Shown piece after piece: positions 1 to 64,000 of a DNA stretch of 64,000 nucleotides. The notes under the pieces are model-generated. The model searched no databases. It worked only from the letters and a program-made list of their open reading frames with translations, and had not been told where the DNA came from. This DNA comes from Blastococcus tunisiensis (lineage in GTDB: Bacteria > Actinomycetota > Actinomycetes > Mycobacteriales > Geodermatophilaceae). The position numbers and the translations under genes are program-made. The stretch is taken from assembly GCF_900112815.1 (NCBI RefSeq), contig NZ_FOND01000015.1, forward strand, positions 63,942 to 127,941, in the 5' to 3' direction. Numbering within the stretch: position 1 is the stretch's first letter; every line of letters starts with the position of its first letter.

Positions 1-71
1 CCCGCGACCCTCGCCCGTGCCCCGGCCGGTTCTCAGGCCCGCCCGGGACGGAGGATGCTCCGCCGCACGGT

Positions 72-140
72 CGGACCTTGCCCACCGGGGTGGGCAGGGT
101 CCGACTCTCCGCGACCCCACCCGTGCGGTCGCCGTCGCCC
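72..140. repeat. Palindromic extragenic element (single copy)
   Basis: A near-perfect inverted repeat (arms 72-85 and 90-103, core TGCCCAC...GTGGGCA, one mismatch) is followed by a tail related to the unit of the array at 6811-7211: both continue CGACT-C/G-TC and then GTGCGGTCG-C/G-CGTC. It therefore looks like a dispersed copy of that family. It lies upstream of the Nudix gene and supports placing that gene's start downstream of it. Confidence 0.6.
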
Positions 141-164
141 GCCCGGACCGGGTTCACTGGGCGG

Positions 165-641
165 GTGCTCGCCTCGACCGACGGCTGGACCACCTGCGCT
201 CAGGGCCACCGCCACTGGGGCCGGGCCGGCGCGGCCGGGCTGCTGGTGCACCGGGACGCCGCCGACGGCCCCGAGCTGCTGCTGCAGCACCGCGCCTGGT
301 GGTCGCACCACGGTGGGACCTGGGGCACGCCGGGCGGGGCGCTGCACGCCGGGGAGTCGGCCGCCGACGGCGCGCTGCGCGAGGTCCGCGAGGAACTCGG
401 GCTCACCGCGGCGGACCTGGTCCTCGGCGTCCGGTCGGTGGACGACCACGGTGGCTGGTCGTACACGACGGTGCTGGCCCGCCCGGTGCGGCCCATCGAG
501 GCCGCGGACCTGCGGCTGGACGGCGAGAGCACCGGTGTCGCGTGGGTGGCGGTGAGCGACCTGGCCGGCGTCGCCCTGCACCCGGGGCTCGCCGCCTCGC
601 TTCCCCGGCTGCGGCCGCTGCTGGCGGAGGCGCACCGGTAG
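165..641 (+). CDS. Nudix hydrolase
   Basis: This 158-aa protein is a Nudix-superfamily pyrophosphohydrolase, expected to cleave nucleoside diphosphates linked to another moiety in the cytoplasm; the exact substrate cannot be read from sequence. A complete Nudix box (G-x5-E-x7-RE-x2-EE-x-G) spans about residues 58-80, with G58, E64, R72, E73, E76 and E77 in place. The frame stays open upstream to 78, but that stretch overlaps the palindromic element at 72-140 and encodes nothing Nudix-like. The GTG at 165 puts the conserved DGWTTCAQGHRHWGRAGAAG segment at the N-terminus, as I expect for actinobacterial relatives. The gene ends in TAG. The start is uncertain. Confidence 0.82.
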   Translation: MLASTDGWTTCAQGHRHWGRAGAAGLLVHRDAADGPELLLQHRAWWSHHGGTWGTPGGALHAGESAADGALREVREELGLTAADLVLGVRSVDDHGGWSYTTVLARPVRPIEAADLRLDGESTGVAWVAVSDLAGVALHPGLAASLPRLRPLLAEAHR

Positions 642-811
642 TCGGGCGTGGCGGGGCATGAGCCGGCTCTGGGCGGGTAGGCGGCCCCCGACCCACCTCT
701 CTCCCGAAGGAGCTGCTGGCCCTGTCCCGCCGACACCGACCCCCTGGCGCCGCCGCTCGGCTCGGTGCTGCCCGTGCGGCCCTGCAGCGCAGCCGAGCCC
801 GGATCATCGGA

Positions 812-1441
812 GTGCTGGGCACGGTCTGCGGTGCGCTGCTGATCGCCGCGCCGCTCGCGCTCTTCCTGGCCGACGGACCGGACGGCGGCAGCGGTGGCTC
901 CCGCGACCCGGACGGCGTGTTCACCGGGGAGCCAGGTGCGGCCGTGCCCGAGGCCGGCGGTACCGGCGTGGCGACGGGATCGTCCCGGTCCCCGGCGCCG
1001 GGTCTGCCGGAGGTGGACGCCGCCGGGGCCGCCGCCGACGCGGACCTGACCGGCGTCGGCGGGGACGCCCCGTTGTCGGGATCCGCAGGCAGCGCGGCCG
1101 GCCCGACCGGCGGGCGGACGGCGACCGGCGCACCCGGCCCCGCCGGCGGCGCCGCACCCGCCCCGCAGCCGGCGCCCGCCCCGGGCCCGGCACCCGCCCC
1201 GAACCCGGCGCCCGCGAACCCCGCCCCGGCGCCCGCGAACCCGGCCCCGGCGCCCGCGCCTGCTCCGGCACCCGCGCCGAAGCCCGCCCCGGCACCCCGG
1301 CCGCCGGGGGACGGTGGGCAGACGCCGGCGCCCTCGGTCCCCACCGACTGCCTCTGCGAGGTCCTCGACCCGGTGACCGGGCCGGTGACCGAAATCGTCG
1401 ACGGCGTCACCGAGCCGGTCGGCGGGCTGCTCCGGCCGTGA
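812..1441 (+). CDS. Membrane-anchored Ala/Pro-rich secreted protein
   Basis: A 209-aa protein of unknown function. A hydrophobic N-terminal segment (about residues 1-19) is followed by an extracellular-type low-complexity tail rich in Ala, Pro and Gly, with repeated PAPAP/NPAPA motifs, ending in a DPVTGPVTEIVDGVTEPVGG-type stretch. A CxC pair lies near the C-terminus. The chosen GTG gives almost no positively charged residues before the membrane segment. The frame is open upstream and encodes a basic QRSRAR stretch there, preceded by a strong AAGGAG at 707-712, but no ATG, GTG or TTG is available, only CTG codons at 713, 716 and 722. Architecture resembles the products at 20202-21434 and 32508-34366. 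Confidence 0.6.
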   Translation: MLGTVCGALLIAAPLALFLADGPDGGSGGSRDPDGVFTGEPGAAVPEAGGTGVATGSSRSPAPGLPEVDAAGAAADADLTGVGGDAPLSGSAGSAAGPTGGRTATGAPGPAGGAAPAPQPAPAPGPAPAPNPAPANPAPAPANPAPAPAPAPAPAPKPAPAPRPPGDGGQTPAPSVPTDCLCEVLDPVTGPVTEIVDGVTEPVGGLLRP

Positions 1442-1484
1442 CAGCGCGGCGCCGGTGCCGGGGCTGCGGGTTAGGTTCGAGCGC

Positions 1485-2372
1485 ATGAGCGCCCGCGACG
1501 ACGTGTCCGAGATCTTCGACGGCTCCGCGTGGCGGCCGGTCGAGGGCTTCGACTTCTCCGACATCACCTACCACCGCGCCGTGGACGCCGGCGTGGTCCG
1601 CATCGCGTTCGACCGGCCCGAGGTGCGCAACGCCTTCCGCCCGCAGAGCGTCGACGAGCTCATCACCGCGCTGCAGCACGCCCGGCTGTCCACCGACGTC
1701 GGCTGCGTGATCCTCACCGGCAACGGGCCCAGCCCCAAGGACGGCGGCTGGGCGTTCTGCTCCGGCGGCGACCAGCGGGTACGCGGGAAGTACGGCTACG
1801 AGCACGCCCACGGGTCGAGCGGCCGGCTGCACATCCTGGAGGCGCAGCGGCTGATCCGCTTCATGCCCAAGGTGGTGATCTGCGTGGTCCCCGGCTGGGC
1901 CGCGGGTGGCGGGCACAGCCTGCACGTCGTCTCCGACCTCACCCTGGCCAGTGCCGAGCACGCCCGGTTCAAGCAGACCGACGCCGACGTCGGCAGCTTC
2001 GACGGCGGGTTCGGCTCCGCCTATCTGGCCCGGCAGGTGGGGCAGAAGTTCGCCCGGGAGATCTTCTTCCTGGGCGAGGAGTACACCGCCGCCGACGCGC
2101 ACGAGATGGGCATGGTGAACCGCGTCGTCCCGCACGCCGAGCTGGAGGCCACCGCGCTGGAGTGGGGGAAGAAGATCGTCGCCAAGAGCCCGACCGCGCA
2201 GCGGATGCTCAAGTACTCGTTCAACCTGATCGACGACGGCCTGGTCGGTCAGCAGCTGTTCGCCGGGGAGACCACCCGCCTGGCCTACATGGCCGAGGAG
2301 GCCGTCGAGGGCCGCGATGCCTTCCTCGAGAAGCGCGACCCGGACTTCACGCGGTTTCCTTGGCATGTGTAG
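1485..2372 (+). CDS. menB: 1,4-dihydroxy-2-naphthoyl-CoA synthase MenB
   Basis: MenB performs the intramolecular Claisen condensation of O-succinylbenzoyl-CoA to 1,4-dihydroxy-2-naphthoyl-CoA in menaquinone biosynthesis. The 295-aa crotonase-fold protein carries the family signatures GPSPKDGGWAFCSGGDQR (oxyanion-hole region), RFMPKVVICVVPGWAAGGGH and FKQTDADVGSFDGG, and ends in a typical FLEKRDPDF tail. These match mycobacterial MenB closely from memory, so this is not a generic enoyl-CoA hydratase. ATG 1485 was preferred over an in-frame upstream start at 1455, which adds an uncharacteristic MPGLRVRFER segment. The stop is TAG. No other men genes are in the window. Confidence 0.93.
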   Translation: MSARDDVSEIFDGSAWRPVEGFDFSDITYHRAVDAGVVRIAFDRPEVRNAFRPQSVDELITALQHARLSTDVGCVILTGNGPSPKDGGWAFCSGGDQRVRGKYGYEHAHGSSGRLHILEAQRLIRFMPKVVICVVPGWAAGGGHSLHVVSDLTLASAEHARFKQTDADVGSFDGGFGSAYLARQVGQKFAREIFFLGEEYTAADAHEMGMVNRVVPHAELEATALEWGKKIVAKSPTAQRMLKYSFNLIDDGLVGQQLFAGETTRLAYMAEEAVEGRDAFLEKRDPDFTRFPWHV

Positions 2373-2447
2373 TGACCGACGCGCTCGCGGTGCCCTTCCG
2401 GGGCCCGGCACGGGCGTGCGAGTGCTGGAGAGAAGGAGGTCCTGTCG

Positions 2448-2780
2448 ATGATCGTCGAGGTGGTGACCGGCAGCGACGAGCGTCCGGAGGCCCGGGTCGT
2501 GGACATCGACGACCTCGGGCGGCTGCACCTGGCCCTGGGCCAGGTCACCGACGCCGAGGCCGGAGAGGTGCTGGAGCGCTCCGGGCTCGGCCGCTTGCGG
2601 GACAGCGAGACCGCCGTCCTGGACGTGGCCGCGCTCCGTGCCGCCGCCGAGCCGCGCGCGACCGCACCGGACTGGCAGGCGCGCTGGGACGAGATGATCA
2701 CGTACGCCCGGAGCAAGGGCTGGCTGTCCGAGGACGGCGCCTCGCTGTCGGTGCACGTGGAGGGCGCAGCCGGCGCCTGA
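2448..2780 (+). CDS. Hypothetical protein (110 aa)
   Basis: A small soluble acidic protein with no recognised domain. The ATG is preceded by an excellent ribosome-binding site (AGAAGGAGG, about 2430-2438), which supports a real gene. It contains a DIDDLGRLHLALG segment and a C-terminal RWDEMITYARSKGW helix. It follows menB by 75 nt on the same strand, but no functional link is evident. Confidence 0.7.
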   Translation: MIVEVVTGSDERPEARVVDIDDLGRLHLALGQVTDAEAGEVLERSGLGRLRDSETAVLDVAALRAAAEPRATAPDWQARWDEMITYARSKGWLSEDGASLSVHVEGAAGA

Positions 2781-2783
2781 CTG

Positions 2784-2939
2784 GGACACTTAGGCCCTGA
2801 CCTGGGCAGATGTCCGCGGCACTGCACAAAACTTCAAGTACTCACGTTCTCAACGATTCTTCGGCTCGGCCATTGTGGTGCGTCCTCGGACGCGCCAGGA
2901 TGTCGCGGTGCGTATGACGTCACGTCACGGAATCGGGTC
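2784..2939 (+). promoter_or_regulatory. Probable promoter region of the tetR gene at 2940
   Basis: This 156-nt gap is noticeably more AT-rich than its surroundings (2825-2880). It contains a perfect 8-bp palindrome TGACGTCA at 2915-2922, 17 nt before the regulator start, a plausible site for autoregulation. No confident -35/-10 pair was identified. Confidence 0.3.
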
Positions 2940-3551
2940 ATGAGCGGAACTCCCGGTCGACCGCTGAGCTCGGAGCTGTCCGAGCAACTGCTGTCGGTCG
3001 CGGTCGACATCCTCGCGGAGGAAGGGTGGGGTCGGCTCAACAGCGACCGGATCGCGGCCCGGGCGCGGGCGGGCAAGGCCGGCATCTACCGGCGCTGGCC
3101 GACCATGGCGGCGCTGGCCCGGCACGCCGTCGGCCGGTTCCGGCTGGTCACCCTCCCGGAGGACGGTGGCTCGCTGCGGGCCGACCTGGTCTCCCTCGCG
3201 GCCGCCTGGAGCCGGCCGCTGGACCGCGAGGAGCGGGCGGTGGCCAGCATCGTCGGCGCCGCCCGGCACGAGGAGCTGCTGCGGGCCGGCCTCGACGATG
3301 CGCTGGTGCGCCCCCTGGCCGCCGTCGTCGCCGAGCTCGGCCGCCGTTCGGACGCCCGCGGTGAGCCGGTCGACCCGGCACGGCTGGCGCTGCTCGGTTC
3401 GGTGCTGCAGGCCTTCTGGTGGCAGCGCTACACCGCGGCCGGGGACGGCGCGATGAGCGTCGGGGCCGTGGAGCGCGTGGTCGACGACGTCCTGCTGCCG
3501 ATCGCGATGCCGGTGCTCGTCTCGCGGCGTCCGGAGCCCGCAACCGTCTGA
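2940..3551 (+). CDS. TetR/AcrR family transcriptional regulator
   Basis: A 203-aa TetR-type repressor. The N-terminal helix-turn-helix lies at about residues 18-55, with ILAEEGWGRLNSDRIAARA followed by the recognition-helix region KAGIYRRWPTMAALA. The remaining ~140 residues form the ligand-binding/dimerisation half, whose ligand cannot be predicted. It converges on the second TetR gene (3428-4276, minus) and their 3' ends overlap by 124 nt. The palindrome at 2915-2922 is a candidate self-operator. Confidence 0.87.
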   Translation: MSGTPGRPLSSELSEQLLSVAVDILAEEGWGRLNSDRIAARARAGKAGIYRRWPTMAALARHAVGRFRLVTLPEDGGSLRADLVSLAAAWSRPLDREERAVASIVGAARHEELLRAGLDDALVRPLAAVVAELGRRSDARGEPVDPARLALLGSVLQAFWWQRYTAAGDGAMSVGAVERVVDDVLLPIAMPVLVSRRPEPATV

Positions 3552-4276
3552 GGTCCACCGGCGGCCGATCGGCCCCGCGTGGGTCGGCCCCACGTCCGGT
3601 CCGGCTCTCCGGGCTGCCCGGCGTCCTGGGCGGTGATCTGGCTCTGGATGCCGGCGAGCACCCGGTCGAGGACGCGCTCGACGGTGGCCGCGCACTCGAC
3701 GGGGCAGTCGTCCGGGGTGCTCCCGCCGCGTTGCTCGACGAACACCACGCGCGCGGCGGCCAGCCAGATGGCGGCGGTGAGCGGTGCGGCCACCGGCGAG
3801 GACGACAGGTAGGCGGCGTCCGGCTCGGGGTCGGTCGCCCAGGCCTCGGCCAGTGCCTCGCCCAGCGTCCGCTCCGCGTCCTGGACGATCCGCTGCTCGT
3901 AGGCGGCCAGCGCCGGGCAGGCGGCGAGCGCGGCCGAGAACGACCGCCCCTCCGGGGACAGGTGCAGCGCCACGAAATGGCCGGCGCCCTCGACCAGGTG
4001 CCGGCGCAGCGCGGTCAGCGGCGAGATCCCCGGCGCCCGGTCGCGCACCGCGGTCGCCGGTCCCTCGACCCACGGCACCCGGCCGTCGAAGAAGAGCTCT
4101 TCCTTGGTGGCGAAGTGGTTGAAGACCGTCTGGACGGCGACGTCGGCCGTGCGGGCGATGTCGGCGATCGTGACCGCGTCGAAGCCGCCCTCGGCGAACA
4201 TGCGCTGCGCCACCGTGCGGATGTGCTCGCGGGTGCGCGCCTTCTTCAGTGCGCGCCGGTCCAGAATCTCACTCAC
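3428..4276 (-). CDS. TetR/AcrR family transcriptional regulator
   Basis: A 282-aa TetR-type regulator. The DNA-binding domain is at the N-terminus (ILDRRALKKARTREHIRTVA, then a helix-turn-helix ending AVQTVFNHFATKEELF). The effector domain runs to about residue 215; the last ~65 residues are low complexity and read antisense through the 3' end of the convergent tetR gene, suggesting an extended stop rather than a functional domain. GTG 4276 was chosen because the longer TTG start at 4297 would place codons inside the inverted repeat at 4291-4312, which looks like the operator. Its target may be itself or nearby genes; the ligand is unknown. Confidence 0.85.
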   Translation of the reverse strand: MSEILDRRALKKARTREHIRTVAQRMFAEGGFDAVTIADIARTADVAVQTVFNHFATKEELFFDGRVPWVEGPATAVRDRAPGISPLTALRRHLVEGAGHFVALHLSPEGRSFSAALAACPALAAYEQRIVQDAERTLGEALAEAWATDPEPDAAYLSSSPVAAPLTAAIWLAAARVVFVEQRGGSTPDDCPVECAATVERVLDRVLAGIQSQITAQDAGQPGEPDRTWGRPTRGRSAAGGPQTVAGSGRRETSTGIAIGSRTSSTTRSTAPTLIAPSPAAV

Positions 4277-4290
4277 CGTGGCAGCATATG

Positions 4291-4312
4291 CACGCAACGT
4301 AGAGATTGCGTG
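4291..4312. promoter_or_regulatory. Candidate TetR operator
   Basis: A perfect inverted repeat with 7-bp arms CACGCAA (4291-4297) and TTGCGTG (4306-4312), separated by 8 nt, sits 15 nt upstream of the minus-strand tetR start. Size and position fit an autoregulatory operator. The 3' end of the DUF5946-like gene lies just beyond at 4335. Confidence 0.55.
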
Positions 4313-4334
4313 CGATGGGAATGGGCGCGTCTCG

Positions 4335-4760
4335 TTACTCCGGTCGTGCCGCCGCGGCCGCCCAGTCCTCCCGCACCGCGCGCGCCCACGACTCGACGAG
4401 AACCGGCAGGTCGATCACGTCGAGGTCCGCGGCGACGTCGGCGATCGTGGTCCGCCACACCGCGGGGGTCCGGTCCGCGCCGGCGTCGTCGGGCACCTCG
4501 AGATGGTCGAGGGCGGCGCGCAGCCGGCCGTCGTCCCCGGCCACCGGGTGCTGGGCGTCGTAGGCCGCGTCGGCGAGCGCGACCACGGTCGCCGTGGCGG
4601 GGTGGGCGCCGTCCTCGCGCAGGCCGCGGAGGGTGACTTCGAACAGGCGGGCGCAGGAGGCCGAGGCGCCCGGGTGAGCCGCTCCGCGGCCGGTCGCCAC
4701 GAGCACGGCGCCGCAGCCGGGGCAGACCTCGGTCGGGGAGGGCGGATCGGAGGGAGGCAC
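4335..4760 (-). CDS. DUF5946-like family protein
   Basis: A 141-aa protein. It opens with a CPGCGA motif (about residues 13-18), followed by HPGASASCARLFE and, centrally, ADAAYDAQHP. These features recall the DUF5946 family of unknown function, in which Cys and His residues may bind metal. GTG 4760 is the natural start because it puts CPGCGA near the N-terminus; the much longer open frame upstream is a shadow of the alcohol dehydrogenase. The gene is transcribed towards the tetR operator. Confidence 0.65.
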   Translation of the reverse strand: MPPSDPPSPTEVCPGCGAVLVATGRGAAHPGASASCARLFEVTLRGLREDGAHPATATVVALADAAYDAQHPVAGDDGRLRAALDHLEVPDDAGADRTPAVWRTTIADVAADLDVIDLPVLVESWARAVREDWAAAAARPE

Positions 4761-4913
4761 GCTGCGATGGTGCCGTACCGGGGCCGCGCGCGGGGACCGG
4801 GTCCGGCGGCATGCGCGGGTGCGCGGGGCGGGCCGCGGAGGGCGGTCCCGGAGGGCGGTCGCGGAGGTGGCCGCCGAGGGTGCTGTGCGGCACCCGGTGC
4901 CACGACAGGCAGC

Positions 4914-6038
4914 ATGACCTGCGTGCGAACCAGAGCTGCCGTGCTGCGCGGACCGGACACCGAGTACGAGATCGTCGATCTGGAGGTCCTCGATCCGGGG
5001 CCGGGCGAGGTGCTGGTCGAGATGGCCTACGCCGGGCTGTGCCACTCCGACGAGCACCTGCGGCACTCCAACCCGGGCGGCCGCTATCCGATCGTCGGCG
5101 GGCACGAGGGCTCCGGCGTCGTCCTGGCCGTGGGCCCGGGCGTCACCGCGGTCGCGCCGGGCGACCACGTCGTCACCAGCTTCCTGCCCGCCTGCGGGCA
5201 CTGCCGGTTCTGCGCGCAGGGCCGGTCCAACCTGTGCGACAAGGGCGCCACGATCGCCAAGGGCGAGCTGCCCACGGGGACCTATCCGTTCCGGCTGGAC
5301 GGCGAGCCGCTCGGTGGGTTCTGCATGATCGGCGCCTTCGCCCGGCACACGCTGCTCAGTGAGTTCTCCTGCGTGCGGATCGACCCCTGGATCGCTCTGG
5401 ACACCGCGGCGCTGGTCGCCTGCAGCGTGCCGACCGGCTGGGGCTCGGCGGTCTACTCCGGCGGGGTGCGGCCGGGCGACACCGTGGTCGTCGTCGGGCT
5501 CGGTGGTGTCGGGGTGAACGCCGTCCAGGGCGCCGTGCACGCGGGGGCGATGCACGTGGTCGGCGTGGACCCGGTGGCGATGAAGCGGGAGTTCGCCGAG
5601 TCGCTGGGCGCCACCCGCACCGTCGCCGGCACCGACGAGGCGGCGGGTCTGGCCCGTGAGCTGTCCCGCGGTACCGGGGCCGACGTCGTCGTCGTGACGG
5701 TGGGGAAGATGTCGGCCGAGGTCTACGCGGGCGCGGCGGCCGCCCTCGGCAAGGGCGGGACCCTGGTGCTCACCGCGCTGGCCGATCGCCCGGCGGACGG
5801 CGACGTGCAGCTCGGCGGCCAGCTGGCGACGGTGTTCGAGCAGCGCATCCAGGGCTCGCTGTTCGGCTCGTGCAACCCGTTCCGGGACATCCCGATGCTG
5901 CTGCGGCTGCACGAGGAGGGCCGGCTCGAGCTGGACCGGCTGATCACCCGCCGGTACGCGCTCGAGGAGGTCGGCCAGGGCTACCGGGACCAGGCCGCCG
6001 GCGAGACGGTGCGCGGCCTGCTCGACCACTCCCGCTGA
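4914..6038 (+). CDS. NDMA-dependent-type zinc alcohol dehydrogenase
   Basis: A 374-aa medium-chain Zn alcohol dehydrogenase. Catalytic zinc ligands lie in GLCHSDEH (C43) and GGHEGSGVV; the structural zinc site is CGHCRFCAQGRSNLC (C-x2-C-x2-C-x7-C). The nucleotide-binding motif GLGGVGVNAVQGA lies mid-protein. Motifs such as TSFLPACGHCRFC, CSVPTGWGSAVY and GSLFGSCNPFRDIP are those of actinobacterial enzymes that keep NAD(H) tightly bound and use nitroso-dimethylaniline as artificial acceptor. The physiological substrate is unknown. ATG 4914 was chosen; an in-frame GTG at 4923 is possible. The minus-strand tetR gene is nearby but does not directly adjoin this promoter. Confidence 0.88.
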   Translation: MTCVRTRAAVLRGPDTEYEIVDLEVLDPGPGEVLVEMAYAGLCHSDEHLRHSNPGGRYPIVGGHEGSGVVLAVGPGVTAVAPGDHVVTSFLPACGHCRFCAQGRSNLCDKGATIAKGELPTGTYPFRLDGEPLGGFCMIGAFARHTLLSEFSCVRIDPWIALDTAALVACSVPTGWGSAVYSGGVRPGDTVVVVGLGGVGVNAVQGAVHAGAMHVVGVDPVAMKREFAESLGATRTVAGTDEAAGLARELSRGTGADVVVVTVGKMSAEVYAGAAAALGKGGTLVLTALADRPADGDVQLGGQLATVFEQRIQGSLFGSCNPFRDIPMLLRLHEEGRLELDRLITRRYALEEVGQGYRDQAAGETVRGLLDHSR

Positions 6039-6093
6039 CCCTCGGTGCGGTCGATCGCGGTAGAGCACGGTCGGCTGGGGCAGTACGGGACGC

Positions 6094-6759
6094 ATGAGTG
6101 AGCAGCGCATCGCCGTCCTGGACGTCGACGGCACCCTCGTCGACACCAACTACCAGCACGCCCTCGCCTGGTACCGGTCATTCCGGTCGCTGGGCGAGAT
6201 CTATCCGATCTGGCGGATCCACCGGCTGATCGGCATGGGCGGCGACCGGCTGGTGGCCGCGCTCGGCGGGGACGACGTCGAGCGGCGCATCGGGGACGAC
6301 GCCCGCGCGCGCTGGGTCGAGGAGTTCGACGCGATCATCGACGAGGTGGCCCCGCTGCCCGGCGCCCGCGAGTTCGTCGCCGCCGTGCGGGACCGGGGGC
6401 ACCGGGTCGTGCTCGCCAGCTCCGGCAAGCCGCAGCACGTCGACCACTTCCTCGACCTGCTCGACGCCCGCGACCTCGCCGAGGCGTGGACCTCCAGCGA
6501 GGACGTCGAGTCGACCAAGCCCGCACCCGACCTGCTCCAGGTGGCGCTAGAGAAGCTGGGCGAGCCGCTCGACTCGCCGAGCGTCGTCGTCGGTGACTCG
6601 GTGTTCGACGTCGAGGCCGCGAAGAACGCGGGGATGCCGGCGATCGTCGTCCGGTCCGGAGGCTTCGGGGACGACGAGCTGCGCGAGGCCGGGGCGATCG
6701 GCGTCTACGACACCCCGGCCGACCTGGCCGCCGCCCTGGACGACATCGACCTGTCCTGA
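6094..6759 (+). CDS. HAD family hydrolase (phosphatase-like)
   Basis: A 221-aa haloacid dehalogenase-superfamily hydrolase of the phosphoglycolate phosphatase/beta-phosphoglucomutase type. Motif I is DVDGTLVDTN with nucleophile D10 and acid/base D12; motif II SSGK lies near residue 110; motif IV GDSVFDVEAAKNAG near residue 167 supplies Mg-binding acids. A helical cap is inserted between motifs I and II. It is probably a cytoplasmic phosphomonoesterase of undefined specificity. Confidence 0.86.
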   Translation: MSEQRIAVLDVDGTLVDTNYQHALAWYRSFRSLGEIYPIWRIHRLIGMGGDRLVAALGGDDVERRIGDDARARWVEEFDAIIDEVAPLPGAREFVAAVRDRGHRVVLASSGKPQHVDHFLDLLDARDLAEAWTSSEDVESTKPAPDLLQVALEKLGEPLDSPSVVVGDSVFDVEAAKNAGMPAIVVRSGGFGDDELREAGAIGVYDTPADLAAALDDIDLS

Positions 6760-6810
6760 CCGGGGCCGTGGGGGCCGTCCCCGAGGTCGGTGAGGTAGGT
6801 CCGCGCACGC

Positions 6811-7211
6811 TTGGCCGCTGCCCACACAGGTGGGCAGGGGCCGACTGTCGGGGGATGTCCGTGCGGTCGGCGTCCGTGGTGCCCCTGCGGGGCGTCGGCT
6901 CTTGCCCACACAGGTGGGCAGGGGCCGACTGGCCGCGGGGTGTCGGCACGGTTGGCGTCCGTGGTGCCCCTGCGGGGCGTCGGCTGCTGCCCACACGGGT
7001 GGGCAGGGGCCGACTGTCGGGGATGTCCGCGCGGTCGGCGTCCGTGGTGCTCCTGCGGGGCGTCGGCTCTTGCCCACACAGGTGGGCAGGGGCCGAGCGT
7101 CCGGGGGATGTCGGCGCGGTCGGCGTCCGTGGTGCTCCTGCGGGGCGTCGGCTCTTGCCCACACAGGTGGGCAGGGGCCGAGCGTCCGGGGGATGTCGGC
7201 GCGGTCGGCGT
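6811..7211. repeat. Tandem array of five palindrome-bearing repeats
   Basis: Five copies of an 83-85 bp unit. Palindrome cores (TGCCCAC-aca/g-GTGGGCA) start at 6819, 6903, 6988, 7071 and 7156, giving spacings of 84, 85, 83 and 85. Each core is extended to ~14-bp arms by CGGCTCT and AGGGGCCG. The rest of the unit is also conserved (CGTCCGTGGTGC-C/T-CCTGCGGGGCGTCGG), so this is not CRISPR-like. Unit lengths are not multiples of three, so it is non-coding. It fills the 479-nt gap between the HAD gene and the glycerophosphodiesterase gene. A diverged single copy is at 72-140. Confidence 0.85.
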
Positions 7212-7238
7212 CGCCTCCGGGAAGCGGGACCGGGGCTG

Positions 7239-8096
7239 CTAGGAGGCGGCGGAGTTCCGGCCGATCCGGCGGAGCAGCTCGCCGGGGTGGTCGGTGATGA
7301 CCGCATCCACCCCGAGGGCCCGCACGAGCTCCATGTCGGCGGTCCGGTTCACCGTCCAGACGTGGACCTCCTTGCCGGCCGCGTGGGCGTCGGCGACGAA
7401 CGCGGGGTCCGCGCGCAGCAGGGCGACCCCGGGCCCGACCGCCGAGGCGCTGCCGGTCAGCAGCTCGCGCCGCACCGGGCGCAGCCGCTTGCCGATCAGC
7501 TGCACGGTCGGCACGCCGGGGGCCAGCTCCGCCATCCGGCGCACGGCCAGCTGGGAGAAGCTCATCATCCGCACGGCGGGCTTGCCGGCCCACTCGACCG
7601 GGCGGCCGTTGCCCAGCAGCCCGAACCGGCGCAGGCAGTCGACCAGCGCCTCCTCGACCTTGCGGGTGTGCCGGGTCGGGTGCTTGGTCTCGATCGCCAG
7701 CCGCAGCGTCCCGGGGCTCGCGGTGATGTACTCCAGCAGCCGGTCGAGGGTGAGGACCAGGCCGTTCTCGACGTCGGGCTCGTCGGTGACCGAGAGGATC
7801 TCGTCGTCGGCCCAGCGGCTGGGCCCCCGCTGCCCCCGCGGCCCCCGGGCAACCCGCGGCCTCCGGGCGCCGAACTGGTACTGCTCGAGCTCCTCCAGGT
7901 GCAGCGCGGAGACGACGCCGCGCCCGTTGGAGGTGCGCCGGATCTGCCGGTCGTGCACGCAGACCAGCACCCCGTCGCGGGTGAGCCGCACGTCGCACTC
8001 GACGGCGTCGGCGCCGACGGTGGCGGCGTGCCGATAGGCGGCGAGCGTGTGCTCCGGCGCGTCCGCGGTCGCGCCGCGGTGGGCGACGACCTCCAT
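7239..8096 (-). CDS. Glycerophosphodiester phosphodiesterase
   Basis: A 285-aa GDPD-family enzyme expected to hydrolyse glycerophosphodiesters to glycerol-3-phosphate and an alcohol. The TIM-barrel signatures are present: VAHRGATADAPEHTLAAYRHA at the N-terminus (catalytic H and R, substrate E), ECDVRLTRDGVLVCVHD next (metal-binding E and D, catalytic H), and VHVWTVN and DAVITDHPGEL near the C-terminus. No signal peptide is visible. The gene lies 128 nt downstream of gpgS on the same strand, probably in one transcript. Stop is TAG. A GTG three codons upstream (8105) is an alternative start. Confidence 0.9.
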   Translation of the reverse strand: MEVVAHRGATADAPEHTLAAYRHAATVGADAVECDVRLTRDGVLVCVHDRQIRRTSNGRGVVSALHLEELEQYQFGARRPRVARGPRGQRGPSRWADDEILSVTDEPDVENGLVLTLDRLLEYITASPGTLRLAIETKHPTRHTRKVEEALVDCLRRFGLLGNGRPVEWAGKPAVRMMSFSQLAVRRMAELAPGVPTVQLIGKRLRPVRRELLTGSASAVGPGVALLRADPAFVADAHAAGKEVHVWTVNRTADMELVRALGVDAVITDHPGELLRRIGRNSAAS

Positions 8097-8224
8097 CGGC
8101 GTCACCGGGGCGGGGCGGGAAGAAGGACCTGCACGCGGCGATCCTCTCCCGTTCCGGCAGCGGACGCGCGGTGTGTCGTCCCCCGGCTGCGGGGTGTCGT
8201 CGGCGCGGCCGCCGGAGTGCCTGG

Positions 8225-9217
8225 TCAGCCCGCCAGACCGGCCCGCAGGCTGCGGTACTCGGGCACCGTCGCCATCGGCGGGCGCTCGTCGACACCGACC
8301 GAGCGGCTCCGCGGCACAAACCCGGTCCCGTCGTGCCGGAACTGGGTGAGCAGCCCGCTGGCCGGCAGCGGCCGTTGCCCGGGCCGGTCGGACTCGGCGC
8401 GGGCGAGCACCGTGGAGACCACCTCGCCGGCCATCGCCCCGAGCGCCTCCTGCGACTGCGAGGTGTGCCGGCGGACGCCGAGGTCCACCTGGGCCAGCGA
8501 GGACAACCCGCCCAGCCGGAGCAGGTCGACCAGCAGGCCGACCTCCACGCCGTAGGCCGAGACGAACGGCACCTGCTCCAGGGCCGACCGGCGGCCGGCG
8601 TACTCGCCGCCGAGCGGCTGGACGAACCCGGCCAGCTCCGGCCAGAGCGCGTTGAGCAACGGCCGGGCGGTGAGCTCGGTGACCCGGCCCCCGCCGGCGG
8701 GCCGGCTCTGCCCGTCGATCTCCAGCGGCCGCGTGTAGCAGCCCTTGACGTAGCACACCTGCGGGTCGGCGAGCAGCGGCCCGAGCAGGCCGGGCACGTA
8801 GTGCGAGACGTCGCCGAGCAGATCCGCGTCGAGGAAGACCACGAGGTCCCCGCTGGTGGCAGCCAGCGACTTCCACAGCGCCTCGCCCTTCCCCGGCCGG
8901 CTGCCGTGCCCGGGCAGCACGTCGGCGCTGGCCACCACGTCGGCGCCGGCGGCGCGGGCGACGGCCGCGGTGCCGTCGGTGGAGTCGGAGTCGACGACCA
9001 GCAGCTCGTCGACCAGCGGAGCCCGGACCATCCACCGCTCCCGCAGGTCGGCGACCAGGTGCCCGACGGTCGCCGCCTCGTTCCGGGCGGGGAGGACGAC
9101 GCTGACCCGGTGCCCGCCGCGGCGCTTGGCGTGCAACAGGGCGTCGAGGTCAATGGCGGCCAGCGACGTGGCGGTCGTGGTGCGGTGCGCGAACCAGGCG
9201 CGGGCGTCGGGTCTCAC
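8225..9217 (-). CDS. gpgS: Glucosyl-3-phosphoglycerate synthase GpgS
   Basis: GpgS (GT81) transfers glucose from NDP-glucose to 3-phosphoglycerate, the first step towards glucosylglycerate, a compatible solute and primer of methylglucose lipopolysaccharide in actinobacteria. The 330-aa GT-A fold protein shows VSVVLPARNEAATVGHLV, ELLVVDSDSTDGT, GKGEALWKSL and the metal-binding VVFLDADL, followed by YVKGCYTRPL, all characteristic of GpgS. GTG 9217 is the start. The phosphatase GpgP is not adjacent. Confidence 0.93.
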   Translation of the reverse strand: MRPDARAWFAHRTTTATSLAAIDLDALLHAKRRGGHRVSVVLPARNEAATVGHLVADLRERWMVRAPLVDELLVVDSDSTDGTAAVARAAGADVVASADVLPGHGSRPGKGEALWKSLAATSGDLVVFLDADLLGDVSHYVPGLLGPLLADPQVCYVKGCYTRPLEIDGQSRPAGGGRVTELTARPLLNALWPELAGFVQPLGGEYAGRRSALEQVPFVSAYGVEVGLLVDLLRLGGLSSLAQVDLGVRRHTSQSQEALGAMAGEVVSTVLARAESDRPGQRPLPASGLLTQFRHDGTGFVPRSRSVGVDERPPMATVPEYRSLRAGLAG

Positions 9218-9418
9218 CGCCCCACTGTCGTCCAGCTCCGCGCACCTGGCCAGGAGAGCACCGCCGAGTTCACGCGTTCGTCACCGCGCAGCCGCCCCCG
9301 GGGTCCGCCGACATCTTGAGGATTCCTTGCGGCAGCGCAGCGGAGTTCTCGTGGCCGGCGGAGCAGGGTGGGTGCTGCACCACGAGGGGGAACAGCCGCC
9401 CGGACCGAGGAGAACGCG

Positions 9419-9616
9419 ATGAACCGCACCACCGACGCAGCCCTGACCCGCCGCGTACTCGGTGCGCGCCTCACCGCCGCCACCGCGGTCCTGGGCGGCG
9501 CTCTCGCCCTGGCCGGCCTGGGCGCGTTCGGCGACCTCGGCGGGTCACCCGCGGCCGGGAACGCCGGCCCCGGCATCACCACCGTGGAGCTCTCGCAGGC
9601 GGCCGGCACCCGATAG
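9419..9616 (+). CDS. Small exported or membrane-anchored protein (65 aa)
   Basis: A 65-aa protein with a basic N-terminus, one hydrophobic helix (LTAATAVLGGALALAGLGAF) and a short Gly/Ala-rich tail. A GAGGAGA ribosome-binding site precedes the ATG. No homologous family is recognised. Stop is TAG. It is divergent from gpgS across a 201-nt gap. Confidence 0.55.
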   Translation: MNRTTDAALTRRVLGARLTAATAVLGGALALAGLGAFGDLGGSPAAGNAGPGITTVELSQAAGTR

Positions 9617-9827
9617 GAACGCCATGCCGACTGGCCGTGCGTCCCGCGGATGTCCAGGTTGCGGAGCCGGGAGTGCGACGCGAGGGCCGCCCGGGCGTAG
9701 GGTGCAGCCAAGCGCGGGCTGATACCCGCGCCGCGCGCATGTCAAACAGCGACGTGTGCAACGCGGGGCCTCCCTGGGGTCCCGCGACCGAGGTCGACCG
9801 CCCCCGGTGAATCAACCGGAGGCCGAC

Positions 9828-10562
9828 GTGCCCGACAGCCGTACTCCCGGAACGACCGCCGTCCAGGCGCTCGATGAGCTCGGGCGGCTCGCCCTGCACG
9901 AGCACTCGATGGAGAGCCTGATGCAGCGCGTCGTCGACCTGACCGGGATCGTGATGCCCGGTCGCAGCGAGGCCTCGATCCTGCTGATGGTCGACGGGCG
10001 CCCCTCGACCACGGCCTACAGCGGGCAGCTGGCGCTGGACTGCGACGAGCAGCAGTTCGGCCAGGGCGAGGGCCCCTGCCTGCACGCCGCGACCACCGGC
10101 GAGCTCACCGAGGTCCCGGACATGCGCACCGAGCAGCGATGGCCCGGTTACATAGTCCGAGCGGCGGAGCGGGGGGCGCTCAGCTCGCTGTCCATCCCGC
10201 TCCCGGTCAGCGAGGGGATCCAGGGGGCGCTGAACGTCTATGCCCGCGAGGTGGACGCCTTCGACGAGGAGAGCCGCACCGCCGGCCGGCAGTTCGCGCC
10301 GTACGCCGGCGTCGCGGTCTCCAACATGTACGCCTACCAGAGCGCGCAGAACCTGGCGGACAACCTGCGGACCGCCCTGGACAGCCGTGCGGTGATCGAC
10401 CAGGCCAAGGGCATCCTCATGGAGCGGCACAAGCTGACCGCCGACCAGGCGTTCCAGGTGCTCGCCCGGGTGTCGATGCAGACCAACACGAAGCTGCGTA
10501 CCGTCGCGGACGAACTCGCGACAACCGGTGTGCTGCCCGGCCTTCCTCCGGGAGCCCGCTGA
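9828..10562 (+). CDS. GAF and ANTAR domain-containing regulator
   Basis: A 244-aa regulator with an N-terminal GAF domain (about residues 12-165, including FGQGEGPCLHA and LSIPLPV) and a C-terminal ANTAR RNA-binding domain (about 172-235: ALDSRAVIDQAKGILMERHK, then AFQVLARVSMQTNTKLRTVA). ANTAR proteins act as transcription antiterminators by binding paired RNA stem-loops; GAF may sense a ligand or redox state. GTG 9828 was chosen because a CGGAGG ribosome-binding site lies just upstream; the frame extends to 9756 without a better signal. A 9-bp hairpin follows at 10616-10645, but it does not have the hexanucleotide loops expected of an ANTAR target. Confidence 0.88.
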   Translation: MPDSRTPGTTAVQALDELGRLALHEHSMESLMQRVVDLTGIVMPGRSEASILLMVDGRPSTTAYSGQLALDCDEQQFGQGEGPCLHAATTGELTEVPDMRTEQRWPGYIVRAAERGALSSLSIPLPVSEGIQGALNVYAREVDAFDEESRTAGRQFAPYAGVAVSNMYAYQSAQNLADNLRTALDSRAVIDQAKGILMERHKLTADQAFQVLARVSMQTNTKLRTVADELATTGVLPGLPPGAR

Positions 10563-10615
10563 TCGCCTGGTCGAGAGCAGGGAGGAGCAGCCTGCCGGCG
10601 GGCCGCGCCTCCCAG

Positions 10616-10645
10616 GCTCGGTGGTCGAGAATCCGGCCACCGAGC
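10616..10645 (+). terminator. Hairpin after the GAF-ANTAR gene
   Basis: A perfect 9-bp inverted repeat, GCTCGGTGG (10616-10624) and CCACCGAGC (10637-10645), with a 12-nt loop, lies 54 nt after the stop. There is no T-run, as is common for high-GC actinobacterial terminators. A regulatory role for the next gene (10789) is also possible. Confidence 0.5.
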
Positions 10646-10788
10646 CGCCCTCGATCACCGGCAGCGCCGTCGCGCCATCCCGGTGGCGGGCCGCAGTCCC
10701 GCGCGCGAAGGTGTGGCCGGGTCGGTAGCCAGGTCCCGACCCGTGGCGCATCCTCTCCGAGCCGCCACGCGCCGACCAGGAGGACACG

Positions 10789-11265
10789 ATGTCGGACCAG
10801 CAGAGCTCGGAAGGGGCTTCCCGCACGTTCGTGCGCGGCCTGAGGAGCACGGTCGGCCGCGAGAGCACGACCTTCGGCTTCTCGATCCTGGCCACCGTGA
10901 CCTTCGGGATGCTGCAGGTGACGCAGGGGTCCCCGGACCTGCCACGCGTGTTCCTCTACGCAGTCGGCGCGGTGCTCTCGTTCACCCTCCTCGAAGGAGT
11001 TCTCTCCCGGGGCTTCCGCAGGCCGATGCCGCAGCACCCGACGCAGACGATGGCCCTGGGCACCAGCCTGAACGTCATCTCCGTCCTGGTCGGGCTGGGT
11101 GCTGCGCTCCTGGTGAGCGAATGGTTCTCGCACGTCGCCGTCTGGTGCCTGGCGCCCTTCGTGGCCGGAGTGGGCTACCTCCTCGCCGAGAGCGTCGAGG
11201 ATGCGCTGGCCGAACGGATCCTCGTCGCCGCCGGGGACGACTCGGCGAAGGAGGTCTCCCCCTAG
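10789..11265 (+). CDS. Hypothetical four-helix membrane protein
   Basis: A 158-aa integral membrane protein with about four predicted transmembrane helices (roughly residues 29-48, 55-72, 88-109, 115-135) and no recognisable catalytic motif. The N-terminus is hydrophilic and probably cytoplasmic. ATG 10789 follows a clear AGGAGGA ribosome-binding site. Stop is TAG. Function unknown. Confidence 0.65.
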   Translation: MSDQQSSEGASRTFVRGLRSTVGRESTTFGFSILATVTFGMLQVTQGSPDLPRVFLYAVGAVLSFTLLEGVLSRGFRRPMPQHPTQTMALGTSLNVISVLVGLGAALLVSEWFSHVAVWCLAPFVAGVGYLLAESVEDALAERILVAAGDDSAKEVSP

Positions 11266-11358
11266 CCGTCGCCCGGTCGGTGGAGCGGCGTCCCCCGGGC
11301 GGGGGGACCGGGGCGCCGGAAGGTGACGGGCAGTGACGCTCGGCCGGATCATCCCGGT

Positions 11359-11457
11359 GTGGCGATGTTCGTGAGACTGGTCTTCTCGCTGGCCGCGGTG
11401 GCGGGAGCGCTGTCGGTGGCCGCCTACGCCCTGCTGCACGTCTCCGGTGCGGCCTGA
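11359..11457 (+). CDS. Possible 32-aa membrane peptide
   Basis: A short open frame starting GTG (or ATG two codons later) encodes a peptide consisting almost entirely of one hydrophobic helix (MFVRLVFSLAAVAGALSVAA). It sits between the genes ending at 11265 and 11465 (the latter convergent). There is no strong ribosome-binding site. It may be a real micro-protein or chance. Confidence 0.3.
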   Translation: MAMFVRLVFSLAAVAGALSVAAYALLHVSGAA

Positions 11458-11464
11458 GGCCGGT

Positions 11465-13627
11465 TCAGCCGGCGGTGGGCACGCGGGCGAGCGCCGTCGG
11501 GCTCTGCTCCCCGACGGCGGCCCCCTCGCCGGTGGGCGACGGGTGGCCCAGGTCGGTGAGCCAGCCGCGCAGCACCCGGTGCAGGTGCTCGGCGCCGACG
11601 ACCTCCCCCGGCGCCGCCCATCCGCGGGGGTGGACCAGCAGCGCGTGCTGCTGCGGCCCGCCCAGCCCGCCGTGCGAGCCGACGTGCGGCTCGAACGGTG
11701 AGGCCTCGTCGGTGTCGGGGTCGTAGCGGCTGTTGATCACGACGTCGGCGCAGTGCGGGAACGCCGAGACGCGGGCGACCAGCGCGGCCGCGTGCTCGCC
11801 GTAGGGGAGCAGCGGGTCGGTGCCGATGACGACGCCGGTGGCCAGCCGGTGCAGCCCGTCCCGGCCGAGGACGACGGGCCCGAACTCGTCGGAGTGCACG
11901 AGCAGGAAGCCGACGCCGTCGTGGTCGACCAGGCCCGGGAGGAGGGCGGGCCAGTGCCGCTCGATCTCCTCCAGCGACACCCGCCCGGGCAGGTCGGGGA
12001 AGGACACCATCGCCTGGTGGCCGGAGACCACGCACACCACGCCCGGCGCGACGCGGGGGACGTCGCCGGTCGTCAGCGGCTCGAAGGCGTGGTCGTGCCG
12101 GACCGCGCCGGCCCGCTCCACGCGGTCGCGCAGCCGGCGCGCGATCGGCCCACCGCTCTCGGCGAGGGCGGTGGCGACCTGCCAGCTCTCCACCGGGCGC
12201 CGGCTGTCCCGGCTGCCGGTGGACCGCTGCCCGCCGACCGGCCCGCCGCTGAGCCGGCCGACCAGGCCCTCCACCGACTCGCCGAACCGGTCGGCGAACG
12301 CCTGGCCCTGGGTCTGCCCGTGGTCGGAGAGGACGACGAGGTGGTACTCGCGCGGCGCCAGCGCCGCCGCCCGGTGCAGCCGGCCCAGCTGCTGGTCGAT
12401 GCTGCGCAGCACGGCCAGGCTGTCGGCCCGCTCGAGGCCCCCGTGGTGGGCGGCCTCGTCGTAGCCGAGGAAGTCGGCGTAGACCACCGGCCGCCCGGCC
12501 AGCATGTCCTCCAGCAGCGCGAAGACGACGACGTCGCGGGAGATGACGGTGACGCCCGGGCGGGCCAGCGGGTAGATGCCGCCGCGGGAGACGCGCGGCC
12601 GGACGTCGTCGCGCCGCTCGCGGGCGGCCGCGGCGAGCTCCCGGCCGACGTCGACCAGGGACACCCCGATGGTGCGCAGCGCATTCACCGGGTTGGCGAA
12701 GTAGGCGTAGTAGCCGGAGCCGACGCGCTCGGCGGTGCGCCGGGTCCGGCGGGCGCGGGCGGGGACGACGTGCGACAGCGAGCTCATCGTGAGGCTGACG
12801 TGGGCGGCGTCGCCGGTGAACAGGTTGCCGCGGCCGGCGCCGTCCGGGGCGAGCAGCCCCCGCCCGTCGGAGTGCCGCCGCTCCACCTCGACGGCGTCGG
12901 CCGGGTGCGAGACGCGGGTGATGTGGTCGCGGTCCTTCTCGTACCAGCGGAAGCCGAGGATGTCGTGGTTGGAGCCGTGCAGGATGCCGCTGACGGCGGC
13001 CCCGGTCTGCGAGCTCCAGTCGGTGTGCCAGGAGGTCATCGCATGGCTGCCGCTGCGCAGCCACGAGGCCAGGTTCGGCATCCAGCCGTCGCGGACGGCC
13101 CGCCGGGCGGTGGAGTGGGCGAGCGCGTCGATCTGCAGGAACAGCACCCCGGGCGGTCGCTCGGCGTCCTCCGGGCCCGGGCGGGCGCGCCGGCGGGCGC
13201 GGCGGAAGAAGATCTCGTCCTCGTCGACGGCCAGCAGGCTGCTGACCAGCCCGGCGACGGCGGCGATCGTCACGGCCACGACGACGGCGACGCGCAGGTT
13301 CGCCACCATCACGCCCGGCACGGCGAAGGACACCGCGAGCACCAGGGCACCGAGGAGCAGGAAGCTGCCCAGCCCGAGGGTGAAGAAGGCGACCGGCAGG
13401 GCCACCCGCATCACCAGCGGCCAGGCCACCGCGGCCAGGACGCCGAGCAGCAGCGCCATCACCGGCGGCTGCCACGCCGACGGCAGCTCGAACCCGTCCA
13501 GCCGGTCGCTGAGCACCACCAGCGCGCCGGTGACCGCCGCCCAGGTGGCCACCAGGCGGGCGAGCGTGCGGCCGGTGCGCAGCAGCCGGCCGTGCGCGGC
13601 CGGCGCGCCGGCGGGGGAGGCGCTCAC
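11465..13627 (-). CDS. Membrane-anchored AlkP-superfamily phosphodiesterase/phosphatase
   Basis: A 720-aa protein. The N-terminal ~150 residues carry four to five transmembrane helices; the rest is an alkaline-phosphatase-superfamily domain of the type I phosphodiesterase class. Visible active-site elements are LQIDAL (metal Asp), DWSSQTGAA (Thr nucleophile), YADFLGYDEAAHH, VLSDHGQTQG and VGSHGGLGG (metal Asp/His ligands). It probably cleaves a phosphodiester or phosphomonoester at the membrane; the substrate is unknown. Its GTG overlaps the dedA stop by 4 nt (GTGA), implying translational coupling. Confidence 0.82.
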   Translation of the reverse strand: MSASPAGAPAAHGRLLRTGRTLARLVATWAAVTGALVVLSDRLDGFELPSAWQPPVMALLLGVLAAVAWPLVMRVALPVAFFTLGLGSFLLLGALVLAVSFAVPGVMVANLRVAVVVAVTIAAVAGLVSSLLAVDEDEIFFRRARRRARPGPEDAERPPGVLFLQIDALAHSTARRAVRDGWMPNLASWLRSGSHAMTSWHTDWSSQTGAAVSGILHGSNHDILGFRWYEKDRDHITRVSHPADAVEVERRHSDGRGLLAPDGAGRGNLFTGDAAHVSLTMSSLSHVVPARARRTRRTAERVGSGYYAYFANPVNALRTIGVSLVDVGRELAAAARERRDDVRPRVSRGGIYPLARPGVTVISRDVVVFALLEDMLAGRPVVYADFLGYDEAAHHGGLERADSLAVLRSIDQQLGRLHRAAALAPREYHLVVLSDHGQTQGQAFADRFGESVEGLVGRLSGGPVGGQRSTGSRDSRRPVESWQVATALAESGGPIARRLRDRVERAGAVRHDHAFEPLTTGDVPRVAPGVVCVVSGHQAMVSFPDLPGRVSLEEIERHWPALLPGLVDHDGVGFLLVHSDEFGPVVLGRDGLHRLATGVVIGTDPLLPYGEHAAALVARVSAFPHCADVVINSRYDPDTDEASPFEPHVGSHGGLGGPQQHALLVHPRGWAAPGEVVGAEHLHRVLRGWLTDLGHPSPTGEGAAVGEQSPTALARVPTAG

Positions 13628-14250
13628 CGGGACTCGCACGGCTCGGGGTCGGCGGCGGCCTGCGCGGCGCGGCGGCGGCTGCTCACCAGGTTGCCGACCG
13701 CGCTGACGGCCAGCACCAGCACGGTGGCGACCAGCATCGCGATCAGCGGGGAGTCGAAGATGCCGCCGCTGACCACGCCGAGCAGCGCGTAGGCGGTGGC
13801 CCACAGGACGCAGGCCAGCAGGGATGCCGGCACCAGCCGGCGCCACGGGTAGGCCAGCGCACCCGCGGCGGCCAGCACCGGGATGCGGCCGGCAGGCAGC
13901 AGCCGGCCGGCGACGACGATCTGCCAGCCGTGCGCCCGGAACTGCTCGCGGACCTCGTCGACGCGCTCGGCGTGCTGGCCGCGGGTCAGCCACCGCACCG
14001 CCGACGGGCCGCCGAACCGGGCGATCGCGAAGGTGATCAGGTCGCCGGTGAGGGCGGCGAGGGCGGCCACGGCGAGCACCAGCGGCAGGCCGAGGGCGTC
14101 GGAGGTCATGGCGAAGGCCGCGGCGGTGCCGACCACCACGCCGGTCGGCACCACGGGGACGACGGAGCCGAGCAGCACCAGCCCGAACAGCACCGGGTAG
14201 CCCACCGCCGTGTCGCCGTCCCAGGCGGAGGTCAGCAGGTCGAGGTTCAT
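13624..14250 (-). CDS. DedA family membrane protein
   Basis: A 208-aa DedA/SNARE-associated family protein, a multi-pass inner-membrane protein of a family linked to lipid carrier (undecaprenyl phosphate) recycling and envelope homeostasis. Visible hallmarks are VVPVVPTGVVVGTAAAF, GDLITFAIARFGG and the [FR]xG-type segment FRAHGWQIVVAGRLLPAGRIP. Its ATG overlaps the upstream MBL gene stop by 4 nt, and its stop overlaps the downstream AlkP gene start, so all three form one coupled operon. Confidence 0.88.
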   Translation of the reverse strand: MNLDLLTSAWDGDTAVGYPVLFGLVLLGSVVPVVPTGVVVGTAAAFAMTSDALGLPLVLAVAALAALTGDLITFAIARFGGPSAVRWLTRGQHAERVDEVREQFRAHGWQIVVAGRLLPAGRIPVLAAAGALAYPWRRLVPASLLACVLWATAYALLGVVSGGIFDSPLIAMLVATVLVLAVSAVGNLVSSRRRAAQAAADPEPCESR

Positions 14251-15059
14251 GCCGCCGCCGAGGGCAGCGAGAGGTCGACCGGGGAGCCGGGCGGGGTGAC
14301 GACGACGCGGGTCGGCAGCCCCCGCGCGGCCACCTCGGTGGCGAAGGCGCAGGGCGGGTCGACCAGCAACCGCCGCATGCGGGCGCGCAACGGGGAGGGC
14401 ACCGACGCCATTCCCGCCACGGTGAGCGTGCCCCAGTGCACGGGGACGGCGATCCGCGGCCGGATCAGCGCGGCGGCGTCGGCCGCTCCGACCGGGTCGA
14501 GGTGGCCCGGCCCCAGGGTGGGGCCCCAGCCCCAGACCGGCAGCAGTGCGACGTCGACGTCGCGGTCCCGCAGCGCCCGCATCCCGTCGTGCAGCCCGGT
14601 GTCGCCGCTGGCGTAGACGCAGGCGCCGCCGCCCTCGAGCAGGAAACCGATCGCCTCGGTGTCGGGGCCGTGGGTGGAGCGGGGGCCCCACCGGTGCCCG
14701 CTGTGGTCGGCGCGGACGGCGGTGATCCGCAGGTCGCCGTCCCGGATCCTCTCGCCGGCCGACAGCTCGTCGACGCGGGGGAAGCCGCGGCCGCGCAGCC
14801 AGGCGCCGGCGCCGCGGGGCACCACGATCCGGGTGCTCGGCCCGACGGTGCGCAGCGACGGGAGGTGCAGGTGGTCGCCGTGCAGGTGGCTGATCAGCAC
14901 GACGTCGACGCCGGCCCAGGTGGCAGGGTCGGGCAGCGGGACGACGCGGCGGAGCAGGCCCACGGTGCGGGCGAGCAGGGGGTCGGTGAGCACGGTGCGC
15001 CCGGCCAGCTCGACGCGGACGGTCGAGTGGCCCAGGAAGTGCAGCTCCGGGCTCGTCAC
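14247..15059 (-). CDS. MBL-fold metal-dependent hydrolase (UlaG/RomA-like)
   Basis: A 270-aa metallo-beta-lactamase-fold hydrolase. The metal-binding motif is SHLHGDHLH, with downstream ligands in DHSGHRWG, ASGDTG and PVHWGT near the C-terminus. The start LHFLGHSTVRVELAGRTVLTDP resembles UlaG/RomA-like and NAPE-PLD-like enzymes, so a phospholipid or lactone substrate is conceivable. GTG 15059 was chosen; the frame extends to 15212 but the added segment is not domain-like. First gene of the coupled MBL-DedA-AlkP operon. Confidence 0.87.
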   Translation of the reverse strand: MTSPELHFLGHSTVRVELAGRTVLTDPLLARTVGLLRRVVPLPDPATWAGVDVVLISHLHGDHLHLPSLRTVGPSTRIVVPRGAGAWLRGRGFPRVDELSAGERIRDGDLRITAVRADHSGHRWGPRSTHGPDTEAIGFLLEGGGACVYASGDTGLHDGMRALRDRDVDVALLPVWGWGPTLGPGHLDPVGAADAAALIRPRIAVPVHWGTLTVAGMASVPSPLRARMRRLLVDPPCAFATEVAARGLPTRVVVTPPGSPVDLSLPSAAA

Positions 15060-15170
15060 GGCGCCAGTATTCGCGGGGGTGCGGACAGTTCCCAAGGCGT
15101 TTGGGCCCCGGTGGGGGCTGCCGGCGGCGGAAATGGGGGGAAACCCTGAGAAACCCTCCGCGACGGGGCC

Positions 15171-15226
15171 GACCATCGGCGGGTGGTCGGCCGACACGCC
15201 GGTGCGGACCACCAGCCGCCGATGAT
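15171..15226 (-). terminator. Imperfect inverted repeat after the GGDEF gene
   Basis: Arms GACCATCGGCGGGTGGTCGG (15171-15190) and a partly complementary copy ending GCCGCCGATGATC (about 15206-15226) could form a stem after the minus-strand gene ending at 15250 and upstream of the MBL gene. Pairing is imperfect and the role is tentative. Confidence 0.35.
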
Positions 15227-15249
15227 CAACCCGGATGTACGTGGGGAGG

Positions 15250-17826
15250 TCAACTCGGCAGGGGGGTCGCGAGCAGGGCCGCCACGTCGGCGACGGTCAG
15301 GCCGTGCGGCTCGCTGCGGCCGTGCAGGAGCTCTGCCTCCGTGGCGACGACGGCGGCGCGGATCTCGGGGGTGGCGACCCCGCCGGCGATCGTGGTGAGC
15401 CCGAACCCGCGGTTGGTGCGCACCATGGCCGCCAGCACCTGCAGGGCGCGCTCGGTGTCGTCGCGGGTGGCGAGCGCGGCGAGGTCGACCCGCACCAGGT
15501 CCAGCGGGATGCGGGCGAGCAGCGCGAAGAGGCTGTGCCCCATCCCGAAGTTGTCCAGGCAGAGGCGCACCCCGCTGCGGCGGGCGGCCTCCAGTTCCGG
15601 GACGAGCGCGGCCGAGCCGGTCAGCAGGGTCTCCTCGGTGAAGGAGACGACCAGCCGCGACGGGTCGAGCCCCGACAGCGTCAGGGCGGTCGCGATCTCG
15701 CCGGCCAGCCCCTCCGCGGCGCCGTAGCCGGCGGGGAGGCTGACGGCCACGCCGAGGTGCGGGTCCGGCAGGGCGGCGATCTCCCGGCACGCCTCCTCCA
15801 GCAGCCAGGTGCGCAGCTCGGCGGCGCGGCCCTGCCGTTCGGCGAAGCCCCACAGGTCGAGCCCGCGGACGGTGCCGTGCTCGGGATGGCTCCAGGTGGG
15901 CGTGGCGTGGACCAGGTCGATCGCGCCGTCCGGCCGGCAGGCGGCGTCCAGGTGGAGGCCGAACAGCCCCTCGGCGACGACGTCGTCGAAGTCCGGCTGG
16001 GCCTCCACGCCGGCGGTGTCGGGGGCGTCGGCGGTCCGGACGCAGCCCTTGCCGGCCTGCTTGGCGGCCCGCAGCGCGGTGTCGGCCTCCCGGAAGGCGG
16101 CCTGACCGCCGGCCGCGCCGAGCACCGCGACGCCGACGCTCGCCCCGACGGCGAACGCCCACTCGCTGGTGCGGTGCGGCAGGCCGAGGGCGTCGACGAC
16201 GCGCTGGGCGACGTCCACGGCCTCGGCCAGGGTGCCGGTGACCAGGACGGCGAACTCGTCGCCGCCGAGGCGGGCGACCAGGTCGTCCTCGCGGACGACG
16301 GTGTGCAGCCGGCGGGCCACCTCGACCAGCAGGTGGTCGCCGGCCTCGTGCCCCGCGACGTCGTTGACGGCCTTGAAGCCGTCCAGGTCCAGGACCAGCA
16401 GGCACCGCGGCTCGACCGAGGGGGCGGTGAGCTCGCGGAACAGCAGCGCGCGGTTGGGCAGCCCGGTGAGGTGGTCGCTGTAGGCCAGCCGCTCGAGCTC
16501 CCGTTCCCGGCGGCGGCGGGTGGTGACGTCGCGCAGGTAGAGCACCCGGCGGCCGCTGCCGGGGCGCTCGGTGGAGGTGGCCTCCAGCTCGCGCGGGGAG
16601 CCGCCCGCCGGCAGGACCCGGAAGTGCAGCGGCGTCCCGGAGCCCGCGGGGATGTCGGCGGTCGCGGACCGGACGGCGTCCCGGTCGGCGGGGTCGACCA
16701 GGTCGAGCAGTGACACCTCGTCGTCGGCGTCGGCGTCGAGGCCCAGCAGGCTGCGGGCGGCGGGGGAGGTGAACAGCAGGCGGAACTTCGCGTCCATGAT
16801 CGCGATGCCGTCGGAGCTGGCCTCGATGAGCCCGCGGAAGTCCTCCTCGCTGCGGACCAGGTCCTGGGTCATCCGGCCGTCCTCGCGGATCCGCAGGACC
16901 AGCCGCAACGCCATGAGGCTGAGGACGACGGCGATGCCGATCTCGGCGGCGGTGGAGTGCGAGTGGTCCTTCCACTCCATGAGGCCGATGGCGACCGGTA
17001 GCGAGAGCAGCGCTCCCACGACCAGCACCACGCCCACGGGGCTGACGACGGGGGCGGCGGCGCGGGCGGTGTGGTCGGCGAAGCGGCGGGGCGCGAAGGA
17101 GGCGGCGACGACGGCGGTCTGCAGGCCCATCGCGACCGCGACGTCGGAGATCGCCGTCCAGAAGGACGACGGGTCGACGATGGCCATGGCCTCGGCCACG
17201 CCGGCGGTGGCCTGCCAGGCCACCACGGCGATCATGACGCTGACCGAGCGGCGCAGCGCCGCCGTCGACACGGTGCACATCGCACCGGCGCCACCGAGCA
17301 TCACGGCGGCGTAGGCGCCGTACATGAGGACGAGGGAGCGCAGGTCGTCCGGGGCGTTCGCCGGGTTGACCAGCGGGGTGCGGAGCACCTCGGTGACCAC
17401 GAGCAGGGCGACGGTGATGACCAGGCCGTCGACGACGAGCGCCGGCCACCGGGTGCGGCCGACCCGGCGGGCCAGCAGCCCGCAGATCACCAGCGGGGAG
17501 GCCGCGCCGCCGAAGAGCAGGACGTCGTCGAAGCCGAAGCCGTCGAGCTCCGGGCCCGGGAAGGCGGCCGCCAGCCACTGGGCGGTCATGAACAGCAGGG
17601 CGGCGTACCCGCCGATCCGCCAGGGCCGGCCGGCGGAGCGGGTCATCGGGCGGGCGATCCGGAAGATCGCCCACGCCGAGCTCGCGGCGACGCCGCCGAG
17701 GACGATCTCGTCCCACTGCATGCCGGTGCCGTCCGGCGCGCTGTGCGGCACGGTGATGAGCAGGCCGAGGAGCGCCAGCGGCACCGTCCACCGGACGGAG
17801 CGGGGGATGCTCCGGCGGGGGATCAC
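15250..17826 (-). CDS. Membrane PAS-GGDEF protein with degenerate EAL domain
   Basis: An 858-aa protein with nine or so N-terminal transmembrane segments (to about residue 300), a PAS domain (near EDFRGLIEASSDGIAIMDAK), a GGDEF domain and a C-terminal EAL-like domain. The GGDEF signature is intact (LARLGGDEFAVLV) and preceded by an RxxD inhibitory site (REDD), so diguanylate cyclase activity with product feedback is likely. The EAL domain lacks key residues: the EALxR motif reads VHATPTW, DDFGTG reads LDNFGMG, and the catalytic Lys region is VRVDLAAL. It is therefore probably a non-catalytic sensor or scaffold. Start GTG overlaps the stop of the upstream EAL gene (GTGA). Confidence 0.88.
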   Translation of the reverse strand: MIPRRSIPRSVRWTVPLALLGLLITVPHSAPDGTGMQWDEIVLGGVAASSAWAIFRIARPMTRSAGRPWRIGGYAALLFMTAQWLAAAFPGPELDGFGFDDVLLFGGAASPLVICGLLARRVGRTRWPALVVDGLVITVALLVVTEVLRTPLVNPANAPDDLRSLVLMYGAYAAVMLGGAGAMCTVSTAALRRSVSVMIAVVAWQATAGVAEAMAIVDPSSFWTAISDVAVAMGLQTAVVAASFAPRRFADHTARAAAPVVSPVGVVLVVGALLSLPVAIGLMEWKDHSHSTAAEIGIAVVLSLMALRLVLRIREDGRMTQDLVRSEEDFRGLIEASSDGIAIMDAKFRLLFTSPAARSLLGLDADADDEVSLLDLVDPADRDAVRSATADIPAGSGTPLHFRVLPAGGSPRELEATSTERPGSGRRVLYLRDVTTRRRRERELERLAYSDHLTGLPNRALLFRELTAPSVEPRCLLVLDLDGFKAVNDVAGHEAGDHLLVEVARRLHTVVREDDLVARLGGDEFAVLVTGTLAEAVDVAQRVVDALGLPHRTSEWAFAVGASVGVAVLGAAGGQAAFREADTALRAAKQAGKGCVRTADAPDTAGVEAQPDFDDVVAEGLFGLHLDAACRPDGAIDLVHATPTWSHPEHGTVRGLDLWGFAERQGRAAELRTWLLEEACREIAALPDPHLGVAVSLPAGYGAAEGLAGEIATALTLSGLDPSRLVVSFTEETLLTGSAALVPELEAARRSGVRLCLDNFGMGHSLFALLARIPLDLVRVDLAALATRDDTERALQVLAAMVRTNRGFGLTTIAGGVATPEIRAAVVATEAELLHGRSEPHGLTVADVAALLATPLPS

Positions 17827-19766
17827 GAGGCCACCGCCGGGAGCACGGGCGCCGGGACCGCGGTCCGGACGTCCCAGTCGCCGGCGGCCAGCCGGCCGGC
17901 CTCGAGCGGCCGGGCGAAGACGTAGCCCTGCAGGTACCGGTGGCCCATGTCGCGGAGCAGGGTGAGGACGGACTCGTCCGTCACGCCCTCGACGATCACC
18001 GGCAGGCCGAGGCTGGCCCCCAGCTGGAGCACCGCGCGGCACATGGCGCGGCGGGCCGGGTCGTGCTCGACGTCGGACAGGAAGTACTGGTCCATCTTCA
18101 GCACGTCGACCGGCATGCCGACGAGGTAGGCCAGCGAGGACCAGCCGGTGCCGAAGTCGTCGACGGCGATGCGGACGCCGAGCCGGCGCAGCACGGTGAG
18201 GTCCTCGAGGACGTGCGAGTCGTCGAGCAGCACCGACTCGGTGATCTCGACGACCAGCCGCGACGCGGGGAGCCCGCTGGCCTCGAGGGCGCCGAGGACG
18301 TCGGGCACCAGCTCTCCGGTGCGGACCTGGCGGGCGGAGACGTTGACCGCCACCGCCAGCTCGGGATCGGCGAGCGCGGCGACGGCGGTGCACGCCTCGC
18401 GCAGCACCCACCGGCCCAGCTCGGTGATCAGCGGGGACTCCTCGGCCAGCGGGACGAACTCGGTGGGCGAGACCTCGCCGTAGGAGGGGTGCCGCCAGCG
18501 CAGCAGCGCCTCCACCGAGACGGTGCGGTGCATGACGACGTCGACGACGGGCTGGAAGACCAGCCGCAGCTCGCCGCGGGCCAGCGCGCCGTCGAGGTCG
18601 GTGCGCAGCGCGGCGCGGCGGTGCTCCTCCACCCGCAGGGCGTCGTCGTAGCGGTGCACCGAGCCGGGGCCGGCGGTGCCGGCGCTGCGCAGGGCCAGCT
18701 CGCCGCGGCGCAGCGCCTCGCCGGGGTCGACGTCGGGGAGTACGGCGGTCACGCCGGCGACGGCGGTGAGCCGCAGCGAGCCGCCGGGGATCGGCAGCGG
18801 CCCGACGGCGGCGACCAGGCGGGCGGCCAGGGTCTCGGCGTCGGCGATGCTGCCGTCGACGAGGACGACGAAGTCGCCGTCCCGGCCGCGGGCCAGCCAG
18901 TCCTCACCCCGCAGGGCGCGGGTGAGCCGGGTGGTCAGGGTGCGCAGGACGGCCGTCTCGGTGTCGGGCGCGAGGACCGCCGAGGCCAGGCCGCTGATCC
19001 GCACGAGGGCGAGCGCGGCCGGCCGGGGATGGACGGCGCCCAGCCGGCGGACCAGCGCGGCCCGGTTGGGCAGGCCGGTGACCGGGTCGGTGAGCGAGAA
19101 GCCGGACAGGTCGGCGTCGGGGCCCGCGGCCGGTGCCTGCGCGGTGACGTCACGGCAGTACAGGACGAGCGCGCCGACGTCGGGGTCGGCGCGCAGGTCG
19201 CGGACGGTGGCCTGGATCAGCCGCCACCGGCCGTCGGCGTGCCGCACCCGCGCGGTGCGGACGGCGACCTCCTCGGGGCGGGGCCGGCCGGTGTCGAGCG
19301 CGCCGGGGAGCGTGCCGCGGTCGTCGGGGTGCACGGCGGCGAGCACCGGCCGGCCGAGCACGGCGGCCGGGTCGAGGCCGAGCAGGTCGGCGATGCCCTG
19401 GGAGGCGAAGGTGATGCGGAACCGGTCGTCGAGGATGACGACCGGGTCGACGCTGCTCTTCACCAGCGTGCGGAAGGAGGACTGGCTGCGCTGCAGCGCG
19501 CCGCTCAGCCGGCGCTGGCGGGACCAGAGGGTGGCCTGCGCCGCGAGAAGGACGGTGAGCCCGGCCACCGCGAGGATGACGCGCGTTCCGCCGGACGCGG
19601 CCAGCAGACCGGCCACGACGGCGGCGACGGCTGCCCCCGCGGCGACGGCGGCCCCCGCGGCGACGGCGGCTCCCGCCGCGGGGACGGCGAGCAGCCCGGT
19701 GCGCCCGCCGGGGGGCGCGACCGGGCGCGCAGCCGCGGGCTGCCCCTGCACGGGGGCGGTGGTCAC
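17823..19766 (-). CDS. PAS-(degenerate GGDEF)-EAL c-di-GMP phosphodiesterase
   Basis: A 647-aa protein: Ala-rich hydrophobic N-terminus (GAAVAAGAAVAAGAAVAA repeats), PAS domain (RSQSSFRTLVKSSVDPVVIL), GGDEF-like domain and EAL domain. The GGDEF site is altered to GRDGDF, so cyclase activity is unlikely. The EAL domain keeps EALLRW, VNVSARQ, EITE, DDFGTGWSSLAYL, KMDQ and VEGV, so c-di-GMP phosphodiesterase activity is predicted. It is the mirror image of the coupled downstream gene (15250-17826), which has an intact GGDEF and dead EAL. GTG 19766 follows a 435-nt gap holding repeats and a 14-bp palindrome. Confidence 0.88.
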   Translation of the reverse strand: MTTAPVQGQPAAARPVAPPGGRTGLLAVPAAGAAVAAGAAVAAGAAVAAVVAGLLAASGGTRVILAVAGLTVLLAAQATLWSRQRRLSGALQRSQSSFRTLVKSSVDPVVILDDRFRITFASQGIADLLGLDPAAVLGRPVLAAVHPDDRGTLPGALDTGRPRPEEVAVRTARVRHADGRWRLIQATVRDLRADPDVGALVLYCRDVTAQAPAAGPDADLSGFSLTDPVTGLPNRAALVRRLGAVHPRPAALALVRISGLASAVLAPDTETAVLRTLTTRLTRALRGEDWLARGRDGDFVVLVDGSIADAETLAARLVAAVGPLPIPGGSLRLTAVAGVTAVLPDVDPGEALRRGELALRSAGTAGPGSVHRYDDALRVEEHRRAALRTDLDGALARGELRLVFQPVVDVVMHRTVSVEALLRWRHPSYGEVSPTEFVPLAEESPLITELGRWVLREACTAVAALADPELAVAVNVSARQVRTGELVPDVLGALEASGLPASRLVVEITESVLLDDSHVLEDLTVLRRLGVRIAVDDFGTGWSSLAYLVGMPVDVLKMDQYFLSDVEHDPARRAMCRAVLQLGASLGLPVIVEGVTDESVLTLLRDMGHRYLQGYVFARPLEAGRLAAGDWDVRTAVPAPVLPAVAS

Positions 19767-19858
19767 AGAGGTCTGATCGGGATGCCGGGGCCGGTGCCGC
19801 AGCCCTGTTCGGGAACTGTCACCCGATCGGGTGTGGGCGTCGGCCGTGGGTGGACCTC

Positions 19859-19942
19859 GCCGGGCCCAGGGTCGAGCCGGGCCCAGGGTCGAGCCGGGCC
19901 CGGGGGCGAGCGGGCCCCGGGGCGAGCTGGGCCCGGGGGTGA
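19859..19942. repeat. 17-bp tandem repeats
   Basis: Five near-identical units (GCCGGGCCCAGGGTCGA, 19859-19875, 19876-19892, 19893-19909, a 16-nt copy at 19910-19925, and 19926-19942) lie in the divergent intergenic region between the EAL gene and the repeat-rich protein gene. The 435-nt gap (19767-20201) also holds the palindrome at 19953-19990; I see no gene in it. Confidence 0.75.
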
Positions 19943-19952
19943 GCCGGTGCAG

Positions 19953-19990
19953 CGGACGTTGAGCCGCGTCATGGCACGGCTCAACGTCCG
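19953..19990. promoter_or_regulatory. Perfect 14-bp inverted repeat in divergent intergenic region
   Basis: Arms CGGACGTTGAGCCG (19953-19966) and CGGCTCAACGTCCG (19977-19990) are exactly complementary, with a 10-nt spacer. The element lies between two divergently transcribed genes (starts at 19766 and 20202), so an operator or leader hairpin is more likely than a terminator. No protein is known to bind it. Confidence 0.6.
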
Positions 19991-20201
19991 GTGGTGGGGC
20001 TCCACCTGCCGGCGTCCTCGTCCGTGCGGGGCCGTCAGTCACCGAATGGGGGCGGACTCGGGGTGTGTGCCATCCGGGGCGCGGGTAGCAGACGCGCCAG
20101 TTCCGCATGACCGCTGCGGGCGCGCCCCGTTCCTGCCAGGAGCCGCGCCCGGGGCGAGCCGGGTGGCGGGGATCCGCCGCAGAGGTCCGGTGGGGGAGAT
20201 C

Positions 20202-21434
20202 ATGAGCGAACCGGGTGGGCGGCACCGCGTGCCGTCCGACGCGCACGACGAGACGCCCGCCGCGGGCCGGCACCGCGCACCGGAGGACGACGAGGCGCGG
20301 GTGGCCGTCGTCCGGGAGCGGGCGGTCCCGGCGCTGTGGGGGGCGAGCGGCACGCTGGCGGTGGCCGCGGCGGCGGTCCTGCTGGTCGTCGGGCAGCCGG
20401 AGTCGGGGGGATGGCCGGGGGCGGCGCCGCCGGGCTACGGCCTGCCCGACGTGGCCCCGGACGGGCCGGGTGACGGACGGCCGGACGACGGGGGACCGGG
20501 GGACGACGGGGGACCGGGGGACGACGGGGCCGGTGGGTCCGCCGTCACGCCGGTGGGCCGGCAGCTGACGCCGGGTGTCGGCGGGATGGGCAGCAGCTGG
20601 CCCGGCGGCGCGGGGACGTCGTCGTTGCGCGAGGCCGCGCTGGCCGCCACGGCGGCGGTGTGCGCCGCGGTGGGGGGACCGTCCGCACCCGGTGCCGCGA
20701 CCCCCGGTGCCGGAGCTGGGTCGGGGGCGCGACCGTCGGCGGGGACGCCCGCCGCGCAACCGGCGCCCGTGGCCCAGTCGGGCTCCGTCGCGCCGACTGG
20801 TCCGGCCGCGGTGGATCAGCCTGCGGCGCCGGCACCGGGCGGGGCGCCGCAGGGCACCGTCGGCTCCCCGCCGCCGGCAGCCGGGGCGCCGTCCACCCCG
20901 CCGGGGGGCGACGTGCCGGCTCCCGGGCCGGGACCGGTCGCCGACGTGGTGGAGCCGGCCGCGGAGGTGGTCGAGCCGGTGACCGACGGCGTCGAGCCCG
21001 TGGTCGAGGCGGTCGAGCCGGTCGTCGAAGCGGTGGATCCCGCTCCCGAGGTGGCGGAGCCGGTGCCCACCCCGGTGCCCCGGGCGGTGGACCCGGTCGT
21101 GGAAGCAGTGGAGCCGGTGGTGGAGGCCGTGGAGCCGGTGACCGCGCCGGTCGCCCAGGCGGTGGAGCCGGTGGTGGAGGCCGTGGAGCCGGTCACGGCT
21201 CCGGTCGAGCGCGCCGCAGAGCCGGTGGTGGAGGCGGTGGAGCCGGTGACCGCGCCGGTCGCCCAGGCGGTGGAGCCGGTGGTGGAGGCCGTCGAGCCGG
21301 TCACGGCTCCGGTCGAGCGCGCCGCAGAGCCGGTGGTCGAGGCCGTCGAGCCGGTCGTCGAGGAGCTGCCCGGACCGGCCGATCTGCCGGTCTCCGGAGC
21401 CACGGAGTCACTGCCCGTCCAGCTGCCCGGCTGA
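20202..21434 (+). CDS. Repeat-rich membrane-anchored protein
   Basis: A 410-aa protein of unknown function. A basic/acidic cytoplasmic N-terminus (~45 residues) precedes one transmembrane helix (GTLAVAAAAVLLVVG), then a Gly/Asp/Pro-rich linker and a C-terminal array of 18-residue repeats of the type AVEPVVEAVEPVTAPVAQ alternating with AAEPVVEAVEPVTAPVER. The repeats are acidic, Val/Pro-rich and probably extended and extracellular. ATG 20202 follows a GGGGGAG ribosome-binding site. Architecture resembles the products at 812-1441 and 32508-34366. Confidence 0.75.
   Translation: MSEPGGRHRVPSDAHDETPAAGRHRAPEDDEARVAVVRERAVPALWGASGTLAVAAAAVLLVVGQPESGGWPGAAPPGYGLPDVAPDGPGDGRPDDGGPGDDGGPGDDGAGGSAVTPVGRQLTPGVGGMGSSWPGGAGTSSLREAALAATAAVCAAVGGPSAPGAATPGAGAGSGARPSAGTPAAQPAPVAQSGSVAPTGPAAVDQPAAPAPGGAPQGTVGSPPPAAGAPSTPPGGDVPAPGPGPVADVVEPAAEVVEPVTDGVEPVVEAVEPVVEAVDPAPEVAEPVPTPVPRAVDPVVEAVEPVVEAVEPVTAPVAQAVEPVVEAVEPVTAPVERAAEPVVEAVEPVTAPVAQAVEPVVEAVEPVTAPVERAAEPVVEAVEPVVEELPGPADLPVSGATESLPVQLPG
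21106..21365 (+). repeat. 54-bp in-frame coding repeats
   Basis: About four to five 54-bp units within the preceding gene encode the 18-residue EPVVEAVEPVTAPV repeat. A and B variants (ending AQ or ER) alternate, giving a 108-bp higher-order period. Near-identity at DNA level makes copy-number change by slippage or recombination likely. Ends are approximate. Confidence 0.7.
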
Positions 21435-21497
21435 CCGGGCCGACGACCACTCCTCCGGTGGGCAGACGGCCCATGCCCGCTGTGGCAGCCTTCCGGT

Positions 21498-21683
21498 GTG
21501 GCGAAGTTCCTGGCCGTGCTGCTGGCCGTGGTGGTGCTCGTGGAGCTGGTGCTCGTCATCGGGGTGGCCGGTGCGCTGTTCTGGATCGGCGGCACCGGGA
21601 CGATCGTCGCCGGCGCGGCGATGCTCGTCGTCGCGGGAGCCGGCGGGGTGCTGGCGCTGCGGGCGATGCGCGCGCCGGGGTGA
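21498..21683 (+). CDS. Small two-helix membrane protein (61 aa)
   Basis: A 61-aa protein made almost entirely of two hydrophobic helices (about residues 2-27 and 33-53) joined by a GGTGT turn. The start is GTG. Its stop overlaps the possible GTG of the next small gene (GTGA), suggesting coupling. Function unknown. Confidence 0.5.
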   Translation: MAKFLAVLLAVVVLVELVLVIGVAGALFWIGGTGTIVAGAAMLVVAGAGGVLALRAMRAPG

Positions 21684-21982
21684 CCGCCGTCATGGCGCCG
21701 TCGCCCGATCGCGTACCGGCCTGCGTGTTCCCGATCACGGTGCTTGCCCACCGCCCCGCGACGGCGGAAGCTTCGCTCGTGATCGGTGACGCCGAGGTGT
21801 TGGATCCAGCTCAGCGCGACGCCGACCGCGTCGTCCTCTGCCGCTGCGGCGGTGCGGGCCGCGTGGTCCATGCGCCGGTCCACCGGCCGGGCGAGCCCGA
21901 GACCTACGTCCGCGCCACCTTCACCTGCACGTGGGACCGGTCGGGTCCGCACGAGCCCCTGCTCCCGCCCCGGCGCCGCTGA
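21680..21982 (+). CDS. Hypothetical protein (100 aa)
   Basis: An open frame of 100 codons from GTG 21680, which forms a GTGA overlap with the previous stop; ATG 21692 is an alternative. The product has a CRCGG segment and otherwise no recognisable domain. Coding status rests on the overlap and frame length only. Confidence 0.4.
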   Translation: MTAVMAPSPDRVPACVFPITVLAHRPATAEASLVIGDAEVLDPAQRDADRVVLCRCGGAGRVVHAPVHRPGEPETYVRATFTCTWDRSGPHEPLLPPRRR

Positions 21983-22133
21983 CGCCGGCGCGCCGGGGAG
22001 CAGTTATCGGCCGGCCCCGGCGCGGAGATAACGGATGCCCGACGTCGTGTCCCATCCGTCCCCCGAGTCACATCCGTCGACCGGCCTCCCCCGCCCGTCA
22101 GTAGCTTCGGTGCCTACGACGAGAGGGGAAGCC

Positions 22134-22268
22134 ATGGCCAGCAACTGGCGCTCGGACCACCACCACGTCGACGCTGTGCGCAAGTGCTTCACCGTCGGCT
22201 TCTGGCTGCTGGCGGCCGGCGCGTCCGCCGTGCTCGGCCTCGACCTGGAGATCGACGCCCGGTCGTAG
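22134..22268 (+). CDS. Small membrane protein (44 aa)
   Basis: A 44-aa peptide with a His-rich N-terminus (DHHHVDAVRKC) and one hydrophobic helix (FTVGFWLLAAGASAVLGL). A GAGAGGGGAAG ribosome-binding site precedes the ATG, which favours it over the in-frame upstream ATG at 22035. Stop is TAG. Function unknown. Confidence 0.45.
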   Translation: MASNWRSDHHHVDAVRKCFTVGFWLLAAGASAVLGLDLEIDARS

Positions 22269-22501
22269 CCGCGCGGCGGCCGGGTTCTCGAACCGGGACG
22301 CCTGCCGGTGCCGTGAACCGTGCGACCGAGCTCCGGCTGCGGCGGCGCCGGCGAGCTGGGCACCGGATCACCCTCTGCCACGGTGGACGCACGGCGTGCC
22401 GCATTCCCCGTAGCGTCGGGCTCATCCGCCGGCGCTCGAAACGTGGGCTCGTTCGCGGTCAGGCTCCATCGGTCGACTGCAGGCGTCCGGTGGAGCCGCC
22501 C

Positions 22502-22783
22502 CTACTCGGCCGGAGTGTGGCCGTCCTGCTCCCGGGCGTAGCGGTCCCACCGCGATTCGTTGAACCGGGCGCGGTTCTCCTCCGTCGGCCAGCCGTGCGC
22601 GCGGCCGTACTTCTGGACGGTGTTCGGCGACAGCCCGAGCTCCGCCACCGCGCGCACCGAGGCGCCGTCCAGCAGGGCTCGGGCGACGGCGACCTCGAGG
22701 TCGTCCTGGGCAGTGCGCACACCGGCGAGCGCGGTACGGATGCGCGCTGCGGCCTGGTCGCTGACCGGCCGGGCATCGGGCAC
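22502..22783 (-). CDS. Helix-turn-helix-like small protein
   Basis: A 93-aa protein with an alanine-rich helical N-terminus and a probable helix-turn-helix at about residues 38-62 (ALLDGASVRAVAELGLSPNTVQKY), followed by GWPTEENRARF. It may bind DNA as a small regulator. It lies 54 nt downstream of the toxin gene on the same strand, so it could be co-transcribed with the toxin-antitoxin pair. Confidence 0.65.
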   Translation of the reverse strand: MPDARPVSDQAAARIRTALAGVRTAQDDLEVAVARALLDGASVRAVAELGLSPNTVQKYGRAHGWPTEENRARFNESRWDRYAREQDGHTPAE

Positions 22784-22837
22784 GACGTCGAGGCTAGGTC
22801 CACCGCCACCGTGTCACCACCTGACGAGACGGGCTGC

Positions 22838-23206
22838 TCAGAGCCGTTCGCGCCCCCGGCCGAGGAAGTCGCGGAGCCACTGGTCGACGTGGCGCATGGT
22901 GTCGGTGCCCGCAGTCCCCGTTCGCCGCGCGATCCGAGTGGTCGAGATCGTTCGCGGCTGCTCGGTCATCGCGAAGCTGGACCTGGCGAGACCGGTGCGC
23001 TCGCCCTCGACGAGCACATGGTGGGGCCAGCGCCGGTCCACCGAGGTGAGCGGGACGACGATCGCCAGGTCGCGGACGCTGGACAGGTAGTCCGTGCTGG
23101 ACACGACCAGGGCGGGGCGGGTGCCGCGCTGCTCCCGTCCTGCGGTGGGGTCGAGGTCGACCCAGACGATGGCACCGCGCTGGAGCGACGGGGCGTCGTC
23201 CGTCAC
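22838..23206 (-). CDS. Type II toxin, PemK/MazF family
   Basis: A 122-aa PemK/MazF-fold endoribonuclease toxin, predicted to cleave mRNA at specific short sequences. The family signature is visible at the N-terminus: RGAIVWVDLDPTAGREQRGTRPALVVS, with later SFAMTEQPRTISTTRI. The GTG start overlaps the antitoxin stop by 4 nt (GTGA), the usual antitoxin-first order with translational coupling. Confidence 0.88.
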   Translation of the reverse strand: MTDDAPSLQRGAIVWVDLDPTAGREQRGTRPALVVSSTDYLSSVRDLAIVVPLTSVDRRWPHHVLVEGERTGLARSSFAMTEQPRTISTTRIARRTGTAGTDTMRHVDQWLRDFLGRGRERL

Positions 23207-23436
23207 GAGTGCAGACCGTCGTCAGTCACCGCGTCCCACGCCTCGGTCTCCTCGCGGTAGGACGCGTCCGTGTTCGCGTAGGCCTCGCGGACGGCGGCGA
23301 ACCGCGCGTGCCGGTCCGCCTCGTCGAGCAGTTCGGTGATGACCTCGGCGGCCGTCACCCCTTGCTGACCTGCCCGTGCGGCGATGCGTTCGCGCAGGCT
23401 CCGCGGCACCTTGATGGTGGTCACCGGGTCAGACAT
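23203..23436 (-). CDS. Ribbon-helix-helix antitoxin
   Basis: A 77-aa antitoxin partner of the MazF-type toxin. The N-terminal TTIKVPRSLRERIAARAG is a ribbon-helix-helix DNA-binding segment, and the acidic C-terminus (TDASYREETEAWDAVTDD) should bind and neutralise the toxin. ATG 23436 was chosen over 23463 because the latter lies across the inverted repeat at 23445-23461, the likely operator. Confidence 0.85.
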   Translation of the reverse strand: MSDPVTTIKVPRSLRERIAARAGQQGVTAAEVITELLDEADRHARFAAVREAYANTDASYREETEAWDAVTDDGLHS

Positions 23437-23444
23437 ACCGCTGA

Positions 23445-23461
23445 GGATACCAACGATATCC
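23445..23461. promoter_or_regulatory. Candidate toxin-antitoxin operator
   Basis: Inverted repeat GGATA (23445-23449) and TATCC (23457-23461) with a 7-nt spacer lies 9 nt upstream of the antitoxin start, in a locally AT-rich patch. Position fits autorepression by the ribbon-helix-helix antitoxin. Confidence 0.4.
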
Positions 23462-23508
23462 ACTCCGGTGACGAGGTCGGCGTGGCGCCGGGGACCGGAC
23501 GCCCGCCC

Positions 23509-24330
23509 TCAGGGCGGGGGTTCGGTCGCGTCGACGGCGGGGTCGAGGCCGGGCTCGTCGGCGAGCAGCCCGCGGACGACGGGCTCGATCCGGTCGGCGA
23601 GGTAGGCGTGCCCGGCGTCGGTCGGGCTGATGGCGTCCGCGGCGATCAGCCCGGTCTCGTCGAAGAACCAGCCCTCGGTGAGCGGGTCGAGGAACGTCGC
23701 GCCGGCGGCGGTGGCGGCCGCCTGGACGGCGTCGCGGACCGGCACGAGCTCCGCCGGTACGGCCGCGTCGGTCCACGCCGGCCCGATCACCAGCAGCACG
23801 GTGCCGGGGGCGGCCGCCCGGATCGTCTCGTAGGTCTGCGTGGCTGCGGCGGTGATCGCGGCCGGCGGGACCTGGTAGTCGTTGCGGCTGCCGAAGACGA
23901 TCGTCACGTCCGCTTCCGGTTCCGGGGCGCCCGCCGCGAGGGTCGGGAAGGTGTCGCCGGTGGTGGCCGCCTCGGCGACGTAGCCGGCGCCGGCGACGGC
24001 GTGCGGAACCGTGGCCTCGGCGCCGATCCGCTCGCTGACCAGCGCCGGCCAGCCGGCCGGCCCGAGCCCGCCCTGCTCGGTGCCCGACACGTACCAGTCG
24101 CCGTAGACGGCCAGCACCGGGGCGCGGGCATCCGGCTCGGGAGGAGCCGGGGCGGCCGCGTCGTCCGGCGGGTCGAAGACCGGTGGGGTGCGGGTGCTCG
24201 CGTACCAGGCGGAGATGCCGACGGCGATCGCCGTCACCAGCAGGACGGCGAGGATCACCAGGCCCTCGGTGCGGCTGGGGAGCGGCAGGCGGGCGAAGAA
24301 GCCCGGCCGGTCCCTCGCCACGAGCGGCAC
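23509..24330 (-). CDS. SGNH/GDSL-hydrolase-like protein lacking the serine nucleophile
   Basis: A 273-aa protein with one N-terminal transmembrane helix (GLVILAVLLVTAIAVGISAW) and an extracytoplasmic SGNH-like domain. Block I reads VYGDWYVSG, so the Ser of GDS is replaced by Trp (codon at 24094-24096). Block III GSRND and the DxxH block SPTDAGHAYL are intact. Without the nucleophile, normal esterase/lipase chemistry is unlikely; a carbohydrate-binding or other role is possible. It could also be an error or a recent mutation. Confidence 0.75.
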   Translation of the reverse strand: MPLVARDRPGFFARLPLPSRTEGLVILAVLLVTAIAVGISAWYASTRTPPVFDPPDDAAAPAPPEPDARAPVLAVYGDWYVSGTEQGGLGPAGWPALVSERIGAEATVPHAVAGAGYVAEAATTGDTFPTLAAGAPEPEADVTIVFGSRNDYQVPPAAITAAATQTYETIRAAAPGTVLLVIGPAWTDAAVPAELVPVRDAVQAAATAAGATFLDPLTEGWFFDETGLIAADAISPTDAGHAYLADRIEPVVRGLLADEPGLDPAVDATEPPP

Positions 24331-24422
24331 GGTACCGCCCGGTTCAGCTGCTCGCCGGACGATCCGGCCGACCGTGTCCGGCGCCCTACTCAGCGAGCCC
24401 GGACGCTGACAAGATCACCGGC

Positions 24423-24635
24423 ATGGAGGTGCGGCAGCGGCGAGCGGAGAAGGTCGGGGCCAGTGCGGAGCCGTGCGGCGTCTGCGGCGGGAGCAACGTG
24501 GTCGCGATGCGGTCGCGCGCCGTCCGCCGGGGCGCGGACTGGCTGAACCCGGTGTTCGACCCGGCCCCGCGCACGCACGACCTGTGCCGCGACTGCGGCG
24601 CCAAGCACCGCACCGAGAACGGCCTGCGGGTCTGA
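24423..24635 (+). CDS. Small zinc-ribbon-like protein (70 aa)
   Basis: A 70-aa protein with two CxxC pairs, EPCGVCGG and DLCRDCGAKH, likely to bind one zinc as a treble-clef or ribbon. It is immediately upstream (63 nt) of the formate dehydrogenase operon on the same strand; a role there is not established. Confidence 0.6.
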   Translation: MEVRQRRAEKVGASAEPCGVCGGSNVVAMRSRAVRRGADWLNPVFDPAPRTHDLCRDCGAKHRTENGLRV

Positions 24636-24698
24636 CTGCGCGAACACGCGCACAACCCCGTCGTGCCGCAGACGGTTTCGGATGGCAGAGTTCCGGGA

Positions 24699-27600
24699 GT
24701 GAAGACCTGGCTCGACGCGTGGCCGGTGTACCGGCAACTGACCGGTACCGATCCCCTGGGTCGCGGCAAGGCCGCGCGCAGCAAGGCGACCGATGCCACG
24801 GTCTCCCGCACCGCCACGGCCGACAAGGTCGTGAAGAGCGTCTGCCCGTACTGCGCGGTCGGCTGCGCGCAGAACGTCTACGTGAAGGACGAGGCGATCG
24901 TCCAGATCGAGGGCGACCCGGACTCCCCGATCAACCGCGGCCGGCTGTGCCCCAAGGGCAGCGCGAGCAAGCAGCTGGTCACGAGCCCGAGCCGGGTCAC
25001 CACGGTCAAGTACCGCCGTCCGTACGCCACGGACTGGGAGGACCTCGACCTCGACACCGCGATGGAGATGATCGCCGACCGCGTCCTGGAGGCCCGCAAC
25101 AAGGGCTGGCAGGACGAGGACGGCGGCGAGCGGGTCAACCGCACCATGGGGATAGCGAGCCTCGGAGGGGCGACCCTCGACAACGAGGAGAACTACCTCA
25201 TGAAGAAGCTCTACAGCGCCCTGGGCGCGATCCAGATCGAGAACCAGGCCCGGATATAGCACTCCGCGACGGTGCCCGGTCTGGGTGCCTCGTTCGGCCG
25301 TGGTGGCGCAACCAACTTCCTGGAAGACCTGGCGAACTCCGACTGCATCGTCATCGAGGGTTCGAACATGGCCGAGTGCCACCCGGTGGGCTTCCAGTGG
25401 GTGACGGAGGCCAAGGCGCGCGGCGCCAAGGTCATCCACATCGACCCGCGGTTCACCCGCACCAGCGCGATCGCCGACCTGCACGTGCCGCTGCGCATCG
25501 GCACCGACATCGCCTTCCTCGGCGGGCTGATCCGCTACGTGCTCGACAACGAGCTGTACTTCGCGGACTACGTCACCGCCTACACGAACGCCGCCGCCCT
25601 GGTCGGTGAGGAGTTCGTCGACGCCGAGGACCTCGACGGCCTGTTCTCCGGGTTCGACCCGGCGAACAACGTGTACGACGAGACGAGCTGGCAGTACGAG
25701 TTCGAGGAGGCGCCGGAGTCCGGCGCCGACGACCCGGCCGAGGCCGCCGAGCAGGAGCGCAGCGAGCAGGACCCGGCCGTGAAGAAGTCCGACCGCGCCC
25801 AGGCGGCCGGCAGCGGCGGCCCGCCGATCCCGGCCAAGCCCAAGCGGGACGAGACGCTGCAGCACCCGCGGTCGGTGTTCCAGATCCTCAAGCGGCACTT
25901 CGACCGCTACACCCCGGAGATGGTGTCGGAGGTCTGCGGCATCGAGCCGGAGGTCTTCGAGCAGGTCGCTGCGTGGGTGACCAGCAACAGCGGCCGCGAC
26001 CGGACGACGGCGTGGGTGTACTCGGTGGGCTGGACGCAGCACAGCGTCGGCGCGCAGTACATCCGCACCTGCTCGATCCTGCAGACGCTGCTGGGCAACA
26101 TCGGCCGCCCCGGTGGCGGCATCCTCGCCCTGCGCGGGCACGCCAGCATCCAGGGCTCCACCGACGTCCCGACGCTGTTCAACCTGCTGCCCGGCTACCT
26201 GCCGATGCCGCACGCCCACCAGCACCACGACCTCGAGGAGTACGTCGCCGACGCGGCCGGCAAGGCCGGCTTCTGGGGCAACAAGCCCGCCTACATGACC
26301 AGCCTGCTCAAGGCCTGGTGGGGCGAGGCGGCGACGGCGGAGAACGACTACGCCTTCGACTACCTGCCGCGGATCAACGGCGACCACAGCTCCTACCGGA
26401 CGATCACCGACATGATCAAGGGGAAGGTGTCGGGCTACTTCCTGGTCGGCGAGAACCCCACGGTCGGGCACCCGAACAGCCGGATGAACCGCTTCGGGCT
26501 GGCCAACCTCGACTGGCTGGTCGTCCGCGACCTGCAGATGATCGAGTCGGCGACCTTCTGGAAGGAGGGCCCGGAGATCGAGACGGGGGAGATGTCCCCC
26601 GAGACGATCGGCACCGAGGTCTTCTTCGTCCCGGCGGCCACGCACGTGGAGAAGGAAGGCACGTTCACCCAGACCCAGCGGGTGCTGCAGTGGCGGCACA
26701 AGGCCGTCGAGCCGCCGAACGACGCCCGCAGCGACCTGTGGTTCTTCTTCCACCTGGGCCGGATCCTGCGCGACCGGCTGAAGGACTCGACCGATCCCCG
26801 CGACCGGCCGCTGCTCGACCTCACCTGGGACTACCCGGTCGAGGGCGAGACGGCCGACCCCAGCGCCGACGCCGTGCTGCGCGAGATCAACGGCTTCGGC
26901 CCCGACGGCGAGCTGCTGAACAGCTACATGCAGATGAGGGACGACGGCTCGACGTCCGGCGGCTGCTGGATCTACACCGGCGTCTACGCCGACGGGGTCA
27001 ACCAGGCCGCCCGCCGGAAGCCGGCCAAGGAGCAGGGCGCCGTCGCCTCGGAGTGGGGCTGGGCCTGGCCGCTCAACCGCCGGATGCTTTACAACCGCGC
27101 CTCGGCCGACCCCGACGGCAAGCCGTGGAGCGAGCGCAAGAAGTACGTCTGGTGGGACGAGGACGCCGGCGAGTGGACCGGCCTGGACGTCCCCGACTTC
27201 GAGAAGACCAAGCGGCCGGACTACGTGCCCCCGGACGGCGCCAGGGCGCAGGACGCCCTCGCCGGCAACGACCCGTTCGTCATGCAGGGCGACGGTAAGG
27301 CGTGGCTGTTCGCGCCGGCCGGCGTCGTCGACGGGCCGCTGCCCACGCACTACGAGCCGGCCGAGTCCGTCGTCGAGAACGGCCTGTACAAGCAGCAGGC
27401 CAACCCGACGCTGGAGATCATCGAGGGCCCGTGGAACCGGGCCAACCCGAGCCGCAGCGACGTCTTCCCGTTCGCCGTCACCACCTACCGGCTGACCGAG
27501 CACCACACCGCCGGCGGGATGAGCCGCACGCTGCCCTACCTGGCCGAGCTCCAGCCGGAGTTCTTCGTGGAGGTCAGCCCGGAGCTCGCGGAGCTGCGCG

Positions 27601-27989
27601 GCCTGACGCACAACGACTACGCCACGCTGGTCAGCGCGCGGACGGCGGTCGAGGCGAAGGTGCTGGTCACCGAGCGGGTGCGGCCGATCAGGCTGCGCGA
27701 CGGCACCGTCGTCCACCAGATCGGCATGCCGTACCACTGGTCCTACACCGGCATCTCCACCGGCGACGCCGCCAACGACCTGCTGGGCATCGTGATGGAC
27801 CCCAACACCCACATCCAGGAGTCGAAGGTGTCCACCTGCGACATCCGGCCGGGCCGGCGCCCCCGCGGGCCGGAGCTGCTGGAGTTCGTGGAGGCCTACC
27901 GACGGCGGGCCGGGGTGGACTCGGGCCGGGTCGGGGTGAACGGCCGCGATCCCGTGGACGTCGCCGCGGGCGAAGGGTCCGCGCTGTGA
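24699..27989 (+). CDS. fdh: Formate dehydrogenase alpha subunit, selenoprotein read through UAG
   Basis: This is the catalytic molybdopterin subunit oxidising formate to CO2. Read through one in-frame UAG it is 1096 aa. An N-terminal [4Fe-4S] site (C49, C52, C56, C84) leads into the molybdopterin oxidoreductase fold and a C-terminal dinucleotide-binding domain (near GGMSRTLPYLAELQPEFFVE). Codon 187 is UAG (25257-25259) in the context NQARI-U-HSATVPGLG, where homologues have Sec or Cys; His188 follows as in active enzymes. A SECIS-like hairpin starts 11 nt downstream. Both halves are fully conserved in one frame, so this is not a pseudogene. No Tat signal is seen. An acidic linker (about residues 340-390) is unusual. 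GTG 24699 gives the typical KTWLDAWPVYRQLTG start; 24663 is an alternative. Operon with beta and NrfD subunits. Confidence 0.93.
25260..25292 (+). promoter_or_regulatory. SECIS element for UAG-encoded selenocysteine
   Basis: In the mRNA, GGUGCCC (25271-25277) pairs with GGGUGCC (25283-25289) in a 7-bp stem with two G-U wobbles, closing a GGUCU loop (25278-25282). Three further pairs (25267-25269 with 25290-25292) extend it past one unpaired C. The main stem begins exactly 11 nt after the UAG. The GGUCU loop and this spacing are what the E. coli fdhF SECIS needs for SelB binding. Confidence 0.88.
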
Positions 27990-27999
27990 CCGCGGCTGG

Positions 28000-28076
28000 G
28001 ATCAGGTTCCCTGATCGTGGCGCGTCCTCCCTCATGGTGGGCGGTGGGGGAGGACGACTCCCGGTGAGGGAGGACG
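28000..28076 (+). promoter_or_regulatory. Two hairpins between alpha and beta formate dehydrogenase genes
   Basis: A perfect 7-bp hairpin with a 3-nt loop (GATCAGG 28000-28006, CCTGATC 28010-28016) is followed by a perfect 12-bp inverted repeat (CGTCCTCCCTCA 28023-28034, TGAGGGAGGACG 28065-28076) enclosing a smaller hairpin (GGGAG 28048-28052, CTCCC 28058-28062). The right arm contains the GGGAGG ribosome-binding site of the short frame at 28082. Possible roles are partial termination, mRNA processing or control of beta-subunit translation. Confidence 0.5.
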
Positions 28077-28081
28077 GCGAC

Positions 28082-28105
28082 ATGAGGGTGAAGGACGCGG
28101 CATGA
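28082..28105 (+). CDS. Possible 7-aa leader peptide
   Basis: ATG 28082 opens a 7-codon frame (MRVKDAA) after a GGGAGGAC ribosome-binding site. Its TGA overlaps the beta-subunit ATG as ATGA. It could couple ribosome entry to beta-subunit translation; otherwise it is chance. Confidence 0.25.
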   Translation: MRVKDAA

Positions 28106-29172
28106 CCTCGATCAGCTCGGCGAGCCCGGGGCTCAGCCAGAACGATCCGAAGAACCGGCTGTTCGGGCCGCTGCCCGACGTGTCGGCCGAGGCCGGCTAC
28201 GTCGAGGAGCACCCCAAGCGGGTCGGCTTCTTCACCGACACCTCGGTCTGCATCGGCTGCAAGGCCTGCGAGGTGGCCTGCAAGGAGTGGAACACCCTCC
28301 CGATGGACGACGCGGACGGCAAGCGCGACGCCATCGGGATGTCGGGGATGTCCTACGACAACACCGGCATGCTCGGCGCCAACTCGTGGCGGCACGTGGC
28401 CTTCATCGAGCAGACCCGCGTGGTCGACCTGCCGATGCCGGCCGTCGGCCTGCCCGGGGCGAAGAACCGGCCGGACGTGCCGCAGCTGGGAGCACCGGAC
28501 ACCGGGGACGTCGACACCACCGCCAAGGCGCAGGCCAGCGTGCTCAACGCCGAGGCGCTCGCCGAGTTCGACCCGCAGACCGGCCAGACGGGGGCGGACA
28601 AGCAGATCCGCTGGCTGATGAGCTCCGACGTCTGCAAGCACTGCACGCACGCCGGCTGCCTCGACGTCTGCCCGACCGGGGCGCTGTTCCGCACCGAGTT
28701 CGGCACCGTCGTCGTCCAGCAGGACATCTGCAACGGCTGCGGCTACTGCGTGCCGTCCTGCCCGTACGGGGTGATCGACCAGCGCAAGGACGACGGCCGG
28801 GTCTTCAAGTGCACGATGTGCTACGACCGGCTCACCGACGGGCTGCAGCCGGCGTGCGCCACGGCGTGCCCGACGCAGTCCATCCAGTTCGGCGACCTCG
28901 ACGAGCTGCAGGCCCGGGCCGACGCCCGGCTGGCCACGCTGCAGGAGCAGGGCGTGGAGACGGCGCGACTGTACGGGCGGGACGAGGACGACGGCGTCGG
29001 GGGAGCGGGCGCGTTCTTCCTGCTGCTCGACGAGCCTGAGGTGTACGGGCTGCCGCCGGACCCGGTCGTCACCACCCGGGACCTGCCGGCCATGTGGAAG
29101 GCGGCCGCCACCGGCGCGGCGATGATGGTGGGGGTCGCGCTGTCGGCGGTCCTCGGCTCGCGGAGGCGCTGA
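28102..29172 (+). CDS. Formate dehydrogenase beta (4Fe-4S ferredoxin) subunit
   Basis: A 356-aa electron-transfer subunit that passes electrons from the molybdenum/selenium subunit to the membrane anchor. Four cysteine clusters are visible in order: CIGCKACEVACKEWN, CKHCTHAGCLDVCPTG, CNGCGYCVPSCPYG and CTMC...CATACPT, enough for four [4Fe-4S] centres. A C-terminal hydrophobic helix (about residues 333-350) may anchor it to the membrane. It lies between the alpha gene (112 nt upstream, with hairpins between) and nrfD (1 nt downstream). Confidence 0.93.
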   Translation: MTSISSASPGLSQNDPKNRLFGPLPDVSAEAGYVEEHPKRVGFFTDTSVCIGCKACEVACKEWNTLPMDDADGKRDAIGMSGMSYDNTGMLGANSWRHVAFIEQTRVVDLPMPAVGLPGAKNRPDVPQLGAPDTGDVDTTAKAQASVLNAEALAEFDPQTGQTGADKQIRWLMSSDVCKHCTHAGCLDVCPTGALFRTEFGTVVVQQDICNGCGYCVPSCPYGVIDQRKDDGRVFKCTMCYDRLTDGLQPACATACPTQSIQFGDLDELQARADARLATLQEQGVETARLYGRDEDDGVGGAGAFFLLLDEPEVYGLPPDPVVTTRDLPAMWKAAATGAAMMVGVALSAVLGSRRR

Positions 29173-29173
29173 C

Positions 29174-30214
29174 ATGACGCAGGGAATCACCACGCCCGGC
29201 GCCGGCTGGCGGCGCGCGGACGGGCCGCCGGCGCAGAAGAGCCAGAAGCGGCGCCGCAAGGGCGGACGACGCGGGCGCAACGCCGAGATCGCGATGGTCG
29301 ACGAGGCCGAGTTCACCTCCTACTACGGCCGGCCGATCATCAAGCCGCCGGTGTGGAAGACCCCGGACGTGCCGCTGTACCTGTTCCTCGGTGGAGCCGC
29401 GGGTTCGTCGGCGGTGCTGGGCGCGATGGCGGACCTGTCCGGGCGGCCGGCGCTGACCCGGGCGGCGCGGCTGGTGGCCGGTGGTGGGTCGATCGCCTCG
29501 GTGGGCTTCCTGATCCACGACCTGGGTCGGCCGGAGCGGTTCCTGCACATGCTGCGGGTGTTCAAGCCGACGTCGCCGTTGTCGGTGGGCACCTACATCC
29601 TGTCGCCGTTCAGTGCGGCGGCCGGGGCGACGGCGGCGGTGGAGCTGCTGGGCTGGTTCCCGCGGCTGAAGCGGTTCGGCGGGATCGTGGGCGGGCTGTT
29701 CGGGGGGCCGATGGCCACCTACACGGCGGTGCTGCTGAGCAACACGGCGGTGCCGTCGTGGCACGAGTTCCACACCAAGCTGCCGTTCGTGTTCGCCGGT
29801 TCGGCGATGGCCGCCGGTGGGGGGCTGTGCATGGCCTTCACGCCGGTGGAGGAGGCGGGCCCGGCGCGGAAGATGGCCGTCGCCGGCGCTGCGCTCGAGC
29901 TCGCGGTGGTGCACCAGGTGGAGAACGACGAGAGCATCGTCTCCGAGCCGTACCACGAGGGGCGGGCCGGGAAGCTGATGCGGGCGGCGAGGACGTGCAC
30001 CGCCGCGGGCGCCGGTCTCACCGTCGTGGCCGGGCGTACCCGGCTGGGGGCGGTTGCGTCAGGAACGCTCCTGGCGGCCGGCTCGCTGCTCACCCGCTTC
30101 GGCGTCTTCGACGCCGGCATGGCCAGCGCCCGCGACCCGAAGTACACCGTCGTCCCGCAGCGGGAGCGGCTCGCGGCCCGGGAGAACGGGCACGCGCCGT
30201 CGGTCAGCCGCTGA
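29174..30214 (+). CDS. nrfD: NrfD/PsrC-family membrane anchor subunit
   Basis: A 346-aa polytopic protein of the NrfD/PsrC family, which anchors molybdoenzymes and exchanges electrons with quinone. After a very basic cytoplasmic N-terminus (KSQKRRRKGGRRGR) there are about eight hydrophobic segments; LGRPERFLHMLRVFKPTSPLS and GTYILSPFSA are typical NrfD features. It starts 1 nt after the beta-subunit stop, so the three genes form one operon feeding formate electrons to (mena)quinone. Confidence 0.9.
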   Translation: MTQGITTPGAGWRRADGPPAQKSQKRRRKGGRRGRNAEIAMVDEAEFTSYYGRPIIKPPVWKTPDVPLYLFLGGAAGSSAVLGAMADLSGRPALTRAARLVAGGGSIASVGFLIHDLGRPERFLHMLRVFKPTSPLSVGTYILSPFSAAAGATAAVELLGWFPRLKRFGGIVGGLFGGPMATYTAVLLSNTAVPSWHEFHTKLPFVFAGSAMAAGGGLCMAFTPVEEAGPARKMAVAGAALELAVVHQVENDESIVSEPYHEGRAGKLMRAARTCTAAGAGLTVVAGRTRLGAVASGTLLAAGSLLTRFGVFDAGMASARDPKYTVVPQRERLAARENGHAPSVSR

Positions 30215-30229
30215 GGCACGGCCGGCCGA

Positions 30230-30646
30230 TCAGGTCCCCTCGATGATCTCGAGGCGGACCCCGAGACCGGTGTAGGTACCCAGGGCGCGGGCGTCGCGGG
30301 TGGCCAGCGGAACGTCACCCGCCCGCGCTGCGAGACCCACCAGGGCGTCGTAGACGGCGCCCCCGGCGATCCCCAGCGGAGCGAGCACGCGCGGTAGGCC
30401 GGTCGATTCCGCGGCCGGCACCTCGAGCACGGTGTCGAAGGTGGCCTCCAGCAGCCGGGCGGCATCGTCCCCTGCCACGCGGGCGTCCCCGGGGAGACGG
30501 GTGAGCACCGAGTACGTCTCGGCCAGGGAATGGGTCGTCAGGACCAGCGACCGCCCGGCCGCGTGGCGCCGGACGGCGGTGTGTGCGGTGTGGGAGCGCA
30601 GCAGCAACGGAACGGCGGCGCTGGTGTCGAAGGCCAGTCGCGTCAC
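30230..30646 (-). CDS. VapC-like PIN-domain toxin
   Basis: A 138-aa PIN-domain ribonuclease. The acidic active-site residues are D7 (AFDTSAAVPLLL), E43 (HSLAETYSVL) and Asp residues in GAVYDALVGLAA and ATRDARAL. The GTG overlaps the antitoxin stop by 4 nt. Its 3' end faces nrfD 15 nt away. Confidence 0.88.
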   Translation of the reverse strand: MTRLAFDTSAAVPLLLRSHTAHTAVRRHAAGRSLVLTTHSLAETYSVLTRLPGDARVAGDDAARLLEATFDTVLEVPAAESTGLPRVLAPLGIAGGAVYDALVGLAARAGDVPLATRDARALGTYTGLGVRLEIIEGT

Positions 30647-30879
30647 CGGCGGCCGGAGTCCAGGAGCCCGAACACGTCGTCGTCGGTGACCGCGGTGGAC
30701 GAGTCGGCCACCAGCGCACCGTCGACCTCGACGAGCCGCGCCGTACGCCCGGCCGGGATCAGCTGCAGGCCTGCTCCGTATCGGCTGACGTCGAGGGTCG
30801 AGCCGGGCGTGAGCCCCAGAGCGTCCCGCAGGGCCTTCGGCACGACGATCCTGCCGAGGCTGTCGATCGTGGTCCGCAC
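30643..30879 (-). CDS. AbrB/MazE-like (VapB) antitoxin
   Basis: A 78-aa antitoxin with an N-terminal SpoVT/AbrB swapped-hairpin domain (RTTIDSLGRIVVPKALRDAL) and an acidic C-terminus for toxin binding. GTG 30879 gives the usual xRTTID start; the longer ATG at 30903 would read through the inverted repeat at 30877-30898, the likely operator. Translationally coupled to the VapC-like toxin. Confidence 0.85.
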   Translation of the reverse strand: MRTTIDSLGRIVVPKALRDALGLTPGSTLDVSRYGAGLQLIPAGRTARLVEVDGALVADSSTAVTDDDVFGLLDSGRR

Positions 30880-30898
30880 TGGTGGAACGCTACCAGTG
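30877..30898. promoter_or_regulatory. Candidate VapBC operator
   Basis: Perfect 7-bp inverted repeat CACTGGT (30877-30883) and ACCAGTG (30892-30898) with an 8-nt spacer, overlapping the antitoxin start codon. Suited to autorepression by the AbrB-type antitoxin. Confidence 0.5.
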
Positions 30899-31136
30899 AA
30901 CATCCATCACGGTGTCCTCCCGCCAACGGGACGCTGCGGGCGGGGAAGCTCCGGCTGTCTGCGCCTCGGTTCACCCGCTCGCGCCGGCCGGTCGGCTGCG
31001 GGTGCGTCTCCGGTCCCGGTGCGCGAGGCCGTTGACGGCGTTCCGGAAGTCCGTTACCCCTCCACCTGAGGCTCCGGCCCGGCGCACTCCTCGCGCGGCG
31101 AGGTGAGCCGGCACGGGCTCGAAGGGGAGGATGCTC

Positions 31137-32231
31137 GTGGCGCCACAGACCGTGCTCATCACCGGCGGGGCCGGCTTCATCGGATCCCGGCTGGCGTCCC
31201 GGCTGGTCGGCGAGGGGCACGAGGTCGTCATCGCCGACGTCCTGCACCCCCAGGTGCACGACGGCCGCGGATGGCCGGCCGACACCCCCGAGGCCGCGGT
31301 GCGGTACCCGGTGGACGTCACGAGCGCGAGCCAGTGCGACGCCCTGCTCCGGCTCTGCACCCCGGACGTCGTCGTCCATCTCGCCGCGGAGACGGGGACG
31401 GGCCAGTCGCTCACCCAGGCCAGCCGTCACGGCCGGGTCAACGTGGTCGGGACGACGGAGCTGCTCGACGCCCTCGCCCGTGCGGGGCACGTGCCGGAGC
31501 ACGTCGTCCTCGCCTCCTCGCGGGCGGTCTACGGCGAGGGTCGGTGGTCGGCCTCGGACGGCAGCACGTACTACGCCGCTCCCCGTTCGGCGGCCCAGCT
31601 GGAGGCGGGGCAGTGGGACCCCCAACCGCCGACGGCGGGGCTGCGGGCCGTCGCGCCCCTGCCGCACGCCGCCGCCACCACCGAGCCCCGGCCGACCAAC
31701 GTCTACGCCGCGACCAAGCTGGCCCAGGAACACATCCTCGGTGCCTGGACCGTGGCCATGGGGTCGCGCTTCTCCGTGCTGCGGTTGCAGAACGTGTACG
31801 GGCCGGGTCAGTCGCTCTCGAACCCCTACACCGGGATCATGAGCCTCTTCGCGCGCAAGGCCCTCGCCCACGAGCAGATCGACGTGTACGAGGGCGGCCA
31901 GATCATCCGGGACCTGGTCTTCGTCGACGACGTGGTCGCCGCTCTGCAGAGCTGCCTGGGCCGCTCCGGTAGCGAGCCCTTGCTGGCCGACATCGGCTCG
32001 GGCCGCGCGGTGAGCCTGCAGGAGATGGCCGAGTTCCTGGCGCACGAGACGGGAGCCCCGGAGCCCCTGACCTCCGGCCACTTCCGGGCCGGCGACGTCC
32101 GCGCGGCCTCGGCCGACATCTCGCACGCCGCCACCACGCTCGGTTACCGGCCGGCCGTGGAGCCGAAGGCCGGTCTGCGCCGGCTGCTGGAGTGGATCGC
32201 CGGCGATGCGCCCGGCGACCAGGGGCTCTGA
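31137..32231 (+). CDS. NAD-dependent epimerase/dehydratase
   Basis: A 364-aa extended short-chain dehydrogenase acting on nucleotide sugars. It has the NAD-binding ITGGAGFIGSRL at the N-terminus, VVHLAAETG, a catalytic serine segment ASSRAVYG and the YAATK catalytic Tyr/Lys. A ~35-residue insertion (about 145-180) precedes the YxxxK site. Specific reaction (epimerase versus dehydratase) cannot be told. GTG 31137 was chosen because GGGGAGG lies 6 nt upstream; the ATG at 31131 would abut it. First gene of the exopolysaccharide locus. Confidence 0.85.
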   Translation: MAPQTVLITGGAGFIGSRLASRLVGEGHEVVIADVLHPQVHDGRGWPADTPEAAVRYPVDVTSASQCDALLRLCTPDVVVHLAAETGTGQSLTQASRHGRVNVVGTTELLDALARAGHVPEHVVLASSRAVYGEGRWSASDGSTYYAAPRSAAQLEAGQWDPQPPTAGLRAVAPLPHAAATTEPRPTNVYAATKLAQEHILGAWTVAMGSRFSVLRLQNVYGPGQSLSNPYTGIMSLFARKALAHEQIDVYEGGQIIRDLVFVDDVVAALQSCLGRSGSEPLLADIGSGRAVSLQEMAEFLAHETGAPEPLTSGHFRAGDVRAASADISHAATTLGYRPAVEPKAGLRRLLEWIAGDAPGDQGL

Positions 32232-32507
32232 CCACGAGGGATCGCGCGCCGGGAACTGCGGACCCGGGACCCGGTCGCCGGTGACGGCCCTTCCCGGCGC
32301 TTCCGAACGAGTGCGTTCCACTCCGCAGCAGGCGGGCGCGGTTACCGATGGTGAGGGACGCCCGGGAAGTGGCGCACTTCTCAGAGGTGCGGGGCCAAGG
32401 TTGTTCCCCTTCGTCGTGTCCGACGAAACCCTCCGGTCCGGACGGGTGGACCCGACCTCCCACGAGGATCGCTCAGCACCCGGCCGGAGGTACCCAGGAG
32501 GTACGAG

Positions 32508-34366
32508 GTGCGCAGCAGCCGCACGACCGAGGGAGCGCACGGCACCGCCGTGTCGCTGCCCGGTGCCGCTGCGCACACCCGGCGGACGGCGTGGGAGCGA
32601 CGGATCCTCCTGGCCGCGGTCCTCCTGGCCGGAATGTGGGCGCTCCTCGTCGCCCTCGCCACCGGCGCTGCCGCGAGCGGCGATCCGGTCGCGAACGGTG
32701 CCGTTCCGTCACCGGGTCACGCGGCTGGTCCGACACCTGGGCAGGGTGCGGCCGCGGCAGTGCAGCATCCGCCCGCTGGACCGAAGAGCCCGCACCCCGG
32801 GCCGCCACCGGCCGACCCAGGGCCGACGCCGCGACCCGCCGGCGCAGGGTCCGGCGCAACGGCGCCCGGCCCTCCCGCGCCGGCCCCCGTGCCGGACGCC
32901 GGACAATCGGACGTCGTCTCGCCGGAGGGCAACGCCGGCCAGGGCAAGCCGGACAGCGGCAACGCCGGCCAGGGCAAGCCGGAGGTCACGCCCGGCCAGC
33001 GGAAGCCGGACGCCAGCACGGCGGGCCATGGCAAGCCGGACGTCACGCCGGGCCAGGGCACTCCGGGCGTCGTCACTCCCGGCCAGGGTGCACCGGGCGG
33101 CGGTAAGCCGGACGTCGCTCCGGGTGGGGTTTCCCCGGGCCAGGGCACGCCGGGCGTCGTCGCTCCCGGCCAGGGTGCGCCGGGCGGCGGCAAGCCGGAC
33201 GTCGCTCCGGGTGGGGTTTCCCCGGGCCAGGGCACGCCGGACGTCACGCCGGACGTCACGCCGGGCCACGGCACGCCGGTCCACGGCACGCCGGGCCAGG
33301 GCACGCCGGGCGGCGGCAAGCCGGACGTCACCCCGGACCAGAGCGCGCCGGACCAGAGCGCGCCGGGCCAGAGCGCGCCGGGCGTCGGCACGCCGGACAT
33401 CGTCACTCCGGGCCAGAGCGCGCCAGGCGTCGTACGCCGGACATCGTCACTCCGGGCCAGAGCGCGCCAGGCGTCGGCACGCCGGACATCGTCACTCCGG
33501 GCCAGGGTGCATCGGGCCAGGGGTCAACGGGACAGGGTGCATCGGGCCAGGGCGAGCCGGACGTCACCCCGAGCGGTGTCACCCCGGGCCAGGGCGAGCC
33601 GGACGCCGTCGCGTCGGACCAGGGCGAGCCCGACGCCGTCACGCCGGGCAAGGCGAAGCCGGGGAGCAGCACCCCGGACGTCACGCCGGGCCAGGGTGCG
33701 GCGACGGCCGGGACGACCGGCGAGGTCGTCCCGACCGTGGATGTCCCGACCGTGGATGTCCCGATCGTGGATGCGGCGAGCGGGGACACGGCGAAGGCGG
33801 ATCCGGTGGCCGGGGGCAAGCCGGGCGACGCGAAGAAGAGCGGGACGCCGGACGGCACGACCGCGGCGTCCCTGGCCCCGTCCAGTACGCCGGTCCCGCC
33901 CGCGCCGTGGGCACCCGTCGCGCCGGACCTCGAGCGGCCCATGGCCGCGGAGGACGGCCCCAAGCGGAGCGCGCACAGTTCGGGCGCCGCGCCCCCCGCA
34001 CCCGACGGCTACACCGGCCGACGCATCCAGATGCGGGCCGGCGGGAACGACCCCGGCCGGGCGGCCACCTCGGTGACCCAGGCGGGCGCAGCAGCCGATC
34101 CCGGCCCGATCGGCGGGGCGGCGCTGCCGCCGCGGAGCCGGGCGCCTGCGCCGATGCCGCCCCCGGCGCCCGTGGCACCGAGCAGCGCGAACGCGCCCAG
34201 CGCGTCGGCCTCGGGCGGCGGGAACCACGGGTCGTGGGGTCTCGTCCACGCCATCCTGACCGGCGACATCGCCGGCCCCCCTGCACTGGCTCCGGGCGAC
34301 GTCGTGGTCGGCGCCGCAGAGGCAGTCGTCGGCGGTGCCGCGGATCCGGGTTCCCGCCCGGACTGA
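32508..34366 (+). CDS. Membrane-anchored PGQG-repeat protein with internal frameshift
   Basis: A secreted low-complexity protein, 619 aa if a -1 frameshift near 33432 is corrected. GTG 32508 follows AGGAGG. A basic N-terminus and one transmembrane helix (ILLAAVLLAGMWALLVALA) lead to a long Gly/Pro/Gln region of PGQGTPGV and GGGKPDVTPG-type repeats. At 33426-33469 one 45-nt repeat unit is 44 nt long (GTCGTACG instead of GTCGGCACG); upstream the repeat reads in one frame, downstream in the next, through to the stop at 34366. Unshifted translation would run as Arg-rich nonsense to 34076. It may be phase variation, decay or a sequencing error. Likely a surface or wall-spanning protein next to the polysaccharide genes. 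Confidence 0.65.
33381..33514 (+). repeat. 45-bp direct repeats with a 1-nt deletion
   Basis: Units start at 33381, 33426 and 33470 (spacing 45 then 44), each encoding GVGTPDIVTPGQSAP in the proper frame. The second copy lacks one base at about 33432-33433, causing the frameshift. Shorter, more diverged repeats flank on both sides (about 32930-33660). Confidence 0.75.
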
Positions 34367-34608
34367 ACCCGTCCCGCGTCCGGCCGGCGGACGTGTGCCC
34401 ACGGCACGCCCGGACCGCGAGCAGGACGCCACCGGCAGGGCCGCCCACCGGGGGGCTCCGCACAGACAACCGATCAGCCCGCAGGGCCACAGCGTGGTCC
34501 GCCCCGGTCCTCCGGTGACGTCACCGAGGACACCGGCTCCCGCAGCGTCGCGGGACGCCCCGTCGGACCAGCCGAGACACCGAGCAGCACACGACACGAG
34601 GTCGAGTC

Positions 34609-35514
34609 ATGAACCAGCAGCAGCACGTTGCGATTCCGGAGCAGCGCCACGTCGACGCGGTGGTGTCCGCCTTCCCCGCGCGGGAGGCCCGCCGGCATGC
34701 CATGCCCCGGGTGAGCGTCGTCATCCCCACCCTGAACGAGGCCAAGAACCTGCCCACGGTCTTCGCCCACCTGCCCGCGGACCTCCACGAGGTGATCGTG
34801 GTGGACGGCCGCAGCGTGGACGACACGATCGACGTCGCCCGTGCCCTGCGGCCGGGGGTCCGCGTCGTCCTGCAGAACCGCGCCGGCAAGGGCAACGCCA
34901 TGGCCTGCGGCTTCGCCCGTGCGACCGGTGACATCGTCGTGATGCTCGACGCCGACGGATCGGCCGACCCGCGCGAGATCCCCCGCTTCGTCGAGGCACT
35001 GATGACCGGTGCGGACTTCGCGAAGGGCACCCGTTTCGCCAACGGGGGCGGGAGCAGCGACATCACGCGGGTGCGGTCGTGGGGCAACCGCTGGCTGAAC
35101 CGGGCCGCGAACGTCCTGTTCGGCACCCGGTACACCGACCTCTGCTACGGCTACAACGCCTTCTGGACTCACTGCCTGGAGGCGCTGGACATCGATCCCC
35201 GGCCGGCGGAGGAGGCCGGCCGGCTCTGGGGGGACGGGTTCGAGATCGAGACGATCATCAACACCCGGATGGCCAAGGCCCGGATGCGGGTCACCGAGGT
35301 GCCCAGCTTCGAGTTCCAGCGCCTGCACGGCACCAGCAACCTCGACACCTGGCGGGACGGGGGCCGGGTGCTCCGGGCCCTGCTGGTCGAGCGGATCAAC
35401 GGCAAGGGCGTGCGCCGCACCCACGTGTTCCTCGACAACGTCGCCGTCGCCCCGCCGGAGGCCGGCCGGCTGCAGCACGAGGCCGGCCCGCGCACCGGTA
35501 CGGACCGGTCCTGA
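34609..35514 (+). CDS. Glycosyltransferase family 2
   Basis: A 301-aa GT2 (dolichol-phosphate mannosyltransferase-like) enzyme transferring a sugar from a nucleotide donor to a lipid or glycan acceptor. The GT-A core begins at about residue 34 (VSVVIPTLNEAKNLP), followed by VIVVDGRSVDDT, AGKGNAMACGF and metal-binding MLDADGSADP; CYGYNAFWTH and GDGFEIET are further core motifs. No membrane helices. ATG 34609. Confidence 0.9.
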   Translation: MNQQQHVAIPEQRHVDAVVSAFPAREARRHAMPRVSVVIPTLNEAKNLPTVFAHLPADLHEVIVVDGRSVDDTIDVARALRPGVRVVLQNRAGKGNAMACGFARATGDIVVMLDADGSADPREIPRFVEALMTGADFAKGTRFANGGGSSDITRVRSWGNRWLNRAANVLFGTRYTDLCYGYNAFWTHCLEALDIDPRPAEEAGRLWGDGFEIETIINTRMAKARMRVTEVPSFEFQRLHGTSNLDTWRDGGRVLRALLVERINGKGVRRTHVFLDNVAVAPPEAGRLQHEAGPRTGTDRS

Positions 35515-35564
35515 ACGCCGTCCGGGCGCCGGGTCTCGCACCTCGCACCGAGGCGGGAGGACCT

Positions 35565-36791
35565 GTGCGCGCTCAGCGGTACGCGGCGCTCGACGGCCTG
35601 CGCGGGTTCGCGGCCGTCGTCGTGGTGGTGTTCCACGCCGGCATGGCCGCGCCCGTCCTCGCCGGGGACGTGGGCATCGAGGAGGGCCACTGGTCCTGGT
35701 GGGCGGCGGAGACGCCGCTGCACCTGTTCTGGGCCGGGCCCCAGGCGGTGTACCTGTTCTTCGTGCTGTCGGGCTTCGTGCTGACGCTGCCCTTCCTGCG
35801 GCGGCCGCGGCCGTCCTGGCTGGGCTACTACCCGCGCCGTCTGGTGCGGCTCTACCTCCCGGTGTGGGCCTCTCTCGCGGTCGCGGTGGGGCTGTACTTC
35901 CTGTTCCCCCGGGAGAGCAGGCCGGGCGCCAGCTGGTGGATCAACGCCCACGACATGCCCCTCACGCGGGACGGGCTGCAGCACGACCTGTCGCTGCTCG
36001 AGTGGACGACGATGCTCAACAGCCCGCTCTGGTCCCTGCAGTGGGAGGTGTACTTCTCCCTGCTCCTGCCGGTGTACGTCCTGCTCGCCGCCCTCTCCCG
36101 CAGGGTGCGGTTCCTGGCCCCGGTGCTGGCGCTCGCGCTGCTGGGGCTGACCGCACTGGGTGAGAGCACCCTGACCGCCTGGCTCGTCTACCTCCCGATG
36201 TTCGGGCTGGGGACCCTGCTGGCCGCACACCGCGAGGAGGTCGGCCGGCTGCTCCGCGGGATGCGGACGTGGGCGTGGGGGCTGCTGCTCGTCGTCGCGC
36301 TGCTGCTCGTCGAGACCTCGTGGTTGCCCTCCCCGGTCGCGCCCATGATCGCCACCCCGCTCAGCGTGGCGGGGGCGGCCCTGGTGGTGTGCGCCTTCCT
36401 CTACAGCCCCGGCGCGGTGCGCGTCGGCGAATTCCGGGTGAGCCAATGGATCGGCCGGCGCTCGTTCAGCCTCTACCTGGTGCACGAGCCCGTCCTGGTG
36501 AGCCTGGCCGTCGTGCTCGCCACCACGAATCCCGCCGTCATCCTGGGGATCGGGCTGCCGCTCGCGGTGCTCGCCTCGGCCGTCTTCTACCGGCTCGTCG
36601 AGGCCCCGGCGCACCGGTTCTCGGGGCAGGTGGGCCGGGCCTTCGGGGGCGGTGGACGCAGCCGGGCCGTGACCCCGCCCGCTGCGGCCGCCCCCGTCGC
36701 CGTCGCGCCCGCGGGTGCGCCCGTCCCCGTCGCGCCCGTCGCCGTCGCGCCCGCGGTCGCGCCCGTCGCCGTCGGGCGACCGGAGGACTGA
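35565..36791 (+). CDS. Acyltransferase family 3 membrane protein
   Basis: A 408-aa integral membrane O-acyltransferase of the OafA/ExoZ type, which acetylates or otherwise acylates polysaccharide sugars. It opens with YAALDGLRGFAAVVVVVFHAG, the conserved Arg/His segment, and has about ten transmembrane helices. The tail (last ~45 residues) is a Pro/Val/Ala repeat (PVAVAPAGAPVPVAPVAVAP), probably disordered. GTG 35565 follows GGGAGG. It converges with the next gene across the 16-bp repeats. Confidence 0.88.
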   Translation: MRAQRYAALDGLRGFAAVVVVVFHAGMAAPVLAGDVGIEEGHWSWWAAETPLHLFWAGPQAVYLFFVLSGFVLTLPFLRRPRPSWLGYYPRRLVRLYLPVWASLAVAVGLYFLFPRESRPGASWWINAHDMPLTRDGLQHDLSLLEWTTMLNSPLWSLQWEVYFSLLLPVYVLLAALSRRVRFLAPVLALALLGLTALGESTLTAWLVYLPMFGLGTLLAAHREEVGRLLRGMRTWAWGLLLVVALLLVETSWLPSPVAPMIATPLSVAGAALVVCAFLYSPGAVRVGEFRVSQWIGRRSFSLYLVHEPVLVSLAVVLATTNPAVILGIGLPLAVLASAVFYRLVEAPAHRFSGQVGRAFGGGGRSRAVTPPAAAAPVAVAPAGAPVPVAPVAVAPAVAPVAVGRPED

Positions 36792-36853
36792 TCCGGCGCG
36801 GGACCGATCCGGCGCGGGACCGATCCGGCGCGGGACCGATCCGGTGCGGCCGG
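36790..36853. repeat. 16-bp tandem repeats between convergent genes
   Basis: Three exact copies of GATCCGGCGCGGGACC (36790-36805, 36806-36821, 36822-36837) and a diverged fourth (36838-36853) fill the gap between the acyltransferase stop and the glycosyltransferase stop. Confidence 0.8.
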
Positions 36854-36870
36854 AGGGCAGAGCCGGCGGG

Positions 36871-38157
36871 TCAGCGCCTGCCGGACAGCACCGCGCGGGC
36901 CCGACGACGGCTGCGCAGGTAGGCGACGGGGCCGCAGAGGACGCCGAGCAGCTCCAGCCGGGTGAGGACGGGCGGGAACGTCGTCGACTTGCCGAGGTTC
37001 TTCTTCGAGCCGGGGCTCAGCAGGTAGCGCACGCCCAGCGGGATGCGGCGGAGGACGGCCGCCGCCGTCCGGCGGTCGTCGAGCATCCACTTGGTGACGG
37101 TGGCCGACAGCCCGACGCCGTAGCGGAACATCTGCCGGCGCAGCGCCTCGTAGGACCGCCGGTGGCTGTGCCACATCAGCGCGGCCGGCTCGTAGACCAG
37201 CGTGTGCCCCGCGGAGACGGTGCGCTGGAAGATGTCGAGGTCCTCGCCGCCGTGCGCGACGGTGCCCGCGCCGAGGTCGACGGCGAACCCGCCCAGGCCC
37301 CGGACCGTCTCCGTCCGGAACGCCATGTTCGCCCCCGAGCCGAACAGGCCGGCGTTGTACGGGTACAGCGGGCTGCCGTGGCGGTGGTCGCCGGTGTCGA
37401 AGACCTGCCGCCGGAAGCCCTTGTGGAAGCCGCCGAACTCCTCCAGCCACAGCTGCGGCTGGGTCTCGACCTCGGCCGGCATGATGGCCCCGGTCACGCA
37501 GCCGACGTCGTCGGCCGCGTCGAACGCGGCGACCAGCCGGGCCAGCCACTGCCGGTCCACCCGGACGTCGTCGTCGGTGAAGACGATGATCTCCCCGCGT
37601 GCGGCCGCCAGACCGGCGTTGCGGGCGAACGACAGTCCCTGCCGGGGCTCGTGCACCCAGCGCACCCGCTCCTCGCCGGCGAAGGCGGCGCCCAGCGCGG
37701 CCGCGAGGGGCGCGGGGTCGACGTCGTTGTCGACCACGACCACCTCGAAGGGCGAGTACGCGCTCTCCAGCACCCGGCGCACGGTGGCGACGGTGGAGTC
37801 GACGTTGCGGAAGCTGGCGATGGTCACCGTGGCCGGCGGACCGGCGGCCGGCGTCCCGGCCGGGGACGGCGCCGGCGCGTCCGGCCCGACGTCGGCCAGG
37901 GTCTCCGGCGGCCGGAGACCCTGCTCGCGCAGCACGGTGGACAGCTGCGGCCGCAGCTCCGCCCAGGTCCGCTCGGCCGCGGCCCGGACGACGTCGCTGT
38001 CGGGGGCCTCGACCTCCACCATCCCGACCGGTTCCCCGCCGTGCTGGACGAGGACCCGGGCCAGGGGGTGGCCGGGCCGCGAACCGGGGTCGGGGTACTC
38101 GAGCTCGTGGGTGGCGAGGTCGACCGACAGCACGCGCCGGGGACGGAAGCCGGTCAC
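36871..38157 (-). CDS. Glycosyltransferase family 2
   Basis: A 428-aa GT2 enzyme. An extra N-terminal region (~110 residues) precedes the GT-A core (VTIASFRNVDSTVATVRRVL, VVVVDNDVDP, metal-binding IVFTDDDVRVD, and GGEDLDIFQR near residue 325). Paralogous to the product of 38999-40033 in core and C-terminus. Its GTG overlaps the deacetylase stop by 4 nt, the last link of the coupled chain starting at 43244. Confidence 0.88.
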   Translation of the reverse strand: MTGFRPRRVLSVDLATHELEYPDPGSRPGHPLARVLVQHGGEPVGMVEVEAPDSDVVRAAAERTWAELRPQLSTVLREQGLRPPETLADVGPDAPAPSPAGTPAAGPPATVTIASFRNVDSTVATVRRVLESAYSPFEVVVVDNDVDPAPLAAALGAAFAGEERVRWVHEPRQGLSFARNAGLAAARGEIIVFTDDDVRVDRQWLARLVAAFDAADDVGCVTGAIMPAEVETQPQLWLEEFGGFHKGFRRQVFDTGDHRHGSPLYPYNAGLFGSGANMAFRTETVRGLGGFAVDLGAGTVAHGGEDLDIFQRTVSAGHTLVYEPAALMWHSHRRSYEALRRQMFRYGVGLSATVTKWMLDDRRTAAAVLRRIPLGVRYLLSPGSKKNLGKSTTFPPVLTRLELLGVLCGPVAYLRSRRRARAVLSGRR

Positions 38158-39002
38158 CGGTAGTCCGATCCGGGCCGCCGGCGGACGACGGCCCTCGCCC
38201 GCCGGTAGGCGCGCCAGCCGGTCGTCGCCGGGGCCTCGCGGTGGGTGCTCCGCCGGCCGTCCCGCCCCTCCAGCCAGGCCGAGAACCGGGCCGGCGTCAG
38301 ATCGCGGGTCACCATCAGCCGGGACACGCTGAACGGGTGCTCCCCGGGCCGGGACACCGCGTTGCGCACCCCCGCCGCGGACGCGTACCCGGCCTCCTCG
38401 GTCAGCCGGCGCACCCGCGGCCCGTGGTAGCCGTGCGGATAGGCGAACGTCGTCACGGGCCGGCCCAGGGCGTCCTCCAGGAGCCGCCGCGGGGTGCTCA
38501 GCTCGTCGCGGAGCGCGCCGCCGCCGAGGGTGTCCAGCTGCGGGTGGCTGTGGCTGTGTGCCCCCAGCTCCACCCCCGCCTCGACCAGTTCGGGCAGCTG
38601 GCCCCAGGCGAGCATGCGGTCCTCCGGCCCCGGTTCCCGCACCGGCGACCCCGCCAGCCAGCCGGTCGTCACGTACAGCGTCGAGGGCAGTCCGCGCGCC
38701 TGGAGCGCGGGCAGCGCGGCCGTGGCGAAGTCCGCGTAGCCGTCGTCGAAGGTGATCACCGCGATCCGCTCGTCCCCGCGCCACCCGTCGGGTCCACCCC
38801 GCCCGCTCATCAGGGCGCCGAAGGGCACGCACCGGAACCCCGCCCCGACGAGCAGCGACAGGTGCTCGGCGAAGACGGCCGGGGAGACCGAGTAGGGCGC
38901 GATCTGCCGCCCCGGCGTGTCCGTGATCGCGTGGTACAGCAGGACGGGCACGGCAGGGGGCACCGCGGCCCGCCGGTTCCCGGTGGCGAGCAGGGCGCTC
39001 AC
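38154..39002 (-). CDS. Polysaccharide deacetylase (CE4)
   Basis: A 282-aa NodB-homology deacetylase, expected to remove N- or O-acetyl groups from glycans. Motifs: VPVLLYHAI at the start, the catalytic/metal ITFDDGYAD, metal-binding HSHSHPQL, and AYPHGYHG. No signal peptide is obvious, unusual for a secreted deacetylase. Both ends overlap glycosyltransferase genes by 4 nt (GTGA). A paralogue is at 48992-49792. Confidence 0.9.
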   Translation of the reverse strand: MSALLATGNRRAAVPPAVPVLLYHAITDTPGRQIAPYSVSPAVFAEHLSLLVGAGFRCVPFGALMSGRGGPDGWRGDERIAVITFDDGYADFATAALPALQARGLPSTLYVTTGWLAGSPVREPGPEDRMLAWGQLPELVEAGVELGAHSHSHPQLDTLGGGALRDELSTPRRLLEDALGRPVTTFAYPHGYHGPRVRRLTEEAGYASAAGVRNAVSRPGEHPFSVSRLMVTRDLTPARFSAWLEGRDGRRSTHREAPATTGWRAYRRARAVVRRRPGSDYR

Positions 39003-40033
39003 CGCCGTCCGCCCTCGACGGCACCGCGCGGGGCACGCCGCCGGCTGCGCACCCGGGCGGCGCTGCGCGCGTACAGCAGCGGCCCGGCCAGGTAGCCGGC
39101 CAGCTCCAGCGCCACCAGGAGGCGCGAGGTCTCCGCCGGCAGCTTGGCGTTCCGCGCCGACGTCGGCCAGAGCAGCATGTGCAGCCCGCGCGGGACGCAG
39201 CGGAGCACCGCCAGCGCCGGCCGGCCGCCGTGGGCCAGCAGCTTCGTGAGGCCCGCGGCCATGCCGACGCCGTAGCCGAACATCTGCACCCGGAGCGCCC
39301 GGGTGCTCTCCCGGTGGTGGTGCCGCACCACGGCGGACGGCGTGTAGACCAGCGTCCGGCCGGCCAGGATCACGCGCCGGTAGATGTCGAGGTCCTCGCC
39401 GCCCCGGGCCGGGGTGCCCGCCCCGAGCGCCTCGTCGAAGCCGCCGATCGCGCGCAGGGCCTCGGTGCGGAAGGCCATGTTGTTGCCGCTGCCGAACTCC
39501 CCGGCGGTGTACGGGAAGAACGGTGAGTGCGTGCCTGGTGTGCCCAGGCCGGACGGCGCGGGATCCAGCGCCCAGACCGTCCGCTCGGTGCCCTTGTCGA
39601 AGATGCCGGCGTCCTCGAACCACTCCTGCTCGGCCGTCGCCGTCTCGGCGGCGAGCACCCGGCCCGTGACGCAGGCGACGGTCCCGGCGGGGTCGGCGTC
39701 CAGCACGTCGAGCAGCTCGGCGATCCAGGTGGGATCGGGGACGGCGTCGTCGTCGGTGTAGGCGACGACGCCGCCCCGCGCCGCGGCGAGCCCGGCGTTG
39801 CGCGCCGCGGACAGCCCGCGGGTGGGTTGCGTGACGAGCCGCAGCCGCTCGTCGGCGACGCCGGACAGCAGCGCGGCCGTGCGGCCGGACGCGGGGTCGT
39901 TGTCCACGACCACGAGCTCCAGGTCGGGATGCGTCTGGTCCAGGACGGCCCGGACCGTCCCGCGCAGCCGGGGCTCCCGGCCGAGCGTGCACACCACCAC
40001 GGACACGGGCCCCCGCTCGGGGTCGCCGGGCAC
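38999..40033 (-). CDS. Glycosyltransferase family 2
   Basis: A 344-aa GT2 enzyme with core motifs VSVVVCTLGREPRLRGTVRA, LVVVDNDPAS, metal-binding AYTDDDAVPDPTW and GGEDLDIYRRV. The C-terminal region (MFGYGVGMAAGLTKLL) matches the paralogue at 36871. Its stop overlaps the deacetylase start; its GTG lies 2 nt after the stop of the next gene upstream. Confidence 0.9.
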   Translation of the reverse strand: MPGDPERGPVSVVVCTLGREPRLRGTVRAVLDQTHPDLELVVVDNDPASGRTAALLSGVADERLRLVTQPTRGLSAARNAGLAAARGGVVAYTDDDAVPDPTWIAELLDVLDADPAGTVACVTGRVLAAETATAEQEWFEDAGIFDKGTERTVWALDPAPSGLGTPGTHSPFFPYTAGEFGSGNNMAFRTEALRAIGGFDEALGAGTPARGGEDLDIYRRVILAGRTLVYTPSAVVRHHHRESTRALRVQMFGYGVGMAAGLTKLLAHGGRPALAVLRCVPRGLHMLLWPTSARNAKLPAETSRLLVALELAGYLAGPLLYARSAARVRSRRRAPRGAVEGGRR

Positions 40034-40035
40034 GG

Positions 40036-41076
40036 TCAGCCCCCTGCCGGTTCGGCGGGGGAGAGGGCCGGGCCGTCGGCGTCTCGCAGCACGTGCCGGT
40101 CGAGCTCGTCGAGCAGCGCAGTGGCGCGCGGGTCGAACTTGCGGGCGAAGAAGAGGCCGGAGCCGAGCAGCTGCGCCGCGTCGCCGTCGGCGAGCAGGTC
40201 CGGCCGCCCCGTCTCCACGGCGCTCCACCGGATGGCGTGCAGGGACGCCCGCTCCACCGGCACGTCGGGGGCGTTGCACAGCAGGGTCGCCACCACCGAC
40301 TCCAGCGGGATGATCGTGCGCTCGTAGTAGGCCATCAGGCCGGGATCCGCCTCGACCAGCTCCAGCAGCCGGGCCACGCCCCGCCGGGACAGCGCGTACC
40401 AGGCGGAGCTCCACCAGCACGGGAACGCGGCGGTGAACGGGCTCCTCGACCCGGCGCGCAGCCCGACGCGGTTGGGCAGGCCGAGGGCGTCCGGCAGCTT
40501 GAACACGTGCACCAGGCCCTGGGACCGCGCGATCGCGCCGTAGAGCAGGTCGCGCGCCCGCCGCACCGCGCCCCGCAGCCGTGGCGGCCAGGCGCGGGTG
40601 AGGTGCCAGGCGGGCAGGGGCACGTACTGGTAGTCGTACCGGCGGTGGCAGTCCAGGCGTGCCTCCGCGTCCGGCAGCTCCGTGATCGGGACGGCGTCCA
40701 GGACGGCGTCCACCCCGCTGCGGCGCAGCCGCTCGGCGAAGCGGTCCAGCCGGGCGATCGGGTAGTCCTGCTCCGACAGGAGCACCAGCCAGTCGAACTC
40801 GAGGTTCTCGAGGGCCCAGCGCATCACCCGCCAGCGGCTGCGGTCCAGGGACATGTCGCCCCACACGATCGGGTGCGGGCTGGTGTGCAGGTGGCCGCCG
40901 ACCTCGGCGACAGTGCCCGGGTCGATCGGGCCGGCGAAGACGTCGTGGTGGACGACGAGTTCCGCCGTCGGCTGCGCCGCCCGGAGGGTCCGGAGCAGCC
41001 GGCTCAGCTGCTCCGGTGACTGGTAGGAGGTGATGAAGTAGGCGATGCGCGGCGCTCCCGCGGGCGCGGCAGTCAC
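40036..41076 (-). CDS. Core-2/I-branching glycosyltransferase-like protein
   Basis: A 346-aa protein of the core-2/I-branching (GT14-like) type. Features: IAYFITSYQSPEQLSRLLRT, WLVLLSEQDYPI (acceptor/donor loop), CWWSSAWYALSR and a terminal GLFFARKFDP motif. It likely adds a branch sugar to the exopolysaccharide. GTG 41076 overlaps the membrane-protein gene stop by 4 nt; an in-frame start at 41109 is less likely. A relative is at 43514-44434. Confidence 0.82.
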   Translation of the reverse strand: MTAAPAGAPRIAYFITSYQSPEQLSRLLRTLRAAQPTAELVVHHDVFAGPIDPGTVAEVGGHLHTSPHPIVWGDMSLDRSRWRVMRWALENLEFDWLVLLSEQDYPIARLDRFAERLRRSGVDAVLDAVPITELPDAEARLDCHRRYDYQYVPLPAWHLTRAWPPRLRGAVRRARDLLYGAIARSQGLVHVFKLPDALGLPNRVGLRAGSRSPFTAAFPCWWSSAWYALSRRGVARLLELVEADPGLMAYYERTIIPLESVVATLLCNAPDVPVERASLHAIRWSAVETGRPDLLADGDAAQLLGSGLFFARKFDPRATALLDELDRHVLRDADGPALSPAEPAGG

Positions 41077-43244
41077 CCGTTCCTCCGGGGCAGGTACTCG
41101 TAGACCCACAGGTCACCGGTGTGCTCGACGACGCGCCAGTCCGGGTTCTCCGCCAGGTCGTCGAGCAGGTTCTGGTAGCCGCCCGGCTGGAAGGTGGCGT
41201 AGTAGGCGTCCCAGGCGCGCTGGGCCGCGGTGAAGACGATGAACGTCGGCTCGTCCGGCAGGAGGTCGACGAGGTTCTCCAGCCGCAGGTCGGTGAGCGG
41301 CCGGACCTGGAGGGTGATCTGCGGGTCGGTGTCGGGGTTCACGCCGACGAGCAGCACGTCCAGCGGCGCGTCCTGGTCGTAGAAGTCGAGGTAGTCCACC
41401 GAGGCGCGGCCCGGCCAGTTGGCCAGCGGGGAGATCACCACGGCGTCCGGCGTCTCCTCGGCCAGCCAGCCGGCGGTGGCGACGTCCTCCTCCCGCATCA
41501 GGTTCACCGACCAGAGGCCGAAGGACGACTGCGCCGTCAGCGCCGCGGCCACCAGCGCCCAGGCGACTCCCACGGTCGCCCACAGCAGGCGGGCCTGCAG
41601 CAGGCCGGCCAGCGCCGGCCCGAGCACCGCGGCGCAGCCGACGGAGGAGTAGAGGATGACCCGCAGGCTCGCCTCGCCGCCGTAGCTCTGCGCGGCCAGG
41701 AGGACGAACGGGGAGAACGCGAGCGCGCCCGCCACGACGATCCGTTCCGAGCGCCACAGCCCCCGCAGGCCGTGGCCGGGGATCCGCGCCAGGAGGACGA
41801 GCAGCGTCGAGCCCCACATCAGGAAGGCGGTGCCGCGGGCGACCAGGCTGCCCAGCTCGCTGCCGGGGGCGGTCACGGGCGGGAGGCTGTTCCCGGCGTT
41901 GCCGATCGGGTCGAAGCCGCTGATCAGCCCGTAGGCGGCGACCGCCTCCATCCGGGACAGGACGTACGCCGCCAGCACCAGCGCCATGGCCGGCGCCAGC
42001 CACCACGGCGCCCGGCCCAGGACGGTCAGGGCCACCGCGAGGGCGACCAGCCAGAACGGGGTGAGCTGGTGGGTGGCGGTCACGACCGCGAAGAGCCCGA
42101 GGGCGAGGACGGCGCCGGCGGGGCTCGTGCGCGACTGGACGAGCAGCACCAGGATCCCCGCGGCGAGGCACATCGCCAGGGCCTGGGGGGAGAAGTAGTC
42201 CTGCCCGACCCAGTTGAACGCGACGACGAGGGCCGCGGCGGCGGTCGCGCCGGTCGCCGACGAGCCGAGCGCGCGGGCCAGGGCCGCCGCCTGGAGCGCG
42301 ATCAGCACGTGCACGAGCGGGGTGATCCACCGGGCCAGGTCGATGACGGCGACGCCGCTGGAGTCGCTGAACCAGCCGGCCCCGGCGAACATCGCCGGCC
42401 AGTTCATGTAGATGTCGGTGCCGCCGAGCACCTCCCGGCTCTGCTGCAGGGTGCCGACGACGCCGATGTGCTTGTACGTCCAGGCGGCGATGGGCACCGG
42501 CGCCGCCACCGACGCCGTCGCCCGCAGGAGGAGCAGCAGCGCGGCCGCGGCGAGCGCGCTCATCCCCACCCGGCGCAGCCGCAGGGCGATCAGCAGGACG
42601 ATCCAGACCCCGAGCAGCGCGGCGGCGAACGTCGGCGGACCGGACACGAGCAGGCCGAAGACCGAGGGCTCCGCGTCGCGGATCGCGGGGATCGACCCCG
42701 CCCACAGCCCGACGGAGACCAGCAGCCCGAGGCCGAGGAGCACGGTGGAGCGGCGTGGCCGGGCCAGGTGCGGGGCCACCGGCGGCGCCGTGCCGCGCGA
42801 CATCGAGACCCCGGCCGACGCCATGCTCGCGACCGCGACCGCCGCCGTCGCGAGGCCCGGCTCCCAGACGCCGGCCCACGCGCCCGCCGTGGACAGGCCG
42901 ACGAGGACGGCCAGCCCCACCAGGGGCACCTGGGCCAGCTTCGTCATCGGTGCCATGCGCAGCCGGATCAGGACGGCGGCCCCGGGCGCGACCAGCCAGA
43001 AGGCGAGCAGCACGAGCCCCCGGACGGCGGTGCCGACGGAGCCGGTCGCGGTCGGGAAGCCGGCCACGACCACGAGCGCCAGCACCGACGACGGGACGAT
43101 CGCCGCGGTCAGCCATCGGTCCACGGCCGTGGGCTGCGGCGGCAGGGTGACCGGCGGGCGGCGGCCCGACCCGGTGCCCGCCTCCGCGCCGGCCCCGGGC
43201 CGCGGGGTCGGGGGCGCGATCGAGGGCAGGTGCCGGGTGGTCAC
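41073..43244 (-). CDS. Large polytopic membrane protein of the polysaccharide locus
   Basis: A 723-aa integral membrane protein with about 14-16 hydrophobic segments and a ~150-residue hydrophilic C-terminal domain (from about SVNLMREEDVATAGWLAEET). Layout resembles GT-C-type glycosyltransferases or polymerase-like proteins, but I see no diagnostic motif. GTG 43244 starts the coupled minus-strand chain (membrane protein, branching GT, GT2, deacetylase, GT2). It is divergent from 43514. Confidence 0.7.
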   Translation of the reverse strand: MTTRHLPSIAPPTPRPGAGAEAGTGSGRRPPVTLPPQPTAVDRWLTAAIVPSSVLALVVVAGFPTATGSVGTAVRGLVLLAFWLVAPGAAVLIRLRMAPMTKLAQVPLVGLAVLVGLSTAGAWAGVWEPGLATAAVAVASMASAGVSMSRGTAPPVAPHLARPRRSTVLLGLGLLVSVGLWAGSIPAIRDAEPSVFGLLVSGPPTFAAALLGVWIVLLIALRLRRVGMSALAAAALLLLLRATASVAAPVPIAAWTYKHIGVVGTLQQSREVLGGTDIYMNWPAMFAGAGWFSDSSGVAVIDLARWITPLVHVLIALQAAALARALGSSATGATAAAALVVAFNWVGQDYFSPQALAMCLAAGILVLLVQSRTSPAGAVLALGLFAVVTATHQLTPFWLVALAVALTVLGRAPWWLAPAMALVLAAYVLSRMEAVAAYGLISGFDPIGNAGNSLPPVTAPGSELGSLVARGTAFLMWGSTLLVLLARIPGHGLRGLWRSERIVVAGALAFSPFVLLAAQSYGGEASLRVILYSSVGCAAVLGPALAGLLQARLLWATVGVAWALVAAALTAQSSFGLWSVNLMREEDVATAGWLAEETPDAVVISPLANWPGRASVDYLDFYDQDAPLDVLLVGVNPDTDPQITLQVRPLTDLRLENLVDLLPDEPTFIVFTAAQRAWDAYYATFQPGGYQNLLDDLAENPDWRVVEHTGDLWVYEYLPRRNG

Positions 43245-43513
43245 CGGTGCCCGCCCGGAGCTCGGGAGGGCCGTCGGCGCAGGCCGGCGGGCCGGTTCAC
43301 GTCCCGACCGCACGCGGGCAGCAACCGGCGGGTCCCGCTGCGCTCGGCCTGCCCCCGCACCCGCGCAGTCCACCACCAAAACAGCCGTCGTGGAGCCGAT
43401 TCGTGCGCGCTGGGCCGCCGCGACGTGTGACACTGGCCGCCGCTCGGCGGCGGTCCGGCCGCCGGGAACCGTGATGACGACGCGAATCGGGCGGACGCCG
43501 GAGGGAGTGCCGG

Positions 43514-44434
43514 ATGGATCCCGCGCCCAGCCGCAGTCCGGACGGCGCCGCCCCGCTCGCCTGCGTCGTCCTCGCGCACACCGATCCGGTCCACGTCCGC
43601 CGCCTCGTGGCCGCGCTGGACCCCTTCCCCGTGTTCCTGCACTGCGACGCGCGGACGCCGGGGGACGTGTACGACCGGATGACCGCCTCCCTGCCGGACC
43701 GGGTGACCCTGCTGCCGCGGCGGAGCACCCCGTGGGGTGGCTGGGGCGCCGTCGAGGCGGAGCTCGACGGCTACCGCGCCGCGCTGGCCGCCACCGACGC
43801 GACGCACGTCGCCCTGCTCTCGGGCTCGGACTACCCGCTGATGGCGTCGGCGGCGATCGCCGGGACCCTGGCCGGCCTGCCCGGCCGCTCGATCGCCTGG
43901 TCGCGCCCGATGCCGGTTCCGGAGTGGGGGCTGGGCGGCGGGCTGGGGCGCCTGCGGTACCGGTTCGCCCCCTGGCGGAAGCGGACCCTCGTGCTGCCGC
44001 TGCCCCGCCGGCTCCCGCGGGGTGTGGTGCCGGCGGGCGGCTCGCAGTCGAAGGTGCTGGCCCGCTCCCACGCGGCGGCGGTGCTCCGGGTGCTGGACGG
44101 GCGGCCCGACCTGGTCCGGCGCTGGCGGCGCACCTGGATCCCCGACGAGACGTTCGTGTACTCGGTCCTGCACACGCCGGCACTGGTGCCCGGCTGGGAG
44201 CGGGAGCGGATCCGCGCCGGCGCCTGGGTCATCCACTGGGCGGAGCGCGGGCCCGCGAAGAGCCCGGCCTGGCTCACCGTGGACGACCTGGACATGCTGC
44301 GCCGGGTCTGCGCGGACCCGCCGGACGGCGCGGCGAAGTTCTTCGCCCGCAAGTTCGGCACCGCCGTCGACACGGCGGTCCTCGACGAGATCGACGCGTC
44401 CTTCCGCGGGGCGCGCACTCCGGCTCCGGAATGA
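43514..44434 (+). CDS. Core-2/I-branching glycosyltransferase-like protein
   Basis: A 306-aa protein of the same type as the product of 40036-41076: CVVLAHTDPVHVRRLVAAL, VALLSGSDYPLM, WIPDETFVYSVL and the terminal KFFARKFGT motif. ATG follows GGAGGGAG. Its TGA overlaps the flippase ATG (ATGA), so the two are coupled. It is divergent from the membrane protein at 41073-43244 across a 269-nt gap in which I see no gene. Confidence 0.84.
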   Translation: MDPAPSRSPDGAAPLACVVLAHTDPVHVRRLVAALDPFPVFLHCDARTPGDVYDRMTASLPDRVTLLPRRSTPWGGWGAVEAELDGYRAALAATDATHVALLSGSDYPLMASAAIAGTLAGLPGRSIAWSRPMPVPEWGLGGGLGRLRYRFAPWRKRTLVLPLPRRLPRGVVPAGGSQSKVLARSHAAAVLRVLDGRPDLVRRWRRTWIPDETFVYSVLHTPALVPGWERERIRAGAWVIHWAERGPAKSPAWLTVDDLDMLRRVCADPPDGAAKFFARKFGTAVDTAVLDEIDASFRGARTPAPE

Positions 44435-45861
44435 CGTCGGCGGTCGATCCGGCGCCCGCCGGTGCGATGTCGGGGCTGTTCGGCCGCGGGCTGCTCTACG
44501 TGGCCGTGGCGTCCGTCCCGTTCCTCAGCGCCGTCGTCGTCTCCCCGGTGCTCGCCTACCAGCTGGGGCCGCGCGGGTTCGGGCTCATGGCCGCGGCGAT
44601 CGCCGTCCACCAGCTGCTCCTGGTGGTGTCGATCGTGGGACTGGACCAGGCGCTGGTGCTGCAGCGGGCCGAGGACGGCGACGACCGGGCCGCGCGCGGT
44701 CTCATCGCCGCCGGCATCGCCATCGCCGCCGCCACCACCCTCATGGCGGGTGTGGCCGGCCCGCTGTGGAGCCGGGCGCTCGGGTTCGCCGGCTTCGACG
44801 GTCTCGTCCTGGCGACCGTGCTGTGGACGCTGCCCGCCGTCACCGTCCAGCTGACGCTGGCCCTGCTGATGGCCCAGGACCGGCTGCGGGCGTTCAGCTG
44901 GGTCACCCTGCTGTCCACCGTGGGCAGCCAGCTCGTCGGCCTGGTGCTGCTGTTCACGGTCGGGAAGACCGCCGAGGTCTACGCGTGGGGCGGGGTCGGC
45001 GGCCAGGTGCTCGCGATGGCCGTCGGCGTCGCGCTCACCCGGCCGGACTGGCGCGGCCTGGTCGACGTCCCGGTCTTCCGGCGGTCGCTGCAGCTGGGGA
45101 TCCCGCTGATGCTCGCCGGGTTGTCGGCGATCGTGCTCAGCGCCGGCGACCGCCTGGTGATCCAGCGGCTGCTCGGCCCGGCGGAGACCGGCCGCTACCA
45201 GGTGGCCTACACGGTCGGGTTCGTGGCGGTCACCGTGCTCACGCTGACCGGGCACGCGTGGGGGCCGCGGATCGCCGCCGTCCGGGACGACGCCGAGCGG
45301 TGGGCGTTGATCGGCCGCTCCCGCGACGAGCTGTACCGGGCGCTGGCACCGATCATCCTCGGCGTCGTCCTGGGGGCGCCGCTGCTGCTCCGGCTGGTGG
45401 CGCCGTCGAGCTTCGAGCCGACGCGGCTGCTGCCGGTCGTGCTGCTGGTGGTCCTGTCGGCGGTCCCGGTGGTGGCCGGCCTGGCGAGCAGCCGGGCGCT
45501 GATCACCGCCCGGCGCACCCGGCCGCTCGCGGTCGCGACAGCCGTGGCCGCGGCGGTCAACGTGGGGCTGAACCTGCTGGTCGTCCCGGCGTGGGGGCTG
45601 GTCGGGGCCGCCGCCGCGACGACGGTCGCGTTCACCGTGCAGGCGGTGCTGCAGCGGCGGGCGCTGCCGCCCGGTCTGGTGTGGCCGCGCACCCCCGCCC
45701 GGCTGCAGGTCGGGCTCGTGGGCGTCGCCGCGCTGGCGGCGGCGTCGGTGCTGCTGCCCCAGGACGCCGGGTGGATCGCCGTCCGCACCGGGCTGGCCGC
45801 CCTGTGCATCCCCTGGGTGCTGCACGGCCTGCGCCGCGCGCGGCGGGCACCCGCGGCCTGA
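44431..45861 (+). CDS. Polysaccharide flippase (MOP/Wzx-like)
   Basis: A 476-aa MOP-superfamily transporter with 12-14 transmembrane helices, predicted to flip lipid-linked oligosaccharide across the membrane. Typical features are the N-terminal SVPFLSAVVVSPVLAYQLGPRGFG and the central GIPLMLAGLSAIVLSAGDRLVIQRLLG. A second flippase is at 53380-54690. Confidence 0.88.
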   Translation: MTSAVDPAPAGAMSGLFGRGLLYVAVASVPFLSAVVVSPVLAYQLGPRGFGLMAAAIAVHQLLLVVSIVGLDQALVLQRAEDGDDRAARGLIAAGIAIAAATTLMAGVAGPLWSRALGFAGFDGLVLATVLWTLPAVTVQLTLALLMAQDRLRAFSWVTLLSTVGSQLVGLVLLFTVGKTAEVYAWGGVGGQVLAMAVGVALTRPDWRGLVDVPVFRRSLQLGIPLMLAGLSAIVLSAGDRLVIQRLLGPAETGRYQVAYTVGFVAVTVLTLTGHAWGPRIAAVRDDAERWALIGRSRDELYRALAPIILGVVLGAPLLLRLVAPSSFEPTRLLPVVLLVVLSAVPVVAGLASSRALITARRTRPLAVATAVAAAVNVGLNLLVVPAWGLVGAAAATTVAFTVQAVLQRRALPPGLVWPRTPARLQVGLVGVAALAAASVLLPQDAGWIAVRTGLAALCIPWVLHGLRRARRAPAA

Positions 45862-45963
45862 TCGGGCGCCACGACGACGGCGGTTCCCAGGGGTTCCTCC
45901 GGCGGGCATGATCCGGGACCCGGTCGTCCGGGGGCTGCGGCGTCCCGGCGCGCACCCCGACGG

Positions 45964-46977
45964 ATGTCTGGAGCCGATCCGATGGTGGAGCTGTCCTCGC
46001 CCCGCGCCGCACTGGACCGCGCCCGCGCGCTCGCCGCCGCCGGAGCGCGCGCCCGCCAGCCCGACGGGATCACCATCTATCCGGTCGAGCGCCTGGGGAA
46101 CCAGCTGTTCACCTACGCGGCCGGCCTGGCCCAGGCCCGTCGGCTGGACTGCCCGTACTACGTCAGCCTCGGGTTCTTCGGCCCGCTCCGGCCGCAGCGC
46201 CCGTACGGGTTCTCCTACGGCCTGGACAGCTTCGACAACGGGCTCGCGGTGCCCGGGGACGAGGCGGCGCACCGGCCGATCCTGCGCGGCCTGCCGGTGA
46301 TGTCGACGGCGGACGGGTGGCAGCGGTGGGTCGGGCGCCGCCTCGACGGCGCCGTCGGCGGGGTGTTCACCGAGGCCTCCTTCGCCTACGACCCGCGGAT
46401 CGAGCGCATCCCGGTGGGCACCACCCTGCTGGGCTTCTTCCAGTCGTGGCGCTATTTCGACTCGGTGGCCGAGGAGGTGCGCAGCCGGATGCTGCGGCTG
46501 ACGGCGCCGTCGTCCTGGTACGAGGAGATGCGCGGCCGGATCCGGCCGGGCGACGGGTCGATCGTGCTCAACGTGCGCCGGGGTGACTACGTCCTGCCGC
46601 AGGTGCAGGCCTTCCACGGGCTGGCGACCAGCGGGTACTACCGCCGGGCGCTGGAGCTCCTCCGGGATCTGGGCATCGACGGTCCGGTGTACGTGATGAG
46701 CGACGCCGTCGACGACGTGCTGGCGGAGTTCACCGGCTTCCCGGAGCTGGTGCCGATCCGGCCGCCCCGGGGGATCGACGCGTTCGAGCTGATCGCGCTG
46801 CTCGCCCGGGCCGACGCGCTGGTCGCCGCGAACAGCTCGTTCAGCTGGTGGGGAGGGTGGCTGGGGGAGCGCCCGGGGCGGCCGGTCGTCGTGCCGCGGC
46901 CCTGGTTCACCGACCGGTCGGTGGACACCGGCGACCTGGTCCCGCCGCAGTGGCTCACCCTCGGCCGCGAGCTCTGA
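45964..46977 (+). CDS. Alpha-1,2-fucosyltransferase-like (GT11)
   Basis: A 337-aa GT11-family enzyme. Conserved motifs: GNQLFTYAAGLAQAR near residue 45, the nucleotide-sugar motif VLNVRRGDYV (HxRRxD-type with Asn for His), YVMSDAVDDV and NSSFSWWGGWLG. Transfers fucose (or a related sugar) from the GDP donor in alpha-1,2 linkage. GDP-fucose synthesis genes are not in the window. ATG 45964; 45982 is an alternative. Confidence 0.87.
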   Translation: MSGADPMVELSSPRAALDRARALAAAGARARQPDGITIYPVERLGNQLFTYAAGLAQARRLDCPYYVSLGFFGPLRPQRPYGFSYGLDSFDNGLAVPGDEAAHRPILRGLPVMSTADGWQRWVGRRLDGAVGGVFTEASFAYDPRIERIPVGTTLLGFFQSWRYFDSVAEEVRSRMLRLTAPSSWYEEMRGRIRPGDGSIVLNVRRGDYVLPQVQAFHGLATSGYYRRALELLRDLGIDGPVYVMSDAVDDVLAEFTGFPELVPIRPPRGIDAFELIALLARADALVAANSSFSWWGGWLGERPGRPVVVPRPWFTDRSVDTGDLVPPQWLTLGREL

Positions 46978-47005
46978 GGCCGGGAGCCCTTGAGGCCGTC
47001 GGCCG

Positions 47006-47803
47006 CTACGGCGCCGGGACGGGCACCGTGTAGCTCGGGTCGTAGGAGACCCGGTCGACGTAGACGTGCCCGGAGAAGGCCGGGTCGGGCTTCTCCGGGT
47101 CCTGCAGGGTGTTGGAGAACTCGACCTGGAGCACCGGGTGCATCGGTTCCTGGGGCACGTTGGTGGTCACCCGCGTCACCTCCACGCCGTCCTGGAAGAA
47201 CGCGACGAACTCCGGGCCCCACTGCCACGTGTAGTCGTGGAACTCCGCGTCGTTCCAGGAGTACGGCACGCGGGACGTCCGGGCCGGGGCGAAGGTGATG
47301 GCCGGGTCCGTCGTCTGGAGCACCGCGGGGTAGGGGTGCGTCGCCGTCGTCTCCCCCTCCGGCCCGTCCAGCTCGTGGGTCCACTGGTCGTCGTTGGGCC
47401 ACAGCAGGAAGGCGATGTGGTAGCCGGGGAACCGGTCGGTGCGCATGCGCACGGTGTAGGTGCCGAACTGGAAGCCCTCGTAGCCGAAGGGCAGCACGGC
47501 CGCGGCCTGGCTGTCGTGGCACCACCAGTCGAGCACCCCGTTCCGCACGCTGAGCACCTCGGAGGGGAAGTACTTCCCGCTGGTCCCGTCGCGGTAGGTC
47601 AGGTAGTCCGGGTACGCCGCCGGCGCCGAGCCGTCGGCCGGCCACTGCCCGAGCGGGACCGGGGTGTCGAACTCCTCCACGTAGCCCGCCGGCGGGGGCG
47701 AGGCTGGTCCCGGGGGGCGGACCGTGCTCGGCGGGTCGGCCGCGGTGCACCCGGCGAGCAGGAGGGGGCCGATGCAGGCGAGGGCCCAGGCGGTGCGGCG
47801 CAT
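47006..47803 (-). CDS. GH16-family glycoside hydrolase lipoprotein
   Basis: A 265-aa lipoprotein: the signal ends in lipobox LLLAGC (Cys19), followed by a Pro-rich linker and a beta-jelly-roll glycosidase domain. The GH16 catalytic motif ExDxxE is present as HELDGPEGE. Predicted to cut beta-1,3 or beta-1,4 glucans/galactans outside the membrane, possibly trimming the polymer made here. A GAGGAG ribosome-binding site precedes the ATG. Convergent with the GT11 gene. Confidence 0.87.
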   Translation of the reverse strand: MRRTAWALACIGPLLLAGCTAADPPSTVRPPGPASPPPAGYVEEFDTPVPLGQWPADGSAPAAYPDYLTYRDGTSGKYFPSEVLSVRNGVLDWWCHDSQAAAVLPFGYEGFQFGTYTVRMRTDRFPGYHIAFLLWPNDDQWTHELDGPEGETTATHPYPAVLQTTDPAITFAPARTSRVPYSWNDAEFHDYTWQWGPEFVAFFQDGVEVTRVTTNVPQEPMHPVLQVEFSNTLQDPEKPDPAFSGHVYVDRVSYDPSYTVPVPAP

Positions 47804-48014
47804 CGCGGCTCCTCGTGGCGGGCGGTCGGCCAACCACGCTACGCGCCGGCCGCACGGATACCGGCTGCTCGCGCGCGACGGGATTGACCCCCCGGAACCG
47901 GCGGCCCAAGCTGTCGGCTCAGGTGGGGCAGCCGAGACGGTCGGCGGTGCCGGGCGCCACCGGGACGAGGCGGGGGACGCGGTGCCGGGAGAGGACCCAG
48001 GGACGGCGGGCCGG

Positions 48015-48995
48015 ATGGACGCGCTCGCGCCACTCGATCCGGCGACGCTGACGATCTCCGTCGTCATCTGCGCCTACACCGAGCAGCGCTGGGACGACGT
48101 GCTCGCCGCCGTCGGTTCGGTGCGGGCGCAGCGCCGTCCAGCGCTGGAGACGATCCTCGTGGTGGACCACAACCCCGCGCTGCTCGCACGCCTGCGGGCC
48201 GAGCTGACGGACGTGCGGGTGGTCGAGAACGGCGGGGAGCGCGGCCTTTCCGGCGGGAAGAACACCGGCGTCGCCCTGGCCGCGGGCGACGTCGTGGCGT
48301 TCCTGGACGACGACGCGGTGGCCGAGCCGGACTGGCTCGGGGGCATGGCGGCCGGTTACGGCCGGCCGGACGTCGTCGGTGTCGGCGGGATGACCCTGCC
48401 GCTGTGGGAGACCGGCCGGCCGCGCTGGTTCCCCGAGGAGTTCGACTGGGTGGTGGGCTGCACCTTCGTCGGCCGGGAGCCGGGGGAGGTCCGCAACCTG
48501 CTGGGCGGCAACGCCTCCTTCCGGCGGGAGGTCTTCGACGTCGTCGGGGGCTTCCCGACCGGTCTGGGGCGCACCACGGCGAGCACCCGCCCGTTGGGCG
48601 GCGAGGAGACGGAGTTCTGCATCCGGGTGACCCAGCAGCTGCCCGGGGCGGTGTTCCTCTACGAGCCGGGGGCGGTGATCTGGCACCGGGCGCCGGCGGC
48701 CCGGGAGCGGTTCGCCTACTTCCGGTCCCGCTGCTACGCCGAGGGGCTGTCGAAGGCGCTGGTCACCCGCAGCGTCGGCGTGGGGGACGGGCTCGCCGCG
48801 GAGCGGGCGTACACCGCGGTGACCCTGCGGCGGGGTGTGGTGCGAGGGGTCTCCGAGGCCGTGCACGGCAAGCCCGCGGCGCTGGCACGGACCGGCGCGA
48901 TCCTGGTGGGGCTGTCGGCCGCGACCTGGGGGTACGCGGTGGGCCGGGTGCAGACCCGCGGCGCCGGCCGGACGGCGGAGCGCCTGCCCGCATGA
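48015..48995 (+). CDS. Glycosyltransferase family 2
   Basis: A 326-aa GT2 enzyme: ISVVICAYTEQRWDDVLAAV, TILVVDHNP, GLSGGKNTG, metal-binding VAFLDDDAVAEPDW and GGEETEFCIR. It overlaps the downstream deacetylase gene by 4 nt (ATGA), repeating the GT2-deacetylase pairing at 38154-40033. The start is uncertain; in-frame GTG codons lie upstream (for example 47982). Confidence 0.88.
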   Translation: MDALAPLDPATLTISVVICAYTEQRWDDVLAAVGSVRAQRRPALETILVVDHNPALLARLRAELTDVRVVENGGERGLSGGKNTGVALAAGDVVAFLDDDAVAEPDWLGGMAAGYGRPDVVGVGGMTLPLWETGRPRWFPEEFDWVVGCTFVGREPGEVRNLLGGNASFRREVFDVVGGFPTGLGRTTASTRPLGGEETEFCIRVTQQLPGAVFLYEPGAVIWHRAPAARERFAYFRSRCYAEGLSKALVTRSVGVGDGLAAERAYTAVTLRRGVVRGVSEAVHGKPAALARTGAILVGLSAATWGYAVGRVQTRGAGRTAERLPA

Positions 48996-49792
48996 CGCCG
49001 GCCGTGCCGGTGCTGATGTACCACTCGGTGAGCCCGCAGCCTCCGGCCGCCACCCGGCGGCTGTCGGTGCACCCCGACGCGTTCGCCGGGCAGCTGGCGG
49101 TGCTGCGCCGGCAGGGCTGCACGACGCCCACCTTCGCGGAGCTGGGCGACGCGCTGCGGTCGGGCCGGCCGCTGCCCGAGCGGTCGGTGGTGCTGACCTT
49201 CGACGACGGCTACGCGGACTTCCACGAGTACGCGCTGCCGCTGCTGGAGGCGCACGGGTTCACCGCCACGGTGTTCGTCACCACGGGCTGGCTCGACGAT
49301 GCCGGGTCCGACGCCGCCGGCCGGCCGCTGGACCGGATGCTGTCGTGGGCCCAGGTGCGCGACCTCGCCGGGGCGGGCATCGAGATCGGCGCGCACAGCC
49401 ACAGCCACGCCCAGCTCGACCAGATCGCCGCTCCGGCGCTGGAGGAGGAGCTGCGGCGCAGCAAGCTGCTGCTCGAGGGCGAGTTGGGGCAGCCCGTGGA
49501 GAGCCTGGCCTATCCGTTCGGCTACTCGAGCGCGCGGGTGCGGGCGGCGGTGGCCGACGGCGGCTACCGGTTCGCCGCCGCCGTCGGCAACCGGCTGCCC
49601 GGCCCCGGGGGTGACCTTATGGCGGTGCCCCGGCTCACGGTGCGCCGGACGACGGGGGAGGCAGCGTTCACCCGGACCGTGCAGGGGGAGGGCATCGCCC
49701 GCCGGTTCGCCGTCGACCGGGCTTTGACGCGCGGCTGGGCGGCGGTGCGGCGGGGCAGGTACGCCGTCAACCGCGTGCGGGGGAGGGTCTGA
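48992..49792 (+). CDS. Polysaccharide deacetylase (CE4)
   Basis: A 266-aa NodB-type deacetylase, paralogous to the product of 38154-39002: VPVLMYHSVSP, LTFDDGYADFHEYALPLL, HSHSHAQLDQI, AYPFGYSS and TTGWL are all present. No signal peptide. Coupled to the preceding GT2, suggesting the two act on the same glycan. Confidence 0.9.
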   Translation: MTPAVPVLMYHSVSPQPPAATRRLSVHPDAFAGQLAVLRRQGCTTPTFAELGDALRSGRPLPERSVVLTFDDGYADFHEYALPLLEAHGFTATVFVTTGWLDDAGSDAAGRPLDRMLSWAQVRDLAGAGIEIGAHSHSHAQLDQIAAPALEEELRRSKLLLEGELGQPVESLAYPFGYSSARVRAAVADGGYRFAAAVGNRLPGPGGDLMAVPRLTVRRTTGEAAFTRTVQGEGIARRFAVDRALTRGWAAVRRGRYAVNRVRGRV

Positions 49793-49953
49793 CCGGGCCG
49801 TCGTTCGCGACCTGGCCAGCGGCGACGATCCGCGCGATCCCGGGCCGACGTCTCTCAGGAGACCGACAGGCGGCGTCCCCTGCCGGCTGCCCTGGGGGCG
49901 GTTAGGCTTCCTTCAGAAGTGATGGCCGGCGACCTGGGGGCGAGGACGAGCTC

Positions 49954-50172
49954 GTGACCACCCCTCCATCGGAACCGGTCGCCGACCGGCAGCAGCCCAC
50001 CGAGGTCGCGGCGCCGAAGCCGCTGGTCGAGCCGCAGCCCGGCGAGAAGGTGTGCTCCTGCGGGCACGGGCAGCGGGCGCACACGCACTACCGGCGGGGC
50101 AAGGACTGCGCGGTCTGCTCGTGCGGCCGGTTCCGCCAGCCCCTGCTGTCGCGGCTGGGCCTCAGGCGCTGA
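49954..50172 (+). CDS. Small Cys/His-rich protein (72 aa)
   Basis: A 72-aa protein with VCSCGHGQRAHTHYRRGKDCAVCSCGRF, an arrangement of Cys and His that could bind zinc. GTG 49954. Its 3' end overlaps the convergent gene 50162-50722 by 11 nt. Function unknown. Confidence 0.6.
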   Translation: MTTPPSEPVADRQQPTEVAAPKPLVEPQPGEKVCSCGHGQRAHTHYRRGKDCAVCSCGRFRQPLLSRLGLRR

Positions 50173-50722
50173 GTGCGGCCCGCCGTCGCCGGACGACGGC
50201 GGCAGCGGTGCCGATCGCGAGCACGCCGAGGTAGCCGGCGTACGGGGCCGTCACGGCGGTGTCGGAGAGCGGCCACAGCAGCGGCACCCCCGGCCCGGTG
50301 GCCAGGTCGCGGACCAGGTGCAGGGCCACGCCGACGGCCAGGCCGGCGAGGGGTGCGCGCAGGCGCCGGAGCAGTGCGGCGCCGCCGAGCAGGACGGCGA
50401 TGGTCAACAGGGAATGCGTGACCGGGCGCCCGCTGCCGGCCGCCGCTCCCACTCCCCAGAAGTACAGCGGCAGATGGTCGACGTCGATGGCGACAATGCC
50501 GAGCAGCGCCCAGGGGAGGAGGTGCCGGAGGCGGGCCGGCAGCAGCGCGGCGAGGAGCACGAGGGCCGTGAGCAGATGCGCCGACTCGTCGAGCGCACCG
50601 TGCACGACGATCGGCCAGGCACGCCAGGCCAGCAGGCCGTCGATCGCTCCGACGAGGGCGAGCGCCACGAGCGGCAGCACCGGGTGCAGCCACACGTGAC
50701 GGCGGTCCTGGATCCACCTCAC
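50162..50722 (-). CDS. YdjM/DUF457-like metal-dependent hydrolase, membrane
   Basis: A 186-aa membrane protein with five or so hydrophobic helices and conserved His/Asp motifs (VHGALDESAHLL, IDVDHLPLYFWG, VTHSLLTIAV, ALHLVRDLAT), typical of the YdjM/LexA-regulated membrane-bound hydrolase-like family. The biochemical role is unknown. GTG 50722 places a short hydrophilic N-terminus before the first helix; the frame extends to 50809. The 255-nt gap upstream (50723-50977) shows no gene. Confidence 0.72.
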   Translation of the reverse strand: MRWIQDRRHVWLHPVLPLVALALVGAIDGLLAWRAWPIVVHGALDESAHLLTALVLLAALLPARLRHLLPWALLGIVAIDVDHLPLYFWGVGAAAGSGRPVTHSLLTIAVLLGGAALLRRLRAPLAGLAVGVALHLVRDLATGPGVPLLWPLSDTAVTAPYAGYLGVLAIGTAAAVVRRRRAALSA

Positions 50723-50977
50723 GGCCGGACGTCCTGCGGAGGCGGTGCCGACCCGCTGCCGCCGCGGGACCCGGACGGTTCGCGTCCCACACGCCTCGGC
50801 ACCAGCCACACGTACACGCTGACCACCGGGAACGCACGCCTTGCCGCCATCGCCATCGCCATCGCCGGGACGCCGGGGGCGACGGGGACTACGGGACCGC
50901 GCTTCTGCCGTGCGCCCGAATCTGCTCAGTGGGCCGAGAGGCCTGAGGTGACTATCTCTCAGCCGCTGCGCGGGTCT

Positions 50978-51760
50978 TCAGCGGACGCGCCGCTGCATGC
51001 GGTGCCGCACCACCAAGGGGAGGTACCCGAGCACGTAGATCGAGTTGCCCAGGAGGTACCGCCGCCACAGCCGCCTCGGCTCGGAAACCAGCCGCCATGC
51101 CCAGTCGAGCCCCGATCGCCGCACCCAAGCGGGGGACATCCGCTTCTCGTCCGCGAAGAAGTCGAACGCCGCACCGACGCCGACGGCCATGCAGTTCAGC
51201 TGGCCGGCGGTTCGGTGCATCCACTCCTCCTGCTTCGGACACCCCAGACCTACGAGCAGGACGTCCACGCCGGCCTCTCGGATGCGCTCGACCGACCCAT
51301 CCGTAGCAAGCCTTGCCGCAGTCCCCACCGGAGGCGACTCGGCGTACGTCACGGTGAGCTTCGGCCACCCATCGGCCACCTTGGCCTTGATCGCGTGCAT
51401 GACCGACGCCGAGCCCCCGTAGAAGCCGACCCGCAGTCCAGCCTCAGTGGCTCTGTCGAGCAGGCCTGTCAGGAGGTCCACGGCGTAGGTGACGGGGGTG
51501 GAGTAGGTATGTCCGAGGGCACCGACGCTCAACTCGATCACCCGGCTGTCGGTGGAGACATAGCGCGCCTGCTCCATCACACGGCGGAAGTCCTCGTCGC
51601 GCCAGGCCAGGGTCACCTGGTGGACGTTCGCGACGCAGACGAAGCCGTGGCGGGCCGCGGCTGCGTCTGCGATCACGGCATCGACCAGTCCGGCTCCGGC
51701 TATCAGCGTCAGCCGGGCATTCCTGAGCGAGATCTCCTGCGGCGCGTTCGCGATGGTCAC
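50978..51760 (-). CDS. WecG/TagA/CpsF family glycosyltransferase
   Basis: A 260-aa GT26 enzyme, which usually adds ManNAc(A) to an undecaprenyl-linked GlcNAc. Motifs: VCVANVHQVTLAWRDEDFR, YVSTDSRVIELS, GLRVGFYGG and GLGCPKQEEWMHR, AVGVGAAFDF. A basic/aromatic C-terminus (RRLWRRYLLGNSIYVLGYLP) probably binds the membrane. GTG 51760 overlaps the upstream gene stop (GTGA). Confidence 0.9.
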   Translation of the reverse strand: MTIANAPQEISLRNARLTLIAGAGLVDAVIADAAAARHGFVCVANVHQVTLAWRDEDFRRVMEQARYVSTDSRVIELSVGALGHTYSTPVTYAVDLLTGLLDRATEAGLRVGFYGGSASVMHAIKAKVADGWPKLTVTYAESPPVGTAARLATDGSVERIREAGVDVLLVGLGCPKQEEWMHRTAGQLNCMAVGVGAAFDFFADEKRMSPAWVRRSGLDWAWRLVSEPRRLWRRYLLGNSIYVLGYLPLVVRHRMQRRVR

Positions 51761-53097
51761 GCGGTCTCCGTTGTGACGCCCTCAGGGGCACACTCTTCCC
51801 GGACCGCTCGCAACGTGTGGTCGAACACCGACGCCAGCGGCATGCTTTCTAGAGCTGGGTGGGGGGCCTTCCCGCAATCGAAGAATGATCCGTACGTCGT
51901 GTGGATGGCGTTTTCGATGGAGACGTGGACGAACAAGGCCGCGAAGTCCGGGATGTGCCGATCGCCGACGGTAACCGACATCCCGGGAGCCATCTCGCGC
52001 GTGTAGGCCACCTTGACGAAAAGGCTGTCGCCTCGCTCGTCTGCGGTGAAGAGGGCATCGCCGTCCTCCGCGGTCACCGACCGGAGAATGCGAGCTGCCT
52101 CTGCGCTCGCTTGTGTGGAGTCGAACCGCACGAGGAAATCGCGGGACATGCGAGGTTCGACCGCGGTGACACCACTGATGCCGACGGTATCCAGGACGCC
52201 GGCGTGGTCCAGGGGCCGGTAGTAGAAGACGATTTCCGGGTTGGGCACCTGCGCGAGGCCGGTGGTCACCAGCAGGCGCACGTCATGGGCGTCGCACAGC
52301 CGGAAGATCTGTCCCAGGATCGCATCGTAGATCTGGTAGAGGTCCCCGACAGGGTCCATATCGGCGGCCACGTACCAAGCGGGATTGCTCTGGCCGCCCA
52401 CGTAGTACGGCGAGTTGTACATGTAGTGGTGCTGAACGTGCGCAGCCGCGTTGAGGAACAGGCTCGAGTAGGCGGGACGGTGTCGCAACCACTGCGTCTG
52501 GAAGGTGTCCGCCAGAAGGTGGTCCAAGACGCCCGCTCGCAGCCACTTCCGGTTCCGCGAGCGGCGGGCCAGCCCGACGTAGTCCGGAAGCTTGCGCCAG
52601 TCGAGGTTCCGGGACGCACCGGCTGCCAGCTGGATCAGGCTGCGCAGGTCGAAGGAGCCCTCTGCATTGCTGTTCACGGCGGCCTTCACGGCGCGGTGGA
52701 GCAACCTGAGGTCCCAGGACCCGTGGACCTCCGTCTCGGTCCAGGGGTCGGGGACGAAGAAGGAAGGACGCTCCTTCAGGGCCGTAGCGTTCATCGGCGA
52801 AACCGCGCCGACCGATAGACGCAGCTCGCGCTGCACCCGTTCCCACACCTGTTCGTAGGGCGCATCGACGGCGTCGCCCAAGCGGAAGATGCCATGCTCC
52901 GAGAAGTCCAGGCCGGTGTGCACGGTGACCCACTGGATCCAGGGCTCGACGTTGACGAACTCCTGCTCGGCCACGGTGCGGTACCGGCGGCTGTCGTCGA
53001 ACAACCGTCGGAAGTTGCGGAGATCGAGATCGTCGACGTACTTCTCGACGAGATCGACACTGAGCTCGTTCAACTCGAGCGAAATCACGCTGGCCAC
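51757..53097 (-). CDS. Alkaline-phosphatase-superfamily-like protein
   Basis: A 446-aa soluble protein resembling the AlkP/phosphodiesterase superfamily: VISLELNELSVDLVEKYV at the start, EPWIQWVTVHTG (nucleophile region), HHYMY and the following metal-ligand region. Some metal ligands are not obvious, so activity is uncertain. It may transfer or remove a phospho-group on the glycan. GTG 53097 follows GAGGAG; 53163 is an alternative. Coupled to the WecG/TagA-like gene downstream. Confidence 0.65.
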   Translation of the reverse strand: MASVISLELNELSVDLVEKYVDDLDLRNFRRLFDDSRRYRTVAEQEFVNVEPWIQWVTVHTGLDFSEHGIFRLGDAVDAPYEQVWERVQRELRLSVGAVSPMNATALKERPSFFVPDPWTETEVHGSWDLRLLHRAVKAAVNSNAEGSFDLRSLIQLAAGASRNLDWRKLPDYVGLARRSRNRKWLRAGVLDHLLADTFQTQWLRHRPAYSSLFLNAAAHVQHHYMYNSPYYVGGQSNPAWYVAADMDPVGDLYQIYDAILGQIFRLCDAHDVRLLVTTGLAQVPNPEIVFYYRPLDHAGVLDTVGISGVTAVEPRMSRDFLVRFDSTQASAEAARILRSVTAEDGDALFTADERGDSLFVKVAYTREMAPGMSVTVGDRHIPDFAALFVHVSIENAIHTTYGSFFDCGKAPHPALESMPLASVFDHTLRAVREECAPEGVTTETA

Positions 53098-53379
53098 GTG
53101 GGACTCCTCTGTAGCGACAGTTGCACTGGCCTGTCGGTGGGCTTTCCGACCGCCGATTTCCACTGGTCGGCAGTGTGGACGTGCGGACCAGAGTTCAGGG
53201 TGACGCTAATGTGCGTGGCTCCCTCGTCGGGCACCTCTCACCCCATCTGAGTAGGCGGCGGAGAGGGCAGCCCGTTCTCGACCGCCACATTGTGAGAATC
53301 GATCGTGAACGACCGGGGTTCTGCATCAAGGTGCACCACACTCGGCCTCGACTTATCGCCGAATCGGAGGTGTCCCGCC
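53098..53379. promoter_or_regulatory. Divergent promoter region
   Basis: This 282-nt gap separates the minus-strand AlkP-like/WecG operon from the plus-strand flippase-Wzz-Wzy-GT4 genes and is less GC-rich than average. It should hold two promoters. I cannot place -35/-10 boxes with confidence, and I see no gene in it. Confidence 0.4.
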
Positions 53380-54690
53380 GTGCGGGGTCTGCTGCGCAGG
53401 GTCCGGTCCGCGGTGCAACCGATGCTGCGACGGGATGCCCTGTGGATCGTGTCCGATCAGGCCCTGTGGTCTGGCTACACCTTCCTGGGAGCCGTACTGG
53501 CTGCCCGACTCCTGCACCCAGACGCGTACGGCGCGTACGCCCTCGGTGTGGCGACATGGATCACCGTCATGGCCCTGTCGCGGGCACTCGTCTCCCAGCC
53601 CTTCGTCGTGGCTGCGAGCTCGAAGCCGCCTGGCGTCTGGGATCGGGACGCGCGAGGTGCGGCAGGCGCCGCACTCCTCGTCGGCAGCGTCATCGGCTCT
53701 GGGCTCGTGCTCGTGGGTCTGCTGCTGGGCCTCGGGACGAACACCGGCACGGTCCTGGTGCTCCTGGGGGGCTTCGCCCCGGTGCTGGTGGTGCAGGACT
53801 TCTTCCGCAATGCCGCATACAGCGTGGGCGCGCCGCGCAGGTCGGTGATCAACGGTTGCATCGTCGTATCGATCTGGGGAACGAGCCTCGCGGCCGTCGT
53901 CGCCGTGGGAGCGTCGTCGGCAGGAACGGTCTTCCTGGCCTGGGGCCTAGGCGGCGCAGCCGGAGCATTCGTGGCGTTCCGACAGTTCGCCCTGACACCT
54001 GCCCTGGGGCGACCTGCTCTCGCGTGGCTCTCGAGCCACAGGCATACCGTTGGCTGGTTCGGATGCGCAGAGCTCGCCTATCTGGCAGGCATGCAGTCCG
54101 TGTACGTACTCGTCGTGGTCGTCCTCGGGGACGCCGACCTGGGCGGTTTGCGGCTCGTCATGGCGCTTCTCGGGCCAGTTCAGCTCGTGGTCGCCTCCAT
54201 CCAGTTCGTCGGACTCCCGTCCGCGTCGCGGAGGCACGCCGAGCACGGCATGCATCAAGCGATCGCCCCGGCTCTCCGGCTCTCCGGGACCGCGACCGCT
54301 GTGGCATCGGTCTACCTCCTCGTGCTCGCGGTCGGCAGTGAGCAGCTGCTTGTCGCACTCGTTGGGGCCGCGTACTCCTCCTTCGCCGGACTCGCGCTGC
54401 CCGTGGCCCTGGCGTTCGTCGTCTCCGTCGTCGCCCTCGGGCCGACGCTGGCGATCAAGGCCGCGGGGGCGGGACGTGCGTTCGCCGTGGTGCAGGTGGT
54501 GGTTCTCGCTCTGCGCCTCTCACTGACCGCGGTGCTGGCGCCCACTGTCGGCCTCATGGGCGTGGCCTGGGGTTTGGTCGTGGCATCCCTGGTCGAGGCA
54601 TCGTTGCTCTGGTTCGCCCTTCGACGTCTTGCGCGCCGAGCCGAAAGGACACCCGTGGCGGGCGCCCAGAGCATGCGCGAGTCGGTATGA
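53380..54690 (+). CDS. Polysaccharide flippase (MOP/Wzx-like)
   Basis: A 436-aa multi-pass transporter of the oligosaccharide flippase group, with about 12 hydrophobic segments beginning at LWIVSDQALWSGYTFLGAVLAARLL. GTG 53380 follows TCGGAGG; 53305 is a less likely start. Less GC-biased codon use than the flippase at 44431, so probably a separate acquisition. The 163-nt gap downstream (54691-54853) is relatively AT-rich and may hold a promoter for the next gene. Confidence 0.85.
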   Translation: MRGLLRRVRSAVQPMLRRDALWIVSDQALWSGYTFLGAVLAARLLHPDAYGAYALGVATWITVMALSRALVSQPFVVAASSKPPGVWDRDARGAAGAALLVGSVIGSGLVLVGLLLGLGTNTGTVLVLLGGFAPVLVVQDFFRNAAYSVGAPRRSVINGCIVVSIWGTSLAAVVAVGASSAGTVFLAWGLGGAAGAFVAFRQFALTPALGRPALAWLSSHRHTVGWFGCAELAYLAGMQSVYVLVVVVLGDADLGGLRLVMALLGPVQLVVASIQFVGLPSASRRHAEHGMHQAIAPALRLSGTATAVASVYLLVLAVGSEQLLVALVGAAYSSFAGLALPVALAFVVSVVALGPTLAIKAAGAGRAFAVVQVVVLALRLSLTAVLAPTVGLMGVAWGLVVASLVEASLLWFALRRLARRAERTPVAGAQSMRESV

Positions 54691-54853
54691 CGGCGCCGCG
54701 GACCCCAATAGGGGTCAGGCCGCTCACTGTTGCGGCCAGCTCCGGTTGGTTGGCCGTTAATGTGGCGGAGCGTTGCCGTGCGGTTTTCCAGAATGTTGTC
54801 CGCTTGCTCGCATGTGAATTAGGGTCCGTCAGTCATGAAGCCGGGGGCAATAC

Positions 54854-55624
54854 GTGAACCGCCGTTCGTCGAAAAGTCTTCGAATACTCGCCTTGATTGT
54901 TCTTGCGGCGGTCGTGGGTGCGCTGGTCGCGGCCGGCGTGAGCATGCGGCAGGCCGAGACGTTCGAGGCCAAGACGAGGCTTCTTGTCGAGCCGCAGGAC
55001 GAGACCCGCGTGCTCGATCCCTACGCGCCCTTGCCGGCGGACGACTCGACGGTCGACAGTCCTGGACGCCGGTTGTGGACGCACGCCGAGCAGATCCAGA
55101 GCGACAGCGTCGCGGCGGAGGTGCGCCGGTCATTGCGAATCGACACGAGCACCCGCGAGCTGCTCGAGCAGATCTCCGTGTCGCCCGTCGGGCTCGGTTA
55201 CACGATCCAGATCACGGCGACCGGTGACAGTGCCGAGGAGGCCATCGCGCTCGCGAACGGCTTCGCGAACGCGTACATCTCCCACGTCGGCGAGCGGAAC
55301 GCCGATGCGAAAGCTGCGGCTGCGTCGACCATCACCGAGGGACTGGAGTCCATGGGTGACGCCTCGGCGCAGGGAGAAGTGGTCGACCGCCTTGCGGTAC
55401 GGGCTGATGAACTTCTCATCGAGGCGACGCTTCCCCTGACCAACATCAGCGTCGTCAACGAAGCCGTGGAAGCGACGCGCACGGCGCCGTTGGTATTCCG
55501 CGACGCGGTTCTGGCCGCCGTACTCGTCGCATTCCTCACGGCCGGAACGATGATCCTGGCTGCACAGGGCCGCCGCGGGCGGAGCGGCGCCGGAGTGGCG
55601 GCCGACGTCCACGGCCATCAGTAG
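54854..55624 (+). CDS. Wzz-like chain-length/capsular biosynthesis protein
   Basis: A 256-aa protein with an N-terminal helix (LRILALIVLAAVVGALVAAGV), a large extracytoplasmic domain of about 180 residues, and a C-terminal helix (FRDAVLAAVLVAFLTAGTMIL). Two helices flanking an external domain is the Wzz/CapA polysaccharide co-polymerase layout, expected to set polymer length. No tyrosine-kinase domain is fused. Stop is TAG. Confidence 0.8.
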   Translation: MNRRSSKSLRILALIVLAAVVGALVAAGVSMRQAETFEAKTRLLVEPQDETRVLDPYAPLPADDSTVDSPGRRLWTHAEQIQSDSVAAEVRRSLRIDTSTRELLEQISVSPVGLGYTIQITATGDSAEEAIALANGFANAYISHVGERNADAKAAAASTITEGLESMGDASAQGEVVDRLAVRADELLIEATLPLTNISVVNEAVEATRTAPLVFRDAVLAAVLVAFLTAGTMILAAQGRRGRSGAGVAADVHGHQ

Positions 55625-55628
55625 TCCA

Positions 55629-57050
55629 TTGGCGGGGACCGCGGCACTGAGCCGTCTCGAGCAGGCGACCACGGTCGCGGTCGCTGGCGGAGTGGTGTTT
55701 CTCGTGGGTCTGGGGCAGCCCGGTCCGGCGGTGGCTATGACCGTCCTTGCGACGGCCGGCATGGCCATCCGTCTCGGGCACCTGCAGATCACCGCCGTGG
55801 CTCCGGTCCTCGCCCTCGGGCTCTTGGCGTTCAAGCCACTGATCGATCTGTTCTGGGGCGTCTCGTTCGGCGAAGTCCTGGGGCAGACCCTCAACCTGCA
55901 GACGGTCGCGGCACTTGCGCTCATCGGCCTCGCCGTAGTGGCGCTGATCCAGGTGCCTCGACCGGTGAACCTGCCCGAGGCGGCCGCGTTCGCGTTGTGC
56001 GGAGTAGCGGCCGTGTCGTGCCTGGTGAGCTCGACGACGTCCGCCATCGCCGAACTCTTGCGTCTATTGGCCGCGCTCGCTGCCGTCTTCGTGTCGCGGA
56101 TCGTCTTCACGACCCCGGAGCACCTGCGGCGGCTTATCCGGCTCTTCGTCGCCTCGACAGCGGTGCCCGTTGTGCTGGCCCTCCTGCAGGCGGCCGGATT
56201 CCTGTCGTTCCAACGACAGGAGTGGCAGGCGGGCGCCTACGTCGGGCGGGCCTCTGGGCTGTACGAGCACCCCATCAACCTGGTGCTGTTTCTCGTGATG
56301 GCGATACCCGGCGCCCTGTACCTGCTCGCGGTGGAGCGGGGGACGTTGCGGCGGGTGGCCTACGTCGCCTTCCTCGCATGCGGGGGCGCGGCGCTGCTTC
56401 TGACAACTCATCGGGCCGGACTCGTAGCCGGTGCCCTCGTCCTGGTCGGCTGGTTCCTGCTCTCCCGGCGCCCCCGGCTCATCGCCGTCGCCCTCGGCGG
56501 CCTCGCCCTGCTGGTCGTGGTGCTGTGGTCGCAGTTGGCCGCGCTCTTCCACGCCGCCCTGGCCAGCCCTACGTTCCTGCGGGGAAGGGGCCCCATCTGG
56601 ACGGCGTTCGTCGACGGGTGGCTCGACGGCGGCCCCGCGGGATGGCTCCTCGGCAGCGGCTTTCCGTACGTGACGAGTGATGTCCCGCTCCTCGGCAGCT
56701 TGGTCTCCGAGGAGCCGCACAACGACTTCCTCCGCGTGCTCGTGACCTACGGCATCGCAGGCCTGACCTGCTATTTGCTCCTGCTGGGCTCGATCACACT
56801 GTCGTCCTGGCGGTTGGTGCGGCACGGATCCGGGGAAGCCGCGCTCATTGGCCGGGCCGTGGTCCTCGTCGTGCTGGCCGTCGTGGTGTTGAGCCTGACT
56901 GCAGAACCACTCCGTTACCCCTCGGGCACGTGGCTGCTGCTCGCCCTCGGCACCTACGTCGCTGGGCGCGGCCCCACGTCGGGACAGGATCGCTCCGCTG
57001 TGTCGTCCGAGGCACGCGCATCTGCTCAGGAGCTGCACAGTGTCCGGTAG
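55629..57050 (+). CDS. Wzy/O-antigen ligase-like membrane protein
   Basis: A 473-aa protein with about 11-12 transmembrane segments and the Wzy_C motifs TTHRAGLVAG and EEPHNDFLRVLVTYGIAGL. It should polymerise or ligate lipid-linked repeat units outside the membrane. TTG 55629 follows the Wzz stop by 4 nt. It overlaps the next glycosyltransferase by 11 nt. Confidence 0.87.
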   Translation: MAGTAALSRLEQATTVAVAGGVVFLVGLGQPGPAVAMTVLATAGMAIRLGHLQITAVAPVLALGLLAFKPLIDLFWGVSFGEVLGQTLNLQTVAALALIGLAVVALIQVPRPVNLPEAAAFALCGVAAVSCLVSSTTSAIAELLRLLAALAAVFVSRIVFTTPEHLRRLIRLFVASTAVPVVLALLQAAGFLSFQRQEWQAGAYVGRASGLYEHPINLVLFLVMAIPGALYLLAVERGTLRRVAYVAFLACGGAALLLTTHRAGLVAGALVLVGWFLLSRRPRLIAVALGGLALLVVVLWSQLAALFHAALASPTFLRGRGPIWTAFVDGWLDGGPAGWLLGSGFPYVTSDVPLLGSLVSEEPHNDFLRVLVTYGIAGLTCYLLLLGSITLSSWRLVRHGSGEAALIGRAVVLVVLAVVVLSLTAEPLRYPSGTWLLLALGTYVAGRGPTSGQDRSAVSSEARASAQELHSVR

Positions 57051-58170
57051 CGAGCACGGGTCGCCGGCCACGACTGTTGTGTTCGTCGTGCCCTCCCTGA
57101 CCAACAGCTCTGCGCACTGGGAGCCGCTGTTCGGTGCCTTGGGGCGTCTTGGGGCCTCGGTCGTGGCAGTGGGCACCGGTTCGGCGCCGCCGGGCATCAG
57201 CGCCCGCATGGAGCGGTTGCCCGGGACGTTGGTGACGGTGCGACGCCGCGGTACGGGACACAACCTCCAGTTCTACCTGGTCTCGCCTGCGCTGATCGGG
57301 TTGCTCCGGAAAATCCGTCCGGACGTGATCATCTGTATGGAGTACTCGATCGCCTCCATGTGGGCGATAGTGGCAGGACGGTGGCTGGGTCGCCGCGTCT
57401 ACATCTTCCAGGAGCATGCTGCGGCCGCAACGCTGCGACCCGGGTTCCTCAAGACCGCATACCGTCGGCTTCTCGTACGTCTTGCACAGGGCGTCATAGC
57501 GAACACCCCTGAGGCGCGGGCAGAAGTTCTCGACGTGCTGAAGGCGCGGCCGGACACGGTGGTCGACCTTCCGCTGCTCGTGCCCAGGGACCCTGGCCGG
57601 TCGTGCACTCCTCCGGAACCGTCTCCCAGCACGACGGAGGGTCCGGAATTCCTCGTGGTGGGCAGACTGGTCGCTCCGAAGAACGTCGAGGCAGTTCTCG
57701 ACGCTACCGCCGTGCTCCGGGCCGAGGGCTTGCGGTTCGGAGTGACCATCGCCGGTGACGGCCCGCATGCCGCTGCGCTGCACGACCACGCGGTTCGTGC
57801 GGGAGTGGAGGATGCCGTGACCTTCGTGGGGGCCGTACCTGGCAACAGGATCGGGCACTACTACCGGAGAGCTGATGCTTTCGTACTGCCCTCTCTCGGT
57901 GACTACCGTTCCGTCAGTGTCCTCGAGGCACTGCAGTTCGGCTTGCCGGTCGTCGACTCGATCTTCGACGGCAATGCGCACACGACCGTGCGTCACGGTC
58001 ACAACGGATTCGTCGTCGATCCCCGGTCGGTGAAGGAGTTGGCCGGCGCGATGCGCACCCTCATCGTGGATGGCGGACTGCGTGCGGCCATGGCCGCGCA
58101 GAGCGCCAGGACACTGCGACATCTGACTCCGGAGTCGAGCGCATCTGCCGTTCTCGAGAGGCTCCGCTGA
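57040..58170 (+). CDS. Glycosyltransferase family 4
   Basis: A 376-aa GT-B-fold enzyme. The N-terminal acceptor domain (VVFVVPSLTNSSAHWEPLF) and the C-terminal donor domain carry FLVVGRLVAPKNVEAVLDA and the E-x7-E-type region PSLGDYRSVSVLEALQFGLPV. Retaining transfer from a nucleotide sugar is expected. Last gene of the plus-strand flippase-Wzz-Wzy-GT4 set. Confidence 0.88.
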   Translation: MSGSEHGSPATTVVFVVPSLTNSSAHWEPLFGALGRLGASVVAVGTGSAPPGISARMERLPGTLVTVRRRGTGHNLQFYLVSPALIGLLRKIRPDVIICMEYSIASMWAIVAGRWLGRRVYIFQEHAAAATLRPGFLKTAYRRLLVRLAQGVIANTPEARAEVLDVLKARPDTVVDLPLLVPRDPGRSCTPPEPSPSTTEGPEFLVVGRLVAPKNVEAVLDATAVLRAEGLRFGVTIAGDGPHAAALHDHAVRAGVEDAVTFVGAVPGNRIGHYYRRADAFVLPSLGDYRSVSVLEALQFGLPVVDSIFDGNAHTTVRHGHNGFVVDPRSVKELAGAMRTLIVDGGLRAAMAAQSARTLRHLTPESSASAVLERLR

Positions 58171-58296
58171 TCCCGACGATCTGGTCGCCACCGGCCCCCT
58201 GGACCCGGAAGTGGGACTGCCGTGACCGGGGTCCCGTCAGGCGTTGATGGCAAGGCCAGGCTTCGGCGCGGCCAGGTGCCTCACTCGATCGGGCGA

Positions 58297-58320
58297 GAGT
58301 GTGACCGCGTGGTCACACTC
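58297..58320. terminator. Perfect 10-bp inverted repeat
   Basis: Arms GAGTGTGACC (58297-58306) and GGTCACACTC (58311-58320) with a 4-nt loop lie 126 nt after the GT4 stop and 27 nt before the next start. It could terminate the glycan operon or act as an operator for the 58348 gene; there is no T-run. The TGTGA/TCACA halves recall a CRP site, but the spacer is 8 rather than 6. Confidence 0.5.
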
Positions 58321-58347
58321 GGCGCTCCGCCTGCCGATAACGGTCAG

Positions 58348-59247
58348 GTGTGGGTGACGTGGGTCCTGGCCGCCCTGGCCGTGTGGCTGGTCCTGAGCTT
58401 CGGTGCCGCCGTGGTGATCGGCCGGAGCATCCGGCTCGCTGACCGGCGGGCCCCCCGCGTGACCGCCGACGCCGTCCACTCGCCGGCCGACCTGGCCCCG
58501 GCTCCCCAAGCGGTGGCCGCGCGCGTCCGTCGTCGCGTCGTCCCCGTTCCGCCCGTCGGCATCGCGCTGTTCGCGATCGCACTCGGCCTGGAGACCGTCG
58601 GCTACGTGACCCGGCTGACCGGCGCCACCGGACAGACCGCGCAGCTGCTGTCGATGGACGCGCCCTGGTCGCTGCCCCGCCTGTTCGTCGCCGCCCTGTT
58701 CGCCGCGGCCGCGCTCGCCGCGGTGGCCGGCGCGGGCAGCATCCCCGGCCGCCGCACCTGGTGGGTCGCCGTCGGCCTGGTGGCCGGCACCGTCGCCGCG
58801 GTCAAGGCCGGGAGCACGGTCCACTCCGACGCCCTCAGGTCGCTGGAGGTGCAGCTCGGGTCCACCGGGGCCCTGGCCGTCAGCGCGCTCGCCGCCGCCG
58901 CGGTGGTCGGCGGGCTGTGGTTCCTCAGCCGTACCGAGCGCCGCGACCGGCGCCGCGTCCTCGGCGTCCTCTCCCTCTACGCCGTCGCCTCGGTCGGCCT
59001 CTCCGCGGTCTCCTCCGTCGTGGCCGGCGCCTACGGGGCCGCCAGCAAGCTGGCCGCCGCGGCCACCTTCCTCGAGGAGTCGGGGGAGGCGTTGGCCGGC
59101 GTCTCGTTCCTCGTCGCCGTGCTCGTCGGTGTCGCCCCGCGGGTGGTGCTCCCCGCCGCCTGGGCGCTGCGCCGCTCGGCCGACGCGCACACCCTCGAGC
59201 TCCCCGAGGCGCTGCCCACCCGGGCGGAAGGCTCCGCCCGCAGCTGA
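58348..59247 (+). CDS. Hypothetical multi-pass membrane protein
   Basis: A 299-aa membrane protein with about seven hydrophobic segments. Its N-terminus (one helix then VIGRSIRLADRRAP) shares a helix-GRxIRLADRR module with the small proteins at 60740-60910 and 63447-63629. No catalytic motif. GTG 58348 was chosen so the protein starts at the first helix; the frame is open to 58222 but that part would cross the inverted repeat at 58297-58320. Confidence 0.7.
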   Translation: MWVTWVLAALAVWLVLSFGAAVVIGRSIRLADRRAPRVTADAVHSPADLAPAPQAVAARVRRRVVPVPPVGIALFAIALGLETVGYVTRLTGATGQTAQLLSMDAPWSLPRLFVAALFAAAALAAVAGAGSIPGRRTWWVAVGLVAGTVAAVKAGSTVHSDALRSLEVQLGSTGALAVSALAAAAVVGGLWFLSRTERRDRRRVLGVLSLYAVASVGLSAVSSVVAGAYGAASKLAAAATFLEESGEALAGVSFLVAVLVGVAPRVVLPAAWALRRSADAHTLELPEALPTRAEGSARS

Positions 59248-59257
59248 CGTCCCTGCG

Positions 59258-60418
59258 TCAGCGCGGGACGTCGGGCAGCGCGTTGCGCTCGAACTCCCCG
59301 GCGTTCTGCCCGAGGGAGTCGCTGCGCAGGTAGGCCCACATCCGGTCGCCGGACACGTTGTCCAGGTACACGACGCTGGCCCGTCCCTCCATGCCCGTGC
59401 CCAGCACGGGCGCGGTGAGGAAGTCGATGCTCTCCGGCCGCAGGTTGCGCAGCGAGTAGGCCAGCCCCAGCAGGTCGGTGTTGCTGAGCGTGTCGTCCAC
59501 CGTCACCGCGCTGGTCACCGCGCGCAGCGCCGCGTCGAGCCGGCCGGGGTCGGTGAAGGTGTTCGAGCTGAACAGCTTGCCGAACATCGACTGCAGGTAC
59601 TGCTGCTGCCGCTTCACCCGGTCGAAGTCGCCGCCCGGCAGCCCGTAGCGCTGCCCGAGATACCAGCGGGCCTGGTCGCCGTCGAGGTGGTTCACGCCGG
59701 CCGGGAAGGTGTACGGCCCGTTGCTGGTCGTCTCCGCGACGACCACGTCCACCCCGCCCAGGTCGTCGGTCACCTGGATCAGCCCGTCGAAGTCGATGGC
59801 CACGTAGTGGTCGATGCGCACCTGGGTGAGCTGCTCGACGGTCTGGATCAGCAGGGACGGCCCACCGAACGCGTAGGCGGCATTGATCTTGTTCATCCCG
59901 CGGCCGGGGATGTCCACCCAGGAGTCGCGGGGGATGGAGATGAGCTGCGCGTGCTCCCGGTCGGCCGAGAAGCGGGCCAGCATGATCGCGTCCGACCGGC
60001 CGTCGGGGGTCTCCCCGGGCTCGAGCTCGGCGCGGGTGTCGGAACCGACCAGCAGGAAGGTCACCGGCTCCTCGGCAGCGGGCTCCTCGCCGGCCGGCAC
60101 CTCGGGCGTGGCCGGCGCGGGACGCGCCTCCTCGTCCAGGCCGTCGAACACGTCGGCGACCCGGTCGATGTTGCCGGCGTACCGCTCGGTGAGGAACCAC
60201 AGGCCGCCGCCGACGGTGAGCGCCAGCACCAGGCTGAGGACGCCGAGGCTGATCAGCACCCGGCGCAGTGGCCGGCGGCGCACGCCCGGGGGAGCGCTCG
60301 CGTCGCTTCGGATCTCGTCCGGAGCGGCCGTGCTGCCCCCGGTCCGGCCGCGGAAGAGGTCGCCGCCGTGCGGCTCGTCCACGTTCCTGCCGGAACCACT
60401 CGGCTCGTCGGCGCTCAT
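59258..60418 (-). CDS. LytR-CpsA-Psr family protein
   Basis: A 386-aa LCP ligase that transfers undecaprenyl-linked glycopolymers to the cell wall. A basic cytoplasmic segment and one helix (VLISLGVLSLVLALTVGGGLW, residues ~54-74) precede the extracellular LCP domain with FLLVGSDTR, GRSDAIMLARF, ISIPRDSWVDIPGRGMNKIN and AYAFGG. It fits attachment of the polymer encoded here. ATG 60418. Convergent with the 58348 gene. Confidence 0.92.
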   Translation of the reverse strand: MSADEPSGSGRNVDEPHGGDLFRGRTGGSTAAPDEIRSDASAPPGVRRRPLRRVLISLGVLSLVLALTVGGGLWFLTERYAGNIDRVADVFDGLDEEARPAPATPEVPAGEEPAAEEPVTFLLVGSDTRAELEPGETPDGRSDAIMLARFSADREHAQLISIPRDSWVDIPGRGMNKINAAYAFGGPSLLIQTVEQLTQVRIDHYVAIDFDGLIQVTDDLGGVDVVVAETTSNGPYTFPAGVNHLDGDQARWYLGQRYGLPGGDFDRVKRQQQYLQSMFGKLFSSNTFTDPGRLDAALRAVTSAVTVDDTLSNTDLLGLAYSLRNLRPESIDFLTAPVLGTGMEGRASVVYLDNVSGDRMWAYLRSDSLGQNAGEFERNALPDVPR

Positions 60419-60527
60419 GGGACCCCCGTCCGCTTGACGACGGCACCGAGGGTACGGGGATCGGCGCTGCGCCAGCCGCCGCTTCACTCCTGCGAGCGAG
60501 GCGGGATCCTGGCGGCCGGCCGGCCGG

Positions 60528-60689
60528 TCAGAGGCCGGGGCGGAACTCCCCGCAGCGGCACCGGTAGAGCGAGCCGTTGCCGTAGGGCTCCTCGCCGGCC
60601 CAGCGGAACCAGTGCACGTGCGATGTGCCGGCCGTCGCCACGGCAGCGCGCAGCAATCGCACGGGCGGCAGCTGACGTCGAGCGGTCAT
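60528..60689 (-). CDS. Small hypothetical protein (53 aa)
   Basis: A 53-aa protein ending in SLYRCRCGEFRPGL with the central segment TSHVHWFRWAGEEPYGNG. A strong GGAAGGAG ribosome-binding site precedes ATG 60689, which argues it is expressed. One CxC pair; function unknown. Confidence 0.6.
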   Translation of the reverse strand: MTARRQLPPVRLLRAAVATAGTSHVHWFRWAGEEPYGNGSLYRCRCGEFRPGL

Positions 60690-60739
60690 CACAGGCGCTC
60701 CTTCCAGGAGGAGAGGATGCCGCCCGGAGGGCGGATCGT

Positions 60740-60910
60740 CTAGCGGTAGCCGGCCGCCGACGTCGTCCACGCCTCCGGTACGAAGTCCGGGAGGGCTGCC
60801 GGGGCCGCCGCCGCCCGCCGGTCGGCCAGGCGGATGGTCCGCCCGATCAGCAGCGCCAGCGGCACGGCGGTGGCCACCCAGGCGCTCAGGAGGATCAGCA
60901 TCCAGCTCAT
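60740..60910 (-). CDS. Small membrane protein with GRTIRLADRR motif (56 aa)
   Basis: A 56-aa single-helix protein: MSWMLILLSAWVATAVPLAL, then LLIGRTIRLADRRAAAA and a short polar tail. The helix-G-x-x-x-RLA-x-RR module recurs in the products of 58348-59247 and 63447-63629. Stop is TAG. Probably paired with the 60528 gene in one transcript. Function unknown. Confidence 0.6.
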   Translation of the reverse strand: MSWMLILLSAWVATAVPLALLIGRTIRLADRRAAAAPAALPDFVPEAWTTSAAGYR

Positions 60911-60974
60911 GTGTCATTCCTAGGTTGACGGCCGATCTACTCCTCGATCCGACGCGGGCACAACATGCTGAAGC

Positions 60975-61093
60975 CCGGACCTGCTTTGGTCATCCGGGCC
61001 TCGCAGGGCCCGGATCGTGTGTCTCCTGTGAACCACGGGGACGACGAGGCTGGTGCGTCCCGGCCCGAACGGGTTGTCCGGCCCGTTCCGGAC
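60975..61093 (+). promoter_or_regulatory. Structured leader of UDP-glucose dehydrogenase gene
   Basis: Two sets of mutually exclusive hairpins. GCCCGGA (60975-60981) or GGCCCGGA (61009-61016) can each pair with TCCGGGCC (60995-61002). Further on, GAACGGG (61067-61073)/CCCGTTC (61082-61088) competes with GTCCGG (61076-61081)/CCGGAC (61088-61093). Shared arms are the layout of attenuators, but no known riboswitch is recognised. The 282-nt gap holds no gene that I can see. Confidence 0.45.
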
Positions 61094-61192
61094 TGGCATC
61101 GGGTGCGGGTGAGGATCTAGCGTCCGGGGCGACCAGCGGGCGCGGTCGGGAAGTGCAGTCCCGCTGTCTGACGTCGGACGGGGCAGGAACGC

Positions 61193-62512
61193 ATGAGAAT
61201 CTCGGTCATCGGCTGCGGCTACCTCGGGGCCGTGCACGCCGCCTCGATGGCGGAACTGGGGCACGACGTCGTCGGCATCGACGTCGACCAGCCCAAGATC
61301 GAGGCGCTGTCGCAGGCAAAGGCGCCGTTCTTCGAGCCCGGTTTCGAGGAGCTGCTCGCCCGCACCCTGGCGACCGGCCGGCTCCGGTTCTCCACCGACT
61401 TCGCCGATGCCGCCGGCGCTGCGGTGCACTTCGTCTGCGTCGGCACCCCGCAGAAGCGCGGCGAGTACGCCGCCGACATGCGCTACGTCCAGGGCGCGGT
61501 CGAGTCGCTGCTCGGTGTCCTGTCCGCCGGTGAGCTGGTGGTCGGCAAGTCCACCGTGCCGGTGGGCACGGCGGCCGGCCTGGCCGACCTGATCGAGGCC
61601 AAGGTCCCCGGCGCTCTGCTCGCCTGGAACCCCGAGTTCCTGCGCGAAGGGTTCGCCGTCCAGGACACGCTGCATCCCGACCGGCTGGTCTACGGCCTGC
61701 CCGCCGGCGCCGACGGCGACACCGCCCGCGCGCTGCTGGACGAGGTGTACGCGCCCATCGTCGAGCGCGGCACCCCCAAGGTGGAGAGCGACTACGCCAC
61801 CGCGGAGATGGTGAAGACGGCGGCGAACTCGTTCCTGGCCACCAAGATCTCCTTCATCAACGCCATGGCCGAGCTGTGCGAGGCCACCGGCGCCGACGTG
61901 AAGCTGCTGGCCGACGCCATCGGCTACGACGACCGGATCGGCCGCAAGTTCCTCAATGCCGGCCTCGGCTTCGGCGGGGGCTGCCTGCCCAAGGACATCC
62001 GCGCCTTCATGGCCCGCGCCGGCGAGCTGGGTGCTGACCAGGCTCTGACGTTCCTGCGCGAGGTCGACAACATCAACATGCGACGCCGCATCCGCATGGT
62101 CGAGCTGGCCCGCGAGGTCTGCGACGGCTCCCTGCTGGGCAAGCGGGTCGCAGTCCTGGGGGCGGCGTTCAAGCCCGACAGCGACGACATCCGCGACTCC
62201 CCTGCGCTCAACGTCGCCGCCCAGCTGCAGCTGCAGGGCGCCGTCGTGCAGGTGACCGACCCCGCCGCCGGGGACAACATCCGCCGCAGCTGGCCTCAGC
62301 TCGACGTGGTGGACACGGCGGAACAGGCGGCGGACCGTGCCGACGCCGTCCTCGTGCTGACGGAGTGGAAGCAGTACCGGGAGCTCGACCCGGTCGCCTT
62401 CGGCACGCTCGTCAAGCAGAAGCGCGTGCTGGACGGCCGCAACGCCCTCGACCGGGAGGCGTGGACGGCGGCCGGCTGGACCTACCGGGCACTGGGCCGC
62501 CGCGCCGGCTGA
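61193..62512 (+). CDS. ugd: UDP-glucose 6-dehydrogenase
   Basis: A 439-aa UDP-glucose/GDP-mannose dehydrogenase-family enzyme oxidising UDP-glucose twice to UDP-glucuronate, a precursor for acidic exopolysaccharide. NAD-binding ISVIGCGYLGAVHA lies at the N-terminus; STVPVGT, WNPEFLREGFAVQD and the catalytic Cys in FGGGCLPKD follow, and the C-terminal domain has AFKPDSDDIRDSP. ATG 61193 after a long structured leader. UDP-GlcNAc or GDP-mannose specificity cannot be fully excluded. Confidence 0.92.
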   Translation: MRISVIGCGYLGAVHAASMAELGHDVVGIDVDQPKIEALSQAKAPFFEPGFEELLARTLATGRLRFSTDFADAAGAAVHFVCVGTPQKRGEYAADMRYVQGAVESLLGVLSAGELVVGKSTVPVGTAAGLADLIEAKVPGALLAWNPEFLREGFAVQDTLHPDRLVYGLPAGADGDTARALLDEVYAPIVERGTPKVESDYATAEMVKTAANSFLATKISFINAMAELCEATGADVKLLADAIGYDDRIGRKFLNAGLGFGGGCLPKDIRAFMARAGELGADQALTFLREVDNINMRRRIRMVELAREVCDGSLLGKRVAVLGAAFKPDSDDIRDSPALNVAAQLQLQGAVVQVTDPAAGDNIRRSWPQLDVVDTAEQAADRADAVLVLTEWKQYRELDPVAFGTLVKQKRVLDGRNALDREAWTAAGWTYRALGRRAG

Positions 62513-62535
62513 GCGGCGTCGGGGATCCTCGACGC

Positions 62536-63327
62536 ATGCCGCCCCGCAGTGACTCCGACCTCGCCCGCGAGCTGGCGGCCTCCGCCGGTGCGCTCCTGCT
62601 GCAGGTGCGCGGCCGGCCTTTCGCCGATGCGGCCGCGCGCCAGGCCGCCGGCGACGCCGAGGCGCAGCGCTTCCTCGCCGGCCGGCTGGGGGAGCTGCGC
62701 CCCGGCGACGCCGTCCTCTCCGAGGAGGCGGCCGACGACGCCGTCCGGCTGGGCGCCGACAGGGTGTGGATCGTCGACCCGCTCGACGGCACCCGCGAGT
62801 TCGCCGAGCCCGGCCGCAGCGACTGGGCGGTGCACGTGGCCCTCTGGGAACGCGGCGAGCTGACCGCCGGTGCGGTCGCGATCCCGGCGGAGGGGCTCAC
62901 CCTGACCACGGGCGAGCCCCCGGCCGTCCCGGAGCGCGCCGACGGGCCGGTGCGGCTCGCGGTCAGCCGCAGCCGCCCCCCGGCCCTGGTGCAGGACCTG
63001 GCCGCGGCCCTCGGTGGTGAGCTGGTGCCGATGGGCTCGGCCGGCGTGAAGGCCATGGCGGTCGTGCGCGGGCAGGCCGACGCCTACGTGCACGGCGGCG
63101 GCCAGTACGAGTGGGACTCCGCCGCGCCGGTCGCCGTCGCCCGGGCCGCGGGGCTGCACACCAGCCGGCTCGACGGCACGCCGCTGCGCTACAACCAGCC
63201 CGACCCATGGCTGCCCGACCTGCTCATCTGCCGCCCGGAACTCGCCGATCGGCTGCTGGCCGCCCTCGCCGAACTGCCCCGCGCGGCAGCGCCGTCCCGG
63301 CCCAGCCACGGCGGAACCCACGGCTGA
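62536..63327 (+). CDS. cysQ: 3'(2'),5'-bisphosphate nucleotidase CysQ
   Basis: A 263-aa inositol-monophosphatase-fold enzyme that removes the 3' phosphate from PAP/PAPS, linked to sulfate assimilation. Metal-binding motifs: LSEEAADD, WIVDPLDGTREF and the C-terminal QYEWDSAAPVAVARAAG. The APS kinase fragment downstream (63714) supports the assignment. It starts 24 nt after the ugd stop. Confidence 0.9.
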   Translation: MPPRSDSDLARELAASAGALLLQVRGRPFADAAARQAAGDAEAQRFLAGRLGELRPGDAVLSEEAADDAVRLGADRVWIVDPLDGTREFAEPGRSDWAVHVALWERGELTAGAVAIPAEGLTLTTGEPPAVPERADGPVRLAVSRSRPPALVQDLAAALGGELVPMGSAGVKAMAVVRGQADAYVHGGGQYEWDSAAPVAVARAAGLHTSRLDGTPLRYNQPDPWLPDLLICRPELADRLLAALAELPRAAAPSRPSHGGTHG

Positions 63328-63356
63328 CCCACCAGGACGACGAGCTTCGGCCGAGG

Positions 63357-63412
63357 CGTTCCCGCGGGAACGCGGTCAAGACTCACGGCTTGACGACGCT
63401 CCCGCGGGAACG
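63357..63412. terminator. Bidirectional terminator between convergent genes
   Basis: A 24-bp inverted repeat (63357-63380 with 63389-63412, 21 of 24 pairs, 8-nt loop). Each arm also contains its own palindrome around TCCCGCGGGA (the left is a perfect 16-bp palindrome, 63357-63372). It lies between the convergent ends of cysQ and the small gene at 63447. Confidence 0.75.
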
Positions 63413-63446
63413 TCCGGCGCCCCGCAGACACGTCCCGGGGTGGCGG

Positions 63447-63629
63447 CTACCGGAGGGATGAGGAGAGGGTGCCGCTCCCGCCCGGGTGCCGGGGGCGCCG
63501 CCGGCGCTCGGCGCCCCCGCGGCGGAACCAGTCGCGCCGCTCGGCCAGGCGCAGCGCAGAGCCCAGCCACAGCGCGACGACGCACGCCGTTCCTGCCCAG
63601 GCCACGAGCAGCCAGCCCCACCACGCCAT
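63447..63629 (-). CDS. Small membrane protein with GSALRLAERR motif (60 aa)
   Basis: A 60-aa single-helix protein: MAWWGWLLVAWAGTACVVAL, then WLGSALRLAERRDWF and a basic tail. Same helix plus G-x-x-x-RLA-x-RR arrangement as the products at 58348-59247 and 60740-60910. A GAGGGCGA sequence upstream may serve as ribosome-binding site. Function unknown. Confidence 0.6.
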   Translation of the reverse strand: MAWWGWLLVAWAGTACVVALWLGSALRLAERRDWFRRGGAERRRRPRHPGGSGTLSSSLR

Positions 63630-63713
63630 CGGATCGCCCTCGATCCTCCACCCCGTGCACCTGCACGGTCCCCCGCGGATCCGGCGTCCGCAAGGGAGTT
63701 GCGCGCGTCTCGC

Positions 63714-64000
63714 TCAGGGGCGCAGCACGCCGTCCAGCACCTGGCGGGCGCACTCGTCGACGCCGCGGCCGGCGGTCTCGACGGTGACCTCGGCGTCGGT
63801 GGGCACCTCGTAGGGGTCGCTGATCCCGGTGAACGACGGGATCTCCCCGCGGCGTGCCTTCGCGTAGAGGCCCTTGCGGTCGCGGGCCTCGCAGTCGGCC
63901 AGCGAGGTGGCCACGTGCACCAGCACGAAGCTGCCCGGCCCGGCCTGCGCCTCCACCTCCCGGCGCACGGCGGCGCGCACCTCGGCGTACGGCGCGATCG
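63714..64000 (-). CDS. cysC: Adenylyl-sulfate (APS) kinase, C-terminal part
   Basis: The frame enters from the right window edge and ends at 63714; about 95 residues are visible. APS kinase signatures are [40 protein letters not shown] and [14 protein letters not shown]. It phosphorylates APS to PAPS. The N-terminal P-loop lies outside the window, so a fusion to sulfate adenylyltransferase (CysN or Sat type) cannot be excluded. Its product PAPS is the substrate family of the nearby CysQ. Confidence 0.88.

Follow-up and report, generated by a model that had tools for sequence, protein, structure and literature searches.

The gene for the alpha subunit of a formate dehydrogenase (FDH) in the soil actinobacterium Blastococcus tunisiensis carries an in-frame UAG codon, and the question raised by this locus is whether that codon ends the protein or is read as an amino acid and, in the latter case, as which one. 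The gene lies in a window of 64,000 nucleotides, the whole stretch of DNA that was analysed, and the genome to which the window belongs comprises 5.04 Mb in 43 contigs. UAG-encoded selenocysteine with a tRNA-Sec bearing a CUA anticodon was reportedly described in Geodermatophilaceae by Mukai et al. 2016 (Angew. Chem. 55:5337). From a comparison of genes and genomes, the UAG at position 25257 almost certainly encodes selenocysteine, and the window is a further case of an already known code variant, reported for this family in 2016.

The formate dehydrogenase gene and its internal UAG codon

The reading frame comprises 1097 codons, of which the last is the TGA stop, and its translation contains one internal stop, the TAG at codon 187, in the context NQARI-TAG-HSATVPGLG (Table 1). 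The start is uncertain: the preliminary description of this DNA placed it at the GTG given in the table, whereas another in-frame GTG, at 24663, already opens the frame and is also a possible start. Profile NF041513 (formate_DH_Act, cut-off 1400) is matched by the part before TAG with 335.7 bits at model positions 2-185 and by the part after it with 1564.5 bits at positions 187-1067. The match over the cut-off, together with Fe4S4 and molybdopterin domains, identifies the product as an FDH alpha subunit. The TAG aligns with the residue printed as X in the solved FDH chains 1h0h_A and 8cm4_A (QARI-X-HS), which we take to be selenocysteine because of how the 8cm4 molecule is named and what is known of the family. 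The single in-frame UAG, its active-site position and the uninterrupted conserved protein on either side, all claimed in the preliminary description, are thus confirmed by the translation, the alignment and the adjoining profile matches.

Two further genes follow on the same strand. The first matches TIGR01582 with an E value of 3.4e-53, below the curated cut-off, and PF13247 above its cut-off; the second exceeds the cut-offs of both its Pfam profiles, gave no match in the NCBIfam profile search, and likely encodes the membrane anchor of the FDH. A tRNA-Arg called by ARAGORN inside the FDH gene (27236-27329) is probably false, because Rfam reports no RNA over its gathering score anywhere in the window.

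Table 1. Features of the formate dehydrogenase locus (positions in the window)
Feature	Position	Strand	Basis or remark
Formate dehydrogenase alpha subunit gene	24699..27989	+	GTG start, terminal TGA, one internal TAG
Ile codon ATA directly 5' of the Sec codon; conserved rare codon	25254..25256	+	Named-locus comparison
UAG codon, codon 187, read as selenocysteine (proposed)	25257..25259	+	Aligns with X residue of solved FDHs
SECIS-like stem-loop GGUGCCC / loop GGUCU / GGGUGCC	25271..25289	+	Comparison across homologues
Formate dehydrogenase beta (4Fe-4S) subunit gene	28102..29172	+	TIGR01582 FDH-beta, PF13247
NrfD-type membrane subunit gene	29174..30214	+	PF03916, PF14589

Selenocysteine machinery and other UAG genes in the genome

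Decoding of UAG as selenocysteine calls attention to the rest of the genome, where the preliminary description had proposed a search for a tRNA-Sec with a CUA anticodon and for selA, selB and selD. All of them were found, side by side. The sole convincing tRNA-Sec of the genome, at C26:210373, has the anticodon CTA, scores 69.1 bits in Rfam (gathering 47) and ends in an encoded GCCA. It shares one 5-kb stretch with selD, selA and selB, and selA begins about 85-87 nt after it (87 counted from the last model position). The three genes each exceed the curated cut-off of their profile (TIGR00474, TIGR00475 and TIGR00476 for selA, selB and selD; L008), and a profile search places a winged helix at the C-terminus of SelB. 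Another sequence, L002, also exceeds the Rfam cut-off for tRNA-Sec (49.7 bits) but was rejected as a tRNA-Ser, to which ARAGORN assigns the anticodon TGA and which has a better Rfam tRNA score.

ARAGORN labels the CUA-bearing tRNA 'tRNA-Pyl', presumably owing to its CTA anticodon, and this label is what speaks for UAG being read as pyrrolysine by a tRNA-Pyl. The Rfam tRNA-Sec score lies well above the gathering score, the acceptor and T arms together form 13 pairs (7+6) in the RNAfold structure, the gene adjoins selA, selB and selD, and relatives have selenocysteine or cysteine at the FDH site. The tRNA model and the gene neighbours thus indicate a tRNA-Sec and, judged from these, a pyrrolysine reading is very improbable.

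The FDH is accompanied by other genes with an internal UAG. A second FDH of the same genome likewise carries TAG at this position, with ATA before it, and shares 65% identity in the part that follows the codon. Two genes of the UGSC family (L168 and L169, at C28:478056 and C19:162891) each contain one in-frame TAG, directly before GSC; possible hairpins lie 3' of the TAG in both, and that of L168 is no stronger than those of shuffled sequences.

Codon and anticodon in Geodermatophilaceae and beyond

The best-matching named relatives of the FDH come from Blastococcus, with identities of up to 92%, and from further Geodermatophilaceae, lineage membership being judged by gene likeness only. When the 112 genomes of the family were searched with a pattern that left the Sec codon free, the FDH motif was present in 98, and all the matches listed read ATA-TAG. 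An Rfam tRNA-Sec match is present in 108 of the 112; a tRNA pattern with the anticodon left free likewise matches 108, with CTA in 101, TCA in seven and no other or intermediate anticodon among them. A CTA tRNA-Sec accompanies the TAG-containing FDH in 96 of the 98 genomes; in the other two (G097 and G098, drafts that are 72% and 80% complete) no tRNA-Sec was found. The seven TCA genomes (G066, G068, G069, G070, G072, G073 and G074) span three genera, and every one of them belongs to the 14 in which the FDH motif is absent. G072 to G074, together with G071 of the same genus, have a more distant FDH-like gene with an in-frame TGA at the site (CNRT-TGA-HAPSVVGL; L205-L208) and GGTCT downstream; in G071, which is 74% complete, no tRNA-Sec was found.

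Genes of the UGSC family gave 95 matches in 54 genomes (E up to 0.001), 48 of which have a match over the cut-off. One TAG is present in 72 matches, 23 have no stop and none has TGA; among 31 loci fetched, TAG was read directly before GSC in 23 and was not present in the other eight.

An observation that counts against the proposed decoding comes from G079, a genome with the CUA anticodon, in which both copies of the FDH (L200 and L212) lack the segment bearing the Sec codon and the SECIS element. Their left breakpoints differ, the right breakpoint is shared and the frame is broken; double loss or an assembly artefact may account for this gap.

The survey of the order covered 397 genomes, 75 from Geodermatophilaceae and 322 from outside the family. 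Among the matches listed for the latter, most read ATT-TGA, a few have Cys, some have unrelated codons and none has TAG. Thirty of the 322 were chosen because a TGA-containing FDH match was listed for them. All 30 have an Rfam tRNA-Sec match, and in 29 ARAGORN reports a tRNA-Sec(TCA); in the thirtieth (G246, 79% complete) the Rfam match was rejected, as ARAGORN identifies it as a tRNA-Ser.

The search of named genomes yielded 215 stretches coding for a relative, of which the best 80 were used. The codon is readable in 78: 52 have TAG, 13 TGA and 13 Cys. All but one of the 52 TAG records are named Blastococcus, Geodermatophilus, Modestobacter, Trujillonella, Goekera or 'Geodermatophilaceae bacterium'. 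The exception, 'UNVERIFIED_ORG: Bacillus sp. AZ43' (L077), carries a Blastococcus-like TAG FDH and is probably mislabelled.

These surveys bear on whether the gene might be a pseudogene, or its TAG an assembly error, such that only a fragment of 186 residues is made. A handful of other genes in the window seemingly use TAG as an ordinary stop, which favours such a view: under a rough GC3 filter, and with the two FDH halves counted apart, 26 of 31 likely reading frames end in TGA and five in TAG, including the one at 25257. Set against this, the frame remains open for the 909 codons after the TAG, whose product exceeds the cut-off of the family profile, and the TAG is shared by both paralogues of the genome and by every family genome with the motif, so that this explanation is very improbable. 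The recurrence in 98 of 98 motif-bearing family genomes and 52 of 78 readable named loci also means that, judged by comparison, the TAG is not a sequencing error. With the tRNA-Sec(CTA) lying beside selD, selA and selB, the match of codon and anticodon across relatives supports the proposal of the preliminary description that this genome would decode UAG as selenocysteine through tRNA-Sec(CUA).

A SECIS-like hairpin downstream of the UAG codon

The hairpin starts 11 nt after the TAG and consists of the strand GGTGCCC (25271-25277), the loop GGTCT (25278-25282) and the strand GGGTGCC (25283-25289), in agreement with the 7-bp stem, loop and spacing described earlier; two of the seven pairs in this copy are G-U. 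Folded alone it reaches -16.9 kcal/mol (z -0.46), and 64 of 200 shuffles do at least as well, an unexceptional energy for such GC-rich sequence. Single-sequence folding was rejected as proof of a SECIS element: the eight stretches folded have z values from -0.01 to -1.99, none clearly apart, and the lowest belongs to L140, a Cys homologue that lacks the hairpin.

Support for the hairpin comes from comparison rather than from folding energy. Of 67 copies, 37 were chosen by eye for variety and aligned (35 distinct). Pairing is retained in 96.7% of the cells, and sliding the partner by one to three columns reduces it to 31-62%. Both sides have changed in 22 cells, against a shuffled mean of 8.3, and none of 500 shuffles reaches 22. 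Both-sided change is confined to one of the seven stem pairs, which occurs as C-G, G-U, G-C and U-A; four pairs are invariant, hence silent on covariation, and the outermost is broken in seven of the 35 copies. The GGTCT loop is found in all 52 TAG loci, in 12 of the 13 TGA loci and in none of the 13 Cys loci; the remaining TGA locus (L149) has AGTCT. This comparison is convincing, and the covariation of one pair together with the absence of the loop from Cys homologues points to a SECIS hairpin just 3' of the UAG.

An ordinary amber suppressor tRNA, inserting a standard amino acid without selenium, would also allow read-through, and the tRNA-Sec(CUA) match attests only the presence of that tRNA. 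Such a suppressor is nevertheless highly unlikely, given that the tRNA-Sec with CUA is present in the genome and that the hairpin loop is kept in homologues with UGA-encoded selenocysteine and missing from those with Cys.

The codon before selenocysteine and the anticodon-loop closing pair

Two features vary together with the Sec codon. The Ile codon directly before it is ATA in all 52 named TAG FDH loci; in the 13 named TGA loci it is ATT in 11 and ATA in two, and ATC never precedes the Sec codon in either group. The remaining Ile codons of the TAG FDH genes are ATC in 1943 cases, ATA in 38 and ATT in four. Cys homologues have Val at this position. The two TGA loci with ATA come from a Quadrisphaera MAG and Ornithinimicrobium (L127, L149). 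A general rule against C ahead of the Sec codon was discarded, as the 23 readable UGSC loci have GAC (nine) or GAT (14) before TAG; the distant TGA FDHs have ACT before TGA. The ATA rule therefore holds for this FDH only, with the UGSC genes and the distant FDHs outside it. Two matches to the ATATAG motif in viral contigs were dismissed as chance, as they show no FDH frame. No report of such a rule before UAG-encoded selenocysteine came up in searches of the open-licence literature.

The second feature is the pair closing the anticodon loop of tRNA-Sec. It is U-A in all TCA tRNAs read (26 from the outgroup, where four of 30 loci were unreadable, and eight from the family) and C-G in all 22 CTA tRNAs read, which are from the family. 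The same linkage with the anticodon is seen in the 108 pattern-matched family genomes, and no mention of it was met in the literature consulted. It probably reflects a single event on a single branch, so that causation and coincidence are not separable.

A genome with two tRNA-Sec genes

Genome G058 has the usual tRNA-Sec(CTA) and a second tRNA-Sec with the anticodon TCA (81.8 bits), and its FDH and UGSC genes use TAG. The second tRNA lies on contig C17 (L166, 1-6000), where bases 1001-6000 have a GC content of 61.9% and bases 6001-20000 one of 72.2%, within the 20 kb covered of the 69-kb contig. It adjoins an alkylhydroperoxidase-like CxxU gene (RCFY-TGA-MESH; TIGR01926 above cut-off), which has a hairpin about 10 nt after the TGA that is no stronger than those of shuffled sequences. 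For the right flank (7201-10500), further contigs of G058 give matches of up to 98%, and the best hits elsewhere in the genus have 79-90% identity; these matches, from the right flank only and from repeated DNA, argue against contamination. A plasmid search with the peroxidase-like protein returned 333 records, all below 60% identity. It is possible that G058 is a cell with two selenocysteine codons. The occurrence of several tRNA-Sec genes in one genome is already known from PMC5330540, where the excerpts consulted give no case with two different anticodons; a bacterium with both tRNA-Sec(UCA) and tRNA-Sec(CUA) was not found reported in searches of the open-licence literature.

Proposed decoding and the origin of the codon switch

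In the proposed mechanism, SerRS would charge the tRNA-Sec with anticodon CUA, and SelA, with selenophosphate from SelD, would convert the serine on this tRNA into selenocysteine. SelB, bound to the SECIS hairpin, would then bring the Sec-tRNA to the ribosome halted at UAG, and the outcome would be a full-length FDH with selenocysteine at its metal site. To judge from the reading frames of the window, UAG apparently still serves as a stop in other genes, so release factor 1 should compete at the FDH codon.

The presence of TCA genomes within the family, and of TCA and TGA outside it, suggests that UGA is the older state and UAG the derived one, a polarity drawn from this distribution. A single change of the Sec codon from UGA to UAG probably took place in the family, accompanied by the change of anticodon in the tRNA. 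As TGA is the commonest stop in the window, the switch may have taken selenocysteine off the commonest stop.

A wider scenario, offered tentatively and with somewhat less than even confidence, is that the switch was a package of three changes, in which the anticodon went from UCA to CUA, the closing pair from U-A to C-G and the Ile codon preceding selenocysteine from AUU to AUA, after which G058 gained a tRNA-Sec(UCA) and decodes both UAG and UGA as selenocysteine. If this is true, the preceding codon would act as an additional cis signal matched to the Sec codon, the tRNA-Sec(UCA) of G058 would have arrived on a low-GC island beside the UGA-coded CxxU peroxidase-like gene, and one set of SelA and SelB would serve both UAG and UGA in one natural cell.

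The family offers a clean natural case in which the Sec codon changes identity and the machinery remains recognisably unchanged. Genera with the UCA anticodon persist within the family, so that the order of the steps may be reconstructable, and the fixed ATA and the two-tRNA genome make limits on the choice of Sec codon testable. The variant also matters for annotation, where TAG taken only as a stop splits these FDH genes in two.

Comparison with known systems

In canonical bacterial selenocysteine incorporation, represented by fdhF of E. coli, UGA is decoded with SelABCD and a SECIS hairpin that lies just after the codon. The present system has the same enzymes, the same placement of the hairpin and the same enzyme family; it differs in that the stop codon is UAG instead of UGA and the anticodon CUA instead of UCA.

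Natural use of UAG for selenocysteine is documented, as far as the consulted excerpts extend, for some bacteria (PMC8124441) and for Blastococcus (PMC5133445). The section available from PMC5330540 records tRNA-Sec(CUA) in three genomes of Geodermatophilaceae, credits their FDH and UGSC selenoproteins to Mukai et al. 2016, and adds an AhpC gene with UAG for B. saxobsidens DD2. The mention of UAG-programmed selenocysteine for Geodermatophilus and Blastococcus in the preliminary description was right in substance, as far as these excerpts go. The present case shares with those described there the family, the anticodon and the FDH and UGSC gene families. Relative to that excerpt, the analysis here covers 112 genomes, including seven with a TCA anticodon in three genera, and adds the ATA before UAG, the linked change of the closing pair and one genome with two tRNAs. 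In E. coli engineered for the purpose, changing the anticodon to CUA is enough, given SelB and a SECIS, for UAG-encoded selenocysteine according to PMC3834832; the CUA anticodon is common to both systems, whereas the one described here is natural and widespread in its lineage.
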